Positions 1 to 64,000 of a DNA stretch of 64,000 nucleotides are shown here, piece after piece. Each line of letters starts with the position of its first letter. The first letter of the stretch is position 1. Source of the stretch: Rhodomicrobium lacus. Its GTDB lineage: Bacteria > Pseudomonadota > Alphaproteobacteria > Rhizobiales > Rhodomicrobiaceae. The notes beneath the pieces were generated by a model, which saw nothing but the letters and a program-made list of their open reading frames with translations, was not told the origin of the DNA and searched no databases. The translations under genes and the position numbers were made by a program. The stretch lies in NCBI RefSeq assembly GCF_003992725.1, contig NZ_RZNF01000003.1:186001-250000 (forward strand), read 5' to 3'.

Positions 1-218
1 TGAAGGAGCGTTTCGCCGCGCTTGAAACATGGGACGCGCCTTCGATCGAAGCCGCTACGCGCGCCTACGCCGAGGAAACGGGCGCGAAGCTCGGCAATAT
101 CGCGCAGCCGCTCCGCGCCGCAGCGACAGGTCGCACGGTGTCACCGCCCGTCTTCGATGTGCTCGCCGTGCTCGGCCGCGACGAGGCGCTGGCCCGCATC
201 GCCGATCAGGCCGCCTAG
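1..218 (+). CDS. gltX: Glutamate-tRNA ligase, C-terminal end (partial)
   Basis: Only the last 71 codons are present, read from base 3 to a TAG at 216-218. The translation has the helical anticodon-binding tail typical of alphaproteobacterial GltX, with segments such as [12 protein letters not shown] and a final [14 protein letters not shown] stretch. GltX charges tRNA-Glu (or tRNA-Glu and tRNA-Gln in organisms that use the amidotransferase route) in the cytoplasm. The catalytic Rossmann domain lies upstream of the window, so nothing can be said about the active site. A perfect hairpin follows 10 bases after the stop and may end the transcript. The call rests on the tail alone but the tail is characteristic. 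Confidence 0.8.
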
Positions 219-573
219 ACCCGGATTCGATCGGGTTGATGCAACCCGATCGCTGAGTCCGCCTTCCGAACGCGCTTGACCGAAAAGCCGAGGCTCGCCG
301 CCGCCGATGCATGGCATAAACGGATCGCCTCTGCTTTTCGTGAATTGCATTCTTGGTATACAACATGCCTTAATCGCGCAGGCTGGTGAGCCTGGAACGC
401 GCGGCAAGCCTTTGCATTAATACCCGCACGAAACGGGATTGCGCTCGCGATAATGTGCGGTTGCACGCAAAGTGTGCAGTGCAAAATGTGCTGGCAAATT
501 AGGCGATGGCGTGTCACCCTCACGGCACCCTACGCGCCTCCCGCGCGCGGCATAACGTCACCAGGAGGCGAGC
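219..573. other. Intergenic region between gltX and gltA
   Basis: About 355 bases without a credible gene. It contains the 229-251 palindrome and, near 430-500, a more A+T-rich stretch that probably carries the gltA promoter. No individual promoter box is clear enough to call. The ribosome-binding site of gltA (CAGGAGG) lies at its right end. Confidence 0.5.
229..251. repeat. Palindrome, GATCnGGTTG family, copy 1
   Basis: The arms GATCGGGTTG and CAACCCGATC are perfect and enclose ATG. It lies just after gltX, where it could act as a terminator, although no T-run follows. Related palindromes occur at 47610-47636, 47671-47693 and 52016-52040. Confidence 0.6.
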
Positions 574-1911
<1,338 letters not shown>

Positions 1912-2002
1912 AACTGAAAGGCGCGCGTCTCATTGTGGGACGCGCCGTCTTTTCGGCGGTCTGGCCGCCGGCATCGCTCCTTTCTCAGGCCACGGAGCGA
2001 AC

Positions 2003-2034
2003 AAAAAAGGCCGGAACCGCTTCTCGGTCCGGCC
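2003..2034 (-). terminator. Intrinsic terminator for the leftward transcript
   Basis: A GGCCGG..CCG stem with a CTTCT loop lies at 2009-2034. On the minus strand it is followed by a T-run (the plus-strand AAAAAA at 2003-2008). It sits between convergent gltA and the small membrane-protein gene and would stop the leftward aap-side transcript; the stem could also serve gltA. Confidence 0.75.
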
Positions 2035-2093
2035 TGATCTGATGATATAAGGCGGATCGCGCGTTCTCTGGAACGCGCTTCGCTTGATGACGA

Positions 2094-2663
2094 TTAGACG
2101 TCGAAGTGCAAAAGCGCCCAAAGGCCCAGAAGCAGGGCACCGGCACCGCCACCATAGGCGAGCGTCGTATTGAGTTGCTCAGGCGCGAGGTGAAGATACT
2201 GGAACGCGCCGAAGCCAGCGCCCGCGCCCAGAAGTGCGCCGACCAGCGTCAGCACCACGAACTTCACCCAGCCGCGGAAGAAGCCCTTCTTGACCGGCTC
2301 GCCCTCAACCTTCTTGCGTCCCAAGGGAGGAAGAGCGCGGCGATTGGGATTGACGGCCTTCTTTGGCGCGGGAGCCTTCTCGACGGGTGCAACCGGGGCC
2401 TCAACCGCCGGAGCGACCTCGGGAGCCTCGGCAACCGCCTCGACGGACGGGGCGGGAGCAGCGGCCGGAGCTTCCTCCGCTGCGGGGGCGGCTTCCGCGT
2501 GCCAATGCGGCGGAAGGGGCGGCTTGCGGCCGGGCTCGAATGCGGGAGCCTTGGGTTCTTCCACCACTTGAACGGGTTCAGCCGATGCCTCGGCCGGTTT
2601 TGGCGCGGCCCCGCTTGCCACGCGTTGTGCTTCTTCCTGCTGACGCACGAGATCTGGATCCAT
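2094..2663 (-). CDS. Ala/Pro-rich protein with two C-terminal membrane segments, unknown function
   Basis: The 189-residue product is not a family I recognise. Residues 1-115 are low-complexity, rich in Ala, Pro and Glu (PAEEAPAAAPAP-like runs), followed by a basic patch (NRRALPPLGRKKVEG). Two hydrophobic segments occupy roughly 134-156 and 165-187, so the long disordered tail would hang off a membrane hairpin. The start at 2663 is chosen because GGGGG lies just upstream; a longer reading frame continues into aapM without a better site. It begins 23 bases after aapM ends and could be co-transcribed with it, in the place where an aapP ATPase gene would be expected. Confidence 0.7.
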   Translation of the reverse strand: MDPDLVRQQEEAQRVASGAAPKPAEASAEPVQVVEEPKAPAFEPGRKPPLPPHWHAEAAPAAEEAPAAAPAPSVEAVAEAPEVAPAVEAPVAPVEKAPAPKKAVNPNRRALPPLGRKKVEGEPVKKGFFRGWVKFVVLTLVGALLGAGAGFGAFQYLHLAPEQLNTTLAYGGGAGALLLGLWALLHFDV

Positions 2664-2686
2664 AACGTATTCCCCCGGAAAAGACG

Positions 2687-3763
2687 TTAGCGTCGGCCCT
2701 CGGCCGTTACGCGCTCTAAATATGCGCTGACTGCTGCAATAGCATAGCACAGGCTCCAAAAGACAAGGGCCGCGAAAGCGTAGCCAGTCAATGTCGTCGT
2801 CGATGCAGACCATGCCGGATCAGTGGCGGCGAGTTGTATCATGCCGAGGAAGTCAAATAATCCAATGACTAGGACCAGGGTCGTGTCTTTCAAAAGGCCG
2901 ATGAACGTCCCGGCAATACCCGGCAGGGCGCTACGAATTGCCTGTGGAAGAATAATGAGCGCGAGGATTTGTGAATAGCGCAGGCCTAGCGCTCGCCCCG
3001 CTGTAACCTGATTTTCGGGCACGCTCTGGAGGCCACCTCGAATCGTCTCCGCCATATAGGCGCTAGCGAACACCGCGATGGCGAAAAGAGCGCGCGCAAG
3101 CTTGTCGATGCTTGCCCCCTCCGGCAGGAAAAGCGGCAGCATCACAGCCGCCATGAACAGCACCGTCACGAGCGGCACCCCGCGCCAGAATTCGATGAAA
3201 CAGATCGCAAGCCAGCGCGGCACAGGCCAGCTCGACCGCCGCATCAGCGCGAGCACGATGCCGAGCGGCAGAGAGGCCGCGATCCCGGTGTAGGACACGA
3301 GGAGCGTCAAGGTGAGGCCGCCCCATACGTCCGTTGGGACGGGCGCGAGCAGGACGCCGTCGCCGGCAACCAGAAGGAACGCGAGCGGCAGTCCGAGCGC
3401 CACGGCTGCGGCGTAGCCAGCCAACCCGACGCGACGGCGCGCGAGGAACGCCGCCACCAGGAGCGCGGGCGGAAGCAGCATCCCCGTCATCGCTCGCCAT
3501 AGCTCGTTGTCGGGATAGCGGCCGAAAACGAACTGCTTCAGCTTCGCGGCGACGAACGGCCAGCAAGCGCCATCGGTCGCCCGGCAGGCCGAGACATCGC
3601 CGCTCCACGCCGCGCCGAACACGAGGAACGACAGCGCGCCGTAAGCGGCGAAGGCGAGCGCCACGCCGAGCGCGAGCGTCACGGCGGCGTTCACCGCACG
3701 CCCGAGCAGGCGGCGAAACGGCGGCATATCGGCGGAGAAACGCGGCGCGTCGGGCATTGTCAT
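2687..3763 (-). CDS. aapM: General L-amino-acid ABC transporter, permease AapM-type
   Basis: This is a 358-residue inner-membrane permease of the His/Glu/Gln/Arg (HAAT) class. The second half carries the binding-protein-dependent permease signature, with an EAA-like loop near ENQVTAGRALGLRYSQILALIILPQAIRSALPG, which contacts the ATPase. Several hydrophobic helices and a large periplasmic insertion rich in Cys and Trp (around residues 50-80) match AapM rather than the shorter HisM-type. Its start overlaps the stop of aapQ in ATGA, so the two are translationally coupled. Substrate range (broad L-amino acids) is inferred from the Aap family. Confidence 0.88.
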   Translation of the reverse strand: MTMPDAPRFSADMPPFRRLLGRAVNAAVTLALGVALAFAAYGALSFLVFGAAWSGDVSACRATDGACWPFVAAKLKQFVFGRYPDNELWRAMTGMLLPPALLVAAFLARRRVGLAGYAAAVALGLPLAFLLVAGDGVLLAPVPTDVWGGLTLTLLVSYTGIAASLPLGIVLALMRRSSWPVPRWLAICFIEFWRGVPLVTVLFMAAVMLPLFLPEGASIDKLARALFAIAVFASAYMAETIRGGLQSVPENQVTAGRALGLRYSQILALIILPQAIRSALPGIAGTFIGLLKDTTLVLVIGLFDFLGMIQLAATDPAWSASTTTLTGYAFAALVFWSLCYAIAAVSAYLERVTAEGRR

Positions 3764-4833
3764 GCACGGATCCTCGCATTCTGCCAGTTGAGAAGCGCGG
3801 CCGTGGCGAGCGACAACGTGAGATAGACGCCCATGGTCAACGCCATGATCTCCACCGCCTGCCCCGTCTGCGCGAGCGTCGTACCGGCGAAGATCGACAC
3901 GAGATCCGGGTAGGCGATGGCCACCGCGAGCGAGGAATTCTTGGTGAGGTTCAGATACTGGCTCGTGAGCGGCGGCACGACGAGACGCAGGGCTTGCGGA
4001 AGAACGACGTAGCGCATCGCCTGCAAGCCGGTCAGCCCCAACGCGGCGGCCGCCTGCCCCTGCCCTCGCGCGACCGACTGAATGCCCGCGCGCACGATCT
4101 CGGCGATATAGGCGGCGGTGTAGATCGCAAGTGCGGCGACGAGCGCGACGAATTCAGGGATGAGGCGCAAGCCGCCGGAGACGGAGAGCCCGCGCGCTTC
4201 GGGCCAGACGATGTGCGTCATCGCCAATGCGGCGATGAGTGCGACGGCCCCGCCGACATTGGCGAAGACGCGCCACCGCGCTTTCAAGACCAGAGCCGCC
4301 GCGAACAAGGCCACCGCCGCGACGAAGAACCAGCCGCCGCCTTGCGGTTCCGGCAAGAACAGCCCGCGATTGTTGAGATACGCGCCCGCGAACTCGAAGC
4401 CTGTGCGTGGCGGCGGCAACTGGCGCAACACACCGAAGTAAAAGAAGAACAGGATCAGCAGCAGCGGCAGATTGCGGAACAGCTCGACATATCCGGCGGC
4501 GACAGCGCGCACCAGGCGATTCGGCGCAAGCCGCGCGACGCCTATGCTGAAGCCGATGACGGTGGCGATGGCGATACCGATGGCCGCTACAAGCAGCGTA
4601 TTGAGAAGGCCGACGACGAAAGCGCGGCCGTAGGTGGATCTTTCGTCAAACGGAATGAGCGTTTGCAGCACGCTGAAACCGGCAGGCTCCGACAGGAAGC
4701 CGAGGCCGAAATGCACGGGCAACCGCCCGATGTTCGTCCATGCCGTAAAGACGAGCCACCCGGCAAACGCCACCACTGCGGCGAGAAGCGCAGCCTGTAT
4801 CCAGAAGCGTGCCGCGCGTCCCGTCTCTTCCAT
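3760..4833 (-). CDS. aapQ: General L-amino-acid ABC transporter, permease AapQ-type
   Basis: A 357-residue membrane protein forming the partner permease of AapM. It has a long first segment with an extra loop and then the conserved permease core (IAEIVRAGIQSVARGQGQAAAALGLTG and a following VVLPQALRLVVPPLTSQYLN), the cytoplasmic coupling loop for the ABC ATPase. The two permeases are predicted to form a heterodimeric channel fed by AapJ. It starts 40 bases after aapJ and overlaps aapM by four bases. No frame break or missing motif was seen. Confidence 0.88.
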   Translation of the reverse strand: MEETGRAARFWIQAALLAAVVAFAGWLVFTAWTNIGRLPVHFGLGFLSEPAGFSVLQTLIPFDERSTYGRAFVVGLLNTLLVAAIGIAIATVIGFSIGVARLAPNRLVRAVAAGYVELFRNLPLLLILFFFYFGVLRQLPPPRTGFEFAGAYLNNRGLFLPEPQGGGWFFVAAVALFAAALVLKARWRVFANVGGAVALIAALAMTHIVWPEARGLSVSGGLRLIPEFVALVAALAIYTAAYIAEIVRAGIQSVARGQGQAAAALGLTGLQAMRYVVLPQALRLVVPPLTSQYLNLTKNSSLAVAIAYPDLVSIFAGTTLAQTGQAVEIMALTMGVYLTLSLATAALLNWQNARIRA

Positions 4834-4873
4834 TTGCCTTTTGCGTTTCCGTGGAAGTGATGTCGGTGAAAAG

Positions 4874-5890
4874 CTATCGCACCGGTGGCGCGAACAGGAT
4901 GCCGCCGTTGTTCCAGAGCTTGTTCAGCCCGCGCTCGATCTTGAGCGGGCTTTGCTGGCCGAGATTGCGATCGAAAATCTCGCCATAATTGCCGACCGCG
5001 CGGATGGCCTTCAGCGCCCAGTCCTTGTCCAGACCGAGCGCCCGCCCGTAATCGCTTTCCGCGCCGAGCAGCCGCCGCACACCGGGGGCCGCGTCGGTTC
5101 GGGAAAGCTTGTCCGCATTGGCTTTCGTTACCGCCAGTTCCTCCGCGTCGATGAGCGCGAACAGCGTCCAGCGCACGAGACTTTCCCATTGCGGGTCGTT
5201 CTGCCTGACGGCCGGGGCGAGCGGCTCTTTTGAAATGAGATCCGGCAGGATCACGTGATCGTCCGGCTGGGCGAGCTTGATGCGCTGCGCCGACAGGCTC
5301 GACGCGTCGGTGGAATAGACGTCGCAGCGCTCCGCCTCGTAAGCCTTGAGGGCCTCGTCCGACTTCTCGAAGGCGACGATCTTGTAGGGCATGGAGCGAG
5401 CCCGGAAGAAATCCGCGATGTTGAGTTCGGTCGTCGTGCCGGTGTTGGTGCACACCTCCGCGCCAGACAGTTCGAGCGCACTTTGCACTTCGAGCTTCTT
5501 GCGCACCATAAGCCCCTGCCCGTCGTGATAGATCACGCCGACGAAGGTGATTCCAAGCGCCGTATCGTTCTGCATCGTCCAGGTCGAGACGCGCGAAAGC
5601 ACGTCGATCTCGCCCGACTGGAGCGCCGTGAAGCGCTGCTTCGATGACAGCGGCACGAAATTTACCTTCGATGCATCGTCGAAGATGGCGGCGGCGACCG
5701 CGCGGCAGAAATCGACATCGAGACCGGCCCAGTTGCCGCTCGCATCCGCCGAGGAGAAGCCCGCGAGCCCCTGCGTGACGCCGCAATTCAGCTTGCCGCG
5801 CGCCCTGACCTCGTCAAGCGTCCCCGCCTGAGCGCCGACACAGTGAAGTGCAAGTGCAAGAGCGCAATATAGAATCCCGTGACGCTTCAT
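4874..5890 (-). CDS. aapJ: General L-amino-acid ABC transporter, periplasmic binding protein
   Basis: The 338-residue product begins with a signal peptide (MKRHGILYCALALALHCVGAQA, likely cut after AQA), then the family-3 solute-binding fold: LNCGVTQGLAGFSSADASG, a DVDFCRAVAAAIF segment and a long C-terminal lobe. The conserved Cys residues near positions 36 and 62 and the TWTMQNDT region match AapJ/BztA proteins. It would deliver amino acids to AapQ/AapM. As first gene of the leftward operon its promoter should lie between 5891 and 6041, shared with the divergent metC. Confidence 0.9.
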   Translation of the reverse strand: MKRHGILYCALALALHCVGAQAGTLDEVRARGKLNCGVTQGLAGFSSADASGNWAGLDVDFCRAVAAAIFDDASKVNFVPLSSKQRFTALQSGEIDVLSRVSTWTMQNDTALGITFVGVIYHDGQGLMVRKKLEVQSALELSGAEVCTNTGTTTELNIADFFRARSMPYKIVAFEKSDEALKAYEAERCDVYSTDASSLSAQRIKLAQPDDHVILPDLISKEPLAPAVRQNDPQWESLVRWTLFALIDAEELAVTKANADKLSRTDAAPGVRRLLGAESDYGRALGLDKDWALKAIRAVGNYGEIFDRNLGQQSPLKIERGLNKLWNNGGILFAPPVR

Positions 5891-6041
5891 CCTGTCTCCT
5901 GGTTCGAGGCTCGCTGCGGGGGGCTTCCGTCAGGCTGATGTCCTTGACTTGGCAGCATTAAGGCAAAACGCGGGCTTGCGGTCTAACTTGACGCCCCATC
6001 TTGAATGGTGTGAACAAAAGACTTTTACGAGGCGAGGCGAC

Positions 6042-7220
6042 ATGACAGGCCAACACGGACGCGACGAGGATATTTCCGTCGAGACGGAAGCGACACAGCT
6101 CGGTCGCGATCCGCATCGCTATTTCGGCTTCGTGAACATGCCCGTCTATCGCGGTTCGACGGTCTTGTACCCGAACGCCGAGAGCCTCGAATCGCGCGAC
6201 GTGCCCTATACTTACGGGCGTCCATCGAATCCGACCACCCGCGCGCTCGAAGAGGCGCTGACGAAGCTCGAAGGAGGCGCGCGAACCTTTCTCGCGCCAT
6301 CCGGCCTCTCCGCCGTGTCGACGCTGCTTCTCACCTACGCCGAAGCGGGCGGGCATATCCTCATCACCGACAGCGCCTACTTCCCGACCCGGCGCTTCGC
6401 GAGCAAGGTGCTGAAGCGGCTCGGCGTGGAGGTCGAATATTACGATCCGCTGATCGGCGGCGGCATTGCGGCGCTGATCCGGTCGAACACGAAGCTCGTT
6501 TTCACCGAGTCGCCCGGCTCGCAGACCTTCGAGGTGCAGGACATCCCGGCGATCTGCGCCGCCGCGCGCGGGCGCAATGTGCCCGTCGCCATCGACAACA
6601 CATGGGCGACGCCGATCTTCCTCCGCGCCTTCGATCTCGGCGTGAACATCACGGTGACGGCCGCGACGAAGTACATCGTCGGCCATGCGGATTCGCTTCT
6701 CGGCGCGATCACCTGCGACGCAGCGACGGCCCCGGCGGTCGCCGCCACGCATGAGACGCTCGGCCTTTGCGTAAACGGCGAGGATGCATTTCTCGCTTTG
6801 CGCGGCCTTCGCACGTTGCCGGTGCGGCTTGAGCGGCATTACAAATCCGCGCTCGCGATGGCCGAATGGCTGGCGGCGCGCCCCGAAGTCGCCCGCGTCA
6901 TTCATCCGGCTCTCCCCGGCTGTCCCGGCCACGACCTCTGGAAGCGCGACTTTCTCGGCGCAAGCGGGCTTTTCACCATCGTCTTGAAGCCGCAGCCGAA
7001 GGAAGCCGTACGGCGTTTCCTCAACGCGCTTCAGATTTTTGGAATGGGCTATTCGTGGGGCGGTTATGAAAGCCTCATCGTGCCGTTCGACTGCTCGCAT
7101 TCGCGCACGGCGACGAAGTGGCAGGCGGAAGGCCCGGCGCTGCGCCTCCACATCGGCCTCGAAGACGTGGGCGACCTGAAGCGCGACCTCGAACGCAGCT
7201 TCGCGGCGCTGGCGGGCTGA
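6042..7220 (+). CDS. metC: Cystathionine beta-lyase (PLP-dependent)
   Basis: A 392-residue Cys/Met-metabolism PLP enzyme of the trans-sulfuration family, expected to split cystathionine into homocysteine, pyruvate and ammonia. The PLP lysine is about K210 in AATKYIVGHADSLLGA, preceded by the IDNTWATPIFLRAFDLG motif; the C-terminal GYSWGGYESL segment is typical of proteobacterial MetC. The ATG at 6042 follows GAGGCGAGG; an in-frame codon 93 bases earlier is less likely because MTGQHGRDE matches usual family starts. It is divergent from aapJ. Gamma-synthase or O-acetylhomoserine activities cannot be fully excluded from sequence. Confidence 0.88.
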   Translation: MTGQHGRDEDISVETEATQLGRDPHRYFGFVNMPVYRGSTVLYPNAESLESRDVPYTYGRPSNPTTRALEEALTKLEGGARTFLAPSGLSAVSTLLLTYAEAGGHILITDSAYFPTRRFASKVLKRLGVEVEYYDPLIGGGIAALIRSNTKLVFTESPGSQTFEVQDIPAICAAARGRNVPVAIDNTWATPIFLRAFDLGVNITVTAATKYIVGHADSLLGAITCDAATAPAVAATHETLGLCVNGEDAFLALRGLRTLPVRLERHYKSALAMAEWLAARPEVARVIHPALPGCPGHDLWKRDFLGASGLFTIVLKPQPKEAVRRFLNALQIFGMGYSWGGYESLIVPFDCSHSRTATKWQAEGPALRLHIGLEDVGDLKRDLERSFAALAG

Positions 7221-7375
7221 TCGCCTGCTGCGCTCGCTCAGAATCAGGTCGGTCGTTAACGCAGGCTGACCCGCGAGAACATCCGTGGAAAACGGTCGCA
7301 GTTTTTGTTTCACGCCGGTTTCACGACGAACGAATCGAATACACTTGCGCTCTTGGTCAAGATGGAGCTTTGCGA

Positions 7376-9205
7376 GTGCGTTCCCTGTCCCTGCCGTTAC
7401 AGCATCCTCGCGCGCAATCGGCGTTTCTCGGCGTGGAGCGTTCGGCGCGCGGGCTCAAATGGATCGAGCGCCTGGCGCCGCAGGATGCGCATATCGCGGC
7501 GGCGATCGCGCAGCGCCATAACCTTCCGGAAATCATCGGCCGCATCCTTGCCGCGCGCGGCGTCTCGCTCGACGACGTGGCCGACGTGCTCAACCCCACG
7601 CTGCGCGCGCTCTGCCCCGACCCGTCGACCTTCACCGACATGGACAAGGCCGCCGAGCGCATCGCGCGCGCCATCGAGACGGGCGAGCGCATCGCCATCT
7701 TCGGCGACTACGACGTGGACGGCGCGTCGTCCTCGGCGCTGATGAAGCGCTTCCTCGCGTGGCATGGGCTCGACGCGCGCATCTACATCCCCGACCGCAT
7801 AACCGAGGGCTACGGCCCGAACGGCCCCGCCATCACTCAACTCATCGAGGACGGCGCGCAGCTCATCCTGACGGTGGACTGCGGTTCGACCAGCTTCGAG
7901 GCGCTCGACGTCGCGGCGAAACGGGGCATCGATGTCGTCGTGGTGGATCATCATCAGGTGAACGAGGAGCTTCCGGCTGCCTATGCCGTGGTGAACCCGA
8001 ACCGGCAGGATTGCCTGTCTGCGCAAGGCCACCTTTGCGCGGCAGGCGTGACATTCCTCCTGTGTGTCGCGGCCCAGCGGCGGCTTAGGGCTAAAGGCGC
8101 CTACACGAAATCCCCCGCGCCGGACCTGCTCGGCTGGCTCGACATCGTGGCGCTGGCGACGGTGTGCGATGTGGTGCCGCTTTCCGGGGTCAACCGCGCT
8201 TTCGTGGTGCAGGGGCTGAAAGTGCTCCGCAATCGCCGCAATCCGGGCCTTCGCGCGCTCGCCGACGCGGCGGGCGTGAACAAGCCGCCCTCGCCCTATA
8301 CGCTCGGCTTCGTGCTCGGGCCGCGCATCAACGCAGGCGGGCGTATCGGCGACGCGAGCCTTGGCGCACGGCTGCTTGCGTCCGAAGATGAAATCGAGAC
8401 GCGCCGCATCGCCGAAACGCTCGACCGCCTCAACCGCGAACGACGCGAGATCGAAATCAAGACGGTCGAGGAAGCGGCCGCCTGGGCCGACCGCACGCTG
8501 ATGGAAGACCCGTCCGCGCCGATCATCATCGCGGGTTCGCCCGCCTGGCATAAGGGGCTTGTCGGTCTTGCGGCGAGCCGCCTCACCGAGCGGTTTCAGA
8601 GGCCGTGTCTGATCTTCTCGCAGGACGAGGAAGCGGGCGAATCCACCGGCTCCGCGCGCTCGGTATCGGGCGTCGACATCGGCGCGGCGGTGCGCGGTGC
8701 GGTTGAAGCCGGCGTCGCGAAAAAGGGTGGCGGCCATACGATGGCGGCGGGCATCACCGTCGATACGGCGCGGCTGCACGAGCTGGCGGCCTTTCTGCGC
8801 GCGGCGCTCGACCCCGCCTATCGCGTTGCAAGCGCCGCGCCCGAGTTGCCAATCGACGGTGTGCTCAGGCCACGCGCGGCGACGCTCGATTTCTGCGCAC
8901 AGCTTGAGGCGGCTGGCCCTTACGGACAGGGCAATCCCGCGCCGCGCTTCAGCCTCGCCTCCGTTCGCCCGACCATGATCAAGGAAATTTCCGGCGGCCA
9001 CCTGCGCCTTGCTCTTCAGGATATGGACGGCAGCCAGATCAGCGCGGTCGCTTTCCGTGCGGCGGAAACCGAGATCGGCGCGGCGCTCGCCGCCGGGCGC
9101 GACCTCGCCTGCCACGTGGCGGGCCGCATCGAGCGCGACGAATGGGGCGGCAAGAGCCGCATCGAGTTCCACATCGAGGATGTCGCGCCCGCGAATGCGC
9201 GCTAG
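7376..9205 (+). CDS. recJ: Single-stranded-DNA 5'-3' exonuclease RecJ
   Basis: The 609-residue product is a DHH-family nuclease acting in recombination and mismatch repair. The motif AIFGDYDVDGASS (about residue 110) and VVDHHQVNEELP (about 191-193) bind the metal ions; the DHHA1 domain shows KKGGGHTMAAGITV, and a C-terminal OB-like region follows (RPTMIKEISGGHLRLALQD). A GTG at 7376 is preferred, with GGAG eight bases upstream; the open frame extends further but that part overlaps metC and looks non-coding. Its TAG stop coincides exactly with the left edge of a composite palindromic repeat. Confidence 0.93.
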   Translation: MRSLSLPLQHPRAQSAFLGVERSARGLKWIERLAPQDAHIAAAIAQRHNLPEIIGRILAARGVSLDDVADVLNPTLRALCPDPSTFTDMDKAAERIARAIETGERIAIFGDYDVDGASSSALMKRFLAWHGLDARIYIPDRITEGYGPNGPAITQLIEDGAQLILTVDCGSTSFEALDVAAKRGIDVVVVDHHQVNEELPAAYAVVNPNRQDCLSAQGHLCAAGVTFLLCVAAQRRLRAKGAYTKSPAPDLLGWLDIVALATVCDVVPLSGVNRAFVVQGLKVLRNRRNPGLRALADAAGVNKPPSPYTLGFVLGPRINAGGRIGDASLGARLLASEDEIETRRIAETLDRLNRERREIEIKTVEEAAAWADRTLMEDPSAPIIIAGSPAWHKGLVGLAASRLTERFQRPCLIFSQDEEAGESTGSARSVSGVDIGAAVRGAVEAGVAKKGGGHTMAAGITVDTARLHELAAFLRAALDPAYRVASAAPELPIDGVLRPRAATLDFCAQLEAAGPYGQGNPAPRFSLASVRPTMIKEISGGHLRLALQDMDGSQISAVAFRAAETEIGAALAAGRDLACHVAGRIERDEWGGKSRIEFHIEDVAPANAR

Positions 9206-9367
9206 TGGAGCGAATTTCACATTTGAGTCCCGATGGCTGCGCGCTCTCGCTCAAATGTCAAATTCAAAAACTCCAATCAAATCATGATGTTGGTAGTGGT
9301 CCTTCGATTCCACATTTGCTCGCAAGCGTGCTGCAAACGGATGCAAATGTCGGAATCGGACCACTAG
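9202..9367. repeat. Composite palindromic repeat, copy 1 (unit B then unit A)
   Basis: Unit B (9202-9275) has edges CTAGTGGAG and CTCCA and inner arms around CACATTTGAG / CTCAAATGTC. Unit A (9294-9367) runs from TAGTGGTCC to GGACCACTAG, with arms CACATTTGC / GCAAATGTCGGAATCG. The same two units, in opposite order and orientation, occur at 62171-62341, and with a decayed B unit at 50880-51055. The left edge supplies the recJ stop codon. Confidence 0.85.
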
Positions 9368-9560
9368 ATGCCGTTCCGATTGAATCGCGATCAGGTCGGG
9401 GAAACTCCTTCCTCGAAGTTCAGAGGGGGACGGGCAGAAACTCAGCGTGAGCGACACCTGACCGGACGTTAACGTGTCGCGCCGTCCGTGTACGGTTATT
9501 CTCTTGGCGGTGCCATATTTCAGGAGTAATTCTTCCCGAATTGCGGGAGGCTTCGTCACC

Positions 9561-10256
9561 ATGGCAGCGGGAATATCACCGGGCCTTGTTCGTGCCCTGA
9601 TCAAACCGGCGGTTGGTTCAGGCTTTTATGTCGCCCTTGCCTTTCTGGGAGCCGGCAGCCTCGATTGGAACCGCGGCTGGCTTTATGCCGCCGTGTTTGT
9701 CGGCGTGTCGGTCGCAGGCAGTCTGATCGTGCGTTTCGCAAGCCCCGGACTTCTGGAAGAACGCGCAAAAGGCATTCGCAAGGACACGAAGCCTTTCGAC
9801 AGGCTTTTCTATGCCCTGTTCCTGCCCGTCGTCCTCTTCTATCCCTTTCTGGCCGGACTGGATGCCGAACGCTTTTCGTGGGCACCGTTGCCCTGGTGGA
9901 CCATCTATCCGGGCGTTCTTTGCTTCCTGGCGGGTTCGCTGATCACGACGTGGACGATGGTCGTGAACCGCCACGCCGAAAGTACCGTCCGCATCCAGAG
10001 CGATAGAAGCCACGCGGTCGTCACCGACGGCCCTTACACCGTCGTCCGCCACCCGATGTATGTGGGGACGCTGCTGGGGTTGCCCGGCACCGCGCTCATG
10101 CTCGGTTCGGGCTGGGCGCTCCTGCCGATGGCCCTCGTGATGATGCTGTTTGTATGGCGCACCGCACGCGAAGATCGCGCCCTGCGGCAGGAACTCGCCG
10201 GATACGAAGACTATGCCGCGATCACGCACCATCGATTGGTGCCGGGACTCTGGTAG
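9561..10256 (+). CDS. Isoprenylcysteine carboxyl methyltransferase (ICMT)-like membrane protein
   Basis: A 231-residue integral membrane protein of the ICMT/PEMT-like methyltransferase superfamily. The diagnostic C-terminal segment is present: VVRHPMYVGTLLGLPG, followed by hydrophobic helices and a REDRALRQELAGYEDY tail, which in the family binds S-adenosylmethionine. Four to five hydrophobic helices precede and follow it. The natural substrate of bacterial members is mostly unknown; lipid or small-molecule methylation is possible. The ATG at 9561 has GGGAGG upstream; an in-frame GTG at 9474 would add a poorly conserved 29 residues. Upstream lies repeat copy 1; downstream is the leader of the nitrogenase-like cluster. 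Confidence 0.75.
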   Translation: MAAGISPGLVRALIKPAVGSGFYVALAFLGAGSLDWNRGWLYAAVFVGVSVAGSLIVRFASPGLLEERAKGIRKDTKPFDRLFYALFLPVVLFYPFLAGLDAERFSWAPLPWWTIYPGVLCFLAGSLITTWTMVVNRHAESTVRIQSDRSHAVVTDGPYTVVRHPMYVGTLLGLPGTALMLGSGWALLPMALVMMLFVWRTAREDRALRQELAGYEDYAAITHHRLVPGLW

Positions 10257-10693
10257 CCGTTTATCCGCGAGATCCAGCCTGTCCGGCTGGAAGCGAAACT
10301 GCCGGTTCGCCGCCGCCCCTTGCAACCCGGGACGATTTCATGATCCGGCTTCAGCAGTCGGGGGCTCCAGAATTGGCCCGCGATAGTGCTCGTCCAAATG
10401 TTGAGCGGAAACGGCAAGCGTCTCGCGCCATGAGCGCCCCCGGAAAGAAAAACTAACTGCATGTCATGCAGGCACGAAAATTACGCTCTTCCTGACACGT
10501 CACTTTCGCCTCCGGCGTAAAAATTATTCTTGATAAATTCGACGGAAACGGTCAGCTTTCTGAAGGTTTCCACCCGCAGCGGTTGCTCAGAGAGCCGCTG
10601 ATCGCTGGTTCGGGAACGCTCGCCATTCGGCAGGAGCGCGTCGCGGCGTAACGCGGCGAGACAATACGGGCAACCAATTAACCGGGAAAGCTT
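10257..10693. other. Leader region of the nitrogenase-like cluster
   Basis: 437 bases without a gene. The right 240 bases probably hold the control region of the cluster. Visible elements are a perfect palindrome at 10457-10471 (CTGCAT-GTC-ATGCAG), a hairpin at 10577-10600 (arms CAGCGG/CCGCTG) and an A+T-rich patch near 10517-10540. No convincing sigma-54 -24/-12 element (TGGC-N9-TTGC) and no NifA site were found, which argues against classical nif control. Confidence 0.5.
10457..10471. promoter_or_regulatory. Candidate operator palindrome upstream of the nitrogenase-like cluster
   Basis: CTGCAT and ATGCAG arms are perfect around GTC, in the only long non-coding stretch before the cluster. 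It could bind a dimeric regulator. No cognate regulator gene is adjacent, so the role is inferred from position only. Confidence 0.35.
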
Positions 10694-11047
10694 ATGAAAG
10701 TCGCCATAGGCACGAGCGACGGCATAGCCGTCACCGAGCATTTCGGTTACGCGCTGCAATTCCAGATCTGGGATTTTGAGGACGGCCGCTTCCGGCTTCT
10801 GGAAAAACGGCGCAACCTTCCCGCATGCGGTGCCGCGCGCGACGAACGGACGGTTCGCGATCCGATGGACGTGTCCGTGGACCTTGTGAGCGATTGCCGC
10901 GCGGTCCTCGTTTCACGCATCGGCGAATGCGCGGTGAACCGGCTCGACGCGCTCGGCATCCTTGCCTTTGAAACCGAAGATACGATCGAACACGCACTGG
11001 CCGAACTTGCCGAAAGCGGCCTCCTTGTCGAAAGGGAAGCAGCGTGA
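10694..11047 (+). CDS. NifX/NifB-C-terminal-type cofactor-binding protein
   Basis: The 117-residue product matches the dinitrogenase iron-molybdenum cofactor-biosynthesis domain (NifX, VnfX, NafY and the NifB tail). It opens with KVAIGTSDGIAVTEHFGYALQFQIWDFEDGRF, the family's characteristic first strand, and ends with a GILAFETEDTIEHALAELAESG helix. Known members carry metallocluster intermediates during nitrogenase maturation. Here it is first in the cluster and overlaps the nifB-like start by GTGA, so it is translationally coupled to it. In many nitrogen fixers this domain is fused to NifB; here it is separate. It would accept the cluster made by the neighbouring radical-SAM protein (inference). 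Confidence 0.82.
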   Translation: MKVAIGTSDGIAVTEHFGYALQFQIWDFEDGRFRLLEKRRNLPACGAARDERTVRDPMDVSVDLVSDCRAVLVSRIGECAVNRLDALGILAFETEDTIEHALAELAESGLLVEREAA

Positions 11048-11985
11048 CCGCCCCTTCCGACCCGCCCGCCCTTTCCTGCGCAATTCGCGCCATGAAGGAG
11101 ACGGCAGCGCCCGCCTTTCCGGCGCTCGAAGGGCGTCATCCCTGTTTCAGCACCACCGCCGAGGGGCACGCCGCCGCCGCGCGCCTGCATCTGCCGGTCG
11201 CGCCGACGTGCAACATCGCATGCGCTTTCTGCCGCCGCGATTTCAACCGCCGCGAACAGCGCCCCGGCGTGGCCACGCGGCTCCTTTCGCCCGACGAAGC
11301 CGTCGGCATCGTGGAACGCGCGCTCGCGCTGTTGCCGAACCTCGCCGTCGTCGGCATCGCCGGGCCGGGCGACCCGTTGGCCACATCGCATGCGCTCGAC
11401 ACCTTCGCCCGCGTGCATGAACGCTGGCCGCACCTCGTGCTGTGTCTGTCGACAAACGGACTCGCGTTGCCGCAACATGTCGACGCGCTCGCGGCGGCTG
11501 GCGTGGAAACCGTGACGGTGACGGTAAACGCCGTCGATCCCGAAATTCAGGCGCAGATCACGCCGAAGATCGCGTGGCAGAGAAAGCGCGTCGACGGGAT
11601 CGCAGCCGCCGAGCGGCTGATCGCCAATCAGCTGGATGGGATCGAGAAGGCGGCGCAGCTCGGGCTCACGATCAAGATCAACACGGTGCTGATTCCCGGC
11701 GTAAACGACCGCCACATCGGCGATGTCGCGGCCCGTGTCGCCGGGCTCGGCGCGCACCTCATCAACATCATTCCGCTGATCCCGCAGCACAAGCTCGCGC
11801 ATCTGAAAGAGCCCGGAATGATCGAGCGTCAGCGCGCCAGAGCCGAGGCGTCGAAGCACCTTCGGGTCTTCACGCATTGCCAGCGTTGCCGCGCCGATGC
11901 GTGCGGCATCCCCGGCGTCAGCGACCACACCAACGAGCTTTACGGCGATGGCCTCGCGGCCGAGCCGACCTTTTCGCACGGCTGA
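11044..11985 (+). CDS. NifB-like radical SAM cofactor-maturation protein (MarB-type)
   Basis: A 313-residue radical-SAM protein of the NifB family. It shows the NifB hallmark HPCFS (residues 32-36), the SAM-cluster motif CNIACAFC (Cys56, 60, 63) and the C-terminal HCQRCRADACG (Cys279, 282, 287), which supplies ligands for the K1/K2 clusters in NifB. NifB fuses two [4Fe-4S] units with a carbide to give the NifB-cofactor. It lacks the fused NifX domain, which is the separate upstream gene. Translation starts at a GTG overlapping that gene. Its presence implies that the downstream D/K proteins hold a complex Fe-S cofactor, unlike BchNB or CfbD systems. Confidence 0.88.
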   Translation: MTAPSDPPALSCAIRAMKETAAPAFPALEGRHPCFSTTAEGHAAAARLHLPVAPTCNIACAFCRRDFNRREQRPGVATRLLSPDEAVGIVERALALLPNLAVVGIAGPGDPLATSHALDTFARVHERWPHLVLCLSTNGLALPQHVDALAAAGVETVTVTVNAVDPEIQAQITPKIAWQRKRVDGIAAAERLIANQLDGIEKAAQLGLTIKINTVLIPGVNDRHIGDVAARVAGLGAHLINIIPLIPQHKLAHLKEPGMIERQRARAEASKHLRVFTHCQRCRADACGIPGVSDHTNELYGDGLAAEPTFSHG

Positions 11986-12015
11986 ACAACTGCCTAAACC
12001 CTGTCAGGAGAGAAG

Positions 12016-12870
12016 ATGTCCAAGAAACTCAAGCAGATCGCCATCTACGGCAAGGGCGGAATCGGCAAATCGACAACAACGTCGAACATCAGCGCGGCGC
12101 TCGCCGAAGCGGGCTACAAGGTCATGCAGTTCGGCGCCGACCCGAAGGCCGACTCGACCAACACCCTGCGGGGCGGCGAATATATTCCGTCCGTGCTCGA
12201 CCTTCTGGCCGAACGCCGCCGTGTCGACGCCTATGAGGCGATCTTTCAGGGCTTCGGCGGCATCTACTGCGTCGAAGCGGGTGGCCCACAGCCGGGCGTG
12301 GGCTGCGCGGGGCGCGGCATCATCACCGCGGTCGAGCTTCTGAAGCAGCAGCGCGTGTTCGAGGAACTCGACCTCGACTACGTCATCTACGACGTTCTCG
12401 GCGACGTGGTATGCGGCGGCTTCGCCGTGCCGGTGCGCGAGGGCATCGCCGAACACGTGTTCACGGTGTCGTCGTCCGACTTCATGGCGGTCTACGCAGC
12501 GAACAACCTGTTCAAGGGCATCGAGAAATTCTCGACGGCTGGCGGCGCGCTACTTGGCGGCATCATCGCCAACTCGATCAACACCGACTTCCAGCGCGAG
12601 ATCATCGACGACTTCGCAGCTCACACGAAGACGCCCATCGTCCAGTATGTGCCTCGCTCGCTGACCGTGACACAGGCCGAGCTTTCGGGCCGGACCACCA
12701 TCGAGGCCGCGCCGAAGTCCGAGCAGGCGGAGGTCTATCGCGCCCTCGCGCGCCGCATCGCCGACCATACCGAATCCAAGGTGCCGACACCCCTCGGTCC
12801 GCTCGAACTGCGCGAATGGTCCGCGAAATGGGCCGACCGGCTCGTCGAGCAGGAACGCGCTGCCGCTTAA
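12016..12870 (+). CDS. NifH-like reductase component (MarH-type)
   Basis: A 284-residue homodimeric Fe-protein homologue that delivers electrons to the D/K component with ATP hydrolysis. Visible are the P-loop YGKGGIGKST (residues 11-20), the bridging [4Fe-4S] ligands Cys97 (GVGCAGRG) and Cys133 (DVVCGGFAVP), and Arg100, the position that is ADP-ribosylated in NifH by DraT. A GGAGAG site precedes the ATG. It lies 30 bases after the nifB-like gene and 37 before the first nifD-like gene. Spacing and cysteines match NifH and also BchL-like proteins; neighbours decide for the mar/nif-like type. Confidence 0.9.
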   Translation: MSKKLKQIAIYGKGGIGKSTTTSNISAALAEAGYKVMQFGADPKADSTNTLRGGEYIPSVLDLLAERRRVDAYEAIFQGFGGIYCVEAGGPQPGVGCAGRGIITAVELLKQQRVFEELDLDYVIYDVLGDVVCGGFAVPVREGIAEHVFTVSSSDFMAVYAANNLFKGIEKFSTAGGALLGGIIANSINTDFQREIIDDFAAHTKTPIVQYVPRSLTVTQAELSGRTTIEAAPKSEQAEVYRALARRIADHTESKVPTPLGPLELREWSAKWADRLVEQERAAA

Positions 12871-12907
12871 CGACCAGTTCGGCAAACTCAACGGAGCCCG
12901 TGAGTCC

Positions 12908-14437
12908 ATGACCATCAACCTGAAAACCTCCACCGTCGAAACGCGCGAGCAGCGCCTCGGCACGATCATCGGCTGGGATGGCAAGGCGAGCGCGCTTGCG
13001 GAGGAATCCGCTTATGCGCGCGGCGAGTGCGGCGGCTGTGGCGCGAGCGGGCGCGGCGGAGCGAAGGCGCGCCGCGTCTGCGAACTGACCGGACCGTTCA
13101 CGCAAGGGTCCGTCTGCTCCGAGCAGATGGTGGAATGCCAGGCCGGCAACATTCGCGACGCGTTGCTGATCCAGCATTCGCCCATCGGCTGCGGCGCGGG
13201 CCAGGTGATCTACAACTCCATCTATCGCAACGGCCTCGCGATGCGCGGCCATCCCGTGCAGAACATCCGCTTCATCTCGACCAATCTGCGCGAGCGCGAC
13301 ATGGTCTATGGCGGCGCGGACAAGCTTGACGCGGCCATCCGCGCGGCGTTCGAGCGACACGCGCCCAAAGCGATCTTCATCGCCACATCCTGCGCGAGCG
13401 GCATCATCGGCGACGACGTGGAGAGCGTGGCGAGGCATGCCGAAGCCGACCTCGGCATCCCCGTCATTCCGCTTCACTGCGAAGGCTTCGCCTCCAAGCA
13501 CTGGAGCACGGGCTTCGACGCGACGCAGCACGGCATCCTGCGTCAGATCGTGCGCAAGAACCCGACGAAAAAGCAGGAAGATCTGGTCAACGTCATCAAC
13601 CTCTGGGGCTCCGACGTCTTCACGCCGATGCTGAAGGAACTCGACCTTCGCGTGAACTATGTGATCGACATGGCGACGGTCGAGGAACTGGCGCAGATGT
13701 CCGAGGCGGCGGCAACGGTCACGTTCTGCTACACGCTCGGCACCTATCTCGCTCAAGGCCTCGAACAGGAATACGGCGTCCCGCAGATCCGCGCACCGCA
13801 GCCTTACGGCTTCGCGGGGACCGACGCATGGCTTCGCGAAGTCGCACGCGTCACGGGGCGCGAAGACAAGGTCGAAGCCTTCATCGAGCGAGAGCACGCC
13901 CGTGTCCGCCCGAAGGTGGAGGAACTGAAAAAGAAGCTGGCGGGGCTCAAGGGCTACATCGCCACCGGCTCGGCCTACTCACACAGCCTCATCGGTGTGC
14001 TTCGCGAAATCGGCGTGCAAGTCGACGGCTCGCTCGTGTTCCATCACGACCCGGTCTACGACAGCGAAGATCGGAAGCAGGACACGCTCGACCATCTCAT
14101 CGAAAACTATGGCGAGGTGGAGCACTTCACGGTCGGCAACCGCCAGCAGTTTCAATTCTATAACCTGCTGCAGCGGGTGAACCCGGACTTCATCATCATC
14201 CGCCACAACGGGCTTTCGCCCCTTGCCGCGCGCCTTGGCATCCCGGCGATCCCGCTCGGCGACGAACTGCATGCCTTCGGTTATCAGGGCATGATCAATC
14301 TCGGCGAAGCCATTCTGGCGGTGCTTCAGCATCGGAAGTTCCATCAGGACATCGCAGGCCGCGTGAAGCTTCCCTACAAGAAATCCTGGCTTGCCGAAAA
14401 AGACCCGTTCGCCCTCGCACGCGTGGCGGCGGAGTAG
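12908..14437 (+). CDS. NifD-like catalytic alpha subunit, copy 1 (MarD-type)
   Basis: A 509-residue nitrogenase component-1 alpha homologue. P-cluster-type ligands are Cys70 (GSVCSEQM), Cys95 (HSPIGCGAG) and Cys162 (TSCASGIIGDD); their spacing copies NifD Cys62/88/154. Cys274 in FCYTLGTYLAQGLEQEYGVP aligns with the FeMo-co ligand Cys275 of NifD (CYRSMNYISRHMEEKYGIP). An N-terminal CGGC (Cys41/44) is not found in NifD. The closest described function is methylthio-alkane reductase, which splits C-S bonds of compounds such as 2-methylthioethanol to give methanethiol and a hydrocarbon. It is followed after nine bases by a same-length paralogue. Confidence 0.88.
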   Translation: MTINLKTSTVETREQRLGTIIGWDGKASALAEESAYARGECGGCGASGRGGAKARRVCELTGPFTQGSVCSEQMVECQAGNIRDALLIQHSPIGCGAGQVIYNSIYRNGLAMRGHPVQNIRFISTNLRERDMVYGGADKLDAAIRAAFERHAPKAIFIATSCASGIIGDDVESVARHAEADLGIPVIPLHCEGFASKHWSTGFDATQHGILRQIVRKNPTKKQEDLVNVINLWGSDVFTPMLKELDLRVNYVIDMATVEELAQMSEAAATVTFCYTLGTYLAQGLEQEYGVPQIRAPQPYGFAGTDAWLREVARVTGREDKVEAFIEREHARVRPKVEELKKKLAGLKGYIATGSAYSHSLIGVLREIGVQVDGSLVFHHDPVYDSEDRKQDTLDHLIENYGEVEHFTVGNRQQFQFYNLLQRVNPDFIIIRHNGLSPLAARLGIPAIPLGDELHAFGYQGMINLGEAILAVLQHRKFHQDIAGRVKLPYKKSWLAEKDPFALARVAAE

Positions 14438-14446
14438 CCTCGGGCC

Positions 14447-15976
14447 ATGGCAATCAACCTCAAGACGCCGACGGTCGAAACGCGCGAGCAGCGTCTCGGA
14501 ACCATCATCGGCTGGGACGGCACCGCGTCCGCGCTCGCCGAGGAGTCCGCGTTCTCGCGCGGCGACTGCGGCGGATGCGGACCAAGCGGACGGGGCGGCG
14601 GCAAGGCGCGCCGCGTCTGCGAACTGACGGGGCCCTTCACGCAAGGCTCCGTCTGTTCCGAGCAGATGGTGGAGACGCAGGCGGGTAATGTCCGCGACGC
14701 GGTGCTGATCCAGCATTCGCCGATCGGCTGCGGGGCGGGTCAGGTCGTCTACAATCAGCGCTTCCGCAACGGCTGCAAGGCGCGTGGCCTTCCCGTCCGC
14801 AATGTCCGTTTCATCTCCACGAACCTGCGTGAGCGCGACATGGTCTATGGCGGCGCGGACAAGCTCGACGCCGCCATCCGCGCGGCCTTCGAGCGGCACA
14901 AGCCCGCCGCAATCTTCATCGCAACGTCCTGCGCGAGCGGCATCATCGGCGACGACGTCGACAGCGTGGCGCGCCATGCCGAAGCCAAGCTCGGCGTGCC
15001 GGTCATCCCCGTGCATTGCGAGGGCTTCAAGTCGAAGCACTGGAGCACCGGCTTCGACGCGGCGCAGCATGGCGTCCTTCGCCAGATCGTCCGCAAGACC
15101 CCCGCGAAAAAGCAGGACGATCTCGTCAACGTCATCAACCTTTGGGGTTCGGACGTCTTCACGCCGATGCTGAAGGAACTCGGCCTCCGCGTGAACTACG
15201 TGATGCCGCTCTCATCCGTCGAGGAACTGGCGCAGATGTCGGAGGCGGCGGCGACGGTGAGTTTCTGCTACACGCTCGGCTCGTATCTCGGCACGGCGCT
15301 GGAACAGGAATTCGGCGTGCCGCAGATCAAGGCGCCTCAGCCCTACGGCTTTCCGGGCACCGACGCGTTGCTGCGCGAACTCGGCCGCGTGACAGGCCGC
15401 GAGGACCGGGCGGAGGCTTACATTGCGCAAGAGCATGCCCGAGTGAAGCCGAAGATCGCGGCGCTTCGCGAGAAGCTCCGCGGCGTCAAGGGTTATGTTG
15501 CGACAGGGTCGGCCTACTCGCACGGCCTCATCGAAGTGCTGCGCGAGCTTGGCGTCGAGGTGGACGGCTCGCTCGTGTTCCATCACGACCCGGTCTACGA
15601 CAGCGAAGATCCGAAGCAGGACTCGCTCGCGCATCTTCTCGAAAATTACGGCGATGTCGACTTCTTCACCGTGGGTAATCGCCAGCAGTTCCAGTTTTAC
15701 AACCTGCTCCAGCGCGTAAATCCGGACTTCATCATCATTCGCCACAACGGTCTGGCGCCGCTTGCCGCCCGCGTCGGCATCCCCGCGATTCCGCTCGGCG
15801 ACGAGCACCATGCGCTCGGCTATCAGGGCATGATCAATCTCGGCGAGTCCGTTCTCGCCGTCCTGCGCCATCGCAAGTTCCATCAGGACATCGCGAGGCA
15901 CGTTCGCCTTCCCTACAAAACGTCGTGGCTACGCGAGAAGGATCCCTTCGCGCTTGCCCGCGCCCAAGCCAGCTAA
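14447..15976 (+). CDS. NifD-like catalytic alpha subunit, copy 2 (tandem paralogue)
   Basis: Also 509 residues and alignable to copy 1 end to end without a gap, at roughly 80 percent identity by eye. All metal ligands are kept: Cys41/44, Cys70, Cys95, Cys162 and Cys274. Differences cluster just after the Cys95 ligand (QRFRNGCKARGLP against SIYRNGLAMRGHP), around residues 253-257 and 454-457 (EHHAL against ELHAF), and in helix 309-345. Copy 2 has an extra Cys near residue 110. This is a tandem duplication. Copy 2 may be a second catalytic subunit with other substrate preference or a NifE-like scaffold; symmetry with copy 1 favours the former. Confidence 0.86.
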   Translation: MAINLKTPTVETREQRLGTIIGWDGTASALAEESAFSRGDCGGCGPSGRGGGKARRVCELTGPFTQGSVCSEQMVETQAGNVRDAVLIQHSPIGCGAGQVVYNQRFRNGCKARGLPVRNVRFISTNLRERDMVYGGADKLDAAIRAAFERHKPAAIFIATSCASGIIGDDVDSVARHAEAKLGVPVIPVHCEGFKSKHWSTGFDAAQHGVLRQIVRKTPAKKQDDLVNVINLWGSDVFTPMLKELGLRVNYVMPLSSVEELAQMSEAAATVSFCYTLGSYLGTALEQEFGVPQIKAPQPYGFPGTDALLRELGRVTGREDRAEAYIAQEHARVKPKIAALREKLRGVKGYVATGSAYSHGLIEVLRELGVEVDGSLVFHHDPVYDSEDPKQDSLAHLLENYGDVDFFTVGNRQQFQFYNLLQRVNPDFIIIRHNGLAPLAARVGIPAIPLGDEHHALGYQGMINLGESVLAVLRHRKFHQDIARHVRLPYKTSWLREKDPFALARAQAS

Positions 15977-15987
15977 CAGGAGACTTC

Positions 15988-17373
15988 ATGGCCCTTCTCG
16001 CCTTGAAACCCCGCGCTGCGGCCGAGACAAAGCCGGAAGCCGCGGAGGCGACACACATCGAACTCGTGCGCTATGTGTGCGCCATCGGCGCGATGCAGAG
16101 CGCGGCGGCGATCCCGCGCGTCGTTCCCATCACCCATTGCGGGCCGGGCTGCGCCGACAAGCAATATATGAACATCGCGTTCTACAACGGCTATCAAAGC
16201 GCAGGATACGGCGGCGGTCCCGTCGTGCCCAGCACGAACGCATCGCAGCGCGAAGTGATCTTCGGGGGCGCCGACCGGCTTCGCGAACTGATCGAATCCT
16301 CGCTGAAGGTCATCGACTCGGATCTGTTCGTCGTGCTGACGGGGTGCATCCCGGATCTCGTCGGCGACGACGTGGGCTCGGTCGTCCGCGACTTCCAGAA
16401 ACGCGGCGTTCCGATCGTCTACGCGGAGACCGGCGGCTTTCGCGGCAACAACTTCACCGGCCATGAAGCGGTCACGCAGGCCATCATCGAGCAGTATCTG
16501 GAGCCTTGGGACGGCACGCGCGAAGCGAAAACCGTGAACCTGTGGTCGTTGCTGCCCTATCACAACACGTTCTGGCGCGGCGACCTGGAAGAGATAAAGC
16601 GGCTGCTGACAGGCATCGGCCTCAAGGTCAATGTGCTGTTCGGCCCGGATAGCGCCGGCGTTTCGGAATGGGGCGATATCCCGAAGGCAGGCTTCAACCT
16701 GGTGCTGACGCCTTGGCTGAACCTTTCGACCGCAAAGCTGCTTCAGGAGAAGTACGACCAGCCATTCCTGCACATCCCCGTACTGCCGATCGGCGCGAGG
16801 CAGAGCGCGGCCTTCCTGCGCGAGGTTGCGGCTTTCGCCAAGCTGCCCAAGAAGCGGGTCGAAGCTTTCATCGAAGCCGAAGAGCTGCGTTATTACAACT
16901 ACATCGACGGTTTCACCGATTTCTATTCCGAATATTGGTGGGGCTTGCCTGCGAAATTCGCCGTGGCCGGCGACAGCGCCTATAACCTCGCGCTGACGAA
17001 ATTCCTCGTGACGCAGCTCGGTCTGATCCCGGCAAAGCAGATCGTGACCGAAGACCCGCCGCTCGAATATCGCGACGCGATCCGCGACGAGTTCCGCCGC
17101 ATCGACCATGACGTTTCGGTGGAGGTTGAGTTCATCGAGGACAGCTACCTCATCCACCAGTCGCTCCGCGCCGCCGATTTCGGCCAAAAGCCGCCGATCA
17201 TCTTCGGCACGACCTGGGAGCGCGACCTCGTGAAGGAAATGAAGGGCTCGCTCGTCGAAGTCGGCTTTCCGGCTTCCTATGAGGTCGTGCTGTCACGAAG
17301 CTATGTCGGTTATCGGGGTGCGCTTGCCCTTCTCGAACGCATCTACAGCACGGTGGTCAGCCACAGCGCGTAA
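15988..17373 (+). CDS. NifK-like beta subunit (MarK-type)
   Basis: The 461-residue partner of the D subunit. Cys31 (VCAIGAMQS), Cys55 (HCGPGCADKQ) and Cys120 (TGCIPDLVGDD) match the beta-side P-cluster ligands Cys70/95/153 of NifK in order and spacing; Cys51 is an additional Cys in the second motif. The ATG at 15988 is chosen, 11 bases after the preceding stop, with AGGAGA before it; an in-frame codon at 15925 lies inside the upstream gene. Only one K gene follows two D genes, so either both D proteins share it or one D is used otherwise. A GC-rich hairpin 64 bases downstream may end the transcript. Confidence 0.88.
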   Translation: MALLALKPRAAAETKPEAAEATHIELVRYVCAIGAMQSAAAIPRVVPITHCGPGCADKQYMNIAFYNGYQSAGYGGGPVVPSTNASQREVIFGGADRLRELIESSLKVIDSDLFVVLTGCIPDLVGDDVGSVVRDFQKRGVPIVYAETGGFRGNNFTGHEAVTQAIIEQYLEPWDGTREAKTVNLWSLLPYHNTFWRGDLEEIKRLLTGIGLKVNVLFGPDSAGVSEWGDIPKAGFNLVLTPWLNLSTAKLLQEKYDQPFLHIPVLPIGARQSAAFLREVAAFAKLPKKRVEAFIEAEELRYYNYIDGFTDFYSEYWWGLPAKFAVAGDSAYNLALTKFLVTQLGLIPAKQIVTEDPPLEYRDAIRDEFRRIDHDVSVEVEFIEDSYLIHQSLRAADFGQKPPIIFGTTWERDLVKEMKGSLVEVGFPASYEVVLSRSYVGYRGALALLERIYSTVVSHSA

Positions 17374-17436
17374 AAGCGAGCAGGCCGACGGCCAAACCAC
17401 CCACGGAGCGGCTGTTATCGAAGCGCCTTCATCACC

Positions 17437-17463
17437 CAGGCCGCGGCCATGTGCTGCGGCCTG
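17437..17463 (+). terminator. Candidate terminator after the nitrogenase-like cluster
   Basis: Perfect eight-base arms CAGGCCGC / GCGGCCTG enclose an 11-base loop, 64 bases after the nifK-like stop. There is no T-run, so it may be a weak or Rho-assisted stop, or an mRNA-stabilising hairpin. Confidence 0.4.
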
Positions 17464-17651
17464 CCGCTGTTCAGCGCCCATGAATGGGACGGCCTCCCGT
17501 CAGGATCGGCCATTCCCAAACCTTGCCGATCCGGTCATTCAGCCGCACCGATCAGGAAGGCGGCTGGCTTCATTTGCTTTTTGCGGGAAATGGGGCGATT
17601 TTCACTCGCTTTGAAAATTGCACTCCATCATCCTCAACGAAAGACGTCTCC

Positions 17652-18455
17652 ATGGACGACGCGCAAACCGGGTCTTCAGGAATCCCTCTCTACAGTCCGG
17701 ATGATTTCGCAGGCGTGCGTCGCGCCGGTCAACTTGCTGCCGCCACGCTCGATTTCATCACGCCTCATGTGAAGGCGGGAGTGCGCACGATAGAACTGAA
17801 CGACCTCATGGAGCGGTTCATCGAGGATCACGGGGCCATCTGCGGGCCGCTCAATTATCGGGGATACCCGAAAGCAACCTGCATTTCCGTCAATCACGTC
17901 GTCTGTCACGGCATTCCCGGCGACAAGCGCCTGCAGGAAGGCGACATCGTCAATATAGACGTGACCCCCGTGCTGGACGGATGGTTTGGCGATTCCAGCC
18001 GCATGTATCTTTGCGGCGAGGTCAGCGTGAAAGCGCGCAAGCTGGTCGATGTCACCTATGACGCCATGATGCTCGGCATCGCAAAGGTCAAACCCGGCGC
18101 GACTTTCGGTGACATCGGTCATGCCATTCAGAGTTTCGCGGAGAGCCAACGCTTCTCGGTCGTGCGCGATTTTTCGGGGCATGGCGTCGGCCGCAAATTC
18201 CACGAGCCCCCGAAGGTGCGCCATCATGGCCGCCCCGGCGAGGGCCCCACGCTGCAAGAGGGGATGATCTTCACCATCGAACCCATGATCAACGCGGGCG
18301 GCTACGCCGTGAAGGTTCTCTCGGACGGCTGGACGGCGGTGACGCGAGACAAGAGCCTGTCCGCGCAGTTCGAACACACGGTCGGCGTCACCAGGGATGG
18401 CTGCGAAATCTTCACGTTATCGCCCGCCGGGCATACCAAGCCGCCGTATTTCTGA
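17652..18455 (+). CDS. map: Methionine aminopeptidase type I
   Basis: A 267-residue M24-family metallopeptidase that removes N-terminal Met from new proteins. The five metal ligands can be located: Asp in NIDVTPVLDGWFGDSS (two Asp), His in FSGHGVGRKFHEPP, Glu in IFTIEPMIN and Glu in SAQFEHTVGVT; the substrate His is in NHVVCHGIPG. The ATG at 17652 (MDDAQTGSSGIPLYS) is preferred over a longer frame starting at 17484, whose extension has no family likeness. It follows the nitrogenase-like cluster by 278 bases and is probably a separate unit. Confidence 0.92.
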   Translation: MDDAQTGSSGIPLYSPDDFAGVRRAGQLAAATLDFITPHVKAGVRTIELNDLMERFIEDHGAICGPLNYRGYPKATCISVNHVVCHGIPGDKRLQEGDIVNIDVTPVLDGWFGDSSRMYLCGEVSVKARKLVDVTYDAMMLGIAKVKPGATFGDIGHAIQSFAESQRFSVVRDFSGHGVGRKFHEPPKVRHHGRPGEGPTLQEGMIFTIEPMINAGGYAVKVLSDGWTAVTRDKSLSAQFEHTVGVTRDGCEIFTLSPAGHTKPPYF

Positions 18456-18557
18456 ACGCGCGCGGAACGCACATTCCGCGATCGCGCCCGATCGATGCAA
18501 CAGCGGATATGGCGGGTTTGCGTCGCTCGTTGCGATAGGGCTCGACTGACGAGACTG

Positions 18558-18625
18558 GACGCTCCCGCACGCACGTGTTGTGCCGGTGGGAGTAGATGAC
18601 GCTCGCACACGCAAGTGGTGTGCCG
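18558..18625. repeat. Short tandem direct repeat, 40-base period
   Basis: Two imperfect copies of a 28-base unit start at 18558 and 18598 (GACGCTCCCGCACGCACGTG... and GACGCTCGCACACGCAAGTG...), each ending TGCCG. They lie between map and the YidB-like gene. They could be twin regulator sites or chance; only two copies exist, so this is not a CRISPR. Confidence 0.4.
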
Positions 18626-18725
18626 CAACTCAACGGGCTTGCCGCCCCGTGGCAAACTGGCGCTTGCGATGGATTAATAAATATAGCTGATTGGTGTTTC
18701 ATTAAAATGCGAGGGAGTGTTCAAC

Positions 18726-19049
18726 ATGGGCCATTCAGATAATCCCGCCGAGAGCATAGTGAAGGGCTTTATTCAGGAACAGGGCGGCGTTAGCGGCCTG
18801 ATCAGCAAATTCGAGAAAGAAGGGCTCGGCCCCATCGTCCGGTCGTGGGTCGGCAAGGAAGAGAAACAGCCGATTTCCGCCGGTCAGATCCACCGCGCCC
18901 TCGGGTTTGAAACGTTGCAGAAGCTCGGGGCGAAAGTCGGTTTGTCGGCCGACGCAACCGCTGAAGCGTTGTCGGAACTCCTGCCGAAGACGGTCGGTAC
19001 GCTGACGGCCGGAGGCGCGACGCGCGCCCGATGGGACTGGCGGTACTAG
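18726..19049 (+). CDS. YidB-like DUF937 protein
   Basis: A 107-residue protein related to YidB/DUF937. The core FIQEQGGVSGLISKFEKEGLGPIVRSWVGKEEKQPISAGQIHRALG, then LQKLGAKVGLSADATAEALSELLPKTV, is the family signature of a small helical fold of unknown function. GAGGGAG lies before the ATG at 18726. The family usually continues with a glycine/leucine-rich end after LTPDG; here the frame ends in ATRARWDWRY, and an adjacent frame reads a GLAVLGQLG-like tail, so the 3' end may be frameshifted. A second DUF937 gene lies at 51310. Confidence 0.75.
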   Translation: MGHSDNPAESIVKGFIQEQGGVSGLISKFEKEGLGPIVRSWVGKEEKQPISAGQIHRALGFETLQKLGAKVGLSADATAEALSELLPKTVGTLTAGGATRARWDWRY

Positions 19050-19534
19050 GTCAATTGGGGAGACACGCTAAGAGGCGGCTTTGCCGACATCCGGCCTGGC
19101 CGCCGAAATGAAATCGCGCCGACGCGTCAGTCTTCCCGCAAAGGCATCGGCCTATATGCGCTGGTCTTGCAGCGCTCACGGATTTTGCGGCAAAGGGCGC
19201 GGCGTTCGCGAAGGTCTGAGGCACCGAGCCGGCTCCGCCGGGGGGCAGGCGTGGTCGCATCTGCATCGCCGCCCCTTTTCAGGGCGCCCGATGAGCAGCC
19301 CAGTCGACGAGGACCAGCCGTCCTGCCTGACGCCGACGCTGGATGAAAACAAGGGTCGGCCAAGTGTTGGCGATCTTCTCGAAGGTTCGACGCAACGCTT
19401 CCAGCAAGGGCCTATCTCGGCAGTTGACTTTGTCGCCCAAGTGACCCGATGACAGGGGCGACGAGGGCCCTTACAGCGCCCGATGCTTTCAACTGCGTCG
19501 CGCCGCGTCAGTCGCCCGCAACAAGGGGAAAGAC
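19050..19534. other. Intergenic region, no gene recognised
   Basis: About 485 bases. Short open frames exist on both strands but none has a ribosome-binding site plus a recognisable product. The last 40 bases (AAGGGGA before 19535) serve the next gene. Nothing else is seen. Confidence 0.4.
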
Positions 19535-21319
19535 ATGGCGCCTTGCCTGAGAGGACCGCTGCGCATCGCCCTTTTGCTGCTCGGTCTTGCCGTTCCGATC
19601 TCCGAGCGGGCCAGCGCCGCGATCGACCCAACCCTTGCTCTCTTCCTCGGATATTCGAAAGCGATCAACGCCGTCGCGATCTCGCCGAATGGCAGGCAGG
19701 CCGTCACCGGCGGCCAGGACAACCTCGTCAGGCTCTGGGACGTTCCGACCGGCCTCTTGCTGAGAACGCTGGATGCTCAGGCCATACGGATTTACGCGTT
19801 GGCGTTCTCTCCTGACGGGCAGTTCATTCTCGCGGCAGGCTCCGACGCCACACTGCGGCTGTTCGCGGTCAAGACGGGGGAACTCGTGACCACCATGGAG
19901 GGGCACGCAAGCGATGTTCTTTCGGTCGCCATCGCCCCCGACGGGCGGCGGGCTCTCTCGGCCAGCAAGGACAAGACGCTCAAGCTTTGGGATCTGGAAA
20001 CCGGCCAGCTTGCCAAAACCCTCGAAGGCCATTCCAGCGACGTGACGGCGGTCGTCTTCGCACCCGATGGCGGCCGGGCGTTGTCGGCCAGCGCGGACAA
20101 GACGCTTAAACTCTGGAACCTTGAAACGGGGCAGCCGGAAAGCACCTTTGAAGGTCATGGCGATGCCGTGACTTCGCTCGCGGTCTCACCGGACGGGTTG
20201 CAGGCCGTTTCCGCGAGCAAGGACAAGACGCTCAAGCTCTGGGACATCGGAAGCGGCCAACTTCTCAAAACCTTCGAGGGGCATTCCTCGGAAACAACGA
20301 CGCTCGCATTCGCGAATGGTGGCCGCATCCTTTCCGGAGGCGCCGACCGGACGCTGAAACTATGGGATGCGCAGACAGGCGCATTGGTCAGGACGTTCGA
20401 AGGGCATGCGGACGCGGTCGCATCGGTTGCGGTGTCTGTCGACGGAAGCCTCGCCATTTCGGGAAGCCCGGACAAGATGCTCAAGATATGGGACGTGGAC
20501 GGGGGACACGTTCGGCGGGCCATCGATCTTCAATCCGAAACCTTTTCGCCGAACGGCTATCGCAATTTCTTCAAGGGCGTCTCCGCCGCCAAAACCGCCG
20601 ATCCCGCCGATGTCGACAAGCGGCTGCGAGAGAAAGGCATGAAGAGGGGCGATCCGGTGTTCCTGCGCATTTTCAAGGCCGATCTTGAAGCAGAACTCTG
20701 GATAAAGGGCGTGGACGGCTTCGCGCTGTTCGCGACCTATCCGATTTGCGCCTGGTCGGGCCAGCTCGGACCGAAACTCGCTGAAGGCGATGCGCAGACG
20801 CCGGAAGGCTTCTATACGATCGGCAAGGGCCAGCTCAATCCGAACAGCCGCTATCATCGCGCCTTCAACATCGGTTACCCGAACCTGTTCGACCGGGCTT
20901 ACAGCCGAACCGGCTCGCACCTCATGGTGCATGGCGCCTGCGCGTCCATCGGCTGCTATGCCATGACGGACGCTTTCATCGATGAGCTTTGGCTGCTCGT
21001 CACCGCCGCGCTCGACGCCGGACAGGAAAGGGTCGGCGTGCATGCCTTTCCGTTCCGCATGACAGACGAGCGTCTCGCCGCGTTCGACTGGCATCCGTGG
21101 GCGGAGTTCTGGCGCGACCTGAAACCGGCTTACGATCTTTTCGACGAAAGCCGCATCCCGCCTCAGGTCAGCGTTTGCAACAAGCGCTACGTGGTTCAGC
21201 CTGGCCGGACGGACAGCAAGAGCGCGCCCGCGTTGCGGGTGGCCTGCCCGCAGCCACCCTTGGCTGCAAGCAGATTGGCGCCGGTGGCCCTGCCGAAGCC
21301 GGACCACCGATTTCCCTGA
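19535..21319 (+). CDS. WD40 beta-propeller fused to a YafK-type L,D-transpeptidase domain
   Basis: A 594-residue exported protein with an unusual architecture. A signal peptide (about 1-29, ending ASAA) is followed by seven WD40 repeats (about 36-330), each closing with LKLWD-like strands, enough for one full propeller. From about residue 355 to 545 a YkuD/YafK domain follows: QTPEGFYTIGKGQLNPNS, FNIGYPNLFDRAYSRTGSH and the catalytic LMVHGACASIGCYAMTD, with His466 and nucleophile Cys474. YafK/DpaA enzymes act on meso-diaminopimelate crosslinks or release Lpp-type proteins from peptidoglycan. The propeller would work in the periplasm, perhaps to hold a partner. It is not in an operon. Confidence 0.85.
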   Translation: MAPCLRGPLRIALLLLGLAVPISERASAAIDPTLALFLGYSKAINAVAISPNGRQAVTGGQDNLVRLWDVPTGLLLRTLDAQAIRIYALAFSPDGQFILAAGSDATLRLFAVKTGELVTTMEGHASDVLSVAIAPDGRRALSASKDKTLKLWDLETGQLAKTLEGHSSDVTAVVFAPDGGRALSASADKTLKLWNLETGQPESTFEGHGDAVTSLAVSPDGLQAVSASKDKTLKLWDIGSGQLLKTFEGHSSETTTLAFANGGRILSGGADRTLKLWDAQTGALVRTFEGHADAVASVAVSVDGSLAISGSPDKMLKIWDVDGGHVRRAIDLQSETFSPNGYRNFFKGVSAAKTADPADVDKRLREKGMKRGDPVFLRIFKADLEAELWIKGVDGFALFATYPICAWSGQLGPKLAEGDAQTPEGFYTIGKGQLNPNSRYHRAFNIGYPNLFDRAYSRTGSHLMVHGACASIGCYAMTDAFIDELWLLVTAALDAGQERVGVHAFPFRMTDERLAAFDWHPWAEFWRDLKPAYDLFDESRIPPQVSVCNKRYVVQPGRTDSKSAPALRVACPQPPLAASRLAPVALPKPDHRFP

Positions 21320-21563
21320 AACGAACGCGTTGGCCGCGCGGGCAATCGTCGAGAAGGAAGAGCGAAAGTCAGCCTTCCCCCTGGTTCGAAGGCAACGACT
21401 GAGTTGCCTGCGAAGCCGCGGCAGCGACCGAAAGCCCTTTGCTGCTGCGCGTGGCGCATTCTGGAAGCGGAGCTGGCCCGTTTCGCCGGTGTCCGAGGCA
21501 AGCTGACCGTAGCTTACCGAAGACGCAGGATTAACAGTCGGGCAGTCAGCTCACAGCCGCCCA

Positions 21564-22007
21564 TCACCTATGCCGGTCCAGTGAAATCGCGAGGCCGCTC
21601 AGATCGAGGTTGGCCAGCAGCCCGACCTGGCTACCCGTGAGTTCCAGTACCGCGCCCTTCTGATTGGTCAGCACGATAGCGCGGGCACCCCGCCCCACCG
21701 CAAGTCCCGCACCAGCGGCACCATAGACGCCCTCGACATCCCTCGGCGACCAGATGTTGCTCACCCTTCCGCGCAGCACGGTCTTCGAACCTCCGAAGAC
21801 GAGCCCGTAATCGAGGCCTCCGGTCGAGAGCGCATAGCGCCTACCCTGAAAGACGAGTGAGCCGCTGCCCCCGGAGCCACCGATGACCCAACCGGCCTTG
21901 TAGATGGTCAGCGTCACCGTTCCGCTGTCGGCGTAGCTCGCCGACGAGAGGCCAACAAACGCGATGAACGCAATCAGCCCGGCGCGGGCGGCCTTTAAAA
22001 GTCTCAT
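21564..22007 (-). CDS. Secreted protein of unknown function, Gly-rich
   Basis: A 147-residue product with a clear signal peptide (MRLLKAARAGLIAFIAFVGLSSASYA). The mature part is beta-rich and glycine-rich (AGWVIGGSGGSGSLVFQGRRYALSTGG, then GVYGAAGAGLAVGRGARAIVLTNQKGAVLELTG). This pattern recalls small periplasmic proteins of the DUF1134/EipA or SYLF-like type, but I cannot assign it firmly. GGGGGAG just before the ATG supports the start. It stands alone between the WD40-YafK gene (convergent) and the greA terminator. Confidence 0.7.
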   Translation of the reverse strand: MRLLKAARAGLIAFIAFVGLSSASYADSGTVTLTIYKAGWVIGGSGGSGSLVFQGRRYALSTGGLDYGLVFGGSKTVLRGRVSNIWSPRDVEGVYGAAGAGLAVGRGARAIVLTNQKGAVLELTGSQVGLLANLDLSGLAISLDRHR

Positions 22008-22154
22008 GTTATCTCCCCCTGAATTGTGCCTGCGTGTCCCGGGAATACCCTACCGGACCTTCTGGAGTAAAATAGGGAGGCAATATGTTCACATCGCGTG
22101 CCGGAGCGCGCGAGCGCACCTGATCGCAAGAGCATGACGCGATCAGCCCGATGC

Positions 22155-22183
22155 AAAAAAAAGCCGCCTGGCCGGCGGCTTTG
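22155..22183 (-). terminator. Intrinsic terminator of greA
   Basis: On the minus strand a GCCGCC/GGCGGC stem (plus-strand 22163-22179) is followed by eight T residues. It lies 34 bases after the greA stop and is the most canonical Rho-independent terminator in the window. Confidence 0.9.
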
Positions 22184-22216
22184 CTACAGGAGCGTACGGA
22201 ATGAAGTTTTCTCGCC

Positions 22217-22696
22217 TTAGCCGAGGAACGCGACTTTCAGGATCTCGTAAGACTTCGCGCCACGCGGCGTGTTCACCTCGACGGAATCGCCAGCTTTCTT
22301 GCCGATGAGCGCGCGCGCGATCGGAGAACCGATGGAAACCTTTCCGTTCCGGACATCGGCTTCGAGATCGCCGACAATCTGATACTTCACCTCTTCCTCG
22401 GTGTCCTCGTCGACGAGCGTCACCGTCGCGCCAAACTTCACCGTCTCGCCGGAAAGCTTGGAGATGTCGATCACTTCGGCGCGGCTGAGCTTGTCTTCGA
22501 GGTCTGCCACCTTGGCCTCGTTCATGCCCTGCGCTTCCTTCGCGGCATGATATTCGGCATTTTCGGAAAGGTCGCCGTGTGACCGCGCCTCCGCGATGGC
22601 CTTGATGATCCGCTGACGCTCGACGCTTCTCAGATATTTAAGCTCGGCCTCAAGCGCTGCATGCCCCTGGGCAGTCATCGGCACTTTTTCGCTCAT
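22217..22696 (-). CDS. greA: Transcription elongation factor GreA
   Basis: A 159-residue protein that stimulates transcript cleavage in backtracked RNA polymerase. The N-terminal coiled coil (about 10-75) contains the tip motif [19 protein letters not shown] with the acidic D/E pair needed for cleavage; the C-terminal FKBP-like domain ends with [12 protein letters not shown]. The start at 22696 ([15 protein letters not shown]) has GGGGAGAA upstream; a longer frame begins 111 bases earlier without support. It follows carB by 116 bases in the same direction, a neighbourhood often seen in Hyphomicrobiales. Confidence 0.96.
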
Positions 22697-22812
22697 CCCC
22701 AATTCTCCCCAGGTCCGGAGAAACTCCCCCCGGAACCGTTCATCCATCTGAAAGTGGAATTCGACAAAAAGCAATGCATGCCGGACCGCCCTCCGGAACC
22801 GGCACACACAGT

Positions 22813-26142
<3,330 letters not shown>

Positions 26143-26421
26143 ACTTCTGGCGCTCGGGTTTCGTCGCGTTATAAAGGAAGCGGGCGACGATTCAACAACA
26201 GCGTGGAAGCGAGCTTACACGAATGCGCATTTTGGAGGCAGCCATGCTGCCGCCGCGGCACCGAATAGCCGCCTTGTTTCGCAATTCCCGCGTCTTCCCT
26301 CTTTTGTGAATGACTAGCCGCGAGCGCGGCCTTAAGGCGCGGTGCTGCGCCCCCGAAAAAGGCAAAAAAACGATCCCGCGGCTGTGGACTGACAGGGGCC
26401 GCATCACTATCATGCGCCGCC

Positions 26422-28407
26422 ATGGAACATTTCGCACTCGCCAAAGAATTTCCGCCAGCCTCCGAAGCGGACTGGCGCGCCATTGTGGAAAAGGCGCTGA
26501 AGGGCGCGCCTTTCCGCGTGCTCGAAAACCAGCTTTATGAAGGCTTCGCGACGTCGCCGCTCTATACCGGCGCAGCCACGTCGCCCGCGCGTCACGGCCA
26601 GCGCGGCTGGCTCATCGTGCAGCCTCTCGCGGGGGCATCGCTTGCCGACGCAGAGCGGCAACTGGCCGACGATCTTGCGAACGGCGCGACGGCGCTGAGC
26701 CTGGATCTCGCCAACGGTCCCGCCATTCGCAAGGCCGCCGAGCTTGGGGCCGTACTGGATGCGGGCGTGCCGATTTTTCTCGCGGGCGGCAGCACCCCCG
26801 CAGATGCCGCGTTCCTTCTCGCGAAAGCGGACAAGACAATTGTCGGCACCACCGGATTCGACCCGATCACCGCTTTCGCCGTTGCGGGCGAGGTTCCTGC
26901 CGACCGGAAAGCCGCACTCGCCGATACGGTCGACGCGGCGCTTGCCATTCGCGAACGTTTCCCGAACGTAACCCCGTTCCTTGCGTCGAGCCGGGCCTGG
27001 AACGGCGCGGGCGGTTCCGTTGTGGACGAACTCGGCTTCACGCTCGCCGCGGCGGTGGCCTATTGGCGCGCTCTCGAAGCCGCCGGGCTTTCGCGCGAGG
27101 ACGCCTCGCGCGCCATCGGCTTCAAGCTGTCCGCCTCCGCCGACCTGTTCCTCACGATTGCGGCCTTCCGCGCCATCCGCCTTCTCTGGGCCCGCGCCCA
27201 TGAAGCGGCAGGCGTGGCGCCAAACGAGCATATTCTTCTCTACGCGAAGACACCGCCCCGTATCCTCTCCGTCTACGATCCGCACGTAAACATGCTGCGC
27301 TCGACCGCGAGCGTTTTCGGCGCGGCCATCGGCGGAGCGAGCGCCATCGAAGTTCACCCATTCGACGAGGCCGCGACCGAGCCCACGCCCCTTTCACGGC
27401 GCATCGCGCGCAATACCGGGCTTGTGCTCCAGAGCGAAGCCTGGCTATCCGCCGTCGCCGACCCCGCCGCCGGTTCGTCCTATGTCGAAACGCTCACCGA
27501 AAACCTCGCGGCGTCGGCCTGGGCGCTCTTCCGCGAGGTTGAAGCCAAGGGCGGCCTGCTCAAGGCGCTCGAAAGCGGCTTCGTTTCGGCTCGCCTGCAA
27601 GAAACCGCCGACAAGCGCGACCGTGCCATCGCTCACCGCAAGGAAAAGATAACCGGCGTTTCGGTCTTCCCGAACCTCAACGAGAAGATCGCCTTCGAAG
27701 AACCTGCCTCCATCATCGCGGAAGAAGCGCATCCCACCGTCGATTTCGCGCTTCCCGCCCCCGGCACGGGCGAACGCTTTGCGGCGCTTGTTGCGGCGGC
27801 CGCACGCGGCGTGCCGTTGCCGGAACTGCGCTCCGCTTCGCGCGTCGTCTGCGACCTGATCGCGACCGGCCCGCTCGACGTCGCCCGGCGCGACGCAGAA
27901 CCTTTCGAAGTGCTGCGCCAGCGCGCCGACTTCGCACTCGCCAGCATCGGTTCCAGACCGCCCCTGTTCCTCGCGCTTCTCGGCTCGCCGTCGGACTACC
28001 GCGCGCGGTCGCTCTGGGTCCAGAGCTTCTTCGCTGCGGGCGGTATCGAGACCATCGTGCCCGAGGAAGGCTTCACCGATGTCGAAAAACTCGCGGCTGC
28101 GTTCAAGCAGAGTCCGGCGCCGATCGCCTGTTTGTGCTCGTCCAACGCGACCTATGCCGAGTTGAAGGGAGCAGCCGCCGCGCTGAAGCGTGCGGGCGCG
28201 AGCCACGTTTATCTCGCCGGCCCGGCGGCCTTGCTCTCGACGCTTGATCCGCATGACCGGACGGCCGTCGACCGCCTCGTCTATGAAGGCTGCAATGCGC
28301 TGGCCATCCTGGAAGAAGCGCAGCGCATCCTGCGTGTCGAGGAACTGGCGGAGGCCGCCGGTCTTGAGGCGGAGGATGAAAACTTCGGTGCATTCGACGA
28401 AGCTTGA
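26422..28407 (+). CDS. mutA: Methylmalonyl-CoA mutase, small (beta) subunit
   Basis: A 661-residue non-catalytic partner in the heterodimeric mutase that interconverts succinyl-CoA and (R)-methylmalonyl-CoA. It keeps the TIM-barrel fold of the family (SPLYTGAATSPARHGQRGW, then GGSTPADAAFL and SVYDPHVNMLRSTASVFGAAIGGA), but its C-terminal Rossmann part lacks the D-x-H-x-x-G cobalamin motif, as expected for the small subunit. It precedes mutB by 174 bases that contain a strong hairpin. The pair serves propionate, odd-chain and ethylmalonyl-type carbon metabolism. Confidence 0.93.
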   Translation: MEHFALAKEFPPASEADWRAIVEKALKGAPFRVLENQLYEGFATSPLYTGAATSPARHGQRGWLIVQPLAGASLADAERQLADDLANGATALSLDLANGPAIRKAAELGAVLDAGVPIFLAGGSTPADAAFLLAKADKTIVGTTGFDPITAFAVAGEVPADRKAALADTVDAALAIRERFPNVTPFLASSRAWNGAGGSVVDELGFTLAAAVAYWRALEAAGLSREDASRAIGFKLSASADLFLTIAAFRAIRLLWARAHEAAGVAPNEHILLYAKTPPRILSVYDPHVNMLRSTASVFGAAIGGASAIEVHPFDEAATEPTPLSRRIARNTGLVLQSEAWLSAVADPAAGSSYVETLTENLAASAWALFREVEAKGGLLKALESGFVSARLQETADKRDRAIAHRKEKITGVSVFPNLNEKIAFEEPASIIAEEAHPTVDFALPAPGTGERFAALVAAAARGVPLPELRSASRVVCDLIATGPLDVARRDAEPFEVLRQRADFALASIGSRPPLFLALLGSPSDYRARSLWVQSFFAAGGIETIVPEEGFTDVEKLAAAFKQSPAPIACLCSSNATYAELKGAAAALKRAGASHVYLAGPAALLSTLDPHDRTAVDRLVYEGCNALAILEEAQRILRVEELAEAAGLEAEDENFGAFDEA

Positions 28408-28414
28408 TGGCGAT

Positions 28415-28449
28415 GAAGCGTCGCGCTTTTCTGAAGAGCACGACGCTTC
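28415..28449. other. Hairpin in the mutA-mutB spacer
   Basis: Perfect nine-base arms GAAGCGTCG / CGACGCTTC, extended inward by a GCTTTT/AAGAGC-like pairing, lie eight bases after the mutA stop. It has no T-run. It may stabilise the mutA mRNA end or tune mutB expression. Confidence 0.45.
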
Positions 28450-28581
28450 GGTAACAGATTTCAATCGGCCTGCCTTCGGTCAAAAGACGCGCCGAGGAGC
28501 CGAACTCAATGCATCGGTCAATACGCGCTGGGGTGATCGACCCGCAGCGGCGTTGGCCGGGCGGGACACTGGAAGCGAACG

Positions 28582-30744
28582 ATGACGAATTCTCCGTTGC
28601 CGGATTTCTCGAAGATCGAGTGGCAGACGCCGAGCCTTGCGGGCGCCCCCTTCGGCGAGGCCGCCGAGACGCCGGAGGGCATCCAACTCAAACCCGCCTA
28701 CGGCCCCGCCGACATCGAAGGCCTCGACTTCCTGAATACCTATCCGGGGCTCGCACCGTTCCTTCGCGGGCCTTACCCCACGATGTACGTCCAGCAGCCC
28801 TGGACGGTTCGCCAATATGCGGGCTTCTCGACCGCCGAGGACTCGAACGCCTTCTACCGCCGCAATCTCGCGGCGGGCCAGAAGGGTCTTTCCATCGCCT
28901 TCGACCTCGCCACCCATCGCGGCTATGACAGCGATCACCCGCGCGTGCGCGGCGACGTCGGCATGGCGGGCGTGGCCATCGATTCGATCTACGACATGCG
29001 CACGCTGTTCGACGGCATCCCGCTCTCGGAAATGAGCGTGTCCATGACCATGAACGGCGCGGTACTGCCGATCCTCGCGCTGTTCATCGTGGCGGGCGAG
29101 GAGCAAGGCGTGAAGCCCGCGCAGCTCTCCGGCACGATCCAGAACGACATCCTCAAGGAATTCATGGTGCGGAACACCTATATCTATCCGCCCCTGCCCT
29201 CGATGCGCATCATCTCGGACATCTTCGCCTATACGAGCGCGAACATGCCGAAGTTCAACTCGATCTCGATTTCCGGCTATCACATGCAGGAAGCGGGCGC
29301 GACCGCGGACCTCGAACTCGCCTACACGCTGGCAGACGGCGTGGAATATGCGCGCGCGGGCAAGGCCGCCGGGCTCGACATCGACGCCTTCGCGCCTCGC
29401 CTGTCGTTCTTCTGGGCCATCGGCATGAACTACTTCATGGAAGTAGCCAAGATGCGCGCGGGCCGCGCGCTCTGGGCGCGGCTCATGAAGGCCGAGGGCG
29501 CAAAGTCGCCGAAGTCCATGAGCCTTCGCGCGCACTGTCAGACAAGCGGCTGGTCGCTCACCGCGCAGGACGTCTTCAACAACGTGACGCGCACCTGCGT
29601 GGAAGCCTTCGCGGCGACGCATGGCGGCACGCAATCGCTCCATACCAACGCACTCGACGAAGCGCTCGCGCTGCCGACCGATTTCTCGGCCCGCATCGCG
29701 CGCAACACGCAGCTTTTCATCGAATATGAAACCGGCACGACCCGCACCATCGACCCGTGGGGCGGCAGCTATTACGTCGAGCGGCTCACCTATGAGCTTG
29801 CGAAGAAGGCGTGGGAGCATATCGAGGAAGTCGAGCGTCTCGGCGGCATGGCGAAGGCCATCGACGCGGGCGTTCCGAAGCTTCGCATCGAGGAAGCCGC
29901 CGCACGCACGCAGGCCCGCATCGACAGCGGCAAGCAGGTCATCGTCGGCGTGAACAGATATCAGCCGTTGAACGAAGCGCCCATCGAGGTGCTGAAGGTC
30001 GACAATTCGGCGGTGCGCGCAGCCCAGATCGAGAAGCTGGAGCGTCTGCGTGGCGAGCGCGACGGCGCGGCTGTCGCGCCGGCGCTCGAAGCGCTCACCA
30101 ACGCGGCGGCAAGCGGCGGCGGCAATCTGCTCGCGCTCGCGGTCGACGCGGCCCGCGCGAAAGCGACCGTCGGCGAAATTTCAGATGCGCTCGAAAAGAT
30201 CTATGGTCGCCATCGGGCGGAAACACGCGCCATCTCGGGGGTTTACCGGGCGGAGGTCGGCTCGATGGAAAACAAGGTTCCACATGTCATCGCCTTGTGC
30301 GAGGCGTTCGAGAAGGAAGACGGGCGCCGCCCGCGTCTGCTCGTGGCCAAGGTCGGTCAGGACGGCCACGACCGCGGCCAGAAGGTGATCGCGTCCGCCT
30401 TCGCGGATCTCGGCTTCGACGTGGACATCGGCGCGCTGTTCGCGACGCCCGCCGAAGTGGCGCGGCAGGCGGTGGAAAACGACGTGCACATCGTCGGCGT
30501 GTCGTCGCTGGCGGCGGGCCATCTTACGCTCGTGCCGGAATTGAAGCGCGAACTTGAGGCGCAGGGGCGGCCCGACATCCTCATCGTCGCTGGCGGCGTC
30601 ATCCCGCCGGATGATTACGACGCGCTCTACAAGGCGGGCGCGGTGGCGATCTTCGGCCCTGGCACGAACATCGTGGATGCGTCGACCGACCTTCTGGCCA
30701 AGCTCAACGCGCATCTCGGCTACACGAAGCTCGCGGCGGAGTGA
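28582..30744 (+). CDS. mutB: Methylmalonyl-CoA mutase, large (alpha) subunit
   Basis: The 720-residue catalytic subunit. The substrate barrel ([25 protein letters not shown], with the mutase-specific YAGFSTAE and RIARNTQL segments) is followed by the cobalamin-binding domain, where DGHDRG (Asp594, His596, Gly599) supplies the lower axial ligand, then [16 protein letters not shown] and [12 protein letters not shown]. It rearranges methylmalonyl-CoA through adenosylcobalamin radicals. No meaB chaperone or epimerase gene is adjacent. The hairpin at 30783-30808 may end the transcript. Confidence 0.97.
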
Positions 30745-30782
30745 CAAGAAGCCACATTGCGCTTTGCAAGGATACTTTCGGA

Positions 30783-30808
30783 GGAGAGCCGTAAAGGGCG
30801 GCCTCTCC
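30783..30808 (+). terminator. Candidate terminator between mutB and the toxin-antitoxin pair
   Basis: GGAGAG-CCG and CGG-CCTCTCC arms with one bulge enclose a TAAAGGG loop, 39 bases after the mutB stop and 20 before the convergent antitoxin stop. No T-run, so only moderate support. Confidence 0.4.
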
Positions 30809-30827
30809 GTGGCTTGCGGTAATGATG

Positions 30828-31199
30828 TCAGACTAAATCTTCCAGGCCGATACCGAGAGCGTCGGCCAGTTTTTTCATGGTCTTAAGGCCCCCCTCCTTT
30901 TTTCCGGTTTCGATTTCGGAAATGTAGGACTGGGCGACCTCCGCCTTCTCGGCGAGCGCCGCACTCGTAAGCCGCCGATGCTCGCGCCACAATCGCAGCG
31001 GACTTTCACCGGCAAGAAGCCGGTCGACAAACTCCGATGGAAGCAATTCTTCCTCGCCAGCGGAAAGCTTGCGGAGGACTTCATCGCCCGCGGCGATATC
31101 GGCCGCATCTTCCACTGCTTCAAGAAGGCGGTTGTAGTCTGTCTCCGGAAGGATCACCAGACGCTCGCCGGATGGGGTTACGATGGTTTGCGTATTCAT
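30828..31199 (-). CDS. Antitoxin with Xre-type helix-turn-helix (HigA-like)
   Basis: A 123-residue protein. Residues 70-123 form a Cro/CI-type HTH (RLWREHRRLTSAALAEKAEVAQSYISEIETGKKEGGLKTMKKLADALGI); the N-terminal half (ERLVILPETDYNRLLEAVED) looks like the toxin-binding or dimerisation part. The start at 31199 (MNTQTIVTPSGERL) is four bases beyond the toxin stop, so both are on one mRNA. It should bind the toxin and repress the palindromic operator at 31465-31483. Confidence 0.85.
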   Translation of the reverse strand: MNTQTIVTPSGERLVILPETDYNRLLEAVEDAADIAAGDEVLRKLSAGEEELLPSEFVDRLLAGESPLRLWREHRRLTSAALAEKAEVAQSYISEIETGKKEGGLKTMKKLADALGIGLEDLV

Positions 31200-31203
31200 T
31201 CTC

Positions 31204-31458
31204 TCACTCGTAAGCTTCTCCGCGAGGAGCAATCTTGAGGATTGCAAGCACCTCGCCGTTCTCGGTGAAGATAACGCGCCAGTCCCCGATGCGAAGTCTT
31301 CGCAATCCGTTTGAGCCCTTCAGCGTTTTTACATTGTTCGCCAACGAATCCGGGTCCGTCGCATAGTGCTCGATCTTGGCTCGGATCGTTGCAGCAACGT
31401 TCGCAGGCATTCGTTTGAGCGCCTTTGCCGCCTCTCTGGTGAAGGTTATAGCCAGCAT
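31204..31458 (-). CDS. RelE/ParE-superfamily toxin (HigB-like)
   Basis: An 84-residue toxin whose fold is indicated by LAITFTREAAKALKRMPANVAATIRAKIEHYA, LRRLRIGDWRVIFTENGEVLAILKIAPRGEAYE. The GDWRVIF strand and the R-x-G-x-W-R pattern are typical of RelE-like mRNA interferases, which cleave mRNA at the ribosome. Gene order is toxin first, as in HigBA, and the promoter must lie just upstream of 31458. Length is normal and no frame break is present, so it is likely active. RelE versus ParE activity cannot be decided from sequence. Confidence 0.85.
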   Translation of the reverse strand: MLAITFTREAAKALKRMPANVAATIRAKIEHYATDPDSLANNVKTLKGSNGLRRLRIGDWRVIFTENGEVLAILKIAPRGEAYE

Positions 31459-31464
31459 GCCGCA

Positions 31465-31483
31465 TTATCGCTTATAGCGATAA
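31465..31483. promoter_or_regulatory. Operator palindrome of the toxin-antitoxin operon
   Basis: TTATCGCT-TAT-AGCGATAA is perfect over eight-base arms and sits seven bases upstream of the toxin ATG. This is the usual location for autorepression by the antitoxin or toxin-antitoxin complex. Confidence 0.7.
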
Positions 31484-31538
31484 AACGTCAATGGCCAAAA
31501 GGCTGGGAACTCCTGGCCTTTGGGCCATTGAAGACTGT

Positions 31539-33095
31539 TCACTTCGCCGCCTTCTCCTGATAGCTCAGCACCAACTCGCGGGCGGCGCGGGTTTCGTCGA
31601 GGCGCGAGCGCGGCGCGAAGCGGGGCGCCTGCGTGAAGCGCGCGGCATCTCCGGCCTTCGCTGCGAGCGCGAGGCTTCGCACCGCTTCGATGAACTGGTC
31701 GAGGCCCTGCTTCGATTCGGACTCGGTCGGCTCGATCAGCATCGCCCCGGAAACGACGAGCGGGAAATATACAGTCATCGGGTGAAAGCCCTCGTCGATC
31801 AGCGCCTTCGCGAAGTCGAGCGTCGAGACGCCCGTGCCTTTCAGGAAGCCGTCGTCGAACAAGACCTCATGCATCGCGCCCTTGGGGAATGGCAGCGTCA
31901 GCACGTCGGCGAGGCGCGCGCGCACGTAATTCGCGTTCAGCACCGCATCTTCGGACGCCTGACGGATGCCGTCGGCGCCGTGGCTCATCATGTAGGCGAG
32001 CGCGCGCACAAACATGCCCATCTGGCCATGAAAGGCTGCGAGACGGCCGAACGGCGCGGCCCCGTCCGGCGCATCGGCTTCGTGTTCCACGAGACGCAAC
32101 GCATCGCCATCGCGGCGCAAGAACGGCACGGGCGCATAAGCCGCAAGCGCTTCCGACAGAACCACCGGCCCGGCACCCGGCCCACCCCCGCCATGCGGCG
32201 TCGAGAACGTCTTGTGAAGGTTGATGTGCATCGCGTCCGCGCCGAGGTCGCCGGGGCGCACCTTGCCCGCGATGGCATTGAAATTCGCGCCGTCGCAATA
32301 GAGGTACGCGCCCGCCTCATGCAGCGCGTCGGCGATCTCGCGGATATGCGGCTCGAACAGCCCGCAGGTGTTCGGGTTCGTCAGCATCATCGCGGCGACA
32401 TCCGGCCCGAGCGCCGCGCGCACGGCGTCCACGCTCACGGTGCCGTCCGGCCCCGCCTCGACCGCGCGAACGGTGAAGCCCAAATGCGCCGCCGTCGCAG
32501 GGTTCGTGCCGTGGGCCGAGACGGGCACCAGCACGACGCGGCGCGCGTCTGCCTCGCCGCGCGCTTCGAGCGCCGCCTTGATCGCCGCCATGCCGCAGAA
32601 TTCGCCATGCGCGCCCGCCTTGGGCGACAGCGAGACCGCGTGCATGCCCGTGAGTTCGAGCAGCCAGCGCGACAGCTCCGTCATCAGCGCGAGCGCGCCC
32701 TGCACGGTCTTCTCCGGCTGAAGGGGGTGGATGTCCGCAAAACCCGGCAGCCGCGCCATCTTCTCGTTGAGGCGCGGGTTGTGCTTCATGGTGCAGGAGC
32801 CGAGCGGAAATATGCCGGTGTCGATGGAGTAATTCTTCTGACTGAGGCGCACGTAATGACGCATCGTCTCCGGCTCAGAGAGCCCCGGCAGCCCGATGGC
32901 GTCGTCTCGCTCAAGGCCGCCGAGGCGCGTTTCCGTTTCCGCCACCTCCTCGAAATCGACTCCGGTGGTTTCCGTCGAGCCGATCTCGAAGATCAGCGGC
33001 TCCTCGATCTGAAGCGCGCGATTGCCGGTGAAGGTCGGCGCGGGCGCGGCTGCCGCCTCGACGGCGGGAAGGATCACTTTCGGCATCTCAACCAT
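31539..33095 (-). CDS. gcvPB: Glycine dehydrogenase (decarboxylating), subunit 2
   Basis: The 518-residue second half of a split P-protein. The PLP lysine is in [19 protein letters not shown], and the surrounding segments ([45 protein letters not shown]) are characteristic. With GcvPA it decarboxylates glycine and loads the aminomethyl group on GcvH. The ATG at 33095 overlaps the end of gcvPA by eight bases; a longer reading frame to 33251 is not used. It is the last gene of the gcv operon. Confidence 0.95.
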
Positions 33096-34437
33096 GGAGC
33101 ACCTCTTCGAGCGCGGCCCGGAAGGCGGCGATGTCGTCGGGAGTTGTCGTTTCTGTCGCCGCGACGACGATGGCATTCGCGAGCGTCGGCGCGTCCGGCC
33201 AGAGCCGCGATGCGGGCACGCCGCCGATGATTCCGCGGTCGGCCAGCGCATCGATCACCGCCGCGCCGGGTTTCGGCGTGCGGATTGTGAACTCGTTGAA
33301 AAATGCGGGCGTCATCACATTCACATCGTCCACGCTGTCGAGCGCCTTCGCCAAGGCCACCGCGTTCGCGTGGTTGATGCGCGCGAGCTTCCGCAGGCCC
33401 GCTTCGCCGAGCAGCGTCAGATGCGCCGTGAATGCGAGCGCGCAAAGCCCCGAGTTCGTGCAGATATTGCTCGTCGCCTTCTCGCGGCGGATATGCTGCT
33501 CGCGGGTCGACAGCGTCAGCACGAAGCCGCGCCGCCCGTCGTGGTCCACCGTCTCGCCGCAAAGCCGCCCCGGCATCTGGCGCACGAATTTCTTTCGCGC
33601 AGCGAACAGTCCGAGATAGGGGCCGCCGAAATTGAGGCCGTTGCCGATGCTCTGGCCTTCAGCCACCACGATATCGGCGCCCATCGCGCCCGGCGATTTC
33701 AGCGCCCCGAACGACACCGCTTCCGTCACCACGACGACGAGCAGAGCGCCCGCCTCATGGGCCTTTTCCGCAAGCGCCGAGAGGTCCGCCACGCGGCCGA
33801 AGGCGTCGGGCATTTGCACGACGATGCAGGATGTGTCCTTGTCGGCGTCCGCCTCGAAGCTCGTTGCGGGATCCACCGCCCGCACATCGACCTCGAACCC
33901 GCCAAGGCGCGAAACCGTCTCGATCACCGCGCGGTAATGCGGGTGCACCCCGCCCGCGACCACCGCCTTGCCGCGCCGCGTCACGCGATGCGCCATCAGC
34001 ACGGCCTCGCCCGCCGCCGTGGAGCCGTCATACATGGAGGCGTTCGCCACTTCCATGCCCGTCAGCGCAGCGACCTGGCTTTGAAACTCGAACAGATATT
34101 GCAGCGTGCCCTGCGCGATTTCCGGCTGGTAGGGCGTGTAGGCCGTCATGAACTCCGAGCGCTGGATGATGTGATCAACCGTTGCCGGCACATGATGGTG
34201 GTAGGCGCCCGCGCCCGCAAAGAACGGCACCGACGATGCGGGCACGTTGCGGGCGGCAAGCCGCGACAGCACGCGTTCAACCGCGAGTTCGCTTTGCGCG
34301 CGGGGCAGATCAGGCAGGTCGCGCCGGAGCGCGCCTTCGGGCACGGCAGCGAAAAGCGCGTCGATGTCGATGTCGCTCTGGCCGACGGCGGCGAGCATGG
34401 CGCGGCGATCCGCGTCCGTGTGGGGAAGATAGCGCAT
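33088..34437 (-). CDS. gcvPA: Glycine dehydrogenase (decarboxylating), subunit 1
   Basis: The 449-residue first half of the split P-protein. Family segments include [19 protein letters not shown] at the start, [56 protein letters not shown] and [20 protein letters not shown]. It dimerises with GcvPB to form the PLP enzyme. Split P-proteins are usual in some bacteria, where other alphaproteobacteria often have a single long gcvP. Its ATG shares one base with the gcvH stop. Confidence 0.95.
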
Positions 34438-34814
34438 CAGCCCTCCGCGCCCGCATAGGCGAGATAGGCATCCCGGTCCATGAGCTTGTCGAGTTCGCCG
34501 GCGTTAGAAAGCGCAAGCCTGTAGATCCACGCGCCCGTCTCGGGCTCCTGATTGATGAGTTCCGGCTTGTCGTTAAGCGCTTCGTTGATTTCGACCACCT
34601 CGCCGCTCACGGGCGAGTAGATGTCGCTCGCGGCCTTGACCGACTCGACCACCGCGATGGGCTGGCCCTGCTTCACCTTCTCGCCGACCTTCGGCAGTTC
34701 GACGAAGGTCACGTCGCCGAGCTTGCCTTGCGCGTAGTCCGTAATTCCGACCGTGCCGACGCCGTCCTCGACGCTGATATATTCGTGGTCTTCCGTGTAT
34801 CTGATGAGCGTCAT
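34437..34814 (-). CDS. gcvH: Glycine cleavage system H protein
   Basis: A 125-residue lipoyl carrier that shuttles the aminomethyl group between P, T and L proteins. The lipoylated lysine is Lys60 in [18 protein letters not shown]. The N-terminal [36 protein letters not shown] is diagnostic. It starts 21 bases after gcvT and overlaps gcvPA by one base. Lipoylation by LipA/LipB or LplA is required; those genes are not nearby. Confidence 0.96.
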
Positions 34815-34834
34815 GGCTTCTGACCTTTGGGTTT

Positions 34835-35989
34835 TTATGCTTTGCGGACGTAACGATGCGGCACGAAGGGCAGGCTCGCGACGCGCGCGGGCTGGAACGC
34901 TCCCCGGATTTCGACAGCAACCGGCGTGCCAGGGGCGCTTGAGCGCGGCGGCACATAGCCGAAAGCGACGGACGCGGCGGCGGTCGGCGTGTAGGCGCCG
35001 CTGGTGATTTCGCCGAGGGTCTCGCCCGTTTCGCTTGCGATCTTCATATGCGTGCGTGCGGCGGAGCGACCTTCGAGGCGAAGCCCGACGCGGACACGCG
35101 CCGGACCATCGGCCAGCTCGCGCTGAACGCGTTCCGCGCCGATGAAACCGCCATCGCGCCGACGCCGCTTGCCGATCGAGAAGTCGAGCGCGGCCTCGAT
35201 CGGCGATGTCGTCTCGTCCATGTCCTGCCCGTAAAGCGGAAGCCCCGCTTCGAGGCGCAGCGTATCGCGGGCGCCAAGACCGATGGCCTCGACTTCGGGG
35301 TGAGCGAGAAGGCTGCGCGCGAAGGCCTCGGCGGCATCGGCGGGCACGGAGATTTCAAAACCGTCCTCGCCCGTATAGCCGGATCGCGACACGAACACAG
35401 CCGCGCCGCGCCAATCGAGCGGAGCCGCCGTCATGAATGCAAGACCGGCCGCTTCCGGCATTTGCCGCGCAAGCACGCGCGCGGCGTCGGGGCCCTGCAG
35501 CGCGACGAGCGCGCGGTTCGCCAGCGGCGCGAGCGTCACGGTCGGCGGCAGATGGGCGGCGATGTGCGCGAAATCGACCTCCTTGCGCGAAGCGTTCACG
35601 ACGAGGAACAGACCGGTGCCGTCCGCCTCGCGCGTCGCCATCAGATCGTCGATGATGCCGCCTTCGTCGTTGAGAAGTTGTGTGTAGCGGATCTGGCCGC
35701 ACTTCAGCCCCGCGATGTCGCCGGGGACGAGCCGCTCGAACGCGGCGGCAACGGTTTCAAAGTCCGGCCCCGTAATCCGCGCCTGCCCCATATGCGACAC
35801 GTCGAAGAAGCCCGCGCGCTCGCGCACATGCGTATGCTCCTTCACGATGCCGGTTGCATAGGAAACGGGCATCTCGTAACCCGCGAACGGCACAAGCTTC
35901 GCGCCAAGCTCGCGGTGGAGCGCGGCAAGTGGCGTCTGGCGCAGCGGCGGCGCGGCTTCGTGGTCTGTGGTGGCGGGGGCAGCGCTCAT
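34835..35989 (-). CDS. gcvT: Aminomethyltransferase (glycine cleavage T protein)
   Basis: A 384-residue tetrahydrofolate-dependent enzyme that releases ammonia and forms 5,10-methylene-THF from the H-bound intermediate. Visible are LVPFAGYEMPVSYATGIVKEHTHVRERAGFFDVSHMGQARI at the N-terminus, the folate-binding SRSGYTGEDGFEISVP, and the C-terminal TSGAYTPTAAASVAFGYV. It is first in the gcv operon, directly behind the glycine riboswitch; CACGGAGAC lies before its ATG. DMGDH-like paralogues exist, but the operon makes the assignment secure. Confidence 0.95.
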   Translation of the reverse strand: MSAAPATTDHEAAPPLRQTPLAALHRELGAKLVPFAGYEMPVSYATGIVKEHTHVRERAGFFDVSHMGQARITGPDFETVAAAFERLVPGDIAGLKCGQIRYTQLLNDEGGIIDDLMATREADGTGLFLVVNASRKEVDFAHIAAHLPPTVTLAPLANRALVALQGPDAARVLARQMPEAAGLAFMTAAPLDWRGAAVFVSRSGYTGEDGFEISVPADAAEAFARSLLAHPEVEAIGLGARDTLRLEAGLPLYGQDMDETTSPIEAALDFSIGKRRRRDGGFIGAERVQRELADGPARVRVGLRLEGRSAARTHMKIASETGETLGEITSGAYTPTAAASVAFGYVPPRSSAPGTPVAVEIRGAFQPARVASLPFVPHRYVRKA

Positions 35990-36037
35990 GGCTGGCGTCT
36001 CCGTGTATTCGAGGCTCCGCTTGCGCGGTCATGAGCC

Positions 36038-36232
36038 CCCTCTGTCACGGAACCTGAGAGATTTCACCGGCACGGCCGCGAGGCGGAAGGCCGGTCTTTA
36101 CCCCATCGGTGAGCCGCCTTGGCGGGCGGCTGCTTTCCAGAGTGCTGTCTGCGCGCGGTCCTTTTTGCCTGAGAGTTTCCGGGGCGGTTGCTCCTTCGGC
36201 GCCAGCCTGGGCTGGTCTCTCCCGCATGCATC
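36038..36232 (-). promoter_or_regulatory. Tandem glycine riboswitch
   Basis: Read on the minus strand, two aptamers follow each other. Aptamer 1 runs from GCGGGAGAGACC to ACTCTCAGGCAAAAAGGACC (about 36205-36155 at its core), and aptamer 2 from CAGCACTCTGGAAAGC to ATCTCTCAGGTTCCGTGACAGAG (about 36140-36040). Both carry the conserved CTCTCAGG and GGA(C/A) elements. The structure ends about 50 bases before gcvT, so glycine should switch on the glycine cleavage operon, as known for this class. Confidence 0.9.
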
Positions 36233-36430
36233 GGTCAGCACATCTTAAGTCGCCCGCCCGTGGCCGCCTGTCAACCACCCGGGGGATAGAAAGTTCTTGA
36301 TAGCGAACACCGCGTCACGCCTGCGCCTTCGGGGCCGCGCGCCGCAAGCTTCGCGAGAGGATTGGCAACGCTCAGTGTCACTCCGTAGAAAGGGGCTCGT
36401 TCCGGAAGGCGAATGATGCCCGTTATGGCG

Positions 36431-37315
36431 TTAACCGCCTGCCGTCAGATGCTCAAAGAGACTTCGAGCGGGCGGTGTCAGATCGCACTCGCGGCGCACA
36501 CATACCGAGAGTCTGCGCGTGGCCCATTCGTCCTGAAGGCGAATGATGGAAATCTTCGCAGAAAGCCTGTATCGACGCGCGGCTGACTCGGGGACGATGC
36601 CTATCCCCACACCTTCGCCAGCCATGCGGCAGATGCCATCGAAGCTGCGGAGCGCCACACGGCTCTTGAGTGTCGTTCCAAGCCTGATCGCCTGAGCGTC
36701 GATATGATCCTGCAAGGCGCCGTCAGCAAGGCGGATGAAGCGGTGGGCGAGCAGATCGGCGAAACAGACTGGCCGCCCTTTGGCAAGGGCGTGCCCCCGG
36801 GCGGCCACCACCACGAGCCGGTCGATCACAAACGGCCGCAAAACGAGGTCGCCGGTTTCGACCGCTCGCGAGAGAATGCCGATTTCGGCAAAGCCCGCCG
36901 CGACACTTCGGGCAATTTCGCTGCTCTGTCGCTCCTTCAACTCAACATCGACCTGAGGATGCGCGCCCATCCACTGCGCCAGCAGCCGGGGCAGAAACTC
37001 GGTAATGGCCGCCGTGTTGGCGAAAACACGAACGGTGGCGCGCAGCCCTTGCGCGTATTGGCCGAGTTCGCCCCGCATCTGAGCCATCTGGTGCAGGATC
37101 GTACGCGCGTGGTGGGTGAGCGTTTCACCGGCTTCCGTTGGCGTTACGCCTCGTCGGCCCCGCGTTAGCAGCGTTACCTTGCCTGCCGCTTCCATATCCC
37201 GCAGCCGCTCGCTTGCCGCCGGGAGAGAGAAGCCGGCGTTCGCCGCGCCATGCGTTATGCTGCCGGCATCCACCACAGCGAGAAACAGGCGAAGATCGGT
37301 CAGGTCGAACCGCAT
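36431..37315 (-). CDS. LysR-family transcriptional regulator
   Basis: A 294-residue regulator. The N-terminal winged HTH is RFDLTDLRLFLAVVDAGSITHGAANAGFSLPAASERLRDMEAAGKVTLLTRGRRGVTPTEAG; residues from about 90 form the periplasmic-binding-like effector domain. It is divergent from a TauE/SafE permease across 97 bases, an arrangement in which LysR proteins usually control the neighbour. The effector could be a sulfur oxyanion, by association only. Confidence 0.88.
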   Translation of the reverse strand: MRFDLTDLRLFLAVVDAGSITHGAANAGFSLPAASERLRDMEAAGKVTLLTRGRRGVTPTEAGETLTHHARTILHQMAQMRGELGQYAQGLRATVRVFANTAAITEFLPRLLAQWMGAHPQVDVELKERQSSEIARSVAAGFAEIGILSRAVETGDLVLRPFVIDRLVVVAARGHALAKGRPVCFADLLAHRFIRLADGALQDHIDAQAIRLGTTLKSRVALRSFDGICRMAGEGVGIGIVPESAARRYRLSAKISIIRLQDEWATRRLSVCVRRECDLTPPARSLFEHLTAGG

Positions 37316-37412
37316 CCATCAAGCATATCCCACGATCAGCCTTCGGGCCAGCCGAAGTCAGCCATCGGGAAATCCGCATTGCCGTTTTCCTCCGGAGAAT
37401 TAAACCGACGCC

Positions 37413-38156
37413 ATGTTCGATAAACACTCTCTCGCTGCAATCCTTGCGACGTTTTTTGTGGCTGGTGTCGTTAAAGGCATCACCGGGATGGGTTTGCCTA
37501 CTGTGGCGATGGGCGTACTCGGTTCCCTCGTCTCACCGCTGGCGGCGGCGAGCCTGCTGATCGTTCCTTCATTCATTACCAATGTCTGGCAGCTTCTGGC
37601 CGGGCCCGGTATCGGGGAACTCGCTTGGAGACTTTGGCCGATGATGTTGGCGATCGTCGCAGGGACCGCGATCGGCTCATCATGGATCGCAAGCGGGGAC
37701 ACGCATCTTACGAGTCCCCTCCTTGGCGTCGCGCTGGTTATATATTCGGCGTACACGCTTCTGGCCCGCCAGTTCAATGTTCCGCGACGCATCGAACCTT
37801 GGCTGTCGCCCGTGATCGGCGGGACGACAGGCATTGTCACTGGCGGAACCGGCGTGTTTGTCATCCCGGCCGTGCCTTATCTGCAAGCGCTCGGTTTAGG
37901 AAAAGACCATCTCGTTCAGGCGCTCGGATTGTCCTTCACGGTTTCCACCCTTGCGCTGGCGGCGGGTCTCGCTGTGCGTGGCGCATTCCAGCTGAATGAC
38001 ATCGGCCTGTCGGCACTCGCCGTCGTGCCTGCGCTCGCTGGTATGTGGACGGGCCAGATCGTGCGTTACAGGATTAGCTCCCGGACGTTCCGCCGCGGGT
38101 TCCTGGTTTGCCTTTTGCTTCTCGGAAGCGAAATGGCACTCAGGCCGCTATTCTAG
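37413..38156 (+). CDS. TauE/SafE-family permease (TSUP)
   Basis: A 247-residue inner-membrane protein with about eight hydrophobic helices. The family signature appears in the first helix pair (FFVAGVVKGITGMGLPTVAMGVLGSLVSPLAAASLL) and again in the second half (PVIGGTTGIVTGGTGVFVIPAVPYLQALGL), which shows the internal repeat of TSUP transporters. Members export sulfite, sulfoacetate or other organic anions, or take up small anions. GGAGA lies before the ATG. Its pairing with a LysR regulator suggests substrate-induced expression. Confidence 0.85.
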   Translation: MFDKHSLAAILATFFVAGVVKGITGMGLPTVAMGVLGSLVSPLAAASLLIVPSFITNVWQLLAGPGIGELAWRLWPMMLAIVAGTAIGSSWIASGDTHLTSPLLGVALVIYSAYTLLARQFNVPRRIEPWLSPVIGGTTGIVTGGTGVFVIPAVPYLQALGLGKDHLVQALGLSFTVSTLALAAGLAVRGAFQLNDIGLSALAVVPALAGMWTGQIVRYRISSRTFRRGFLVCLLLLGSEMALRPLF

Positions 38157-38167
38157 GCATAGACCCC

Positions 38168-40558
38168 TCACCAGCCCGCGTAACCGAAGCCGAAGGTCTG
38201 CGTCTTGTCGCCGTTGGCCTTCGACAGCACGGTCGCCACGTCGGCGCGCAAGGGCCCGAGCGGCGAATCCCAGATGAGGCTGAAGCCGGTGGAGGCGCGC
38301 AGCTTCGACGAATTCGTGGTGACGAGCGTGTTCGACGTGCCGTTCGCCGCCGCATACGCCTTCGCGAAACTGGCGGCGTCGGTGCCGAACATCGTGCCCG
38401 CGCTCGCGAACACCGCGCCGGACAGGCCGAGGTCGGTCGGCAGGAACGGGATCGGGAAACGCAGTTCCGCCGTCGCCGAATAGAACTGCGTGCCGCCGAG
38501 CGCGTAACCCGTCGTCGCGTCGCGCGGGCCGAAGCTCTTGAAGCCCGCGATGGTTTCGCTGCCCTTGTAGAACGCGTCGACCACGCGCACGCTCTGCCCG
38601 CCCCAGCCGGTGATGTTCCCAGCCTGCGCGCGGCCCGCGAGCACGATCTCCTGCGAGATGGGATAATAGGCGCGCGCCTCGCTGGTGGAGCGGATGTAGT
38701 TCACGTCGCCGCCCGCGCCCGCGAGATCCTGCACGCCCTTGAAGTAGAAGCCGCGCGTGGGCTTCTTCTTGCTGTCGCGCGTGTCGTAGATCATGTTGTA
38801 GCCGATGGACGAGATGACCGACGTGCCCTTGATCTGCTTCACGGCGAGCGAGGCGTCGTCGTCCACGCCATACACGCGATCCATCATCAGCGTGTAGTTG
38901 ATCCCGGTGGAAAATTCCTCGGTGATCGGGAAGCCGAAGCGCGTGGTGCCGCCGACGCGGAAATCCTTGTAGCCCGCGACCGTGTAGCCCGCGCTTTCGG
39001 TGTAGTCCGCCGACTTCGCGAAGGCGTCGAGGCCGAACGAGACGTTGCGGTCGAGAAAGCGCGGCTCCGTCCAGCTCACGTTGAACGCGCCGTTGCCCGA
39101 AAGGCTGCCCGACAGCTTGACCTGAAGATACTGGCCCGTGCCCATCAGATTACGCTCGGTATATTCCACCTCGCCGATGATGCCGTCGTTCGAGGAATAG
39201 CCCAGCGCGAAACCGAGATTGCCCGTCTCGGCCTCCGTCACCTTCAGCGCGAGATCGACGCGGTCGGGCGCGCTGCCCGGCTGCCTCTCGACCTTCACAT
39301 CCTTGAAGAAGCCCGTGCGCATCACGCGCTGACGGCCCTGCTCGACCATGAGCTTGTTATAGGCGTCACCCTCCGCTACGCGGAACTCGCGGCGAATGAC
39401 CTCGTCCTTCGTGGCGGTGTTGCCGCTGATTTCGACGCGCTCGATATAGACGCGCGGGCCGTCTTCCACCACGAATGCCACCGAAATGGTGCGCAGTAGA
39501 GGATCGCGGTCGATGCGCGGGCGCACCTGCGCGAACGGCGCGCCGCCCTCGGCTGCGGCTTTCGTCAGCGCCTCCACCGATTTGTCGACGAGTTCGGCGT
39601 TGTAGATGTCGCCCGCCTTGCCCTTGATGGCGGCGGCGAGCGCCTTCGCGTCGAAGCCATGCGCGGTCGCCTCCACGTCGAGACTGCCGAAGGTGTAGCG
39701 CGCGCCCTCGTCGAGCGTGAAGGTGAGGAAGAAGCCCTGCTTCTCGGCGTCCATGTCGGCGGTGGCGGAAAGCACGCGCATATCGGCGAAGCCGCTCTTC
39801 ACGTAGAAACGGCGCACTAGCTCGCGGTCGAGATTGAGGCGGTCGGGATCGTAGACGGAGGAATTGCGAAGGAAATCGAGAAGCCCTGACTCGGTTGTGG
39901 TGATCTCTTTTCGAAGTTCCGCGTCGGAGATCGACGCGTTGCCGATGAAGTTGATGCCGACGACCTTGATCTGCGGCCCCTCGTTGATCTCGAACACCAC
40001 GTCTACGCGGTCGCGCTCGCGGTCGATGGTCTTGGCCTCGACCTGCGCCGCGTAATAGCCCTGCCTGCGATAGACGGTGAGAACGTTCTGCACATCGACT
40101 TCGGCGCGCGCTTTCGAGAAGGTGCCGCCCGCCTTGAGTTGCACCTCCTTCGCCAGCGTGTCGGACGTGACGTCCTTCGCGCCCTCGAAGGCGACGCGGG
40201 CCACGAGCGGATTTTCGGCAACCTTCACGATGAGTGCACCGCCCTGCATGGCGAGCGATGCATCGCGGAACTGGCCCGTCTGGAACAGCGCCTTCACGCT
40301 GTCGTCGGCCTTGGCCGGGTCGTAGCGGTCGCCGGGCTTGAACGAAAGGTAATGCAGGACGGTTTCAGGCTCGATCCTGCTTGTGCCGACCACGTTTATG
40401 GTACGGATCACGGCACCGTCGGCCGCAGCCGACGCTTGCCTCGCAAAGGATGCCGCGGCGACGAACACGCCGAAAACGAGAAGCCAGGAAACGAACCCGG
40501 CCGCGACTTTAACTTTCCGCGAGGACGAACGCTCCTCGCACGCTCTGCAACTTGCCAT
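38168..40558 (-). CDS. bamA: Outer membrane assembly factor BamA-type
   Basis: A 796-residue Omp85 protein. After a long N-terminal segment and signal peptide (hydrophobic about 20-40, cut near RQASAA) come POTRA domains (IRTINVVGTSRIEPETVLHYL and four more) and a C-terminal 16-strand barrel that ends with GFGYAGW. Conserved barrel pieces include MGTGQYLQVKLSGS and the IRGFK-like IAGFKSFGPRDATTGYALGG of strand L6. BamA inserts beta-barrel proteins into the outer membrane. It is not in the usual rseP-bamA-lpxD operon, so it may be a relocated copy or a paralogue. Confidence 0.85.
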   Translation of the reverse strand: MASCRACEERSSSRKVKVAAGFVSWLLVFGVFVAAASFARQASAAADGAVIRTINVVGTSRIEPETVLHYLSFKPGDRYDPAKADDSVKALFQTGQFRDASLAMQGGALIVKVAENPLVARVAFEGAKDVTSDTLAKEVQLKAGGTFSKARAEVDVQNVLTVYRRQGYYAAQVEAKTIDRERDRVDVVFEINEGPQIKVVGINFIGNASISDAELRKEITTTESGLLDFLRNSSVYDPDRLNLDRELVRRFYVKSGFADMRVLSATADMDAEKQGFFLTFTLDEGARYTFGSLDVEATAHGFDAKALAAAIKGKAGDIYNAELVDKSVEALTKAAAEGGAPFAQVRPRIDRDPLLRTISVAFVVEDGPRVYIERVEISGNTATKDEVIRREFRVAEGDAYNKLMVEQGRQRVMRTGFFKDVKVERQPGSAPDRVDLALKVTEAETGNLGFALGYSSNDGIIGEVEYTERNLMGTGQYLQVKLSGSLSGNGAFNVSWTEPRFLDRNVSFGLDAFAKSADYTESAGYTVAGYKDFRVGGTTRFGFPITEEFSTGINYTLMMDRVYGVDDDASLAVKQIKGTSVISSIGYNMIYDTRDSKKKPTRGFYFKGVQDLAGAGGDVNYIRSTSEARAYYPISQEIVLAGRAQAGNITGWGGQSVRVVDAFYKGSETIAGFKSFGPRDATTGYALGGTQFYSATAELRFPIPFLPTDLGLSGAVFASAGTMFGTDAASFAKAYAAANGTSNTLVTTNSSKLRASTGFSLIWDSPLGPLRADVATVLSKANGDKTQTFGFGYAGW

Positions 40559-40727
40559 GCAGGCAAGCGAGCCTCAGCTTTATGACGCGAGCGTGGCCGG
40601 AGCGTATTGCCCTGGCGGGCGCAGGCACCAGGCCTGTTCTGGGTGGCCGTTTGCCGGCGCAAATACCGCGAAGCGGTTTCATCCTTCGGGTCCAAGGCTC
40701 CCACGTGAGCGGACCGGAGGGGAGTCT

Positions 40728-40749
40728 TGAGGCCCTCGGCGGGGCCTCA
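40728..40749 (-). terminator. Hairpin after mucR
   Basis: Perfect arms TGAGGCCC / GGGCCTCA enclose six bases, 14 bases past the mucR stop on the minus strand. It lacks a T-run; moderate terminator support. Confidence 0.45.
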
Positions 40750-40762
40750 GTCCTCAACACGA

Positions 40763-41257
40763 TTACGCCGCGTTCTTGGGACGCCTGCCCCGGCCCTTGG
40801 CGGCTGTTTTCGGTGCGGCCGCAGGAGCCGACTGAACGGGGCTTGCGGGCTTGGCCGCGTTGCGCTGGCCGAGGCCCATGCTTTTGGCGAGGTTCGAGCG
40901 CGCTGCCGCATAGGCCGGCGCCACCATCGGATAATCGTGCGGCAGGCCCCATTTCTCGCGATACTCTTCAGGCGAGAGGTCGTAATGAGTCTTGAGATGC
41001 CGTTTGAGCGATTTGAACTTCTTGCCGTCTTCAAGGCAGATGATGAAATCCTGCGTCACGGATTTCTTGACCGGGACAGCGGGCGTCAATTCCGGCTTCA
41101 CCGGTTCAACGGCCTGCGTCGCGGCTTTGCTGAGCGCCGCATACACCGAACCAATAAAGTCCGGAAGCTTGTCGGCGCTGATCACGTTGTTCGCGACATA
41201 GGCCGCCACCACATCTGCCGTGAATGAGGTCAGTTCGATTTCGTTGCTGTCTACCAT
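40763..41257 (-). CDS. mucR: MucR/Ros-family transcriptional regulator
   Basis: A 164-residue protein of the alphaproteobacterial MucR family. The zinc-finger-like core is ICLEDGKKFKSLKRHLKTHYDLSPEEYREKWGLPHDYPMVAPAYAAARSNLAKSMGLGQ, with the Cys-x2-Asp and His-x3-His ligand sets. MucR proteins are H-NS-like silencers that control exopolysaccharide, motility and cell-cycle genes. The tail (about 135-164) is Ala/Pro/Lys-rich and likely flexible. It is monocistronic and faces the decayed efflux gene on its left-to-right upstream side. Confidence 0.92.
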   Translation of the reverse strand: MVDSNEIELTSFTADVVAAYVANNVISADKLPDFIGSVYAALSKAATQAVEPVKPELTPAVPVKKSVTQDFIICLEDGKKFKSLKRHLKTHYDLSPEEYREKWGLPHDYPMVAPAYAAARSNLAKSMGLGQRNAAKPASPVQSAPAAAPKTAAKGRGRRPKNAA

Positions 41258-41547
41258 GAGTCCCAGGCTTGTGCTGTTGGCGCGAAAGTATATCTATTTT
41301 GTACGCGCCAGTTTTTGTCATCGGGTTCTTGACGCCTCTTACAGATGTTGGCGAGTAAAGGGTAGCCCATTGTGCACCATCCGGTATATTTTTGTGGATG
41401 ACGGACGGGAGAGTCGCTCGTGTTGATCTGGATCACGCACTGGTATACAGCGCCAAAAAAAGCTTCGATCTGCGCCGCGCCCCGGCGGCATCAGAACCTG
41501 GACGACTAACCCTCGCCGCGCGCGGATCGGGGGTTCAGGTCGAAACG
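41258..41547. other. Intergenic region upstream of mucR
   Basis: About 290 bases between mucR and the efflux-pump remnant. It should hold the mucR promoter; the A+T-rich stretch near 41285-41320 is the best place, but no box is certain. No gene is seen. Confidence 0.4.
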
Positions 41548-41935
41548 CGATCTCTACGGGCCTTCGCCACCTGCTGCCCGCATCTCGCGCCCTGTTCGCT
41601 GTCGCCGAGCCTTGCCGAGCCAAGCGTAAAGCGCCGGAAGCACGACGAGCGTCAGAAGCGTCGCGTCGAAATAGAGTCGGGCTTCGCTCGACACCGAGGC
41701 GCATGGCCTTTCGCGCGCCACCGCCGCTCCGGCACCTGCTTGCGCGCGAAATAAACATCCGTCCGGTCGCTGAAACGGCGGTCACCTGCGAGAGGCCATG
41801 GCGCGAAAGCGACCGGGTGTATTTGAGCCCCGGCGTGCCATCGAGCGCGGTCTCGCTGGCGGCCGCAAGCGTCGCGATCTGCACGTGCTTTTTGGTGATG
41901 TCGGGGACGGCAACTCGCACGTCATGGAGGCGGTC
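41548..41935 (-). pseudogene. Decayed CzcA-type heavy-metal RND efflux pump
   Basis: Read leftwards, the first part encodes VAVPDITKKHVQI, then TPGLKYTRSLSRHGLSQVTAV, which is the N-terminal periplasmic region of CzcA/CusA proteins. One base is missing after QVTAV; the next frame continues with SDRTDVYFARKQVPER. After a junction near 41700-41740 the frame reads FDATLLTLVVLPALYAWLGKAR and stops at 41554, which is the C-terminal helix of the same family. About 900 internal codons are lost. There is no functional product. Confidence 0.75.
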
Positions 41936-42001
41936 GCGACCTCGGCGACCGCAAGGACATGGCTCTGAGTTCGTTGATGCTGGTGGAGGCTCGGAACGGC
42001 C

Positions 42002-44208
<2,207 letters not shown>

Positions 44209-44973
44209 ATGTCTGCACCTGTAGAAGAATTGGATCGTCCGACCGAGCGAAAAAAGCTCGCCGAGGCGCTGAATAACGCTTTGTTCTCCATCGAGGACTT
44301 GCCGACACGTATCGCCGCGATTGAAAATTCTATCGATGGCCGAATTTTATTCTCAACCAGCCTCGGCATTGAGGATCAAGTCCTTCTTCACGCTATCGCC
44401 AAGGCGCGGTCTCGTATCGAGGCATTCACACTCGATACCGGCCGGCATTTCCCCGAGACTTACGATATCCTTTCGCGCAGCGAGCGCGTTTTCGGCACCC
44501 GTATCCGCGTCGTATTTCCCGATGCTGGCGACGTCGAGGAACTTGTCGCGCGCGATGGCATTTTCGGCTTCCGTTATTCGGTCGACCAGCGCAAGGCGTG
44601 CTGTGACGCTCGCAAGGTGCTGCCTCTTCAGCGCGCGCTCGAAAACGCGGCCGGGTGGGTGACGGGCGTTCGCCGCGAGCAGTCCACGACGCGGGGCGAA
44701 ACGCCGTTCGCCGCGTTCGACGGACAGCAGAACCTGATCAAGATCAACCCGATCGCCGACTGGACGCTCGAACGGGTGGAAGCCTACGTCGCAGAGCACA
44801 ACGTGCCGGTGAATGCGCTTCATGCGCACGGTTTCCCGTCCATCGGGTGCCAGCCTTGCACGCGCGCCATCGAGCCGGGAGAAGACATCCGCGCCGGCCG
44901 CTGGTGGTGGGAAGACGAAAACCGCAAGGAATGCGGTCTGCACAACCGACCTGGCGGGTCGAGAAATCTTTAA
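44209..44973 (+). CDS. cysH: Adenylyl-sulfate (APS) reductase, assimilatory
   Basis: A 254-residue thioredoxin-dependent reductase that turns activated sulfate into sulfite. It contains the [4Fe-4S] ligands Cys131-Cys132 and Cys214/Cys217 ([10 protein letters not shown]), which mark APS rather than PAPS reductases, and the catalytic C-terminal Cys242 in ECGLH. The PP-loop region is [14 protein letters not shown]. There is no cysC kinase fused to cysN in this operon, which agrees with a direct APS route. The ATG at 44209 lacks a strong ribosome-binding site. Confidence 0.92.
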
Positions 44974-44998
44974 TTCGCTTCGAGAGACCTTCAGCCCG

Positions 44999-45904
44999 AT
45001 GACCAAACCTCTATCCCATCTCGACCTGCTCGAAGCGGAAAGCATCGCGATCCTTCGCGAATCTGCCGCGCAGTTCAAGAAGCTCGTCTTCCTCTACTCG
45101 GCGGGCAAGGATTCGACCGCGCTGCTTCATCTCGCACGCAAGGCATTCTGGCCGCAGAAGCCGCCCTTCCCGCTGCTCCACGTCGATACGACCTGGGAAT
45201 TCAAGGAAGTGATCGAGTTTCGCGACCGTAGCGCCGAGCGCTTCGGCTTCGATCTTCTCGTGCATATCAACGAGGACGGCGTCGCGCGCAACATCAACCC
45301 CGTCGACTATTCACCCTCGGTCTACACCGACGTGATGAAAACGGTCGCGCTCCGTCAGGCGCTCGACAAATACGGCTTCGACGCGGCCATCGGCGGCGCG
45401 CGCCGCGACGAGGAAGCGAGCCGCGCCAAGGAGCGTGTCTTTTCACTCCGCTCGCCCGGCTATCGCTGGGATCCCCGCAAGCAGCGCCCCGAAATGTGGA
45501 ACATCCTCAATGGCCGTCTCGGTCAGGGAGAGACGATGCGCATTTTCCCGCTGTCGAACTGGACCGAAAAGGACGTATGGCGCTACGTCGCCCGCGAGAA
45601 GCTCGATGTCGTGCCGCTCTACTTCGCAAAGGAGCGCCCCGCGATCGAGCGCGACGGGCAGGTTTTCGTCATCAACGACGATCGGCCTTTCCTGAAGCCG
45701 GGTGAAACGCCGCGCCTCATCAAGACGCGCTTCCGCACGCTCGGCTGCTGGCCCGTGACCGCAGCCGACAAGTCGGAAGCGTCCGATATCGATGCCGTTC
45801 TCGACGAAGTTCTGAATGCGCGCAATTCCGAGCGTCAGGGCCGCCTCATCGATCACGACGCAGTCGGCGCGATGGAGCGCAAGAAGGAAGAGGGATACTT
45901 CTGA
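44999..45904 (+). CDS. cysD: Sulfate adenylyltransferase subunit 2
   Basis: A 301-residue PP-loop ATP pyrophosphatase (SAGKDST motif, about residues 34-40) that forms APS from sulfate and ATP together with CysN. The sequence follows the family closely: [48 protein letters not shown] and the final EKKEEGYF-like RKKEEGYF. It begins 25 bases after cysH and its stop shares one base with the cysN ATG (TGATG), so translation is coupled. Confidence 0.96.
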
Positions 45905-47418
45905 TGCGCCTGGACACATCCGATGCGTTTGCCGGCGCCGAGCCGGCTTCAGAAACAGAAGCCTACAGGAAGCCTCCCGTGACAGAGCGCAAGACAGCCC
46001 AGGAATTGAACGGCATCGTCCGCCTTCTGACTTGCGGTTCCGTGGATGACGGCAAGTCCACGTTGATCGGCCGCCTTCTGTGGGATGCCTCGCCGCTTTA
46101 CGACGATCAACGCGAGAAGCTCCTCAAGGAGACCGCGAGCCTCCACGGCGCGAGCCGCCCCGACTTCAGCCGCCTTGTGGACGGGCTCGTCGCAGAGCAG
46201 GAGCAGGGCATCACCATCGACATCGCCTGGCACTATTTCGACACGCCGCATCGCCGCGTCGTCATCATCGACTCGCCGGGTCATGAGCAATACACCCGCA
46301 ACATGGCGACAGGCGCTTCGCATGCCGATGTCGCCGTGCTGCTCGTCGACGCGCAGGCAGGCGTCAAGCGGCAGACGCGCCGCCATCTGGCGATCCTCGA
46401 CCTCGCGGGCGTTCGCAAGGTCGTGCTCGCCGTCAACAAGATGGATCTGATCGACTGGAACAAGGAGCGCTTCGACGCCATTGTCGACGACTTCGCGGGT
46501 TCCGTGGCGCGCTTCCCGAGGCTGTCCTGGATTGCGATCCCGGTTTCGGCGCTGAACGGCGACAACGTGGCGACGCGCTCGCAGGCGATGAAATGGTACA
46601 AGGGGCCGACATTCGTCGAGCACCTCGAAACAGTCGGTTCCCGCGCGGACAACGCACACGAGTCGTTTCGCATGCCGGTGCAGCTTGTGTTGCGCGACGG
46701 CAAGGGCTTTCGCGGTTTTGCCGGCCGCATCACGGCGGGGACGATCCATGTCGGAGACGCCGTCTCCGATGCGCTCTCCGGCCGATCGAGTACCATTGCC
46801 AGCATCCGTACGATGGACGGGGATCTGGAGGCAGCGCGCAGCGGCCAATCCGTGGTGATCGAACTTGCCGATCATATCGATGTCAGCCGGGGCAGTGTGC
46901 TGACAACCGAAAAGGGCGAGGTACGGACAGGGCGCAGGCTCGAAGCGCGCATCGTCTGGCTCGCTAACGAGGCCTATTCCCCGACGCAGGGCTATCTGCT
47001 GCGAACTCCCACGGACATGGTTCCGGTCGCATCGCTGAAGATTCTCGGCCGCCTTGACCTCGACACGCTGGAATTGAACGAAGCCGCGACACTTGAACCG
47101 AACGACATCGCCAAGGTGCAGGTCGATCTCGCGCGGGCCGTTGCCGCCGATCGCTTCACGGACCATCGCGGTACGGGCGCATTCGTGCTCGTCGACGCGG
47201 TGACCGGCGCTGCCGTGGCCGGCGGCGTCATCCGCGAAGTGAGCGCGGGCGTTGCGGCAGACAAGGGCGCGTTCCTGCTGTCGAGCGAGCTGTTGTGGCG
47301 CGGTCTCTGCTCCGACCTTGCCAACACCGAGGACGCGGAAGGCGAGTTCCGCCGCCGCGCGAACGAGGTGGCGATCATCCTGCGCGCGGCGGGAGTTTCC
47401 GTGGAGTTTGCGGCATAA
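45904..47418 (+). CDS. cysN: Sulfate adenylyltransferase subunit 1 (GTPase)
   Basis: A 504-residue EF-Tu-like GTPase that energises the CysD reaction. G1 is GSVDDGKSTLIG, G3 DSPGHEQY, and G4 VNKMDLIDW; beta-barrel domains follow. The length shows it is CysN alone and not the CysNC fusion with APS kinase. The protein has a roughly 30-residue N-terminal extension before the G domain. It ends the cysHDN operon, and a 12-bp perfect hairpin lies 45 bases later. Confidence 0.95.
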   Translation: MRLDTSDAFAGAEPASETEAYRKPPVTERKTAQELNGIVRLLTCGSVDDGKSTLIGRLLWDASPLYDDQREKLLKETASLHGASRPDFSRLVDGLVAEQEQGITIDIAWHYFDTPHRRVVIIDSPGHEQYTRNMATGASHADVAVLLVDAQAGVKRQTRRHLAILDLAGVRKVVLAVNKMDLIDWNKERFDAIVDDFAGSVARFPRLSWIAIPVSALNGDNVATRSQAMKWYKGPTFVEHLETVGSRADNAHESFRMPVQLVLRDGKGFRGFAGRITAGTIHVGDAVSDALSGRSSTIASIRTMDGDLEAARSGQSVVIELADHIDVSRGSVLTTEKGEVRTGRRLEARIVWLANEAYSPTQGYLLRTPTDMVPVASLKILGRLDLDTLELNEAATLEPNDIAKVQVDLARAVAADRFTDHRGTGAFVLVDAVTGAAVAGGVIREVSAGVAADKGAFLLSSELLWRGLCSDLANTEDAEGEFRRRANEVAIILRAAGVSVEFAA

Positions 47419-47463
47419 GCAAGGGCCGCACATCATCTTCAAGGGAACGCATTTGTTGGACCC

Positions 47464-47493
47464 TTCGCCCGGAATTGAAGCATTCCGGGCGAA
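47464..47493 (+). terminator. Hairpin after cysHDN
   Basis: Perfect 12-base arms TTCGCCCGGAAT / ATTCCGGGCGAA enclose TGAAGC. It has no T-run but the position, 45 bases after the operon, suggests transcription termination or mRNA end protection. Confidence 0.6.
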
Positions 47494-47609
47494 AGGATCG
47501 ATAGCTTTTGCTCGGCGTCGTCCGCAAATCGGGCACCGGCTCGACGGCGTCCATTTCATGCGTCGATCGGGGTGCGAGAATCGGGTCCGATTTCACGCAC
47601 GCTGATTCC

Positions 47610-47693
47610 GATCGATTGGTTCGCCGCAATCGGATCGGCAAACTTCTCAAAGTAACGAGGCGGATTCACCGATCAGGTTGATTCAACCTGATC
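47610..47693. repeat. Two GATC-palindromes, copies 2 and 3 of the family
   Basis: The first (47610-47636) has arms GATCGATTG / CAATCGGATC, and the second (47671-47693) GATCAGGTTGA / TCAACCTGATC, perfect around one T. They match the elements at 229-251 and 52016-52040 and are located between the convergent cysN and yjhX-like genes. Confidence 0.6.
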
Positions 47694-47702
47694 GGCTCCG
47701 GC

Positions 47703-47957
47703 TTAACGATTATCCGGCTGAGAGCGAACGGCCGACAGCCCCAACGCGGAGATTCGATAGGGCCGCCCGGCCACGGACTGAATAAGGCCACGGCGACGCA
47801 GTTTATTGAAGACGTCGAGTGAGCAATCGACAAGACGATACCCGTCGCGGGTGATGCACTCGACCGAGATTATGGATTTGCCGTTTCGGACGTGACGAAT
47901 ATATCCGCCTTGTGCCAAGGCGTGCAGCGTCCGCTGCTCGTATTTCGAGATATTCAT
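47703..47957 (-). CDS. yjhX: YjhX-family toxin (UPF0386)
   Basis: An 84-residue protein matching the YjhX/UPF0386 family end to end: [26 protein letters not shown], then [25 protein letters not shown] and [18 protein letters not shown]. coli YjhX is described as a toxin paired with YjhQ, an acetyltransferase-like protein. No yjhQ-like gene is present here, so this copy is an orphan or has another partner elsewhere. The start at 47957 is set by family length; an upstream in-frame extension has no similarity. Confidence 0.85.
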
Positions 47958-48263
47958 TGGAAGACTCGATGCAAAGACCGCAATAGCCCGCCGCGCCAGG
48001 ACTGCAAAAGCAGCCCGACTATTTCGGCAAGCGCTTGATGTTCGCTTCAGCGCGAACAATCAGCGGCCTGTGACAATCTCCAGCATCCAGCCTCCATGAG
48101 AGGCAGGCATTAAGCCTCCGATATGGATGGAAGTCAATTCGGTACGGAGATTTGCATCTACCGGCTTTGCGGATTTCTCACCACGGAAGAACCCGCATGA
48201 TCGCCGTGCGTCGTTCTCTCGGAAAATGCATGTGGAAGACGGATGTCTGGAACGAGTATGCGC
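47958..48263. other. Intergenic region, yjhX to lrp
   Basis: About 306 bases. It should carry the yjhX promoter; a small hairpin (GCCTC/GAGGC near 48088-48102) may end the leftward lrp transcript. No gene is recognised. Confidence 0.4.
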
Positions 48264-48764
48264 TTATTCGATCGCGGCGCCGGGCTCGCTTTTTGCCGTC
48301 TTGATCGTGAAGGACGTCTTCACCGAGCTGACATTGGGCGCCGCGGTCAATTCACGGATGATGAAGTTCTGGAAGGTCACGAGGTCGGGCGCGACGCATT
48401 TCAGCAAGAAATCGGTGTCGCCCGAGAGCATGAACGCTTCCCGCACGATTTCCCACTGGCGAATGCGGGCCTCGAAGGCTGAAAGATCGGCCTCCGACTG
48501 GCTTTCAAGACGCACGAAGGCAAAGGCCGTCAGATGAAAACCAAGGCGCGGAAGATTGAAAACGGCATGATAACCGGCGATGATGCCGGAGCGTTCCAGC
48601 TCCCGAACGCGCCTGAGACACGGTGGAGCGGAGAGTCCGACCCTGGCAGCCAGTTCGACATTGGTTATGCGACCGTCCCTTTGCAACTCGGCAAGGATCT
48701 TCCAATCGGTCGCATCGAGTTTCGTTGGAATAGTCGAGTCATCCAGTGTTCGCACCGACGCCAT
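48264..48764 (-). CDS. Lrp/AsnC-family transcriptional regulator
   Basis: A 166-residue regulator with an N-terminal HTH (LDATDWKILAELQRDGRITNVELAARVGLSAPPCLRRVRELERSGIIAGYHA) and a C-terminal RAM ligand domain (FVRLESQSEADLSAFEARIRQWEIVREAFMLSGDTDFLLKCVAPDL). It is divergent from trxB. The same arrangement, an lrp gene next to trxB and an lsrB-type LysR gene, is known from Sinorhizobium (lrp3-trxB-lsrB region). The ligand is probably an amino acid. Confidence 0.92.
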   Translation of the reverse strand: MASVRTLDDSTIPTKLDATDWKILAELQRDGRITNVELAARVGLSAPPCLRRVRELERSGIIAGYHAVFNLPRLGFHLTAFAFVRLESQSEADLSAFEARIRQWEIVREAFMLSGDTDFLLKCVAPDLVTFQNFIIRELTAAPNVSSVKTSFTIKTAKSEPGAAIE

Positions 48765-48991
48765 TGGGATTCCCTCGGGCTGTTGGCCAATCCCGCCCAG
48801 CAGGATATGTGGTGGCTGCTCTGTTGCAACGCAACAGTTTTTGATCTCAACGTTGGCGCAGCAGCAAAAATGTCAGCGGCAGTTTCGCGTTTGGTCCCGT
48901 CAGCACGGGCTTGACCGAATCGCCTTGGCAGCGGACGCCCCAGCGCCTATTTTGCGATGCGAAATGCTAATTCAGAAGGGATGAGCTTGCA

Positions 48992-49954
48992 ATGGCGGCA
49001 CGTCATCACAGGGTGATCATTGTCGGGTCGGGTCCTGCGGGATACACTGCGGCGATCTATGCGGCTCGCGCCATGCTGAAGCCGCTCCTGATCGAGGGCA
49101 TGCAGCCCGGCGGCCAGCTCACCACCACGACCGAGGTCGAGAATTATCCGGGCTTCGCCGAGCCGATCCAGGGGCCTTGGCTCATGGAGCAGATGCGGGC
49201 GCAGGCATTGCATGTCGGCGCGGAGATCGTCCAGGATCTGATTACGTCGGTCGACTTTTCGCGTCTTCCGCTCGTGCTCAACGGCGACAGCGGCGCAACC
49301 TATCGCGCGGAATCCGTCATCATATCGACGGGCGCCCAGGCCCGCTGGCTCGGCATTCCGAGCGAACAGGATTTTCGCGGCTACGGCGTGTCGGCCTGCG
49401 CCACATGCGACGGCTTCTTCTATCGGGGCAAGGATGTGCTCGTGATCGGCGGCGGCAACACGGCGGTAGAAGAAGCGCTGTTCCTCACGAAGTTTGCGAA
49501 GAGCGTCACCGTGGCGCATCGCCGCGATTCCTTCCGCGCCGAGAAGATCCTCCAGACGCGCTTGTTCTCGAACCCGAAAGTCAAGGTGCTCTGGAACACC
49601 GTGCTCGACAAGGTGGTGGGCAACGACAACCCCAAGGCGGTGACAGGCGCGCGACTTCGCGATACGGTAACGGATGAGGTAACGCTGTTGCCGGTGGATG
49701 GAATATTCATCGCAATCGGCCATGCTCCGGCGACGGAAATATTCAAGGGACAGCTCGATACCACGTCCGGCGGGTATCTCGTCACGGCAGCGAAGTCGAC
49801 CGCCACGAATATCGCCGGCGTTTTCGCGGCGGGCGACGTGACGGACGACACCTATCGCCAGGCCGTGACAGCGGCGGGCATGGGGTGCATGGCCGCTCTG
49901 GACGCGGAGCGTTATCTCGCGAGTTTGGAAACACTTGCGCAGGCGGCCGAGTAA
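48992..49954 (+). CDS. trxB: Thioredoxin reductase (NADPH)
   Basis: A 320-residue flavoprotein that passes electrons from NADPH to thioredoxin. The N-terminal FAD motif is VIIVGSGPAGYTAAIYAARA, the redox pair Cys136/Cys139 in SACATCDGFF, the NADPH motif VIGGGNTAVEEALFLTKFA, and the C-terminal FAD part GVFAAGDVTDDTYRQAVTAAGMGCMAAL. GGGATGAG lies upstream of the ATG. It would also supply reduced thioredoxin for CysH. A LysR gene follows after 37 bases. Confidence 0.97.
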   Translation: MAARHHRVIIVGSGPAGYTAAIYAARAMLKPLLIEGMQPGGQLTTTTEVENYPGFAEPIQGPWLMEQMRAQALHVGAEIVQDLITSVDFSRLPLVLNGDSGATYRAESVIISTGAQARWLGIPSEQDFRGYGVSACATCDGFFYRGKDVLVIGGGNTAVEEALFLTKFAKSVTVAHRRDSFRAEKILQTRLFSNPKVKVLWNTVLDKVVGNDNPKAVTGARLRDTVTDEVTLLPVDGIFIAIGHAPATEIFKGQLDTTSGGYLVTAAKSTATNIAGVFAAGDVTDDTYRQAVTAAGMGCMAALDAERYLASLETLAQAAE

Positions 49955-49991
49955 GGCCGCGCGGCGCGTATAAAAGGGCCCGGCACTCCGC

Positions 49992-50882
49992 ATGGATTGG
50001 GACAAGCTCAGGATTTTTCACGCCGCGGCGGAGGCTGGAAGCTTCACGCATGCGGGCGAGACGCTGGCAATCAGCCAGTCCGCCGTGAGCCGGCATATCG
50101 CCTCGCTCGAACGCGATCTCAACGTGCCGCTGTTCCACCGTCACGCGCGCGGCCTTGTCCTCACCGAGCAGGGCGAACTTCTCTATCGCACGGCGCAGGA
50201 GGTGTTCTCGAAGCTCGCCACGACGCAAATCCTGCTCGCCGACAGCCGGGGCAAGCCGAACGGCCAGTTGAAGGTCACGACGACCATGGCGCTCGGCACG
50301 GGCTGGCTCACACCCCGCCTCAACGAGTTCATGAAGCTCTATCCGGACATTCAGCTTCAGCTCATCCTTGATGACGAAACGCTGAATCTCACCATGCGCG
50401 AGGCCGATGTCGCCATCTGGTTTGGCCCGCCGTCCCAGCAGGATCTCGTTCGGCGCAAGCTGTTCACCGTGCATTTCCACGTCTACGCCTCGGTGGACTA
50501 TGTGAAACGGAACGGACGGCCGCGCAATCTGGAAGACCTGGATCGCCATCGCATCCTGACCTATGGAGGCGTGCTGCCCAGCCCCTTCAAGGAGATGAAC
50601 TGGCTTGAAACAGCAGGCCGCGACGGCCGCACCCTGCGAGAGCCATCGGTGCGCATCAACAGCCTTCTTGCGCTGCGCGAAGCCGTGTTGCAGAGCGTCG
50701 GCATTGCGGTGTTGCCGGACTATCTTGCGAAAGATCATCCGCGTCTCGTCAATGTCCTGGAAGAGGCCGAGATGCCGATCTTCGATACCTACTTCGTCTA
50801 TCCCGCCGACCTCAAGGACACCAAACGCGTGAACGCGTTCCGCGACTTCCTTGTCGAGAAGTCGCGCGAGTGGTCTTTCTAG
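49992..50882 (+). CDS. LysR-family regulator, LsrB/VtlR-like
   Basis: A 296-residue LysR protein with the HTH MDWDKLRIFHAAAEAGSFTHAGETLAISQSAVSRHIASLERDLNVPLFHRHARGLVLTEQG. The location directly after trxB and the sequence style match LsrB of Sinorhizobium and VtlR of Brucella/Agrobacterium, regulators of envelope, redox and small-RNA genes. The effector domain spans about 90-290. Its TAG stop is the first triplet of repeat copy 2. Function beyond LysR is inferred from synteny. Confidence 0.88.
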   Translation: MDWDKLRIFHAAAEAGSFTHAGETLAISQSAVSRHIASLERDLNVPLFHRHARGLVLTEQGELLYRTAQEVFSKLATTQILLADSRGKPNGQLKVTTTMALGTGWLTPRLNEFMKLYPDIQLQLILDDETLNLTMREADVAIWFGPPSQQDLVRRKLFTVHFHVYASVDYVKRNGRPRNLEDLDRHRILTYGGVLPSPFKEMNWLETAGRDGRTLREPSVRINSLLALREAVLQSVGIAVLPDYLAKDHPRLVNVLEEAEMPIFDTYFVYPADLKDTKRVNAFRDFLVEKSREWSF

Positions 50883-51055
50883 CGGTCCAATTCCGACATT
50901 TGCATCCGTTTGCAGCACGCTTGCGAGCAAATGTCAGGATCGAAAGGACTTCCGGCGATACTATGATTTGGTGGAGCTTTTAAGTTTGATATTTGAGCGA
51001 GAGCCGCAGCAGCAAGCGGGACTCAAACGGCAAAGTCGCTCCGCTGGCGTTGCCG
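50880..51055. repeat. Composite palindromic repeat, copy 2 (unit A plus decayed unit B)
   Basis: Unit A (50880-50950) keeps TAGCGGTCC and the inner arm around GACATTTGC / GCAAATGTC. Unit B follows from about 50970 (TGGTGGAGCTTTTAAGTTTGA), but its right arm is degenerate after GGGACTCAAA. It begins at the stop codon of the LysR gene. Confidence 0.8.
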
Positions 51056-51309
51056 AAGACGCCGGTTCCACCCGTCCGGCCCTTCGATAGGGCTGATGCT
51101 TTTTAGCCACAGATGTGGTCGAACAGTCCGCGCTTCCCCATGAAGCGTCTTGCGCGGTCTTCGCTCCAGCGGCCGCGATCCTTTACAATTTATGAGTAGC
51201 GTTGATTCGCGTCGCTTCCCGCGATGCGGGCGATGACAGTCCTGCGTAGAGCACTTTCCGAATCCGAAGGGTCGTTTCCTCGGGTTGATCTGGCTGTACG
51301 AGGCGAAGC
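51056..51309. other. Intergenic region before the DUF937 gene
   Basis: With the repeat, 427 bases lie between two rightward genes. The second half has no gene. It likely carries the promoter of 51310. Confidence 0.35.
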
Positions 51310-51948
51310 ATGAAGCTTTTTCATATTATAGCAAACGCTCAGAACATGCGGGCGTTCAGCAATATGGGGCAGGTATTCGGCTTCAGCGACGAGATCATGG
51401 CGCAAACCGTCCGCTACTTCATTCCCCCGATCTCCAAGGCCATCGAAAAGCGTTCGCAGACGCCCGAGGGAGTGATCTCGCTCCTTGAGTTGCTTGGCTC
51501 GCGCCGCTACGACCGCTTCCTCGACGACCCTCGCATTTTCGGTCACCCGCAGATCGCGAAGGAGGGGCAGCGCCTGCTCGAATTCCTGTTCGAGCGCGAG
51601 GCGAGGCTTCAGAAGATTGTCGAAAACCGCGCGCGCGTGCTGCCGGTCGATGCCGCCACGCTCCGGCGTCTGTTTCCATTCATCGCCGTGTTGGTGATGG
51701 GCGCGGTAGAGGTTCGCACGCGGCGGCCCCTCGGCGTCATCCTGCATCGCGTGGCGAAGGGCGAGACCGACGACCGCGCCATCGCCAACCCGTTCATTGC
51801 GCTCGCCCAGCATCTGCGCAAGCAGGAGAAGCAGGAGCGCGACGGCCGCAGACGCCGCCTTTTCTCGTTCTTCGGCGTCACGCAACCATCGCCCCAGCCT
51901 GCGAAGGCTCAGGCGGGCGCGGCAGGCGGCTTGTTCGAATCGGCGTGA
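51310..51948 (+). CDS. DUF937-domain protein
   Basis: A 212-residue cytoplasmic protein. The DUF937 core is visible as FSDEIMAQTVRYFIPPISKAIEKRSQTPEGVISLLELLGSRRYDRFLDDPRIF, followed by helical segments (RLLEFLFEREARLQKIVENRARVLPVDAATLRRLFPFIAVLVMGAVE). The last 40 residues are Lys/Arg- and Ala-rich. No enzymatic motif is present and the family's role is unknown. It is convergent with pqqB; the palindrome at 52016-52040 lies between them. Confidence 0.8.
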   Translation: MKLFHIIANAQNMRAFSNMGQVFGFSDEIMAQTVRYFIPPISKAIEKRSQTPEGVISLLELLGSRRYDRFLDDPRIFGHPQIAKEGQRLLEFLFEREARLQKIVENRARVLPVDAATLRRLFPFIAVLVMGAVEVRTRRPLGVILHRVAKGETDDRAIANPFIALAQHLRKQEKQERDGRRRRLFSFFGVTQPSPQPAKAQAGAAGGLFESA

Positions 51949-52015
51949 AGCTCGCGCGACGCTGTGAAGCCTAAATCGGCCCCGGAGCGCAATCCACACT
52001 TTCAGAGCCCGAGCC

Positions 52016-52040
52016 GATCTGATTGAAACACAATCGGATC
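52016..52040. repeat. Palindrome, GATCnGATTG family, copy 4
   Basis: Arms GATCTGATTG / CAATCGGATC with one mismatch enclose AAACA, in the convergent gap between the DUF937 gene and pqqB. It may be a bidirectional terminator and is related to the elements at 229-251 and 47610-47693. Confidence 0.55.
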
Positions 52041-52075
52041 GGTAAACGGTTTCATCTTGAAGTTCGGATCCGGCT

Positions 52076-52984
52076 CTAAAGTGTGAAGCTCATTCCGTCG
52101 GCGGCAATATCCCAACCGGCTTCGCGAACCATCATCGCGGCGGAGCTGTTCGGGTCGAGAATGGGATTCGTTGTGTTGATATGGATGTAGATCTTGCGCT
52201 TGATCTTTGAGCGGCTGAACGCGTCGAGCGAGCCGTTCGGCCCCATGATGGGCACATGCCCCATGCGGCGCCCGGTCTTCTCCCCCACCCCCGCATCGCG
52301 CAGTTCGCCGTCATTATAAACGGTCCCATCGAAGAAGAGACAGGCTGCGCCGCCAACTCGGTCCAGCAGATCCTCGTCGATGGAGGCGCAACCCGGGATG
52401 TGGAAAAGCGTGGCGCCTTCTCGGTCGGTTATTCGCAGACCGATATTTTCCCCCGTGATCAGTCCCGTCTCTGGAGTTTCGCCACCTTGCTCATGATAGA
52501 GCGGGATCTTGCCCGGCACCGCGAAGGGCTCGAACGTCAGCCCATCGAGCGGCGTCACCTTTTCTCCCGGCCTGACAGCGATGCGTTCCACGAGATCCAG
52601 CGCCAGCACGTCGAAGATGCGGTTTTCGCCGACGATCGCGAGCACAGCTTCCGATGCATACAGCCGGAGCGGCTGACGTTCCCGCAGGGTGAGTAATCCG
52701 GCAATGGCATCGACGTCGGCATTGGTGAGGAAAATTGCCTCAATGGGCGAATTGCGAACCGAGCCGCGCCGCCGGGGCCACAGCTCGCGATTATCGAGGA
52801 TCTGCGTGCGCAAATCGGGAGAGGTGTTGACGATGACGAAGCGTTCGCCGTCCGGCGAGACGGCGAGACTTGACTGGGTTCGCCGAAGCGCCGGATCGTC
52901 CCACGCGAGGCGGGAAATGCGGGCATTGCAGTTCCACTGCGGGAAGCCGCCGCCCGCCGCCGATCCAAGCACCTTGACGAACAC
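52076..52984 (-). CDS. pqqB: PQQ biosynthesis protein PqqB
   Basis: A 302-residue metallo-beta-lactamase-fold protein proposed to hydroxylate the tyrosine of the PqqA-derived Glu-Tyr intermediate. The N-terminal KVLGSAAGGGFPQWNCNARISR is diagnostic, followed by FLTNADVDAIAGLLTLRE and KRKIYIHINTTNPIL. It starts with GTG at 52984, with GGGAG overlapping the end of pqqA. PqqC, PqqD and PqqE are not downstream: the next gene is convergent. They must be elsewhere for PQQ to be made. Confidence 0.94.
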   Translation of the reverse strand: MFVKVLGSAAGGGFPQWNCNARISRLAWDDPALRRTQSSLAVSPDGERFVIVNTSPDLRTQILDNRELWPRRRGSVRNSPIEAIFLTNADVDAIAGLLTLRERQPLRLYASEAVLAIVGENRIFDVLALDLVERIAVRPGEKVTPLDGLTFEPFAVPGKIPLYHEQGGETPETGLITGENIGLRITDREGATLFHIPGCASIDEDLLDRVGGAACLFFDGTVYNDGELRDAGVGEKTGRRMGHVPIMGPNGSLDAFSRSKIKRKIYIHINTTNPILDPNSSAAMMVREAGWDIAADGMSFTL

Positions 52985-52991
52985 GACCGGA

Positions 52992-53102
52992 CTACTCCCG
53001 GCAGGCGCGCTTCGCCGCGACGTCCAGCGTCGAGGGAAGGTATCGCGTCACTTCGAAGCCAGCTTCGACTGCGGCAGCGACTGGTTTTGACCAGACCTTC
53101 AT
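52992..53102 (-). CDS. pqqA: PQQ precursor peptide PqqA
   Basis: A 36-residue peptide gene too short for most gene finders. The translation begins MKVWSKPVAAAVEAGFEVTRY; the invariant Glu and Tyr of the E-V-T-x-Y motif, which become the PQQ skeleton after PqqE crosslinking, are Glu17 and Tyr21. GGAGGA lies a few bases before the ATG at 53102. The stop is seven bases before the pqqB start. The C-terminal extension after the Tyr (about 15 residues) is longer than in short PqqA versions. Confidence 0.85.
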   Translation of the reverse strand: MKVWSKPVAAAVEAGFEVTRYLPSTLDVAAKRACRE

Positions 53103-53350
53103 GTGTCCTCCATCTATAAGCCCATCAGGGCATGAGTCGCTGTTTCCAGTCGACTGGCGGAGAACACTCGAAAGCCTCTAACGGCACATGTACACAACTT
53201 GCAACCGCGCGCGGTGTTTTGTAATTGCGGCTCTCAATCCACGGAGCGGAGCGCGCCGCAGCTATCCGCGAAACGATGGCCTCGCATCACACATCCCTTA
53301 CGCCAGGAGAGCGCGCATGGGACGCCGCACCCTTCTCCTCAAACAGGCTT

Positions 53351-53587
53351 TTAGTGGCAGGCGCAGCCTCGGCATTCCGAGGGGCTGAAGCTGCTCAGCG
53401 CGCCGTCGCGCGCCGCCTGAGCGCATGGAGTTCCGGCCGCGTCCGCATTGGCATGAGGAGCCACGCGCGAAAGCAACCTCTTCATTGCCGTACTCCCGCA
53501 GGCGGGACAGGCCGGATTGTCGCCGAAGGCGACGAGCAATTCCGTTTGCTTGCCGCAGTCGGGGCATTCATAGCTGTAAAGCGGCAT
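53351..53587 (-). CDS. FmdB-family zinc-ribbon protein
   Basis: A 78-residue protein starting MPLYSYECPDCGKQTELLVAFGDNPACPACGS, the FmdB/CxxC-CxxC regulatory-type zinc ribbon with Cys pairs at CPDC and CPAC. The C-terminal part is Ala/Ser-rich and ends with a Cys-containing SECRGCACH. FmdB proteins were linked to formamidase/amide regulation, but most are uncharacterised. The start at 53587 has AGGGAGA upstream. A further 250 bases separate it from pqqA. Confidence 0.85.
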   Translation of the reverse strand: MPLYSYECPDCGKQTELLVAFGDNPACPACGSTAMKRLLSRVAPHANADAAGTPCAQAARDGALSSFSPSECRGCACH

Positions 53588-53683
53588 CGTGCGATCTCCC
53601 TTCAACGTAAAAACGCGATCTCAAATATGGGCTGGCATCCGCAAAGGTGCATAACTTAGGCCGCTGCCGTAGGCAATTTCTCC

Positions 53684-54139
53684 TTACTCGTCAGCCAGCG
53701 CCGCCACGATCTTGGCGAGGCTTGCCAGCAACGCCTTGCGCTCCTCGTCGCTGAGAGCGCCGAGCGCCTTCTCGTTGAGTGTCTCGATTGCCTCACGCAC
53801 CGCAGGAAACTTCTCCATCGCGAGCGGTGTCAGCGAGATCAGCATGCTTCGCCGGTCGCTTGCGTCAGGCTCGCGGTGAATCAGCCCGTCGCGCTCCATG
53901 CGCGAGAGCGTGGCCGCCATGGTCGGCTGCTCGATGGCGGCGTATTCGGTCAGCGCTTTCTGCGAAAGCGCGCCCCCGTCCCCCAGCGCGAAGAAAATCG
54001 GCAAATGGCCGGTCGACAAGCCGAAAGGCTTGAGCCTGCGATCCATCTCGCGGGCGAAGAGTCGCGCCGCCCAGTTCGTCATATATCCAGCCGAGGTTTT
54101 GCGGTCGATATTATATAGCTTGCTATCTTTTTCCATCAT
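53684..54139 (-). CDS. MarR-family transcriptional regulator
   Basis: A 151-residue winged-helix repressor. The DNA-binding region is ALSQKALTEYAAIEQPTMAATLSRMERDGLIHREPDASDRRSMLISLTPLA, with the family's D-x-R-S wing. N- and C-terminal helices form the dimer interface. It is divergent from a small membrane-protein gene, and an inverted repeat (54145-54160) lies between both starts. It probably represses itself and the neighbour. Ligands of this family are usually small aromatic or toxic compounds. Confidence 0.9.
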   Translation of the reverse strand: MMEKDSKLYNIDRKTSAGYMTNWAARLFAREMDRRLKPFGLSTGHLPIFFALGDGGALSQKALTEYAAIEQPTMAATLSRMERDGLIHREPDASDRRSMLISLTPLAMEKFPAVREAIETLNEKALGALSDEERKALLASLAKIVAALADE

Positions 54140-54144
54140 GTGTT

Positions 54145-54160
54145 ACATAGCATACTATGT
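54145..54160. promoter_or_regulatory. Candidate MarR operator
   Basis: ACATAG-CATA-CTATGT is a perfect six-base inverted repeat in an A+T-rich divergent promoter region, six bases outside the marR start. Size and place fit MarR-family operators. Confidence 0.55.
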
Positions 54161-54185
54161 TAATCCGAAAACAAGGAGCTTCTGC

Positions 54186-54659
54186 ATGCGTACACCGCTT
54201 CGCCTTCTCCACGCCATCGCGGGCTTTGTGAGCCTTGTCATAATACTTCGCTTCCTGGGCAATACCGCCTATGCCGAGCTTTACGGCGACCCCGCCGCCA
54301 TTCTGGCTGTCAAGTCGTGGATCGTCTGGCGTCTTCCGGTTCTGATCGTCGCGCTTGCAATCGCGGGCGCTACCGGCTTCGCGCTAGCCGGGCCTTCGCC
54401 GCGTGGTCTCGCCGCGCGCAAGCTTGCGAGAATGCGCGTGATCGCAGCGAACGGCATTCTCGTGCTGGTGCCTGCCGCCATATTCCTTTTCTGGAAAGCC
54501 GATGCGGGCGAGTTCGACGCCACCTTCGCGGCGCTGCAAACGATCGAGTTCATTGCTGGAAGCGTGAATATCGTGCTGATCGGCTTGAGTTTCCGCGATG
54601 GCCTTCGCCTGACGGGCCGCCTGCGGCGCCGCTCCGACGCCTCCGCGCGCCGCTCGTAA
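54186..54659 (+). CDS. Small integral membrane protein, unknown function
   Basis: A 157-residue protein with four hydrophobic helices (about 8-27, 45-70, 80-98 and 115-135) and a basic C-terminus (RLTGRLRRRSDASARRS). I do not recognise the family with certainty. AAGGAG precedes the ATG at 54186; an open frame extends upstream across the marR gene but is antisense. Divergence from marR and the operator suggests it is the regulated target, perhaps for stress or drug response. Confidence 0.75.
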   Translation: MRTPLRLLHAIAGFVSLVIILRFLGNTAYAELYGDPAAILAVKSWIVWRLPVLIVALAIAGATGFALAGPSPRGLAARKLARMRVIAANGILVLVPAAIFLFWKADAGEFDATFAALQTIEFIAGSVNIVLIGLSFRDGLRLTGRLRRRSDASARRS

Positions 54660-54857
54660 TGACAGCCATGCGCATTTGCAGGGGAGCAAGCGTCTGGCGC
54701 TCGGGTTCACGGCGAGAAGTCGGATTGCGCGCCGGTCCGCTCAATCCGATAAGCGCATAAGCACAAGAGCGGTTTGGACGAAGTCGATACACTTGGCGAC
54801 GAGAGTTCGCGCCGGAACAGTGCTAAGGCGTCGGTATGAAAAAAGTGAGTTTCAATC

Positions 54858-55727
54858 ATGACAACTCCCAATGCAGCCGCAGCCGGAACGTTTAAAATCG
54901 GCGGCGAGATCGAGATAAACCGCCTCGGATACGGCGCGATGCGCATCACGGGCGACGGCATTTTCGGTCCGCCGTCCGATCACGCCGAGAGCATCCGCAC
55001 GCTGAAGCGCCTTCCCGAACTCGGGGTGAACTTCATCGACACGGCGGCCTCCTACGGCCCGGACGTGTCCGAGCGCCTGATCCACGAGGCACTCCATCCG
55101 TATGACGGCCTGCTGATCGCGACGAAGGGCGGCTTGACGCGCCCAGGCCCGAATGTCTGGGTGCCCGATGGCAGGCCGGAAGCTCTGATCGCCGATGTGA
55201 AGAAAAGCCTGCGCCAGCTTGGCGTCGAGCAGTTGCAACTCTGGCAACTCCACCGCATCGATCCGAAAGTGCCGCGTGACGAGCAATTCGGCGTCATCCG
55301 GCAGTTGCTCGACGATGGCCTGATCCGGCACGCCGGACTGAGCGAGGTCTCGGTGGAGCAGATCCGCGCGGCGCAAGCTGTGTTTCCGGTCGCCACCGTT
55401 CAGAACCGCTATAACATCGTGGATCGCACGAGCGAAACGGTGCTCGCCTATTGCGAGAGCGCGGGGATCGGCTTCATTCCGTGGTTTCCCCTCGCCTCCG
55501 GCGATCTGGCGAAATCCGGCTCGGCACTGGACGCGGTGGCCAAGACCCACGGGGCGGCGCCGGGTCAGATCGCGCTTGCGTGGCTTCTGGCGCGCAGCCC
55601 CGTCATGCTGCCCATCCCCGGCACATCGAAGGTCAAGCACCTTGATGAGAACGTCGCGGGGGCCGCGATCCGGCTTTCAGAGGCAGAGTTTGCGGCGCTC
55701 GACAAGGCCGGGCGCGGCGCTTCCTGA
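54858..55727 (+). CDS. Aldo/keto reductase
   Basis: A 289-residue NADPH-dependent oxidoreductase of TIM-barrel fold. The catalytic tetrad is visible: Asp in [10 protein letters not shown], Tyr in the same motif, Lys in [12 protein letters not shown] and His in LWQLHRID. The C-terminal [24 protein letters not shown] segment binds the cofactor phosphate. It is closest to the YajO/oxidoreductase AKR-like group acting on small aldehydes; substrate is unknown. No operon partner. Confidence 0.88.
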
Positions 55728-55851
55728 CGCAGGGAGGCGGCTCCTCAGGTCGGCCTATTCAGGCCGATGGCGGGCCGCTTTGTTTTGCGCAAAGACGACG
55801 GCGGGGGCACCTTCAGGCGCTGCCGCTGTTATCCCGTTTTTAGGAGGGTAA

Positions 55852-55927
55852 TGGTGGAGCCAATGAGATTCGAACTCACGACCTCTGCAGTGCGATTGCA
55901 GCGCTCTCCCAACTGAGCTATGGCCCC
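55852..55927 (-). tRNA. tRNA-Ala (anticodon CGC)
   Basis: A 76-base cloverleaf including encoded CCA. The acceptor stem pairs GGGGCCA with TGGCTCC; the D arm contains AGCTCAGTTGGGAGAGC; the anticodon stem CTGCA/TGCAG encloses ATCGCAC, giving anticodon CGC for GCG codons; the T arm is GTGAGTTCGAATCTCAT. GCG is common in this G+C-rich genome. Confidence 0.95.
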
Positions 55928-55982
55928 TTCGACGCTCATTTAGGCGCAGGCGCCCGCCCCTGTCAAGGCGCGAAGCCCCGCC

Positions 55983-56459
55983 TCAGGCAAACTTCTTCCA
56001 CCCGCCGCTCTCATCCTGCCGCCAGTAGCTGACGGGCCGCTCGGCCGCCTTCGCGCGGCGCCATTCCTCGCGCGCGATGGCCTTCGCCTCGTAGTCGGCG
56101 TCGTCGAAAAGCCGGATCACGCGGACAAAGCGCTCCGGCTCGTCTTCGCGCGCTCCTTCGAGCAGAAACAGCACCTCGGCGCCGTTCGGATTGGCCTGTT
56201 CGAGCGTGAGGAACACGGGTTGGCGGTCGGCGTGGCCGTCGCGCGCGGTGCCGTGCGGGAGAAAGGACTCGTCGCGATACGTCCAGAGCGTGGTATCGAT
56301 GGCATCGAGCCGTTCCGCGCTTGAAAAGCGGAGCGAAGCGCGCCAGCCCCGCGCCAGCGTCTTCTCGACCAGAACCGGCAACACCGCCTGGAGCGGCTGC
56401 CGCTCCAGATGATAGAACCAGAACTCGGGGCAAGCATCCGCCCCGCCGCCGTCGCTCAT
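55983..56459 (-). CDS. holC: DNA polymerase III chi subunit
   Basis: A 158-residue clamp-loader accessory protein that binds SSB and PsiD-type partners. The N-terminal EFWFYHLERQPLQAVLPVLVEKTLARGWRASLRF and the middle FLPHGTARDGHADRQPVFLTLEQANPNGAEVLFLLEGA are typical of alphaproteobacterial HolC. The start at 56459 overlaps the der stop (ATGA). A longer open frame in the same phase extends into der, but is the antisense-free shadow of that gene and not used. Confidence 0.9.
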   Translation of the reverse strand: MSDGGGADACPEFWFYHLERQPLQAVLPVLVEKTLARGWRASLRFSSAERLDAIDTTLWTYRDESFLPHGTARDGHADRQPVFLTLEQANPNGAEVLFLLEGAREDEPERFVRVIRLFDDADYEAKAIAREEWRRAKAAERPVSYWRQDESGGWKKFA

Positions 56460-57850
56460 TTCCTGCCGGGCCTCCGGCCGTCGTCGACATAGGGATTGTC
56501 GGTCTTGCGGACGTGGATGCGGACTGGCGATGGCCCGAGCCCGAAAGCTTTCTTCAGGTCGTTGACGAGGTAGCGCAGATAGGAATCGGGCAGCGCCTCG
56601 GGGCGCGAACAGAACACGATGAAGGTCGGCGGCCGCGCGTTCGACTGCGTGATGTAGCGGAGCTTGAGGCGGCGTCCCGCCACGGCGGGCGGCTGGTGCT
56701 TTTCGAGCGCTGTGGCGAACCAGCGATTGAGCGCGGCGGTCGAAATGCGCTTGTTCCAGGCGTCGTTCACCTTGAACGCGGCGTCCATCACCTTGTCGAG
56801 GCCGCGCCCCGACAAGGCGCTTACCGGCACCAGCGGCGCGCCCGCAAGTTGCGGCAAGATGCGCTCCGCATGCTTCCGGAGTTCGGCGAGGTAGGCCTGC
56901 GGCTCGGGCACGAGATCCCACTTGTTGATCGCGAAGACAAGACCGCGGCCCTCGCGCTCGACGAGGTCGGCGATGGTGAGATCCTGTTTCTCGAACGGTG
57001 ACTGCGCGTCGAGCAGCAGGACCACGATTTCGGCGAAGCGGATGGCGCGCAGCGCGTCTCCGACAGCGAGTGTCTCGGAGCGCACCGTGATGCGCGCCTT
57101 GCGGCGCAGGCCCGCCGTATCGTAGAGCCGCACCTTCCGGCCCCGCCATTGGAAGTCGGCGGCGATCGCGTCTCGCGTAAGGCCCGCCTCGGGGCCGGTA
57201 ATCATGCGTTCCTCGCCCAGAAGCGCGTTCACGAGCGTGGACTTGCCCGCGTTCGGACGCCCCGCGATGGCAAGCTTCAGCGGGCGGGCGCGCGCCTGCT
57301 CCTCGGTCAGTTCGTCGTCTTCGGGCTCCGGCTCGTCGCCTCGCGCCACCGCGATCTCCTCAAGGCGGCTTGCAACCTCTGCCATGAGGTCGCCGAGGCC
57401 CATATTATGCTCGGCCGAAATGGGCAAAGGCTCGCCGAGGCCGAGTTCGTAAGAGCCGTAGAAGCCGGCGTCCGAAGCGCGGCTTTCGCTCTTGTTTGCC
57501 ACGAGAATGAAGGGCTTGCCGGAACCGCGCACGAGGTCGGCGATGCCGCGATCCACCGAGGTCAGCTCGGCCCGGGCGTCGATCACGAACAGGATGAGAT
57601 CCGATTCCGCGATGGCCTGCTCGGACTGCTCGCGCATCCGTGCGGCGATGCTGCCCGGCTCGGCGTCTTCGAGGCCCGCCGTATCGGTAAGCACCACATC
57701 GCGGCGATCGATGCGGATCTGGGTTTCCTTGCGGTCGCGCGTCAGGCCCGGCATGTCGTCGACAAGCGCGAGCCGCTTGCCGGCGAGCCGGTTGAAAAGC
57801 GTTGATTTGCCGACGTTCGGACGGCCTATGATGGCGACGGTGTAGGCCAT
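56456..57850 (-). CDS. der: GTPase Der (EngA), ribosome assembly
   Basis: A 464-residue essential GTPase with two tandem G domains, acting in 50S subunit maturation. G1 motifs are GRPNVGKSTLFNRL (near the N-terminus) and GRPNAGKSTLVNALLGEE (about residue 200); G4 elements NKSE and NKWDL are present, and a C-terminal KH-like domain (SNARPPTFIVFCSRPEALPDSYLRYLVNDL) ends in a basic tail. The start at 57850 (MAYTVAIIGRPN) is the family start; an upstream 11-codon extension is less likely. Confidence 0.96.
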   Translation of the reverse strand: MAYTVAIIGRPNVGKSTLFNRLAGKRLALVDDMPGLTRDRKETQIRIDRRDVVLTDTAGLEDAEPGSIAARMREQSEQAIAESDLILFVIDARAELTSVDRGIADLVRGSGKPFILVANKSESRASDAGFYGSYELGLGEPLPISAEHNMGLGDLMAEVASRLEEIAVARGDEPEPEDDELTEEQARARPLKLAIAGRPNAGKSTLVNALLGEERMITGPEAGLTRDAIAADFQWRGRKVRLYDTAGLRRKARITVRSETLAVGDALRAIRFAEIVVLLLDAQSPFEKQDLTIADLVEREGRGLVFAINKWDLVPEPQAYLAELRKHAERILPQLAGAPLVPVSALSGRGLDKVMDAAFKVNDAWNKRISTAALNRWFATALEKHQPPAVAGRRLKLRYITQSNARPPTFIVFCSRPEALPDSYLRYLVNDLKKAFGLGPSPVRIHVRKTDNPYVDDGRRPGRK

Positions 57851-58044
57851 CGGCGTGACTGCCTCAGAGAGTTGACCATGCAATGCTGCGCATGCGCGCG
57901 CTGATCGTCAACGTCATAGCATGTCATGCGAAACCGGCAGGATAATTTTAGGTCGAAAAAAGCGCGATGATTGCCCCGCCGACATCGCCGCGCCGTTGTG
58001 GGAGAGGAGGAAGCGACAGACCTTCCCCCCCTCCGAACCCAAGA

Positions 58045-59463
58045 TCAGTTCATCGCGATCAGATCCGCCTTGTCCGTCAACACGAACAGCTTGCCGTTCG
58101 CGACAACGGGCGGGATCATCACCGGCGAGCCGAGATCGGTCTGCGCGCCGATCGCGCCGGTCGAAGCGTCGACGCCCGCGAAGAGCCCCTTGGAGGACGC
58201 AAGCCACAGCTTGCCGCCTGCGAGCACGGGGCCACTCCATCGCCCGTCGCCGGGAAGCTGCGTCACCCAACGCGCCTTGCCGTCCTTGCGGTTCAGCGCG
58301 ATCAGCTTGCCGGTCACGTCCACCACGAACACGGAATCGCCAGCCACCCATGGCGTCTGAGAGCCACGAATATCACGCGTCCAGATGCGCTGCCCCTTGT
58401 CCTTCGACGTGGCGATCAACTGCCCGCCCCGGCTCATCGCGAACAGCGTATCGCGATCCACCACAGGACGCGCGGACTCGCCGATAGCCGCCGACGAACT
58501 CGTGATATCGTTTTTCGAAAGTGTCTCCGTCCATTTCGGCTGGCCGGTCTTCACGTCGATGGCGGTGATTTCGCCAGACGGGAACGGCACGAAGACGAGA
58601 TTGCCGGAAACGGCCGGGCTCGCACTCGTCAGGACGGCGGCATTTTCAGGCAGGCCCTTCTGGGTCCACAATTCCGATCCGTCGTTCGCATTGAGGGCGA
58701 AAAGCTCGCTCTCCGCGTTGACGATATAGACGCGCCCGTCGGCTGCCGTGGGTGCTTCCCGGATCGGGATGAGAATCTTCTTCGTCCAGACGGGCGAGCC
58801 GGTGCCCGCATCGAGCGCCAGAACCGTGCCGAAGCCGGTCGCCACGAAAACCTTTCCCCCATCAGCCGCGAGCCCGCCGCCGAATCCGGCACGGGAATGG
58901 TTGTTGCTGTTGAAAGGACGTAAGATGTCGAACCCGGCCTTTTCTTCCGGCACGGTGCTCATCTTCCAGACGGTGGCGCCGCTCTCCATCGAGATAGCGC
59001 GGATGGTGCCTTCGGCGTCGAGCGTGAAGACCTTGCCGTCATAGACGATCGGGATGGCGGTCAGGCGCATGCGCTTCGACGACCCTTCGCCCGCGGACGC
59101 GGTCCAGGCGGTGCGCAGATCCTGCCCAAAGGCGAGATGGCCCGGCGCATTCGTCGGCACGCCACCCGGCTGGCTCCAGGATGCGTTCATGACAGCCGGA
59201 GGCAGTGACACCGGGCTTGCGACCTCGGCGGCCGCGATGCTGCCCTTGTCTTCGACACCGCCGAGAACGGACACGCGCTTGCCTGGCAGTTTCTCCTGCT
59301 TCTTGTCGAAAACCGACGTGACGGAGGAGATGCTGGGCATGCTCGGTTCGCTGAGGCCCATGGACTCGCATCCGCCGAGAAGCGCGGCGGCTGATAAAAC
59401 ACTTACGGATGAAACAAGCAAAAACCGACGGCCGTAACGCGCGCTATTGTGTTTTCGCTTCAT
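58045..59463 (-). CDS. bamB: BamB-like PQQ-repeat outer membrane lipoprotein
   Basis: A 472-residue lipoprotein. The signal peptide ends in the lipobox LLGGC (Cys32), and PQQ-like beta-propeller repeats follow (GKVFTLDAEGTIRAISMESG, GKVFVATGFGTVLALDAGTG, GRVYIVNAESELFALNANDG, DTLFAMSRGGQLIATSKDKG and others, about eight blades). BamB supports substrate delivery in the BAM complex. The start at 59463 lies inside the 3' end of the yfgM-like gene (20-base overlap). The order yfgM-bamB-der is conserved among proteobacteria, which supports the call. Confidence 0.9.
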   Translation of the reverse strand: MKRKHNSARYGRRFLLVSSVSVLSAAALLGGCESMGLSEPSMPSISSVTSVFDKKQEKLPGKRVSVLGGVEDKGSIAAAEVASPVSLPPAVMNASWSQPGGVPTNAPGHLAFGQDLRTAWTASAGEGSSKRMRLTAIPIVYDGKVFTLDAEGTIRAISMESGATVWKMSTVPEEKAGFDILRPFNSNNHSRAGFGGGLAADGGKVFVATGFGTVLALDAGTGSPVWTKKILIPIREAPTAADGRVYIVNAESELFALNANDGSELWTQKGLPENAAVLTSASPAVSGNLVFVPFPSGEITAIDVKTGQPKWTETLSKNDITSSSAAIGESARPVVDRDTLFAMSRGGQLIATSKDKGQRIWTRDIRGSQTPWVAGDSVFVVDVTGKLIALNRKDGKARWVTQLPGDGRWSGPVLAGGKLWLASSKGLFAGVDASTGAIGAQTDLGSPVMIPPVVANGKLFVLTDKADLIAMN

Positions 59464-60163
59464 TCGCTCCGTCCTTTGTCCCCGTTTGTCCGGCCTGTGC
59501 CGCCTTCGGCTGATCGAAGAGAAGGGCCAGCATGATCTGAGCCCGCTGCCGCATTCCCGCAGGCGCCGCACCATCGCTAGCGATCTCGCCGAAAATACGT
59601 TCGGCTTCATCGCGCTTGCCTTCCTTGAAGGCGGCGACACCCAGCACGTCCTTGGCAGCGAATCGCCATTCGCTCGTTCCCGAACGATAGGGAGCAAGGG
59701 TCTGAGACAGCGACTCGTAACTTTCCTTATCCACAGAGAGCGCCGCGATCTGCACGCGCGCAAAATCGCGAAGCGTCGCCGGTGCGCCCTCGTCGCTGGC
59801 CACGCCCCGATAGTCTTCGGCGGCCTGCTCGTATTTCTTCTGGGCGAGCGATTCGGCGGCCGCATGCAGACGCGCCAGAACGCGATAATTGCCGGGGCCT
59901 GAACCCGCGAGGTCGGCGAGCGCCTTCTCGGCCTCAGCCTCCCTGCCGTCCTCATGAAGCGTGATCGCGGTAACGAGCGCATCGCCACCACGGGCCGCAT
60001 CGGCCGCGCGACGAGCCTGATCCCATTTATATCCGCCGACACCGGCGGCGATCACCAGCGCCGTGATACCGAGATAAATGCCGTACTTCTTGAAGAAGAT
60101 CGCGGCCTGCTGGCGGCGATGCTCCTCGTTGACCTCGCGGATAAAGCTTTCGTCACTGCTCAT
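59444..60163 (-). CDS. YfgM-like TPR protein (SecYEG-associated)
   Basis: A 239-residue single-pass membrane protein: a short cytoplasmic part (SSDESFIREVNEEHRRQQ), one helix (about 27-45), then a periplasmic TPR-like region rich in Ala (LVTAITLHEDGREAEAEKALADLAGSGPGNYRVLARLHAAAESLAQKKYEQAAEDYRGVA). In E. coli YfgM joins PpiD near the Sec channel and helps hand proteins to periplasmic chaperones. The adjacent bamB supports the same envelope-biogenesis role. Confidence 0.85.
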   Translation of the reverse strand: MSSDESFIREVNEEHRRQQAAIFFKKYGIYLGITALVIAAGVGGYKWDQARRAADAARGGDALVTAITLHEDGREAEAEKALADLAGSGPGNYRVLARLHAAAESLAQKKYEQAAEDYRGVASDEGAPATLRDFARVQIAALSVDKESYESLSQTLAPYRSGTSEWRFAAKDVLGVAAFKEGKRDEAERIFGEIASDGAAPAGMRQRAQIMLALLFDQPKAAQAGQTGTKDGANEAKTQ

Positions 60164-60297
60164 GGCGTTTCTGCCTTCATTATGATGTCACCGTTTTGCA
60201 ACAGATAGGGCAGCGCCCGCTTCAGCGGAAGCGGCTTTCCGCGCATGCCCGTCGCATCGGTCAAAAACGCGCGCTTCTCCACGAAAAAACTGCCTGA

Positions 60298-61167
60298 TCA
60301 CCTGGGCTTCGTTTTGGACATTTTCGTGACTCGCGGCTTCTCGTCCGCAGGCTTTGCCATGGCGTAGACGTGATCCTTTGCCGGAAACTGGCGCGCCCGC
60401 ACCTCCGTTGCATAATCCTTGACCGCGTCCTCGATGGCCGCGCCGAGTTCGGCGAACTTCTTCACGAATTTCGGCACAGCGGGTGAAAGGCCGAGCATGT
60501 CTTCCAGCACGAGGATCTGCCCGTCGCATTCTGCCGAAGCGCCGATGCCGATGGTCGGAATCTGGATGGCGCGCGTGATTTTCGCGGCGAGCAGTTCCGC
60601 CATGCCTTCAAGCACGACGGCAAACGCGCCCGCTTCGGTAACAGCCGCTGCGTCCGCCTCGATGGCGGCCCACTCTTCCTGCCGTCGCCCTTGCGTCTTG
60701 AAGCCGCCCATCATGTTCACCGACTGCGGCGTGAGGCCGATATGTCCCATGACGGGAATGCCGCGCTGCGTGAGAAAGGCGACCGTTTCCGCCATCCGCG
60801 TGCCGCCTTCGAGCTTCACGGCGCCGCAGCCCGTTTCTTTCATCACCCGCGCGGCGTTGCGAAACGCTACAGCGGGGCTCTCCTCATAGGAGCCGAACGG
60901 CATATCCACGACGACGAGCGCATGGCGTGAGCCGCGCACGACAGCCGCACCGTGCATGATCATCATGTCGAGCGGCACCGGCACCGTCGTCTCAAGCCCG
61001 TGCATCACCATCCCCAGCGAATCCCCCACGAGCAGAAAATCCATGTGCGGATCGACAAGCCGCGCGGTGTGCGCGTGATAGCAGGTGAGCGACACGATCT
61101 TGTCGCCTCCCTTCTTCGCGCGGATGTCTGGTGCCGTAACGCGCCGGATGACCGAATGCTGTGACAT
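60298..61167 (-). CDS. panB: 3-Methyl-2-oxobutanoate hydroxymethyltransferase
   Basis: A 289-residue enzyme that adds a one-carbon unit from methylene-THF to ketoisovalerate, the first step of pantothenate and CoA synthesis. Characteristic pieces are [55 protein letters not shown] and [20 protein letters not shown]. It lies 134 bases before the yfgM-like gene in the same direction. Its 5' leader contains a half copy of the composite palindromic element, just outside the ribosome-binding site (CAGGAAC). Confidence 0.95.
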
Positions 61168-61483
61168 GGCTTGTTCCTGGTGGTCCGATCCGACATTTGC
61201 AGCAATTCCGGCATCTCGTGCGCAAATGTCGGAAGCACGAAGGCCGCTATCAGCTTTCCTTTTCTGGCGGAGCGTTCTAACGAGCGCGCGGCAACGTTAT
61301 CTCGATTTCCCCGAATTCGCCCGACCAGGAGACTAAGAGCGCTGAATAGCGGAAATGGGGTGCCGGGGAAATATGCAAGAGCGCGGCGCTTCCGAAAATT
61401 AACCGAGTTTGCGAAATAAGCTGGCACTCGCTTCGAGTTTTAGGAAAAATCGTTAAAAGTTGGAATTATGTTCGGAGGGTTTC
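61168..61483. other. Divergent intergenic region, panB / Tyr-rich gene
   Basis: 316 bases. The left third is the unit A-like repeat; the right 100 bases are A+T-rich (61395-61470) and likely hold the promoter of the secreted Tyr-rich protein. No gene is present. Confidence 0.45.
61181..61236. repeat. Composite repeat, unit A-like single copy
   Basis: CCGACATTTGC (61190-61200) and GCAAATGTCGG (61222-61232) form a perfect 11-base stem, flanked by TGGTCCGATC as in unit A. The loop sequence differs from the other copies. It lies in the presumed leader of panB. Confidence 0.65.
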
Positions 61484-62173
61484 ATGATCAGGCGCGTATT
61501 TGCTGCGCTGACGCTCTTCGCATTGGCCGTGGCCTATCAGTCGACGGTCGAAGCGAACGCCGTTCCTCTGTCGCAGGCATCGAGCCTTGCGCAAGCAATT
61601 GACGCCAAGTCTTCGGTGATCAAGGTCGATGAGGAATACGATTACCGTTATCGCTACAACAACGCATCCGGCTATGGTTACGGCTCTGGCTACGCGTATC
61701 GTTACGGCGAACCGCGTTACTATTGGACGCGCCGCCGCGGCTGCGGCTGGGACTATCCTTGCGAACCGCGCCCTTCATACGGCAAGCGCTATTTCAGCGG
61801 CGGCAATTCGCAGGTCTACATCAAGAACAACTACGGCACCGTGAACGTGTATTCGAACGGCGAGCGCCGCAAGTATCAACGTCCTTACTACAGGTCTTAT
61901 CGCTGGCGCGACCGCTATGAAGAGAGTTCGTACCGTAACGATTGCGGCGTCTTCTGCTGGTACAAGCGCGTGAGGTCGGGCTATTGCGGCCATGGTTGCG
62001 AAAACTATCGCGAGCGCGTCCGCTATGAAACCGGCTATCGCACGGTTGAATATCCCCGGCCCTATTTCTATCGCTCCCGCCCGCGCTACGACGATTACGG
62101 CTCGACGCGTTACGAGCGCCCGTATGACGACGAACGCGTGCCGATTCGCCGCTTCGACGGCCCGCGCTACTAG
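61484..62173 (+). CDS. Secreted Tyr/Arg-rich protein of unknown function
   Basis: A 229-residue product with a signal peptide (MIRRVFAALTLFALAVAYQSTVEA). The mature chain is extraordinarily rich in Tyr, Arg and Gly in short repeats (DYRYRYNNASGYGYGSGYAYRYG, later PYYRSYRWRDRYEES, RPYFYRSRPRYDDYG), with six to eight Cys in the middle (GCGWDYPCEP, DCGVFCWYK, YCGHGCENY). This suggests a disulfide-linked, possibly cross-linkable cell-surface or stalk protein. I know no characterised homologue. CGGAGGG before the ATG at 61484 fixes the start. Its TAG stop is the first triplet of repeat copy 3. Confidence 0.75.
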   Translation: MIRRVFAALTLFALAVAYQSTVEANAVPLSQASSLAQAIDAKSSVIKVDEEYDYRYRYNNASGYGYGSGYAYRYGEPRYYWTRRRGCGWDYPCEPRPSYGKRYFSGGNSQVYIKNNYGTVNVYSNGERRKYQRPYYRSYRWRDRYEESSYRNDCGVFCWYKRVRSGYCGHGCENYRERVRYETGYRTVEYPRPYFYRSRPRYDDYGSTRYERPYDDERVPIRRFDGPRY

Positions 62174-62341
62174 CGGTCCGATTCCGACATTTGCATCCGT
62201 TTGCAGCACGCTTGCGAGCAAATGTCGGAATCGAAAAGACCACTAGCAACATCATGATTCTAGTGGAGCTTTTGAATTTGACATTTGAGCGAGAGCGCGC
62301 AGCCTCCGGGACTCAAATGTCAAATTCAAAAGCTCCACTAG
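62171..62341. repeat. Composite palindromic repeat, copy 3 (unit A then unit B)
   Basis: Unit A (62171-62246) has inner arms CGATTCCGACATTTGC / GCAAATGTCGGAATCG and edges TAGCGGTC / GACCACTAG. Unit B (62260-62341) is a perfect 30-base inverted repeat around a 22-base loop, with edges CTAGTGGAG / CTCCACTAG. The 13-base linker CAACATCATGATT also recurs, inverted, in copy 1. It begins at the stop codon of the Tyr-rich gene. Confidence 0.9.
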
Positions 62342-62722
62342 AGCGGCCTACGCAATCGAACTCGATTTACGCAAGGCAAGCTGATCGACAACGCAAATCT
62401 ACAGCGTCGTGCCTCGTCAGTTCCACGACGCGACGCTGTAAGTCGCGACTGCAGCCCATTCGATCGAGCGCACATCATGTCGGGCTGCTCCTCATATCGG
62501 GTGAGCGGGCAGGACAGTGTGTAATCTTCGTGATCCCACACGTTCCTTGAGCTTGGCCAAACTCGCAGGACCTAAACTTACCCCACTCGCCGGAGTGGGG
62601 GAGCAAGCCCATACCCGCGGCATCCGTCGTCAGGATTTCCGCCGCCGGAGCTTACCGGCGCACCCGGCTTCCGTGCACGAACAGCAACATCAGACGCGCG
62701 CTCCAGAAACGTCGCGTTCTCG
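62342..62722. other. Intergenic region after repeat copy 3
   Basis: About 380 bases without a recognised gene. A perfect eight-base hairpin CCCCACTC-GCCG-GAGTGGGG lies at 62581-62600 and may end the leftward transcript of the small secreted protein. Confidence 0.4.
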
Positions 62723-62977
62723 TCAATACATGTGCGTGTTGACGCGATTTGTGGGACAGCATGCAAACGTAAAAATTTCCGGCGCTGGCGGAGGCGGAAC
62801 AAAGCGCGGGCTGCGATAGACCCAATAGAGCGGTCTCGCGGCGGGGGCGCGGTATGTCATTGCCGCACGCGCACCATGGTGCGAGCGCCATCCCGACGCG
62901 TCGGCCCCGTCAAGAATGCCGGGCGATATCGCCGCCAGCAGCGCACCGAAAAGAAGAAGAGCGATCATTCTCATCAT
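62723..62977 (-). CDS. Small secreted protein, unknown function
   Basis: An 84-residue open frame with a good signal peptide (MMRMIALLLFGALLAAISPGI). The mature part is rich in Arg, Ala, Pro and Tyr (MTYRAPAARPLYWVYRSPRFVPPPPAPE) and ends with a Cys pair (FACCPTNRVNTHMY). AGAGGTGCAAGGTG precedes the double ATG at 62974-62977. Longer in-frame starts exist upstream but they would remove the signal peptide from the N-terminus. No homologue is recognised; the Tyr/Arg content recalls the neighbouring secreted protein. Confidence 0.5.
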   Translation of the reverse strand: MMRMIALLLFGALLAAISPGILDGADASGWRSHHGARAAMTYRAPAARPLYWVYRSPRFVPPPPAPEIFTFACCPTNRVNTHMY

Positions 62978-63456
62978 CACCTTGCACCTCTCGCGGTCAC
63001 AGCCGAACATTCGACTATGGTGCCGATGATAAACCGGAGGTGGTAAAGGTGCCGCGAACGCGGCCTGACCCATCGCTCGCCACGGCGGGAGCAAATTATG
63101 CATCATCCCAAAGCGGGAGACGATCAGCCCAATTTCAGCTTGAAGTTGTGCACAGTTTAAAATAGAGTTGGCCGGACCCGGGTGGGGCAGGGGTCCGGCC
63201 TTCTGGGCACTTGAGAGGGAAATGATCGAAGCTATCCTTGGGCGTGGATAGACAGGGATCATTAACGATGCACGAGAGCTGCTCTCCAATGAGTTGAGCT
63301 ATCGATCTTGTTAACCGGCTGAGCTACAAGTTCGCGTTTCTCTCTTGCCTCGCTGGAAATACAACTATAGCGAGAAAGGATAAGGCGCAACTACTTTTAC
63401 GTGCGTTTTCGTTTGATTCGCCTAAAAGTTGCGGCGCGGACACAGTGAGGGGGTTG
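62978..63456. other. Intergenic region with hairpin and tRNA-like fragments
   Basis: 479 bases. A perfect ten-base hairpin GGCCGGACCC/GGGTCCGGCC lies at 63170-63200. On the minus strand 63275-63335 shows two successive stretches resembling tRNA D-arms (TAGCTCAGCCGGTTAA, ATAGCTCAACTCATTGGAGAGC), without acceptor or T arms. No functional gene is seen. Confidence 0.4.
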
Positions 63457-64000
63457 ATGGCGGAGGTTGCGCTGATCACCGGGGGGGCTGTGCGGATCGG
63501 AAGATCGATCGCGATCCACCTCGCCTCTCGCGGATTTATCATTGCGATTCAATACAATAAGTCGAAGATTGACGCAGATGCCACTGTCGCGGAGATCACG
63601 GCTGCGGGTGGCGTTGCCGCAGGTTTTCAGGCCGACCTGGAATCTCACGCAGACGTTGCACAGCTTATCCCCAGGGTGGTCGCAGAAGTCGGCCGCCTCA
63701 CATGCCTTGTCAACAACGCGTCGACCTTCGCCGATGACAATCTGGCATCGCTCACGCCCGAAAGCTGGCGGCGCCATATGGCCGTCAACCTGGAGGCGCC
63801 CGTCTTTCTCGCGCAACCTTTCGTTGCGCAGCTTCCAGCCGGCGCCGATGGCAATATCGTCAATATTCTCGATCAGCGCGTGCTGCGCCCCAACCCGCAT
63901 TTTTTCTCTTATACAGTAAGCAAGGCCGCGCTTCATTCCGCGACGAAAACCCTAGCGCAAGCGCTCGCGCCACGCATCCGCGTCAACGCCGTCGCACCGG
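63457..64000 (+). CDS. Short-chain dehydrogenase/reductase, N-terminal part
   Basis: The first 181 codons of an SDR-family oxidoreductase are present, and the gene runs off the window. The cofactor motif is LITGGAVRIGRSIAIHLA, with Arg favouring NADP(H); LVNNAS(TF) follows at about residue 88, and the catalytic Tyr-x3-Lys is in FFSYTVSKAALHS. The pattern with TGG-A-x-RIG is common in pteridine/dihydromonapterin reductase-like (FolM-type) SDRs, but that sub-assignment is only suggestive. GAGGGGG precedes the ATG. Confidence 0.85.
   Translation, partial: MAEVALITGGAVRIGRSIAIHLASRGFIIAIQYNKSKIDADATVAEITAAGGVAAGFQADLESHADVAQLIPRVVAEVGRLTCLVNNASTFADDNLASLTPESWRRHMAVNLEAPVFLAQPFVAQLPAGADGNIVNILDQRVLRPNPHFFSYTVSKAALHSATKTLAQALAPRIRVNAVAP

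Follow-up and report, generated by a model that had tools for sequence, protein, structure and literature searches.

Why does an operon of the nitrogenase-like kind carry two genes for its alpha subunit, and what would the second one do? The question is raised by a compact operon on the plus strand of Rhodomicrobium lacus, at positions 10694-17373 of the window, which is the whole stretch of 64,000 nucleotides that was analysed. The activity that defines methylthio-alkane reductase (MAR) is the reduction of methylthio-ethanol, dimethyl sulfide or ethyl methyl sulfide to methanethiol. As described in PMC12552129, the enzyme uses a nitrogenase-type cluster to turn natural sulfur compounds into methane, ethane and ethylene, and its substrate binding mode is an open question. 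The MAR kind of enzyme is already known; what is new here is a second, long-diverged and intact MarD without Cys73 in a MAR operon. The original MAR paper is reportedly that of North et al. 2020.

Organization and assignment of the operon

The operon sits on contig C3 of a 3.88-Mb genome (G000) and has the order X-B-H-D1-D2-K. Its features are as follows.

10694..11047, plus strand: X, NifX-like domain gene, first in the operon, 117 aa
11044..11985, plus strand: marB, NifB-like radical SAM protein, short form without the NifX domain
12016..12870, plus strand: marH, Fe protein (reductase component), best solved match 9fmg_D, E 4.5e-161
12908..14437, plus strand: marD copy 1 (D1), alpha subunit with Cys at MarD position 73
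14438..14446, plus strand: D1-D2 spacer of nine bases, which with the D1 tail makes the new junction relative to G004, a genome of the same genus
14447..15976, plus strand: marD copy 2 (D2), alpha subunit with altered active site
15977..15987, plus strand: D2-K spacer, resembling the D-K spacer of G004
15988..17373, plus strand: marK, single beta subunit, ATG at 15988 behind GGAG

An earlier note, made from the letters alone, had called this a mar-type operon, and the structural matches uphold that assignment. D1, D2, H and K all match the solved chains of R. rubrum MAR best, with E values of 6.8e-267 for D1 and 9.7e-264 for D2 against 9fmg_A and of 3.5e-226 for MarK (query from codon 2) against 9d9u_C, identical in sequence to the K chain of 9fmg; the structure deposited as 9FMG is that of R. 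rubrum MAR (PMC12552129). The mechanical open reading frame of marK begins upstream of the ATG, at 15925, and the equivalents of MarK Cys32, Cys56 and Cys121 are present in the alignment of its product to 9d9u_C. MarB scored 276.3 bits against TIGR01290 nifB, below the cut-off of 343.65, over profile positions 11-293, and its translation contains the CxxxCxxC motif CNIACAFC. NifB-like MarB and MarH are both encoded within the operon of D1 and D2 and, as had been noted, one H and one K gene accompany both D genes.

The NifX-domain gene upstream of marB was missed in the earlier note. Its product matches positions 331-438 of TIGR01290 nifB, the NifX-like end, and TIGR02663 nifX, both below cut-off, and a counterpart with 94% identity stands at the equivalent place in G004. 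Allowing up to two mismatches, the sigma-54 consensus gave 24 matches in the window as compared with 25.5 expected, and none between the gene at 9474-10256 and the operon. No Rfam match reached the gathering score near the operon; the one just upstream of it stayed below threshold (E 0.12, 20.5 bits, gathering score 47).

The window operon has four components in common with R. rubrum MarBHDK (PDB 9FMG; PMC12552129), and the identities of D1 and D2 to R. rubrum MarD are 76.1% and 75.5%, respectively. R. rubrum MAR is described there with one D, whereas the window operon has two, the second without Cys73, and unlike R. rubrum MarBHDK it opens with a NifX-domain gene. Rhodobacter capsulatus IsrBHDK, as described in PMC11423573, resembles the window operon in being group IV nitrogenase-like, in joining a radical SAM gene to H, D and K, and in belonging to anaerobic organic-sulfur assimilation. 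IsrB is set apart by its description in that paper, which makes it BciD-like whereas the window B is NifB-like. An Isr operon was rejected as the identity of the locus, since its B is NifB-like and its D, H and K match MAR chains.

Other nitrogenase-like genes are plentiful in this genome, which has 17 PF00148 genes and six full-length NifH-type genes. By arrangement, four PF00148 genes on contig C7 are nifDKEN and a pair on C4 is an alternative nitrogenase; bchXYZ is present, and a pair on C2 is bchNB by arrangement only. Locus L069, where an ABC transporter gene is combined with radical SAM, H, D and K genes, resembles isrBHDK and is a better Isr candidate than the window operon.

Placement of the duplicated subunit

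Both D genes, reported earlier as 509 codons each and nine bases apart, run from ATG to stop with no internal stop codon; 14437 is the last base of D1 and 14447 the first of D2. Their gap-free alignment, put at about 80 percent by eye, has a computed identity of 82% over 509 columns, and the DNA identity is 79.8%. The distances by NG86 were a dN of 0.117 and a dS of 0.81, giving a dN/dS of about 0.14, a rough value given the high dS and the strong codon bias. This ratio, together with the intact reading frames, argues that both copies are in use, and D2, to judge from its sequence, has stayed intact because purifying selection acts on its protein. Gene conversion between the copies was rejected: third-position identity in 40-codon windows was 0.45-0.75 with a mean of 0.61, no near-identical stretch was found, and the longest exact match was 49 bases.

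That the duplicate is a D-type (alpha) subunit was supported by phylogeny. In a 16-row tree, D1, D2 and R. rubrum MarD share one side of a 100/100 branch, and in a 33-row tree both copies fall inside a 9-row proteobacterial MarD fork (87/91); these D trees were built without NifE, BchN, IsrD or NfaD rows. The group-2 D genes L021, L022 and L023 and a longer copy of L026 (L043) were left out, and L035-L040 are repeats of loci already in use. Against the NifE model TIGR01283 (cut-off 505.1) D2 scored 178.0 bits and D1 176.1 bits, and both copies were far below the cut-off of the NCBIfam nifD model.

These scores bear on a non-catalytic role for D2, either as a scaffold or holding site for [Fe8S9C] in the manner of NifE or as a regulator competing for K. 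NifEN is hypothesised in PMC9147875 to derive from a duplication of nifDK, and the unusual changes of D2, described below, spare the cluster ligands themselves, both of which would suit such a role. MAR, on the other hand, is described as having an [Fe8S9C] cluster of the NifB type that contains neither Mo nor homocitrate (PMC12552129), and no E or N gene was found in the single-D mar operons examined. D2 groups with MarD and keeps the electron-transfer cysteines, and no second K-type partner adjoins it. In the account of the R. rubrum MAR production host, a Rhodobacter capsulatus strain, nifD and anfHDGK were removed and removal of nifEN is unmentioned (PMC12552129), so that help from NifEN is possible there. 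We consider a non-catalytic D2 quite improbable, and the scaffold form that the earlier note had offered found no positive support.

Active site and clustered substitutions

In R. rubrum MAR, the P-cluster is held by MarD Cys66, 91 and 158 and MarK Cys32, 56 and 121, and the [Fe8S9C] cluster by MarD Cys270 and His429; Cys73, Gln74, His194, Trp195, Phe199, His375 and Arg428 are among the residues around the active site (PMC12552129). The ligands predicted earlier in both copies (Cys70, 95, 162 and 274) correspond to Cys66, 91, 158 and 270 of R. rubrum MarD, and both copies also have the Fe8 ligand His429 and the neighbouring Arg428. All six lining residues, Cys73, Gln74, His194, Trp195, Phe199 and His375, are present in D1. 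D2 keeps five of the six and has Thr in place of Cys73, at its own residue 77. This Cys73Thr change (R. rubrum numbering) had escaped the earlier note.

All 33 D rows, among them those of group 2 and others more distant, have the P-cluster cysteines, Cys270, His429 and Arg428. The ligand set therefore does not single out MAR, and the Arg428-His429 pair, suggested in PMC12552129 as a possible hallmark of MAR, is wider than MAR. Position 73 is Cys in 21 and Thr in 12 of the 33 rows; those with Thr are D2, the complete set of ten group-2 rows and L057, a distant row. Parsimony on the 33-row tree counts three changes at this position. An AlphaFold2 model of D2 on a seven-row alignment was poor (mean pLDDT 50.6) and was dropped.

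Substitutions elsewhere in D2 were assessed at the 332 columns that are invariant in seven other MarD (four from Rhodopseudomonas, G369, R. rubrum and one genome from the Bacillota search). D1 and D2 each have 21 changes at these columns. Five of those in D2, namely Ile97Val, Ser100Gln, Ile101Arg, Leu106Cys and Ala107Lys (R. rubrum numbering), fall within residues 97-107, an 11-residue stretch after P-cluster Cys91. Under random placement a window as dense as this was drawn 156 times in 20000 (179 in 20000 in a first run). The maximum for D1 is three changes per such window, which was reached in 13849 of 20000 draws. When two more distant MarD rows were added, the D2 signal weakened to 2 of 14 changes in 97-107, with a P of 0.043 that is uncorrected for the post hoc choice of the segment. 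Aligned with NifD of the same genome, the stretch falls at the NifD Arg-Arg after the P-cluster Cys; we take Arg96 of A. vinelandii NifD to face FeMoco.

The reading we prefer, to which we give a probability of roughly 0.48, is that D2 would be a second catalytic alpha subunit on MarK, MarH and MarB with a changed choice of substrate. D1 and D2 would both pair with the single MarK, both be loaded with the [Fe8S9C] cluster that MarB makes, and both take electrons from MarH. D2-K would then be a second C-S-bond reductase whose substrate may be another thioether or a related methylated sulfur compound, Thr73 and the changed helix of D2 reshaping the pocket or channel and hence the substrate range. 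The existence of two enzyme forms with different substrates, which the earlier note had raised, appears more plausible through Cys73Thr. Points that weigh against the preferred reading are the occurrence of the arrangement in a single genome among those searched, the absence of D2 from G004, the weaker clustering in 97-107 once distant rows are added, and the fact that position 73 by itself amounts to one change.

Alternatively, D2 may simply do the job of D1, for dosage, as a back-up or with a different optimum, in which case its substitutions would be near-neutral. The 82% identity, the shared ligands and the shared operon speak for such redundancy, as does G004, which lacks D2 in an operon otherwise alike, and the protein could tolerate Thr at position 73 with its substrate unchanged. 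What weighs against it is that D2 is the sole row without Cys73 in the 14-row fork that holds MarD, the 13 others keeping it, that D1 has no match for the clustering after Cys91, and that D2 stayed intact while diverging from D1. Redundancy is rather unlikely in our judgement, though a better contender than a non-catalytic D2.

Group-2 D-K pairs

Thr at position 73 is shared by a separate D clade (100/100), here called group 2, which is sister to MarD. Group-2 D proteins are 50-55% identical to D1 and D2, have the cluster ligands in common with them and, like D2, have Thr73; they differ from both copies in Asn74, in Trp199 and in having their own K. Such D-K pairs were found in the same genome (L017), in Rhodopseudomonas and in others of the order. 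The pair in the same genome sits behind an O-acetylhomoserine sulfhydrylase gene, and no X, H or B was found in the 20-kb stretch examined there; it may borrow B and H from the mar operon. MarD occurs together with group-2 D in G369 and in four Rhodopseudomonas genomes; in the latter, group-2 D and marD share a contig, with 7 to 16 kb between their starts. The order of the group-2 operon in G369 is D-K-X-B-H, and about 1.4 kb upstream of it, on the same strand, lies a match to the SAM-I/IV riboswitch, a hint of a link with the supply of methionine.

In favour of the preferred reading, several D-K pairs per genome are known elsewhere too: in G369, in the four Rhodopseudomonas genomes and in Heliophilum fasciatum, for which five D-K pairs (NflDK) and one nifH-like gene are described (PMC9147875). 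Heliophilum fasciatum resembles the present case in having several D-K combinations for one H-type gene, but it multiplies whole D-K pairs whereas here D alone is doubled on one K (PMC9147875). A further reading, which we hold only tentatively and below the preferred one, is that the alpha subunit alone is swapped as a specificity module on a shared beta subunit, cofactor and electron supply, and that D2, having changed separately from group 2 at the Thr73 site, may share the type of substrate of group 2.

Age and origin of the duplication

A MarD match at E 1e-60 was obtained in two of the five genomes of the genus, the present one included. The other, G004, is a single contig of 4014469 bases with the order X-B-H-D-K, a single D and no D2. 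Its D is 96% identical to D1, and D1 is, on sequence grounds, the orthologue of this single MarD. The divergence of D2 from D1 (82% identity) is on a par with that between D1 and Rhodopseudomonas MarD (83-85%). A recent species-specific duplication was rejected, as trees joining D1 and D2 to the exclusion of G004 gave AU p values of 0.0005, 0.0003, 0.00028 and far lower. By these trees the divergence of D1 and D2 is older than the split from G004.

Whether D2 arose in the genus or came from elsewhere is a separate question from its function. In the all-position DNA tree, D1, D2 and G004 stand together (98/98) and a grouping of D2 with Rhodopseudomonas is rejected (AU p 0.007); a possible shared composition at third positions calls for caution here. 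Proteins and codon positions 1+2 leave it undecided whether D2 goes with D1 and G004 or with Rhodopseudomonas (AU p 0.2-0.5 where tested). On the choice posed in the earlier note between separate clades across species and a lineage-specific duplication, the all-position DNA thus favours a genus-specific origin while the proteins do not decide. Eleven alignment columns are exclusive to D1, D2 and G004, and a small insertion coincides with or adjoins three of these; the columns common to D2 and Rhodopseudomonas number three, and those common to D1, G004 and Rhodopseudomonas six. Similarity to the D-K junction of G004 is seen in the final codons of D2 and in the D2-K spacer but not in the D1 tail or the D1-D2 spacer.

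The simplest history suggested by these comparisons is an in-situ tandem duplication in the lineage of the genus before the two species split. G004 would later have lost its D2, perhaps through a recombination event close to the 3' ends. The rival history, in which D2 was acquired by transfer from another lineage and placed beside D1, would be compatible with an isozyme role. It draws on the protein trees, which leave D2 outside D1 and G004 at an undecided place and in two cases group it weakly with Rhodopseudomonas (80/74 and 74/72), and on codon positions 1+2, which do not place D2 either. The all-position DNA result argues against it without being decisive, and so do the excess of eleven exclusive columns over three, the G004-like junction at the end of D2, and the GC3 of D2, which at 0.831 is close to that of D1, H and K. 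Transfer seems to us improbable.

Distribution of the arrangement

The genomes searched were five of the genus, 397 of the order, 385 of the class and 398 of the phylum, with 14 and 20 more around G369, 11 selected ones, and 67 and 299 around the Acetobacterium genome G1099. These sets overlap; up to three candidates per genome were scored in the order, class and phylum searches and up to five in the set of 299, and L071-L075 from the set of 20 were left out of the analysis. Among the genomes and candidates scored, which do not amount to a census, two close MarD copies were found only in the genome of the window. The neighbours of 30 further D genes in the tree were viewed within about 1.5 kb or more, and in no case did a second D adjoin the first. 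The statement in the earlier note that the described mar operons have one D gene agrees with nine other MarD loci in nine genomes, all single-D. A scan of a contig collection with two peptide patterns, which may omit records of or near the present genome, returned five loci, and a plasmid collection returned two records, each containing distant relatives only, at 42-43% identity. Among the open-licence papers listed for MAR and for a second or tandem MarD, NflD or NifD, none had an entry describing a doubled MarD.

Implications

Two alpha subunits sharing B, H and K would amount to a natural swap experiment, in which cluster supply and electron donor are held constant while one active-site residue and a nearby helix are changed. 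If this is true, the operon would be a young example of the subunit duplication that is thought to have diversified nitrogenase-like enzymes.

Nitrogenase-like genes within and beyond the mar operon

In the mar operon, the NifX-like domain and the NifB-like protein are encoded by two ORFs that overlap by four bases.

Window 10694-11047: NifX-like domain gene, before the short NifB-like gene
Window 11044-11985: short NifB-like gene, after the NifX-like gene

Whereas the NifX-like domain forms the end of standard NifB, here it is a separate gene ahead of the short NifB-like gene. Elsewhere in the window, a glycine riboswitch aptamer match lies at 36146-36234 on the minus strand (66.7 bits, gathering threshold 32).

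Contig C12 of the same genome (G000) carries further nitrogenase-like genes.

L030 (G000:C12:100000-119999), 9691-13893, minus strand: MAR-like D-K pair of group 2, the sister clade of MarD; second of the genome
L069 (G000:C12:1280000-1296000), ~1147-10724, all on one strand: ABC transporter, radical SAM protein, H, D and K

The L030 pair, which matches D1 and D2 at 52-53%, is immediately preceded by an O-acetylhomoserine sulfhydrylase gene, and neither H nor B was found in the 20-kb stretch. In L069, an NMT1-type binding protein, two permeases and an ATPase make up the transporter; the other genes encode a variant radical SAM protein, one H, and diverged D and K. The radical SAM/H/D/K set resembles isethionate reductase isrBHDK, and the locus looks like a candidate isrBHDK with an uptake system.

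Arg428-His429 (R. rubrum MarD numbering) is proposed as a possible MAR hallmark in PMC12552129. The doublet is present in all 33 D rows of our alignment, including group 2 and more distant nitrogenase-like D proteins.

One genome of the Bacillota search (G1340 contig C15, 5834-18060) packs three distinct D genes of the nitrogenase-like type into ~12 kb, and a K-type gene lies downstream of every one of them.

Another genome with MarD, G369, contains a group-2 operon.

L032 (G369:C4), 4252-10891, minus strand: group-2 operon, order D-K-X-B-H

A SAM-I/IV riboswitch match (54 bits, gathering threshold 41.1) lies ~1.4 kb upstream of this operon, which hints that expression of the group-2 nitrogenase-like enzyme of G369 may be under methionine control.
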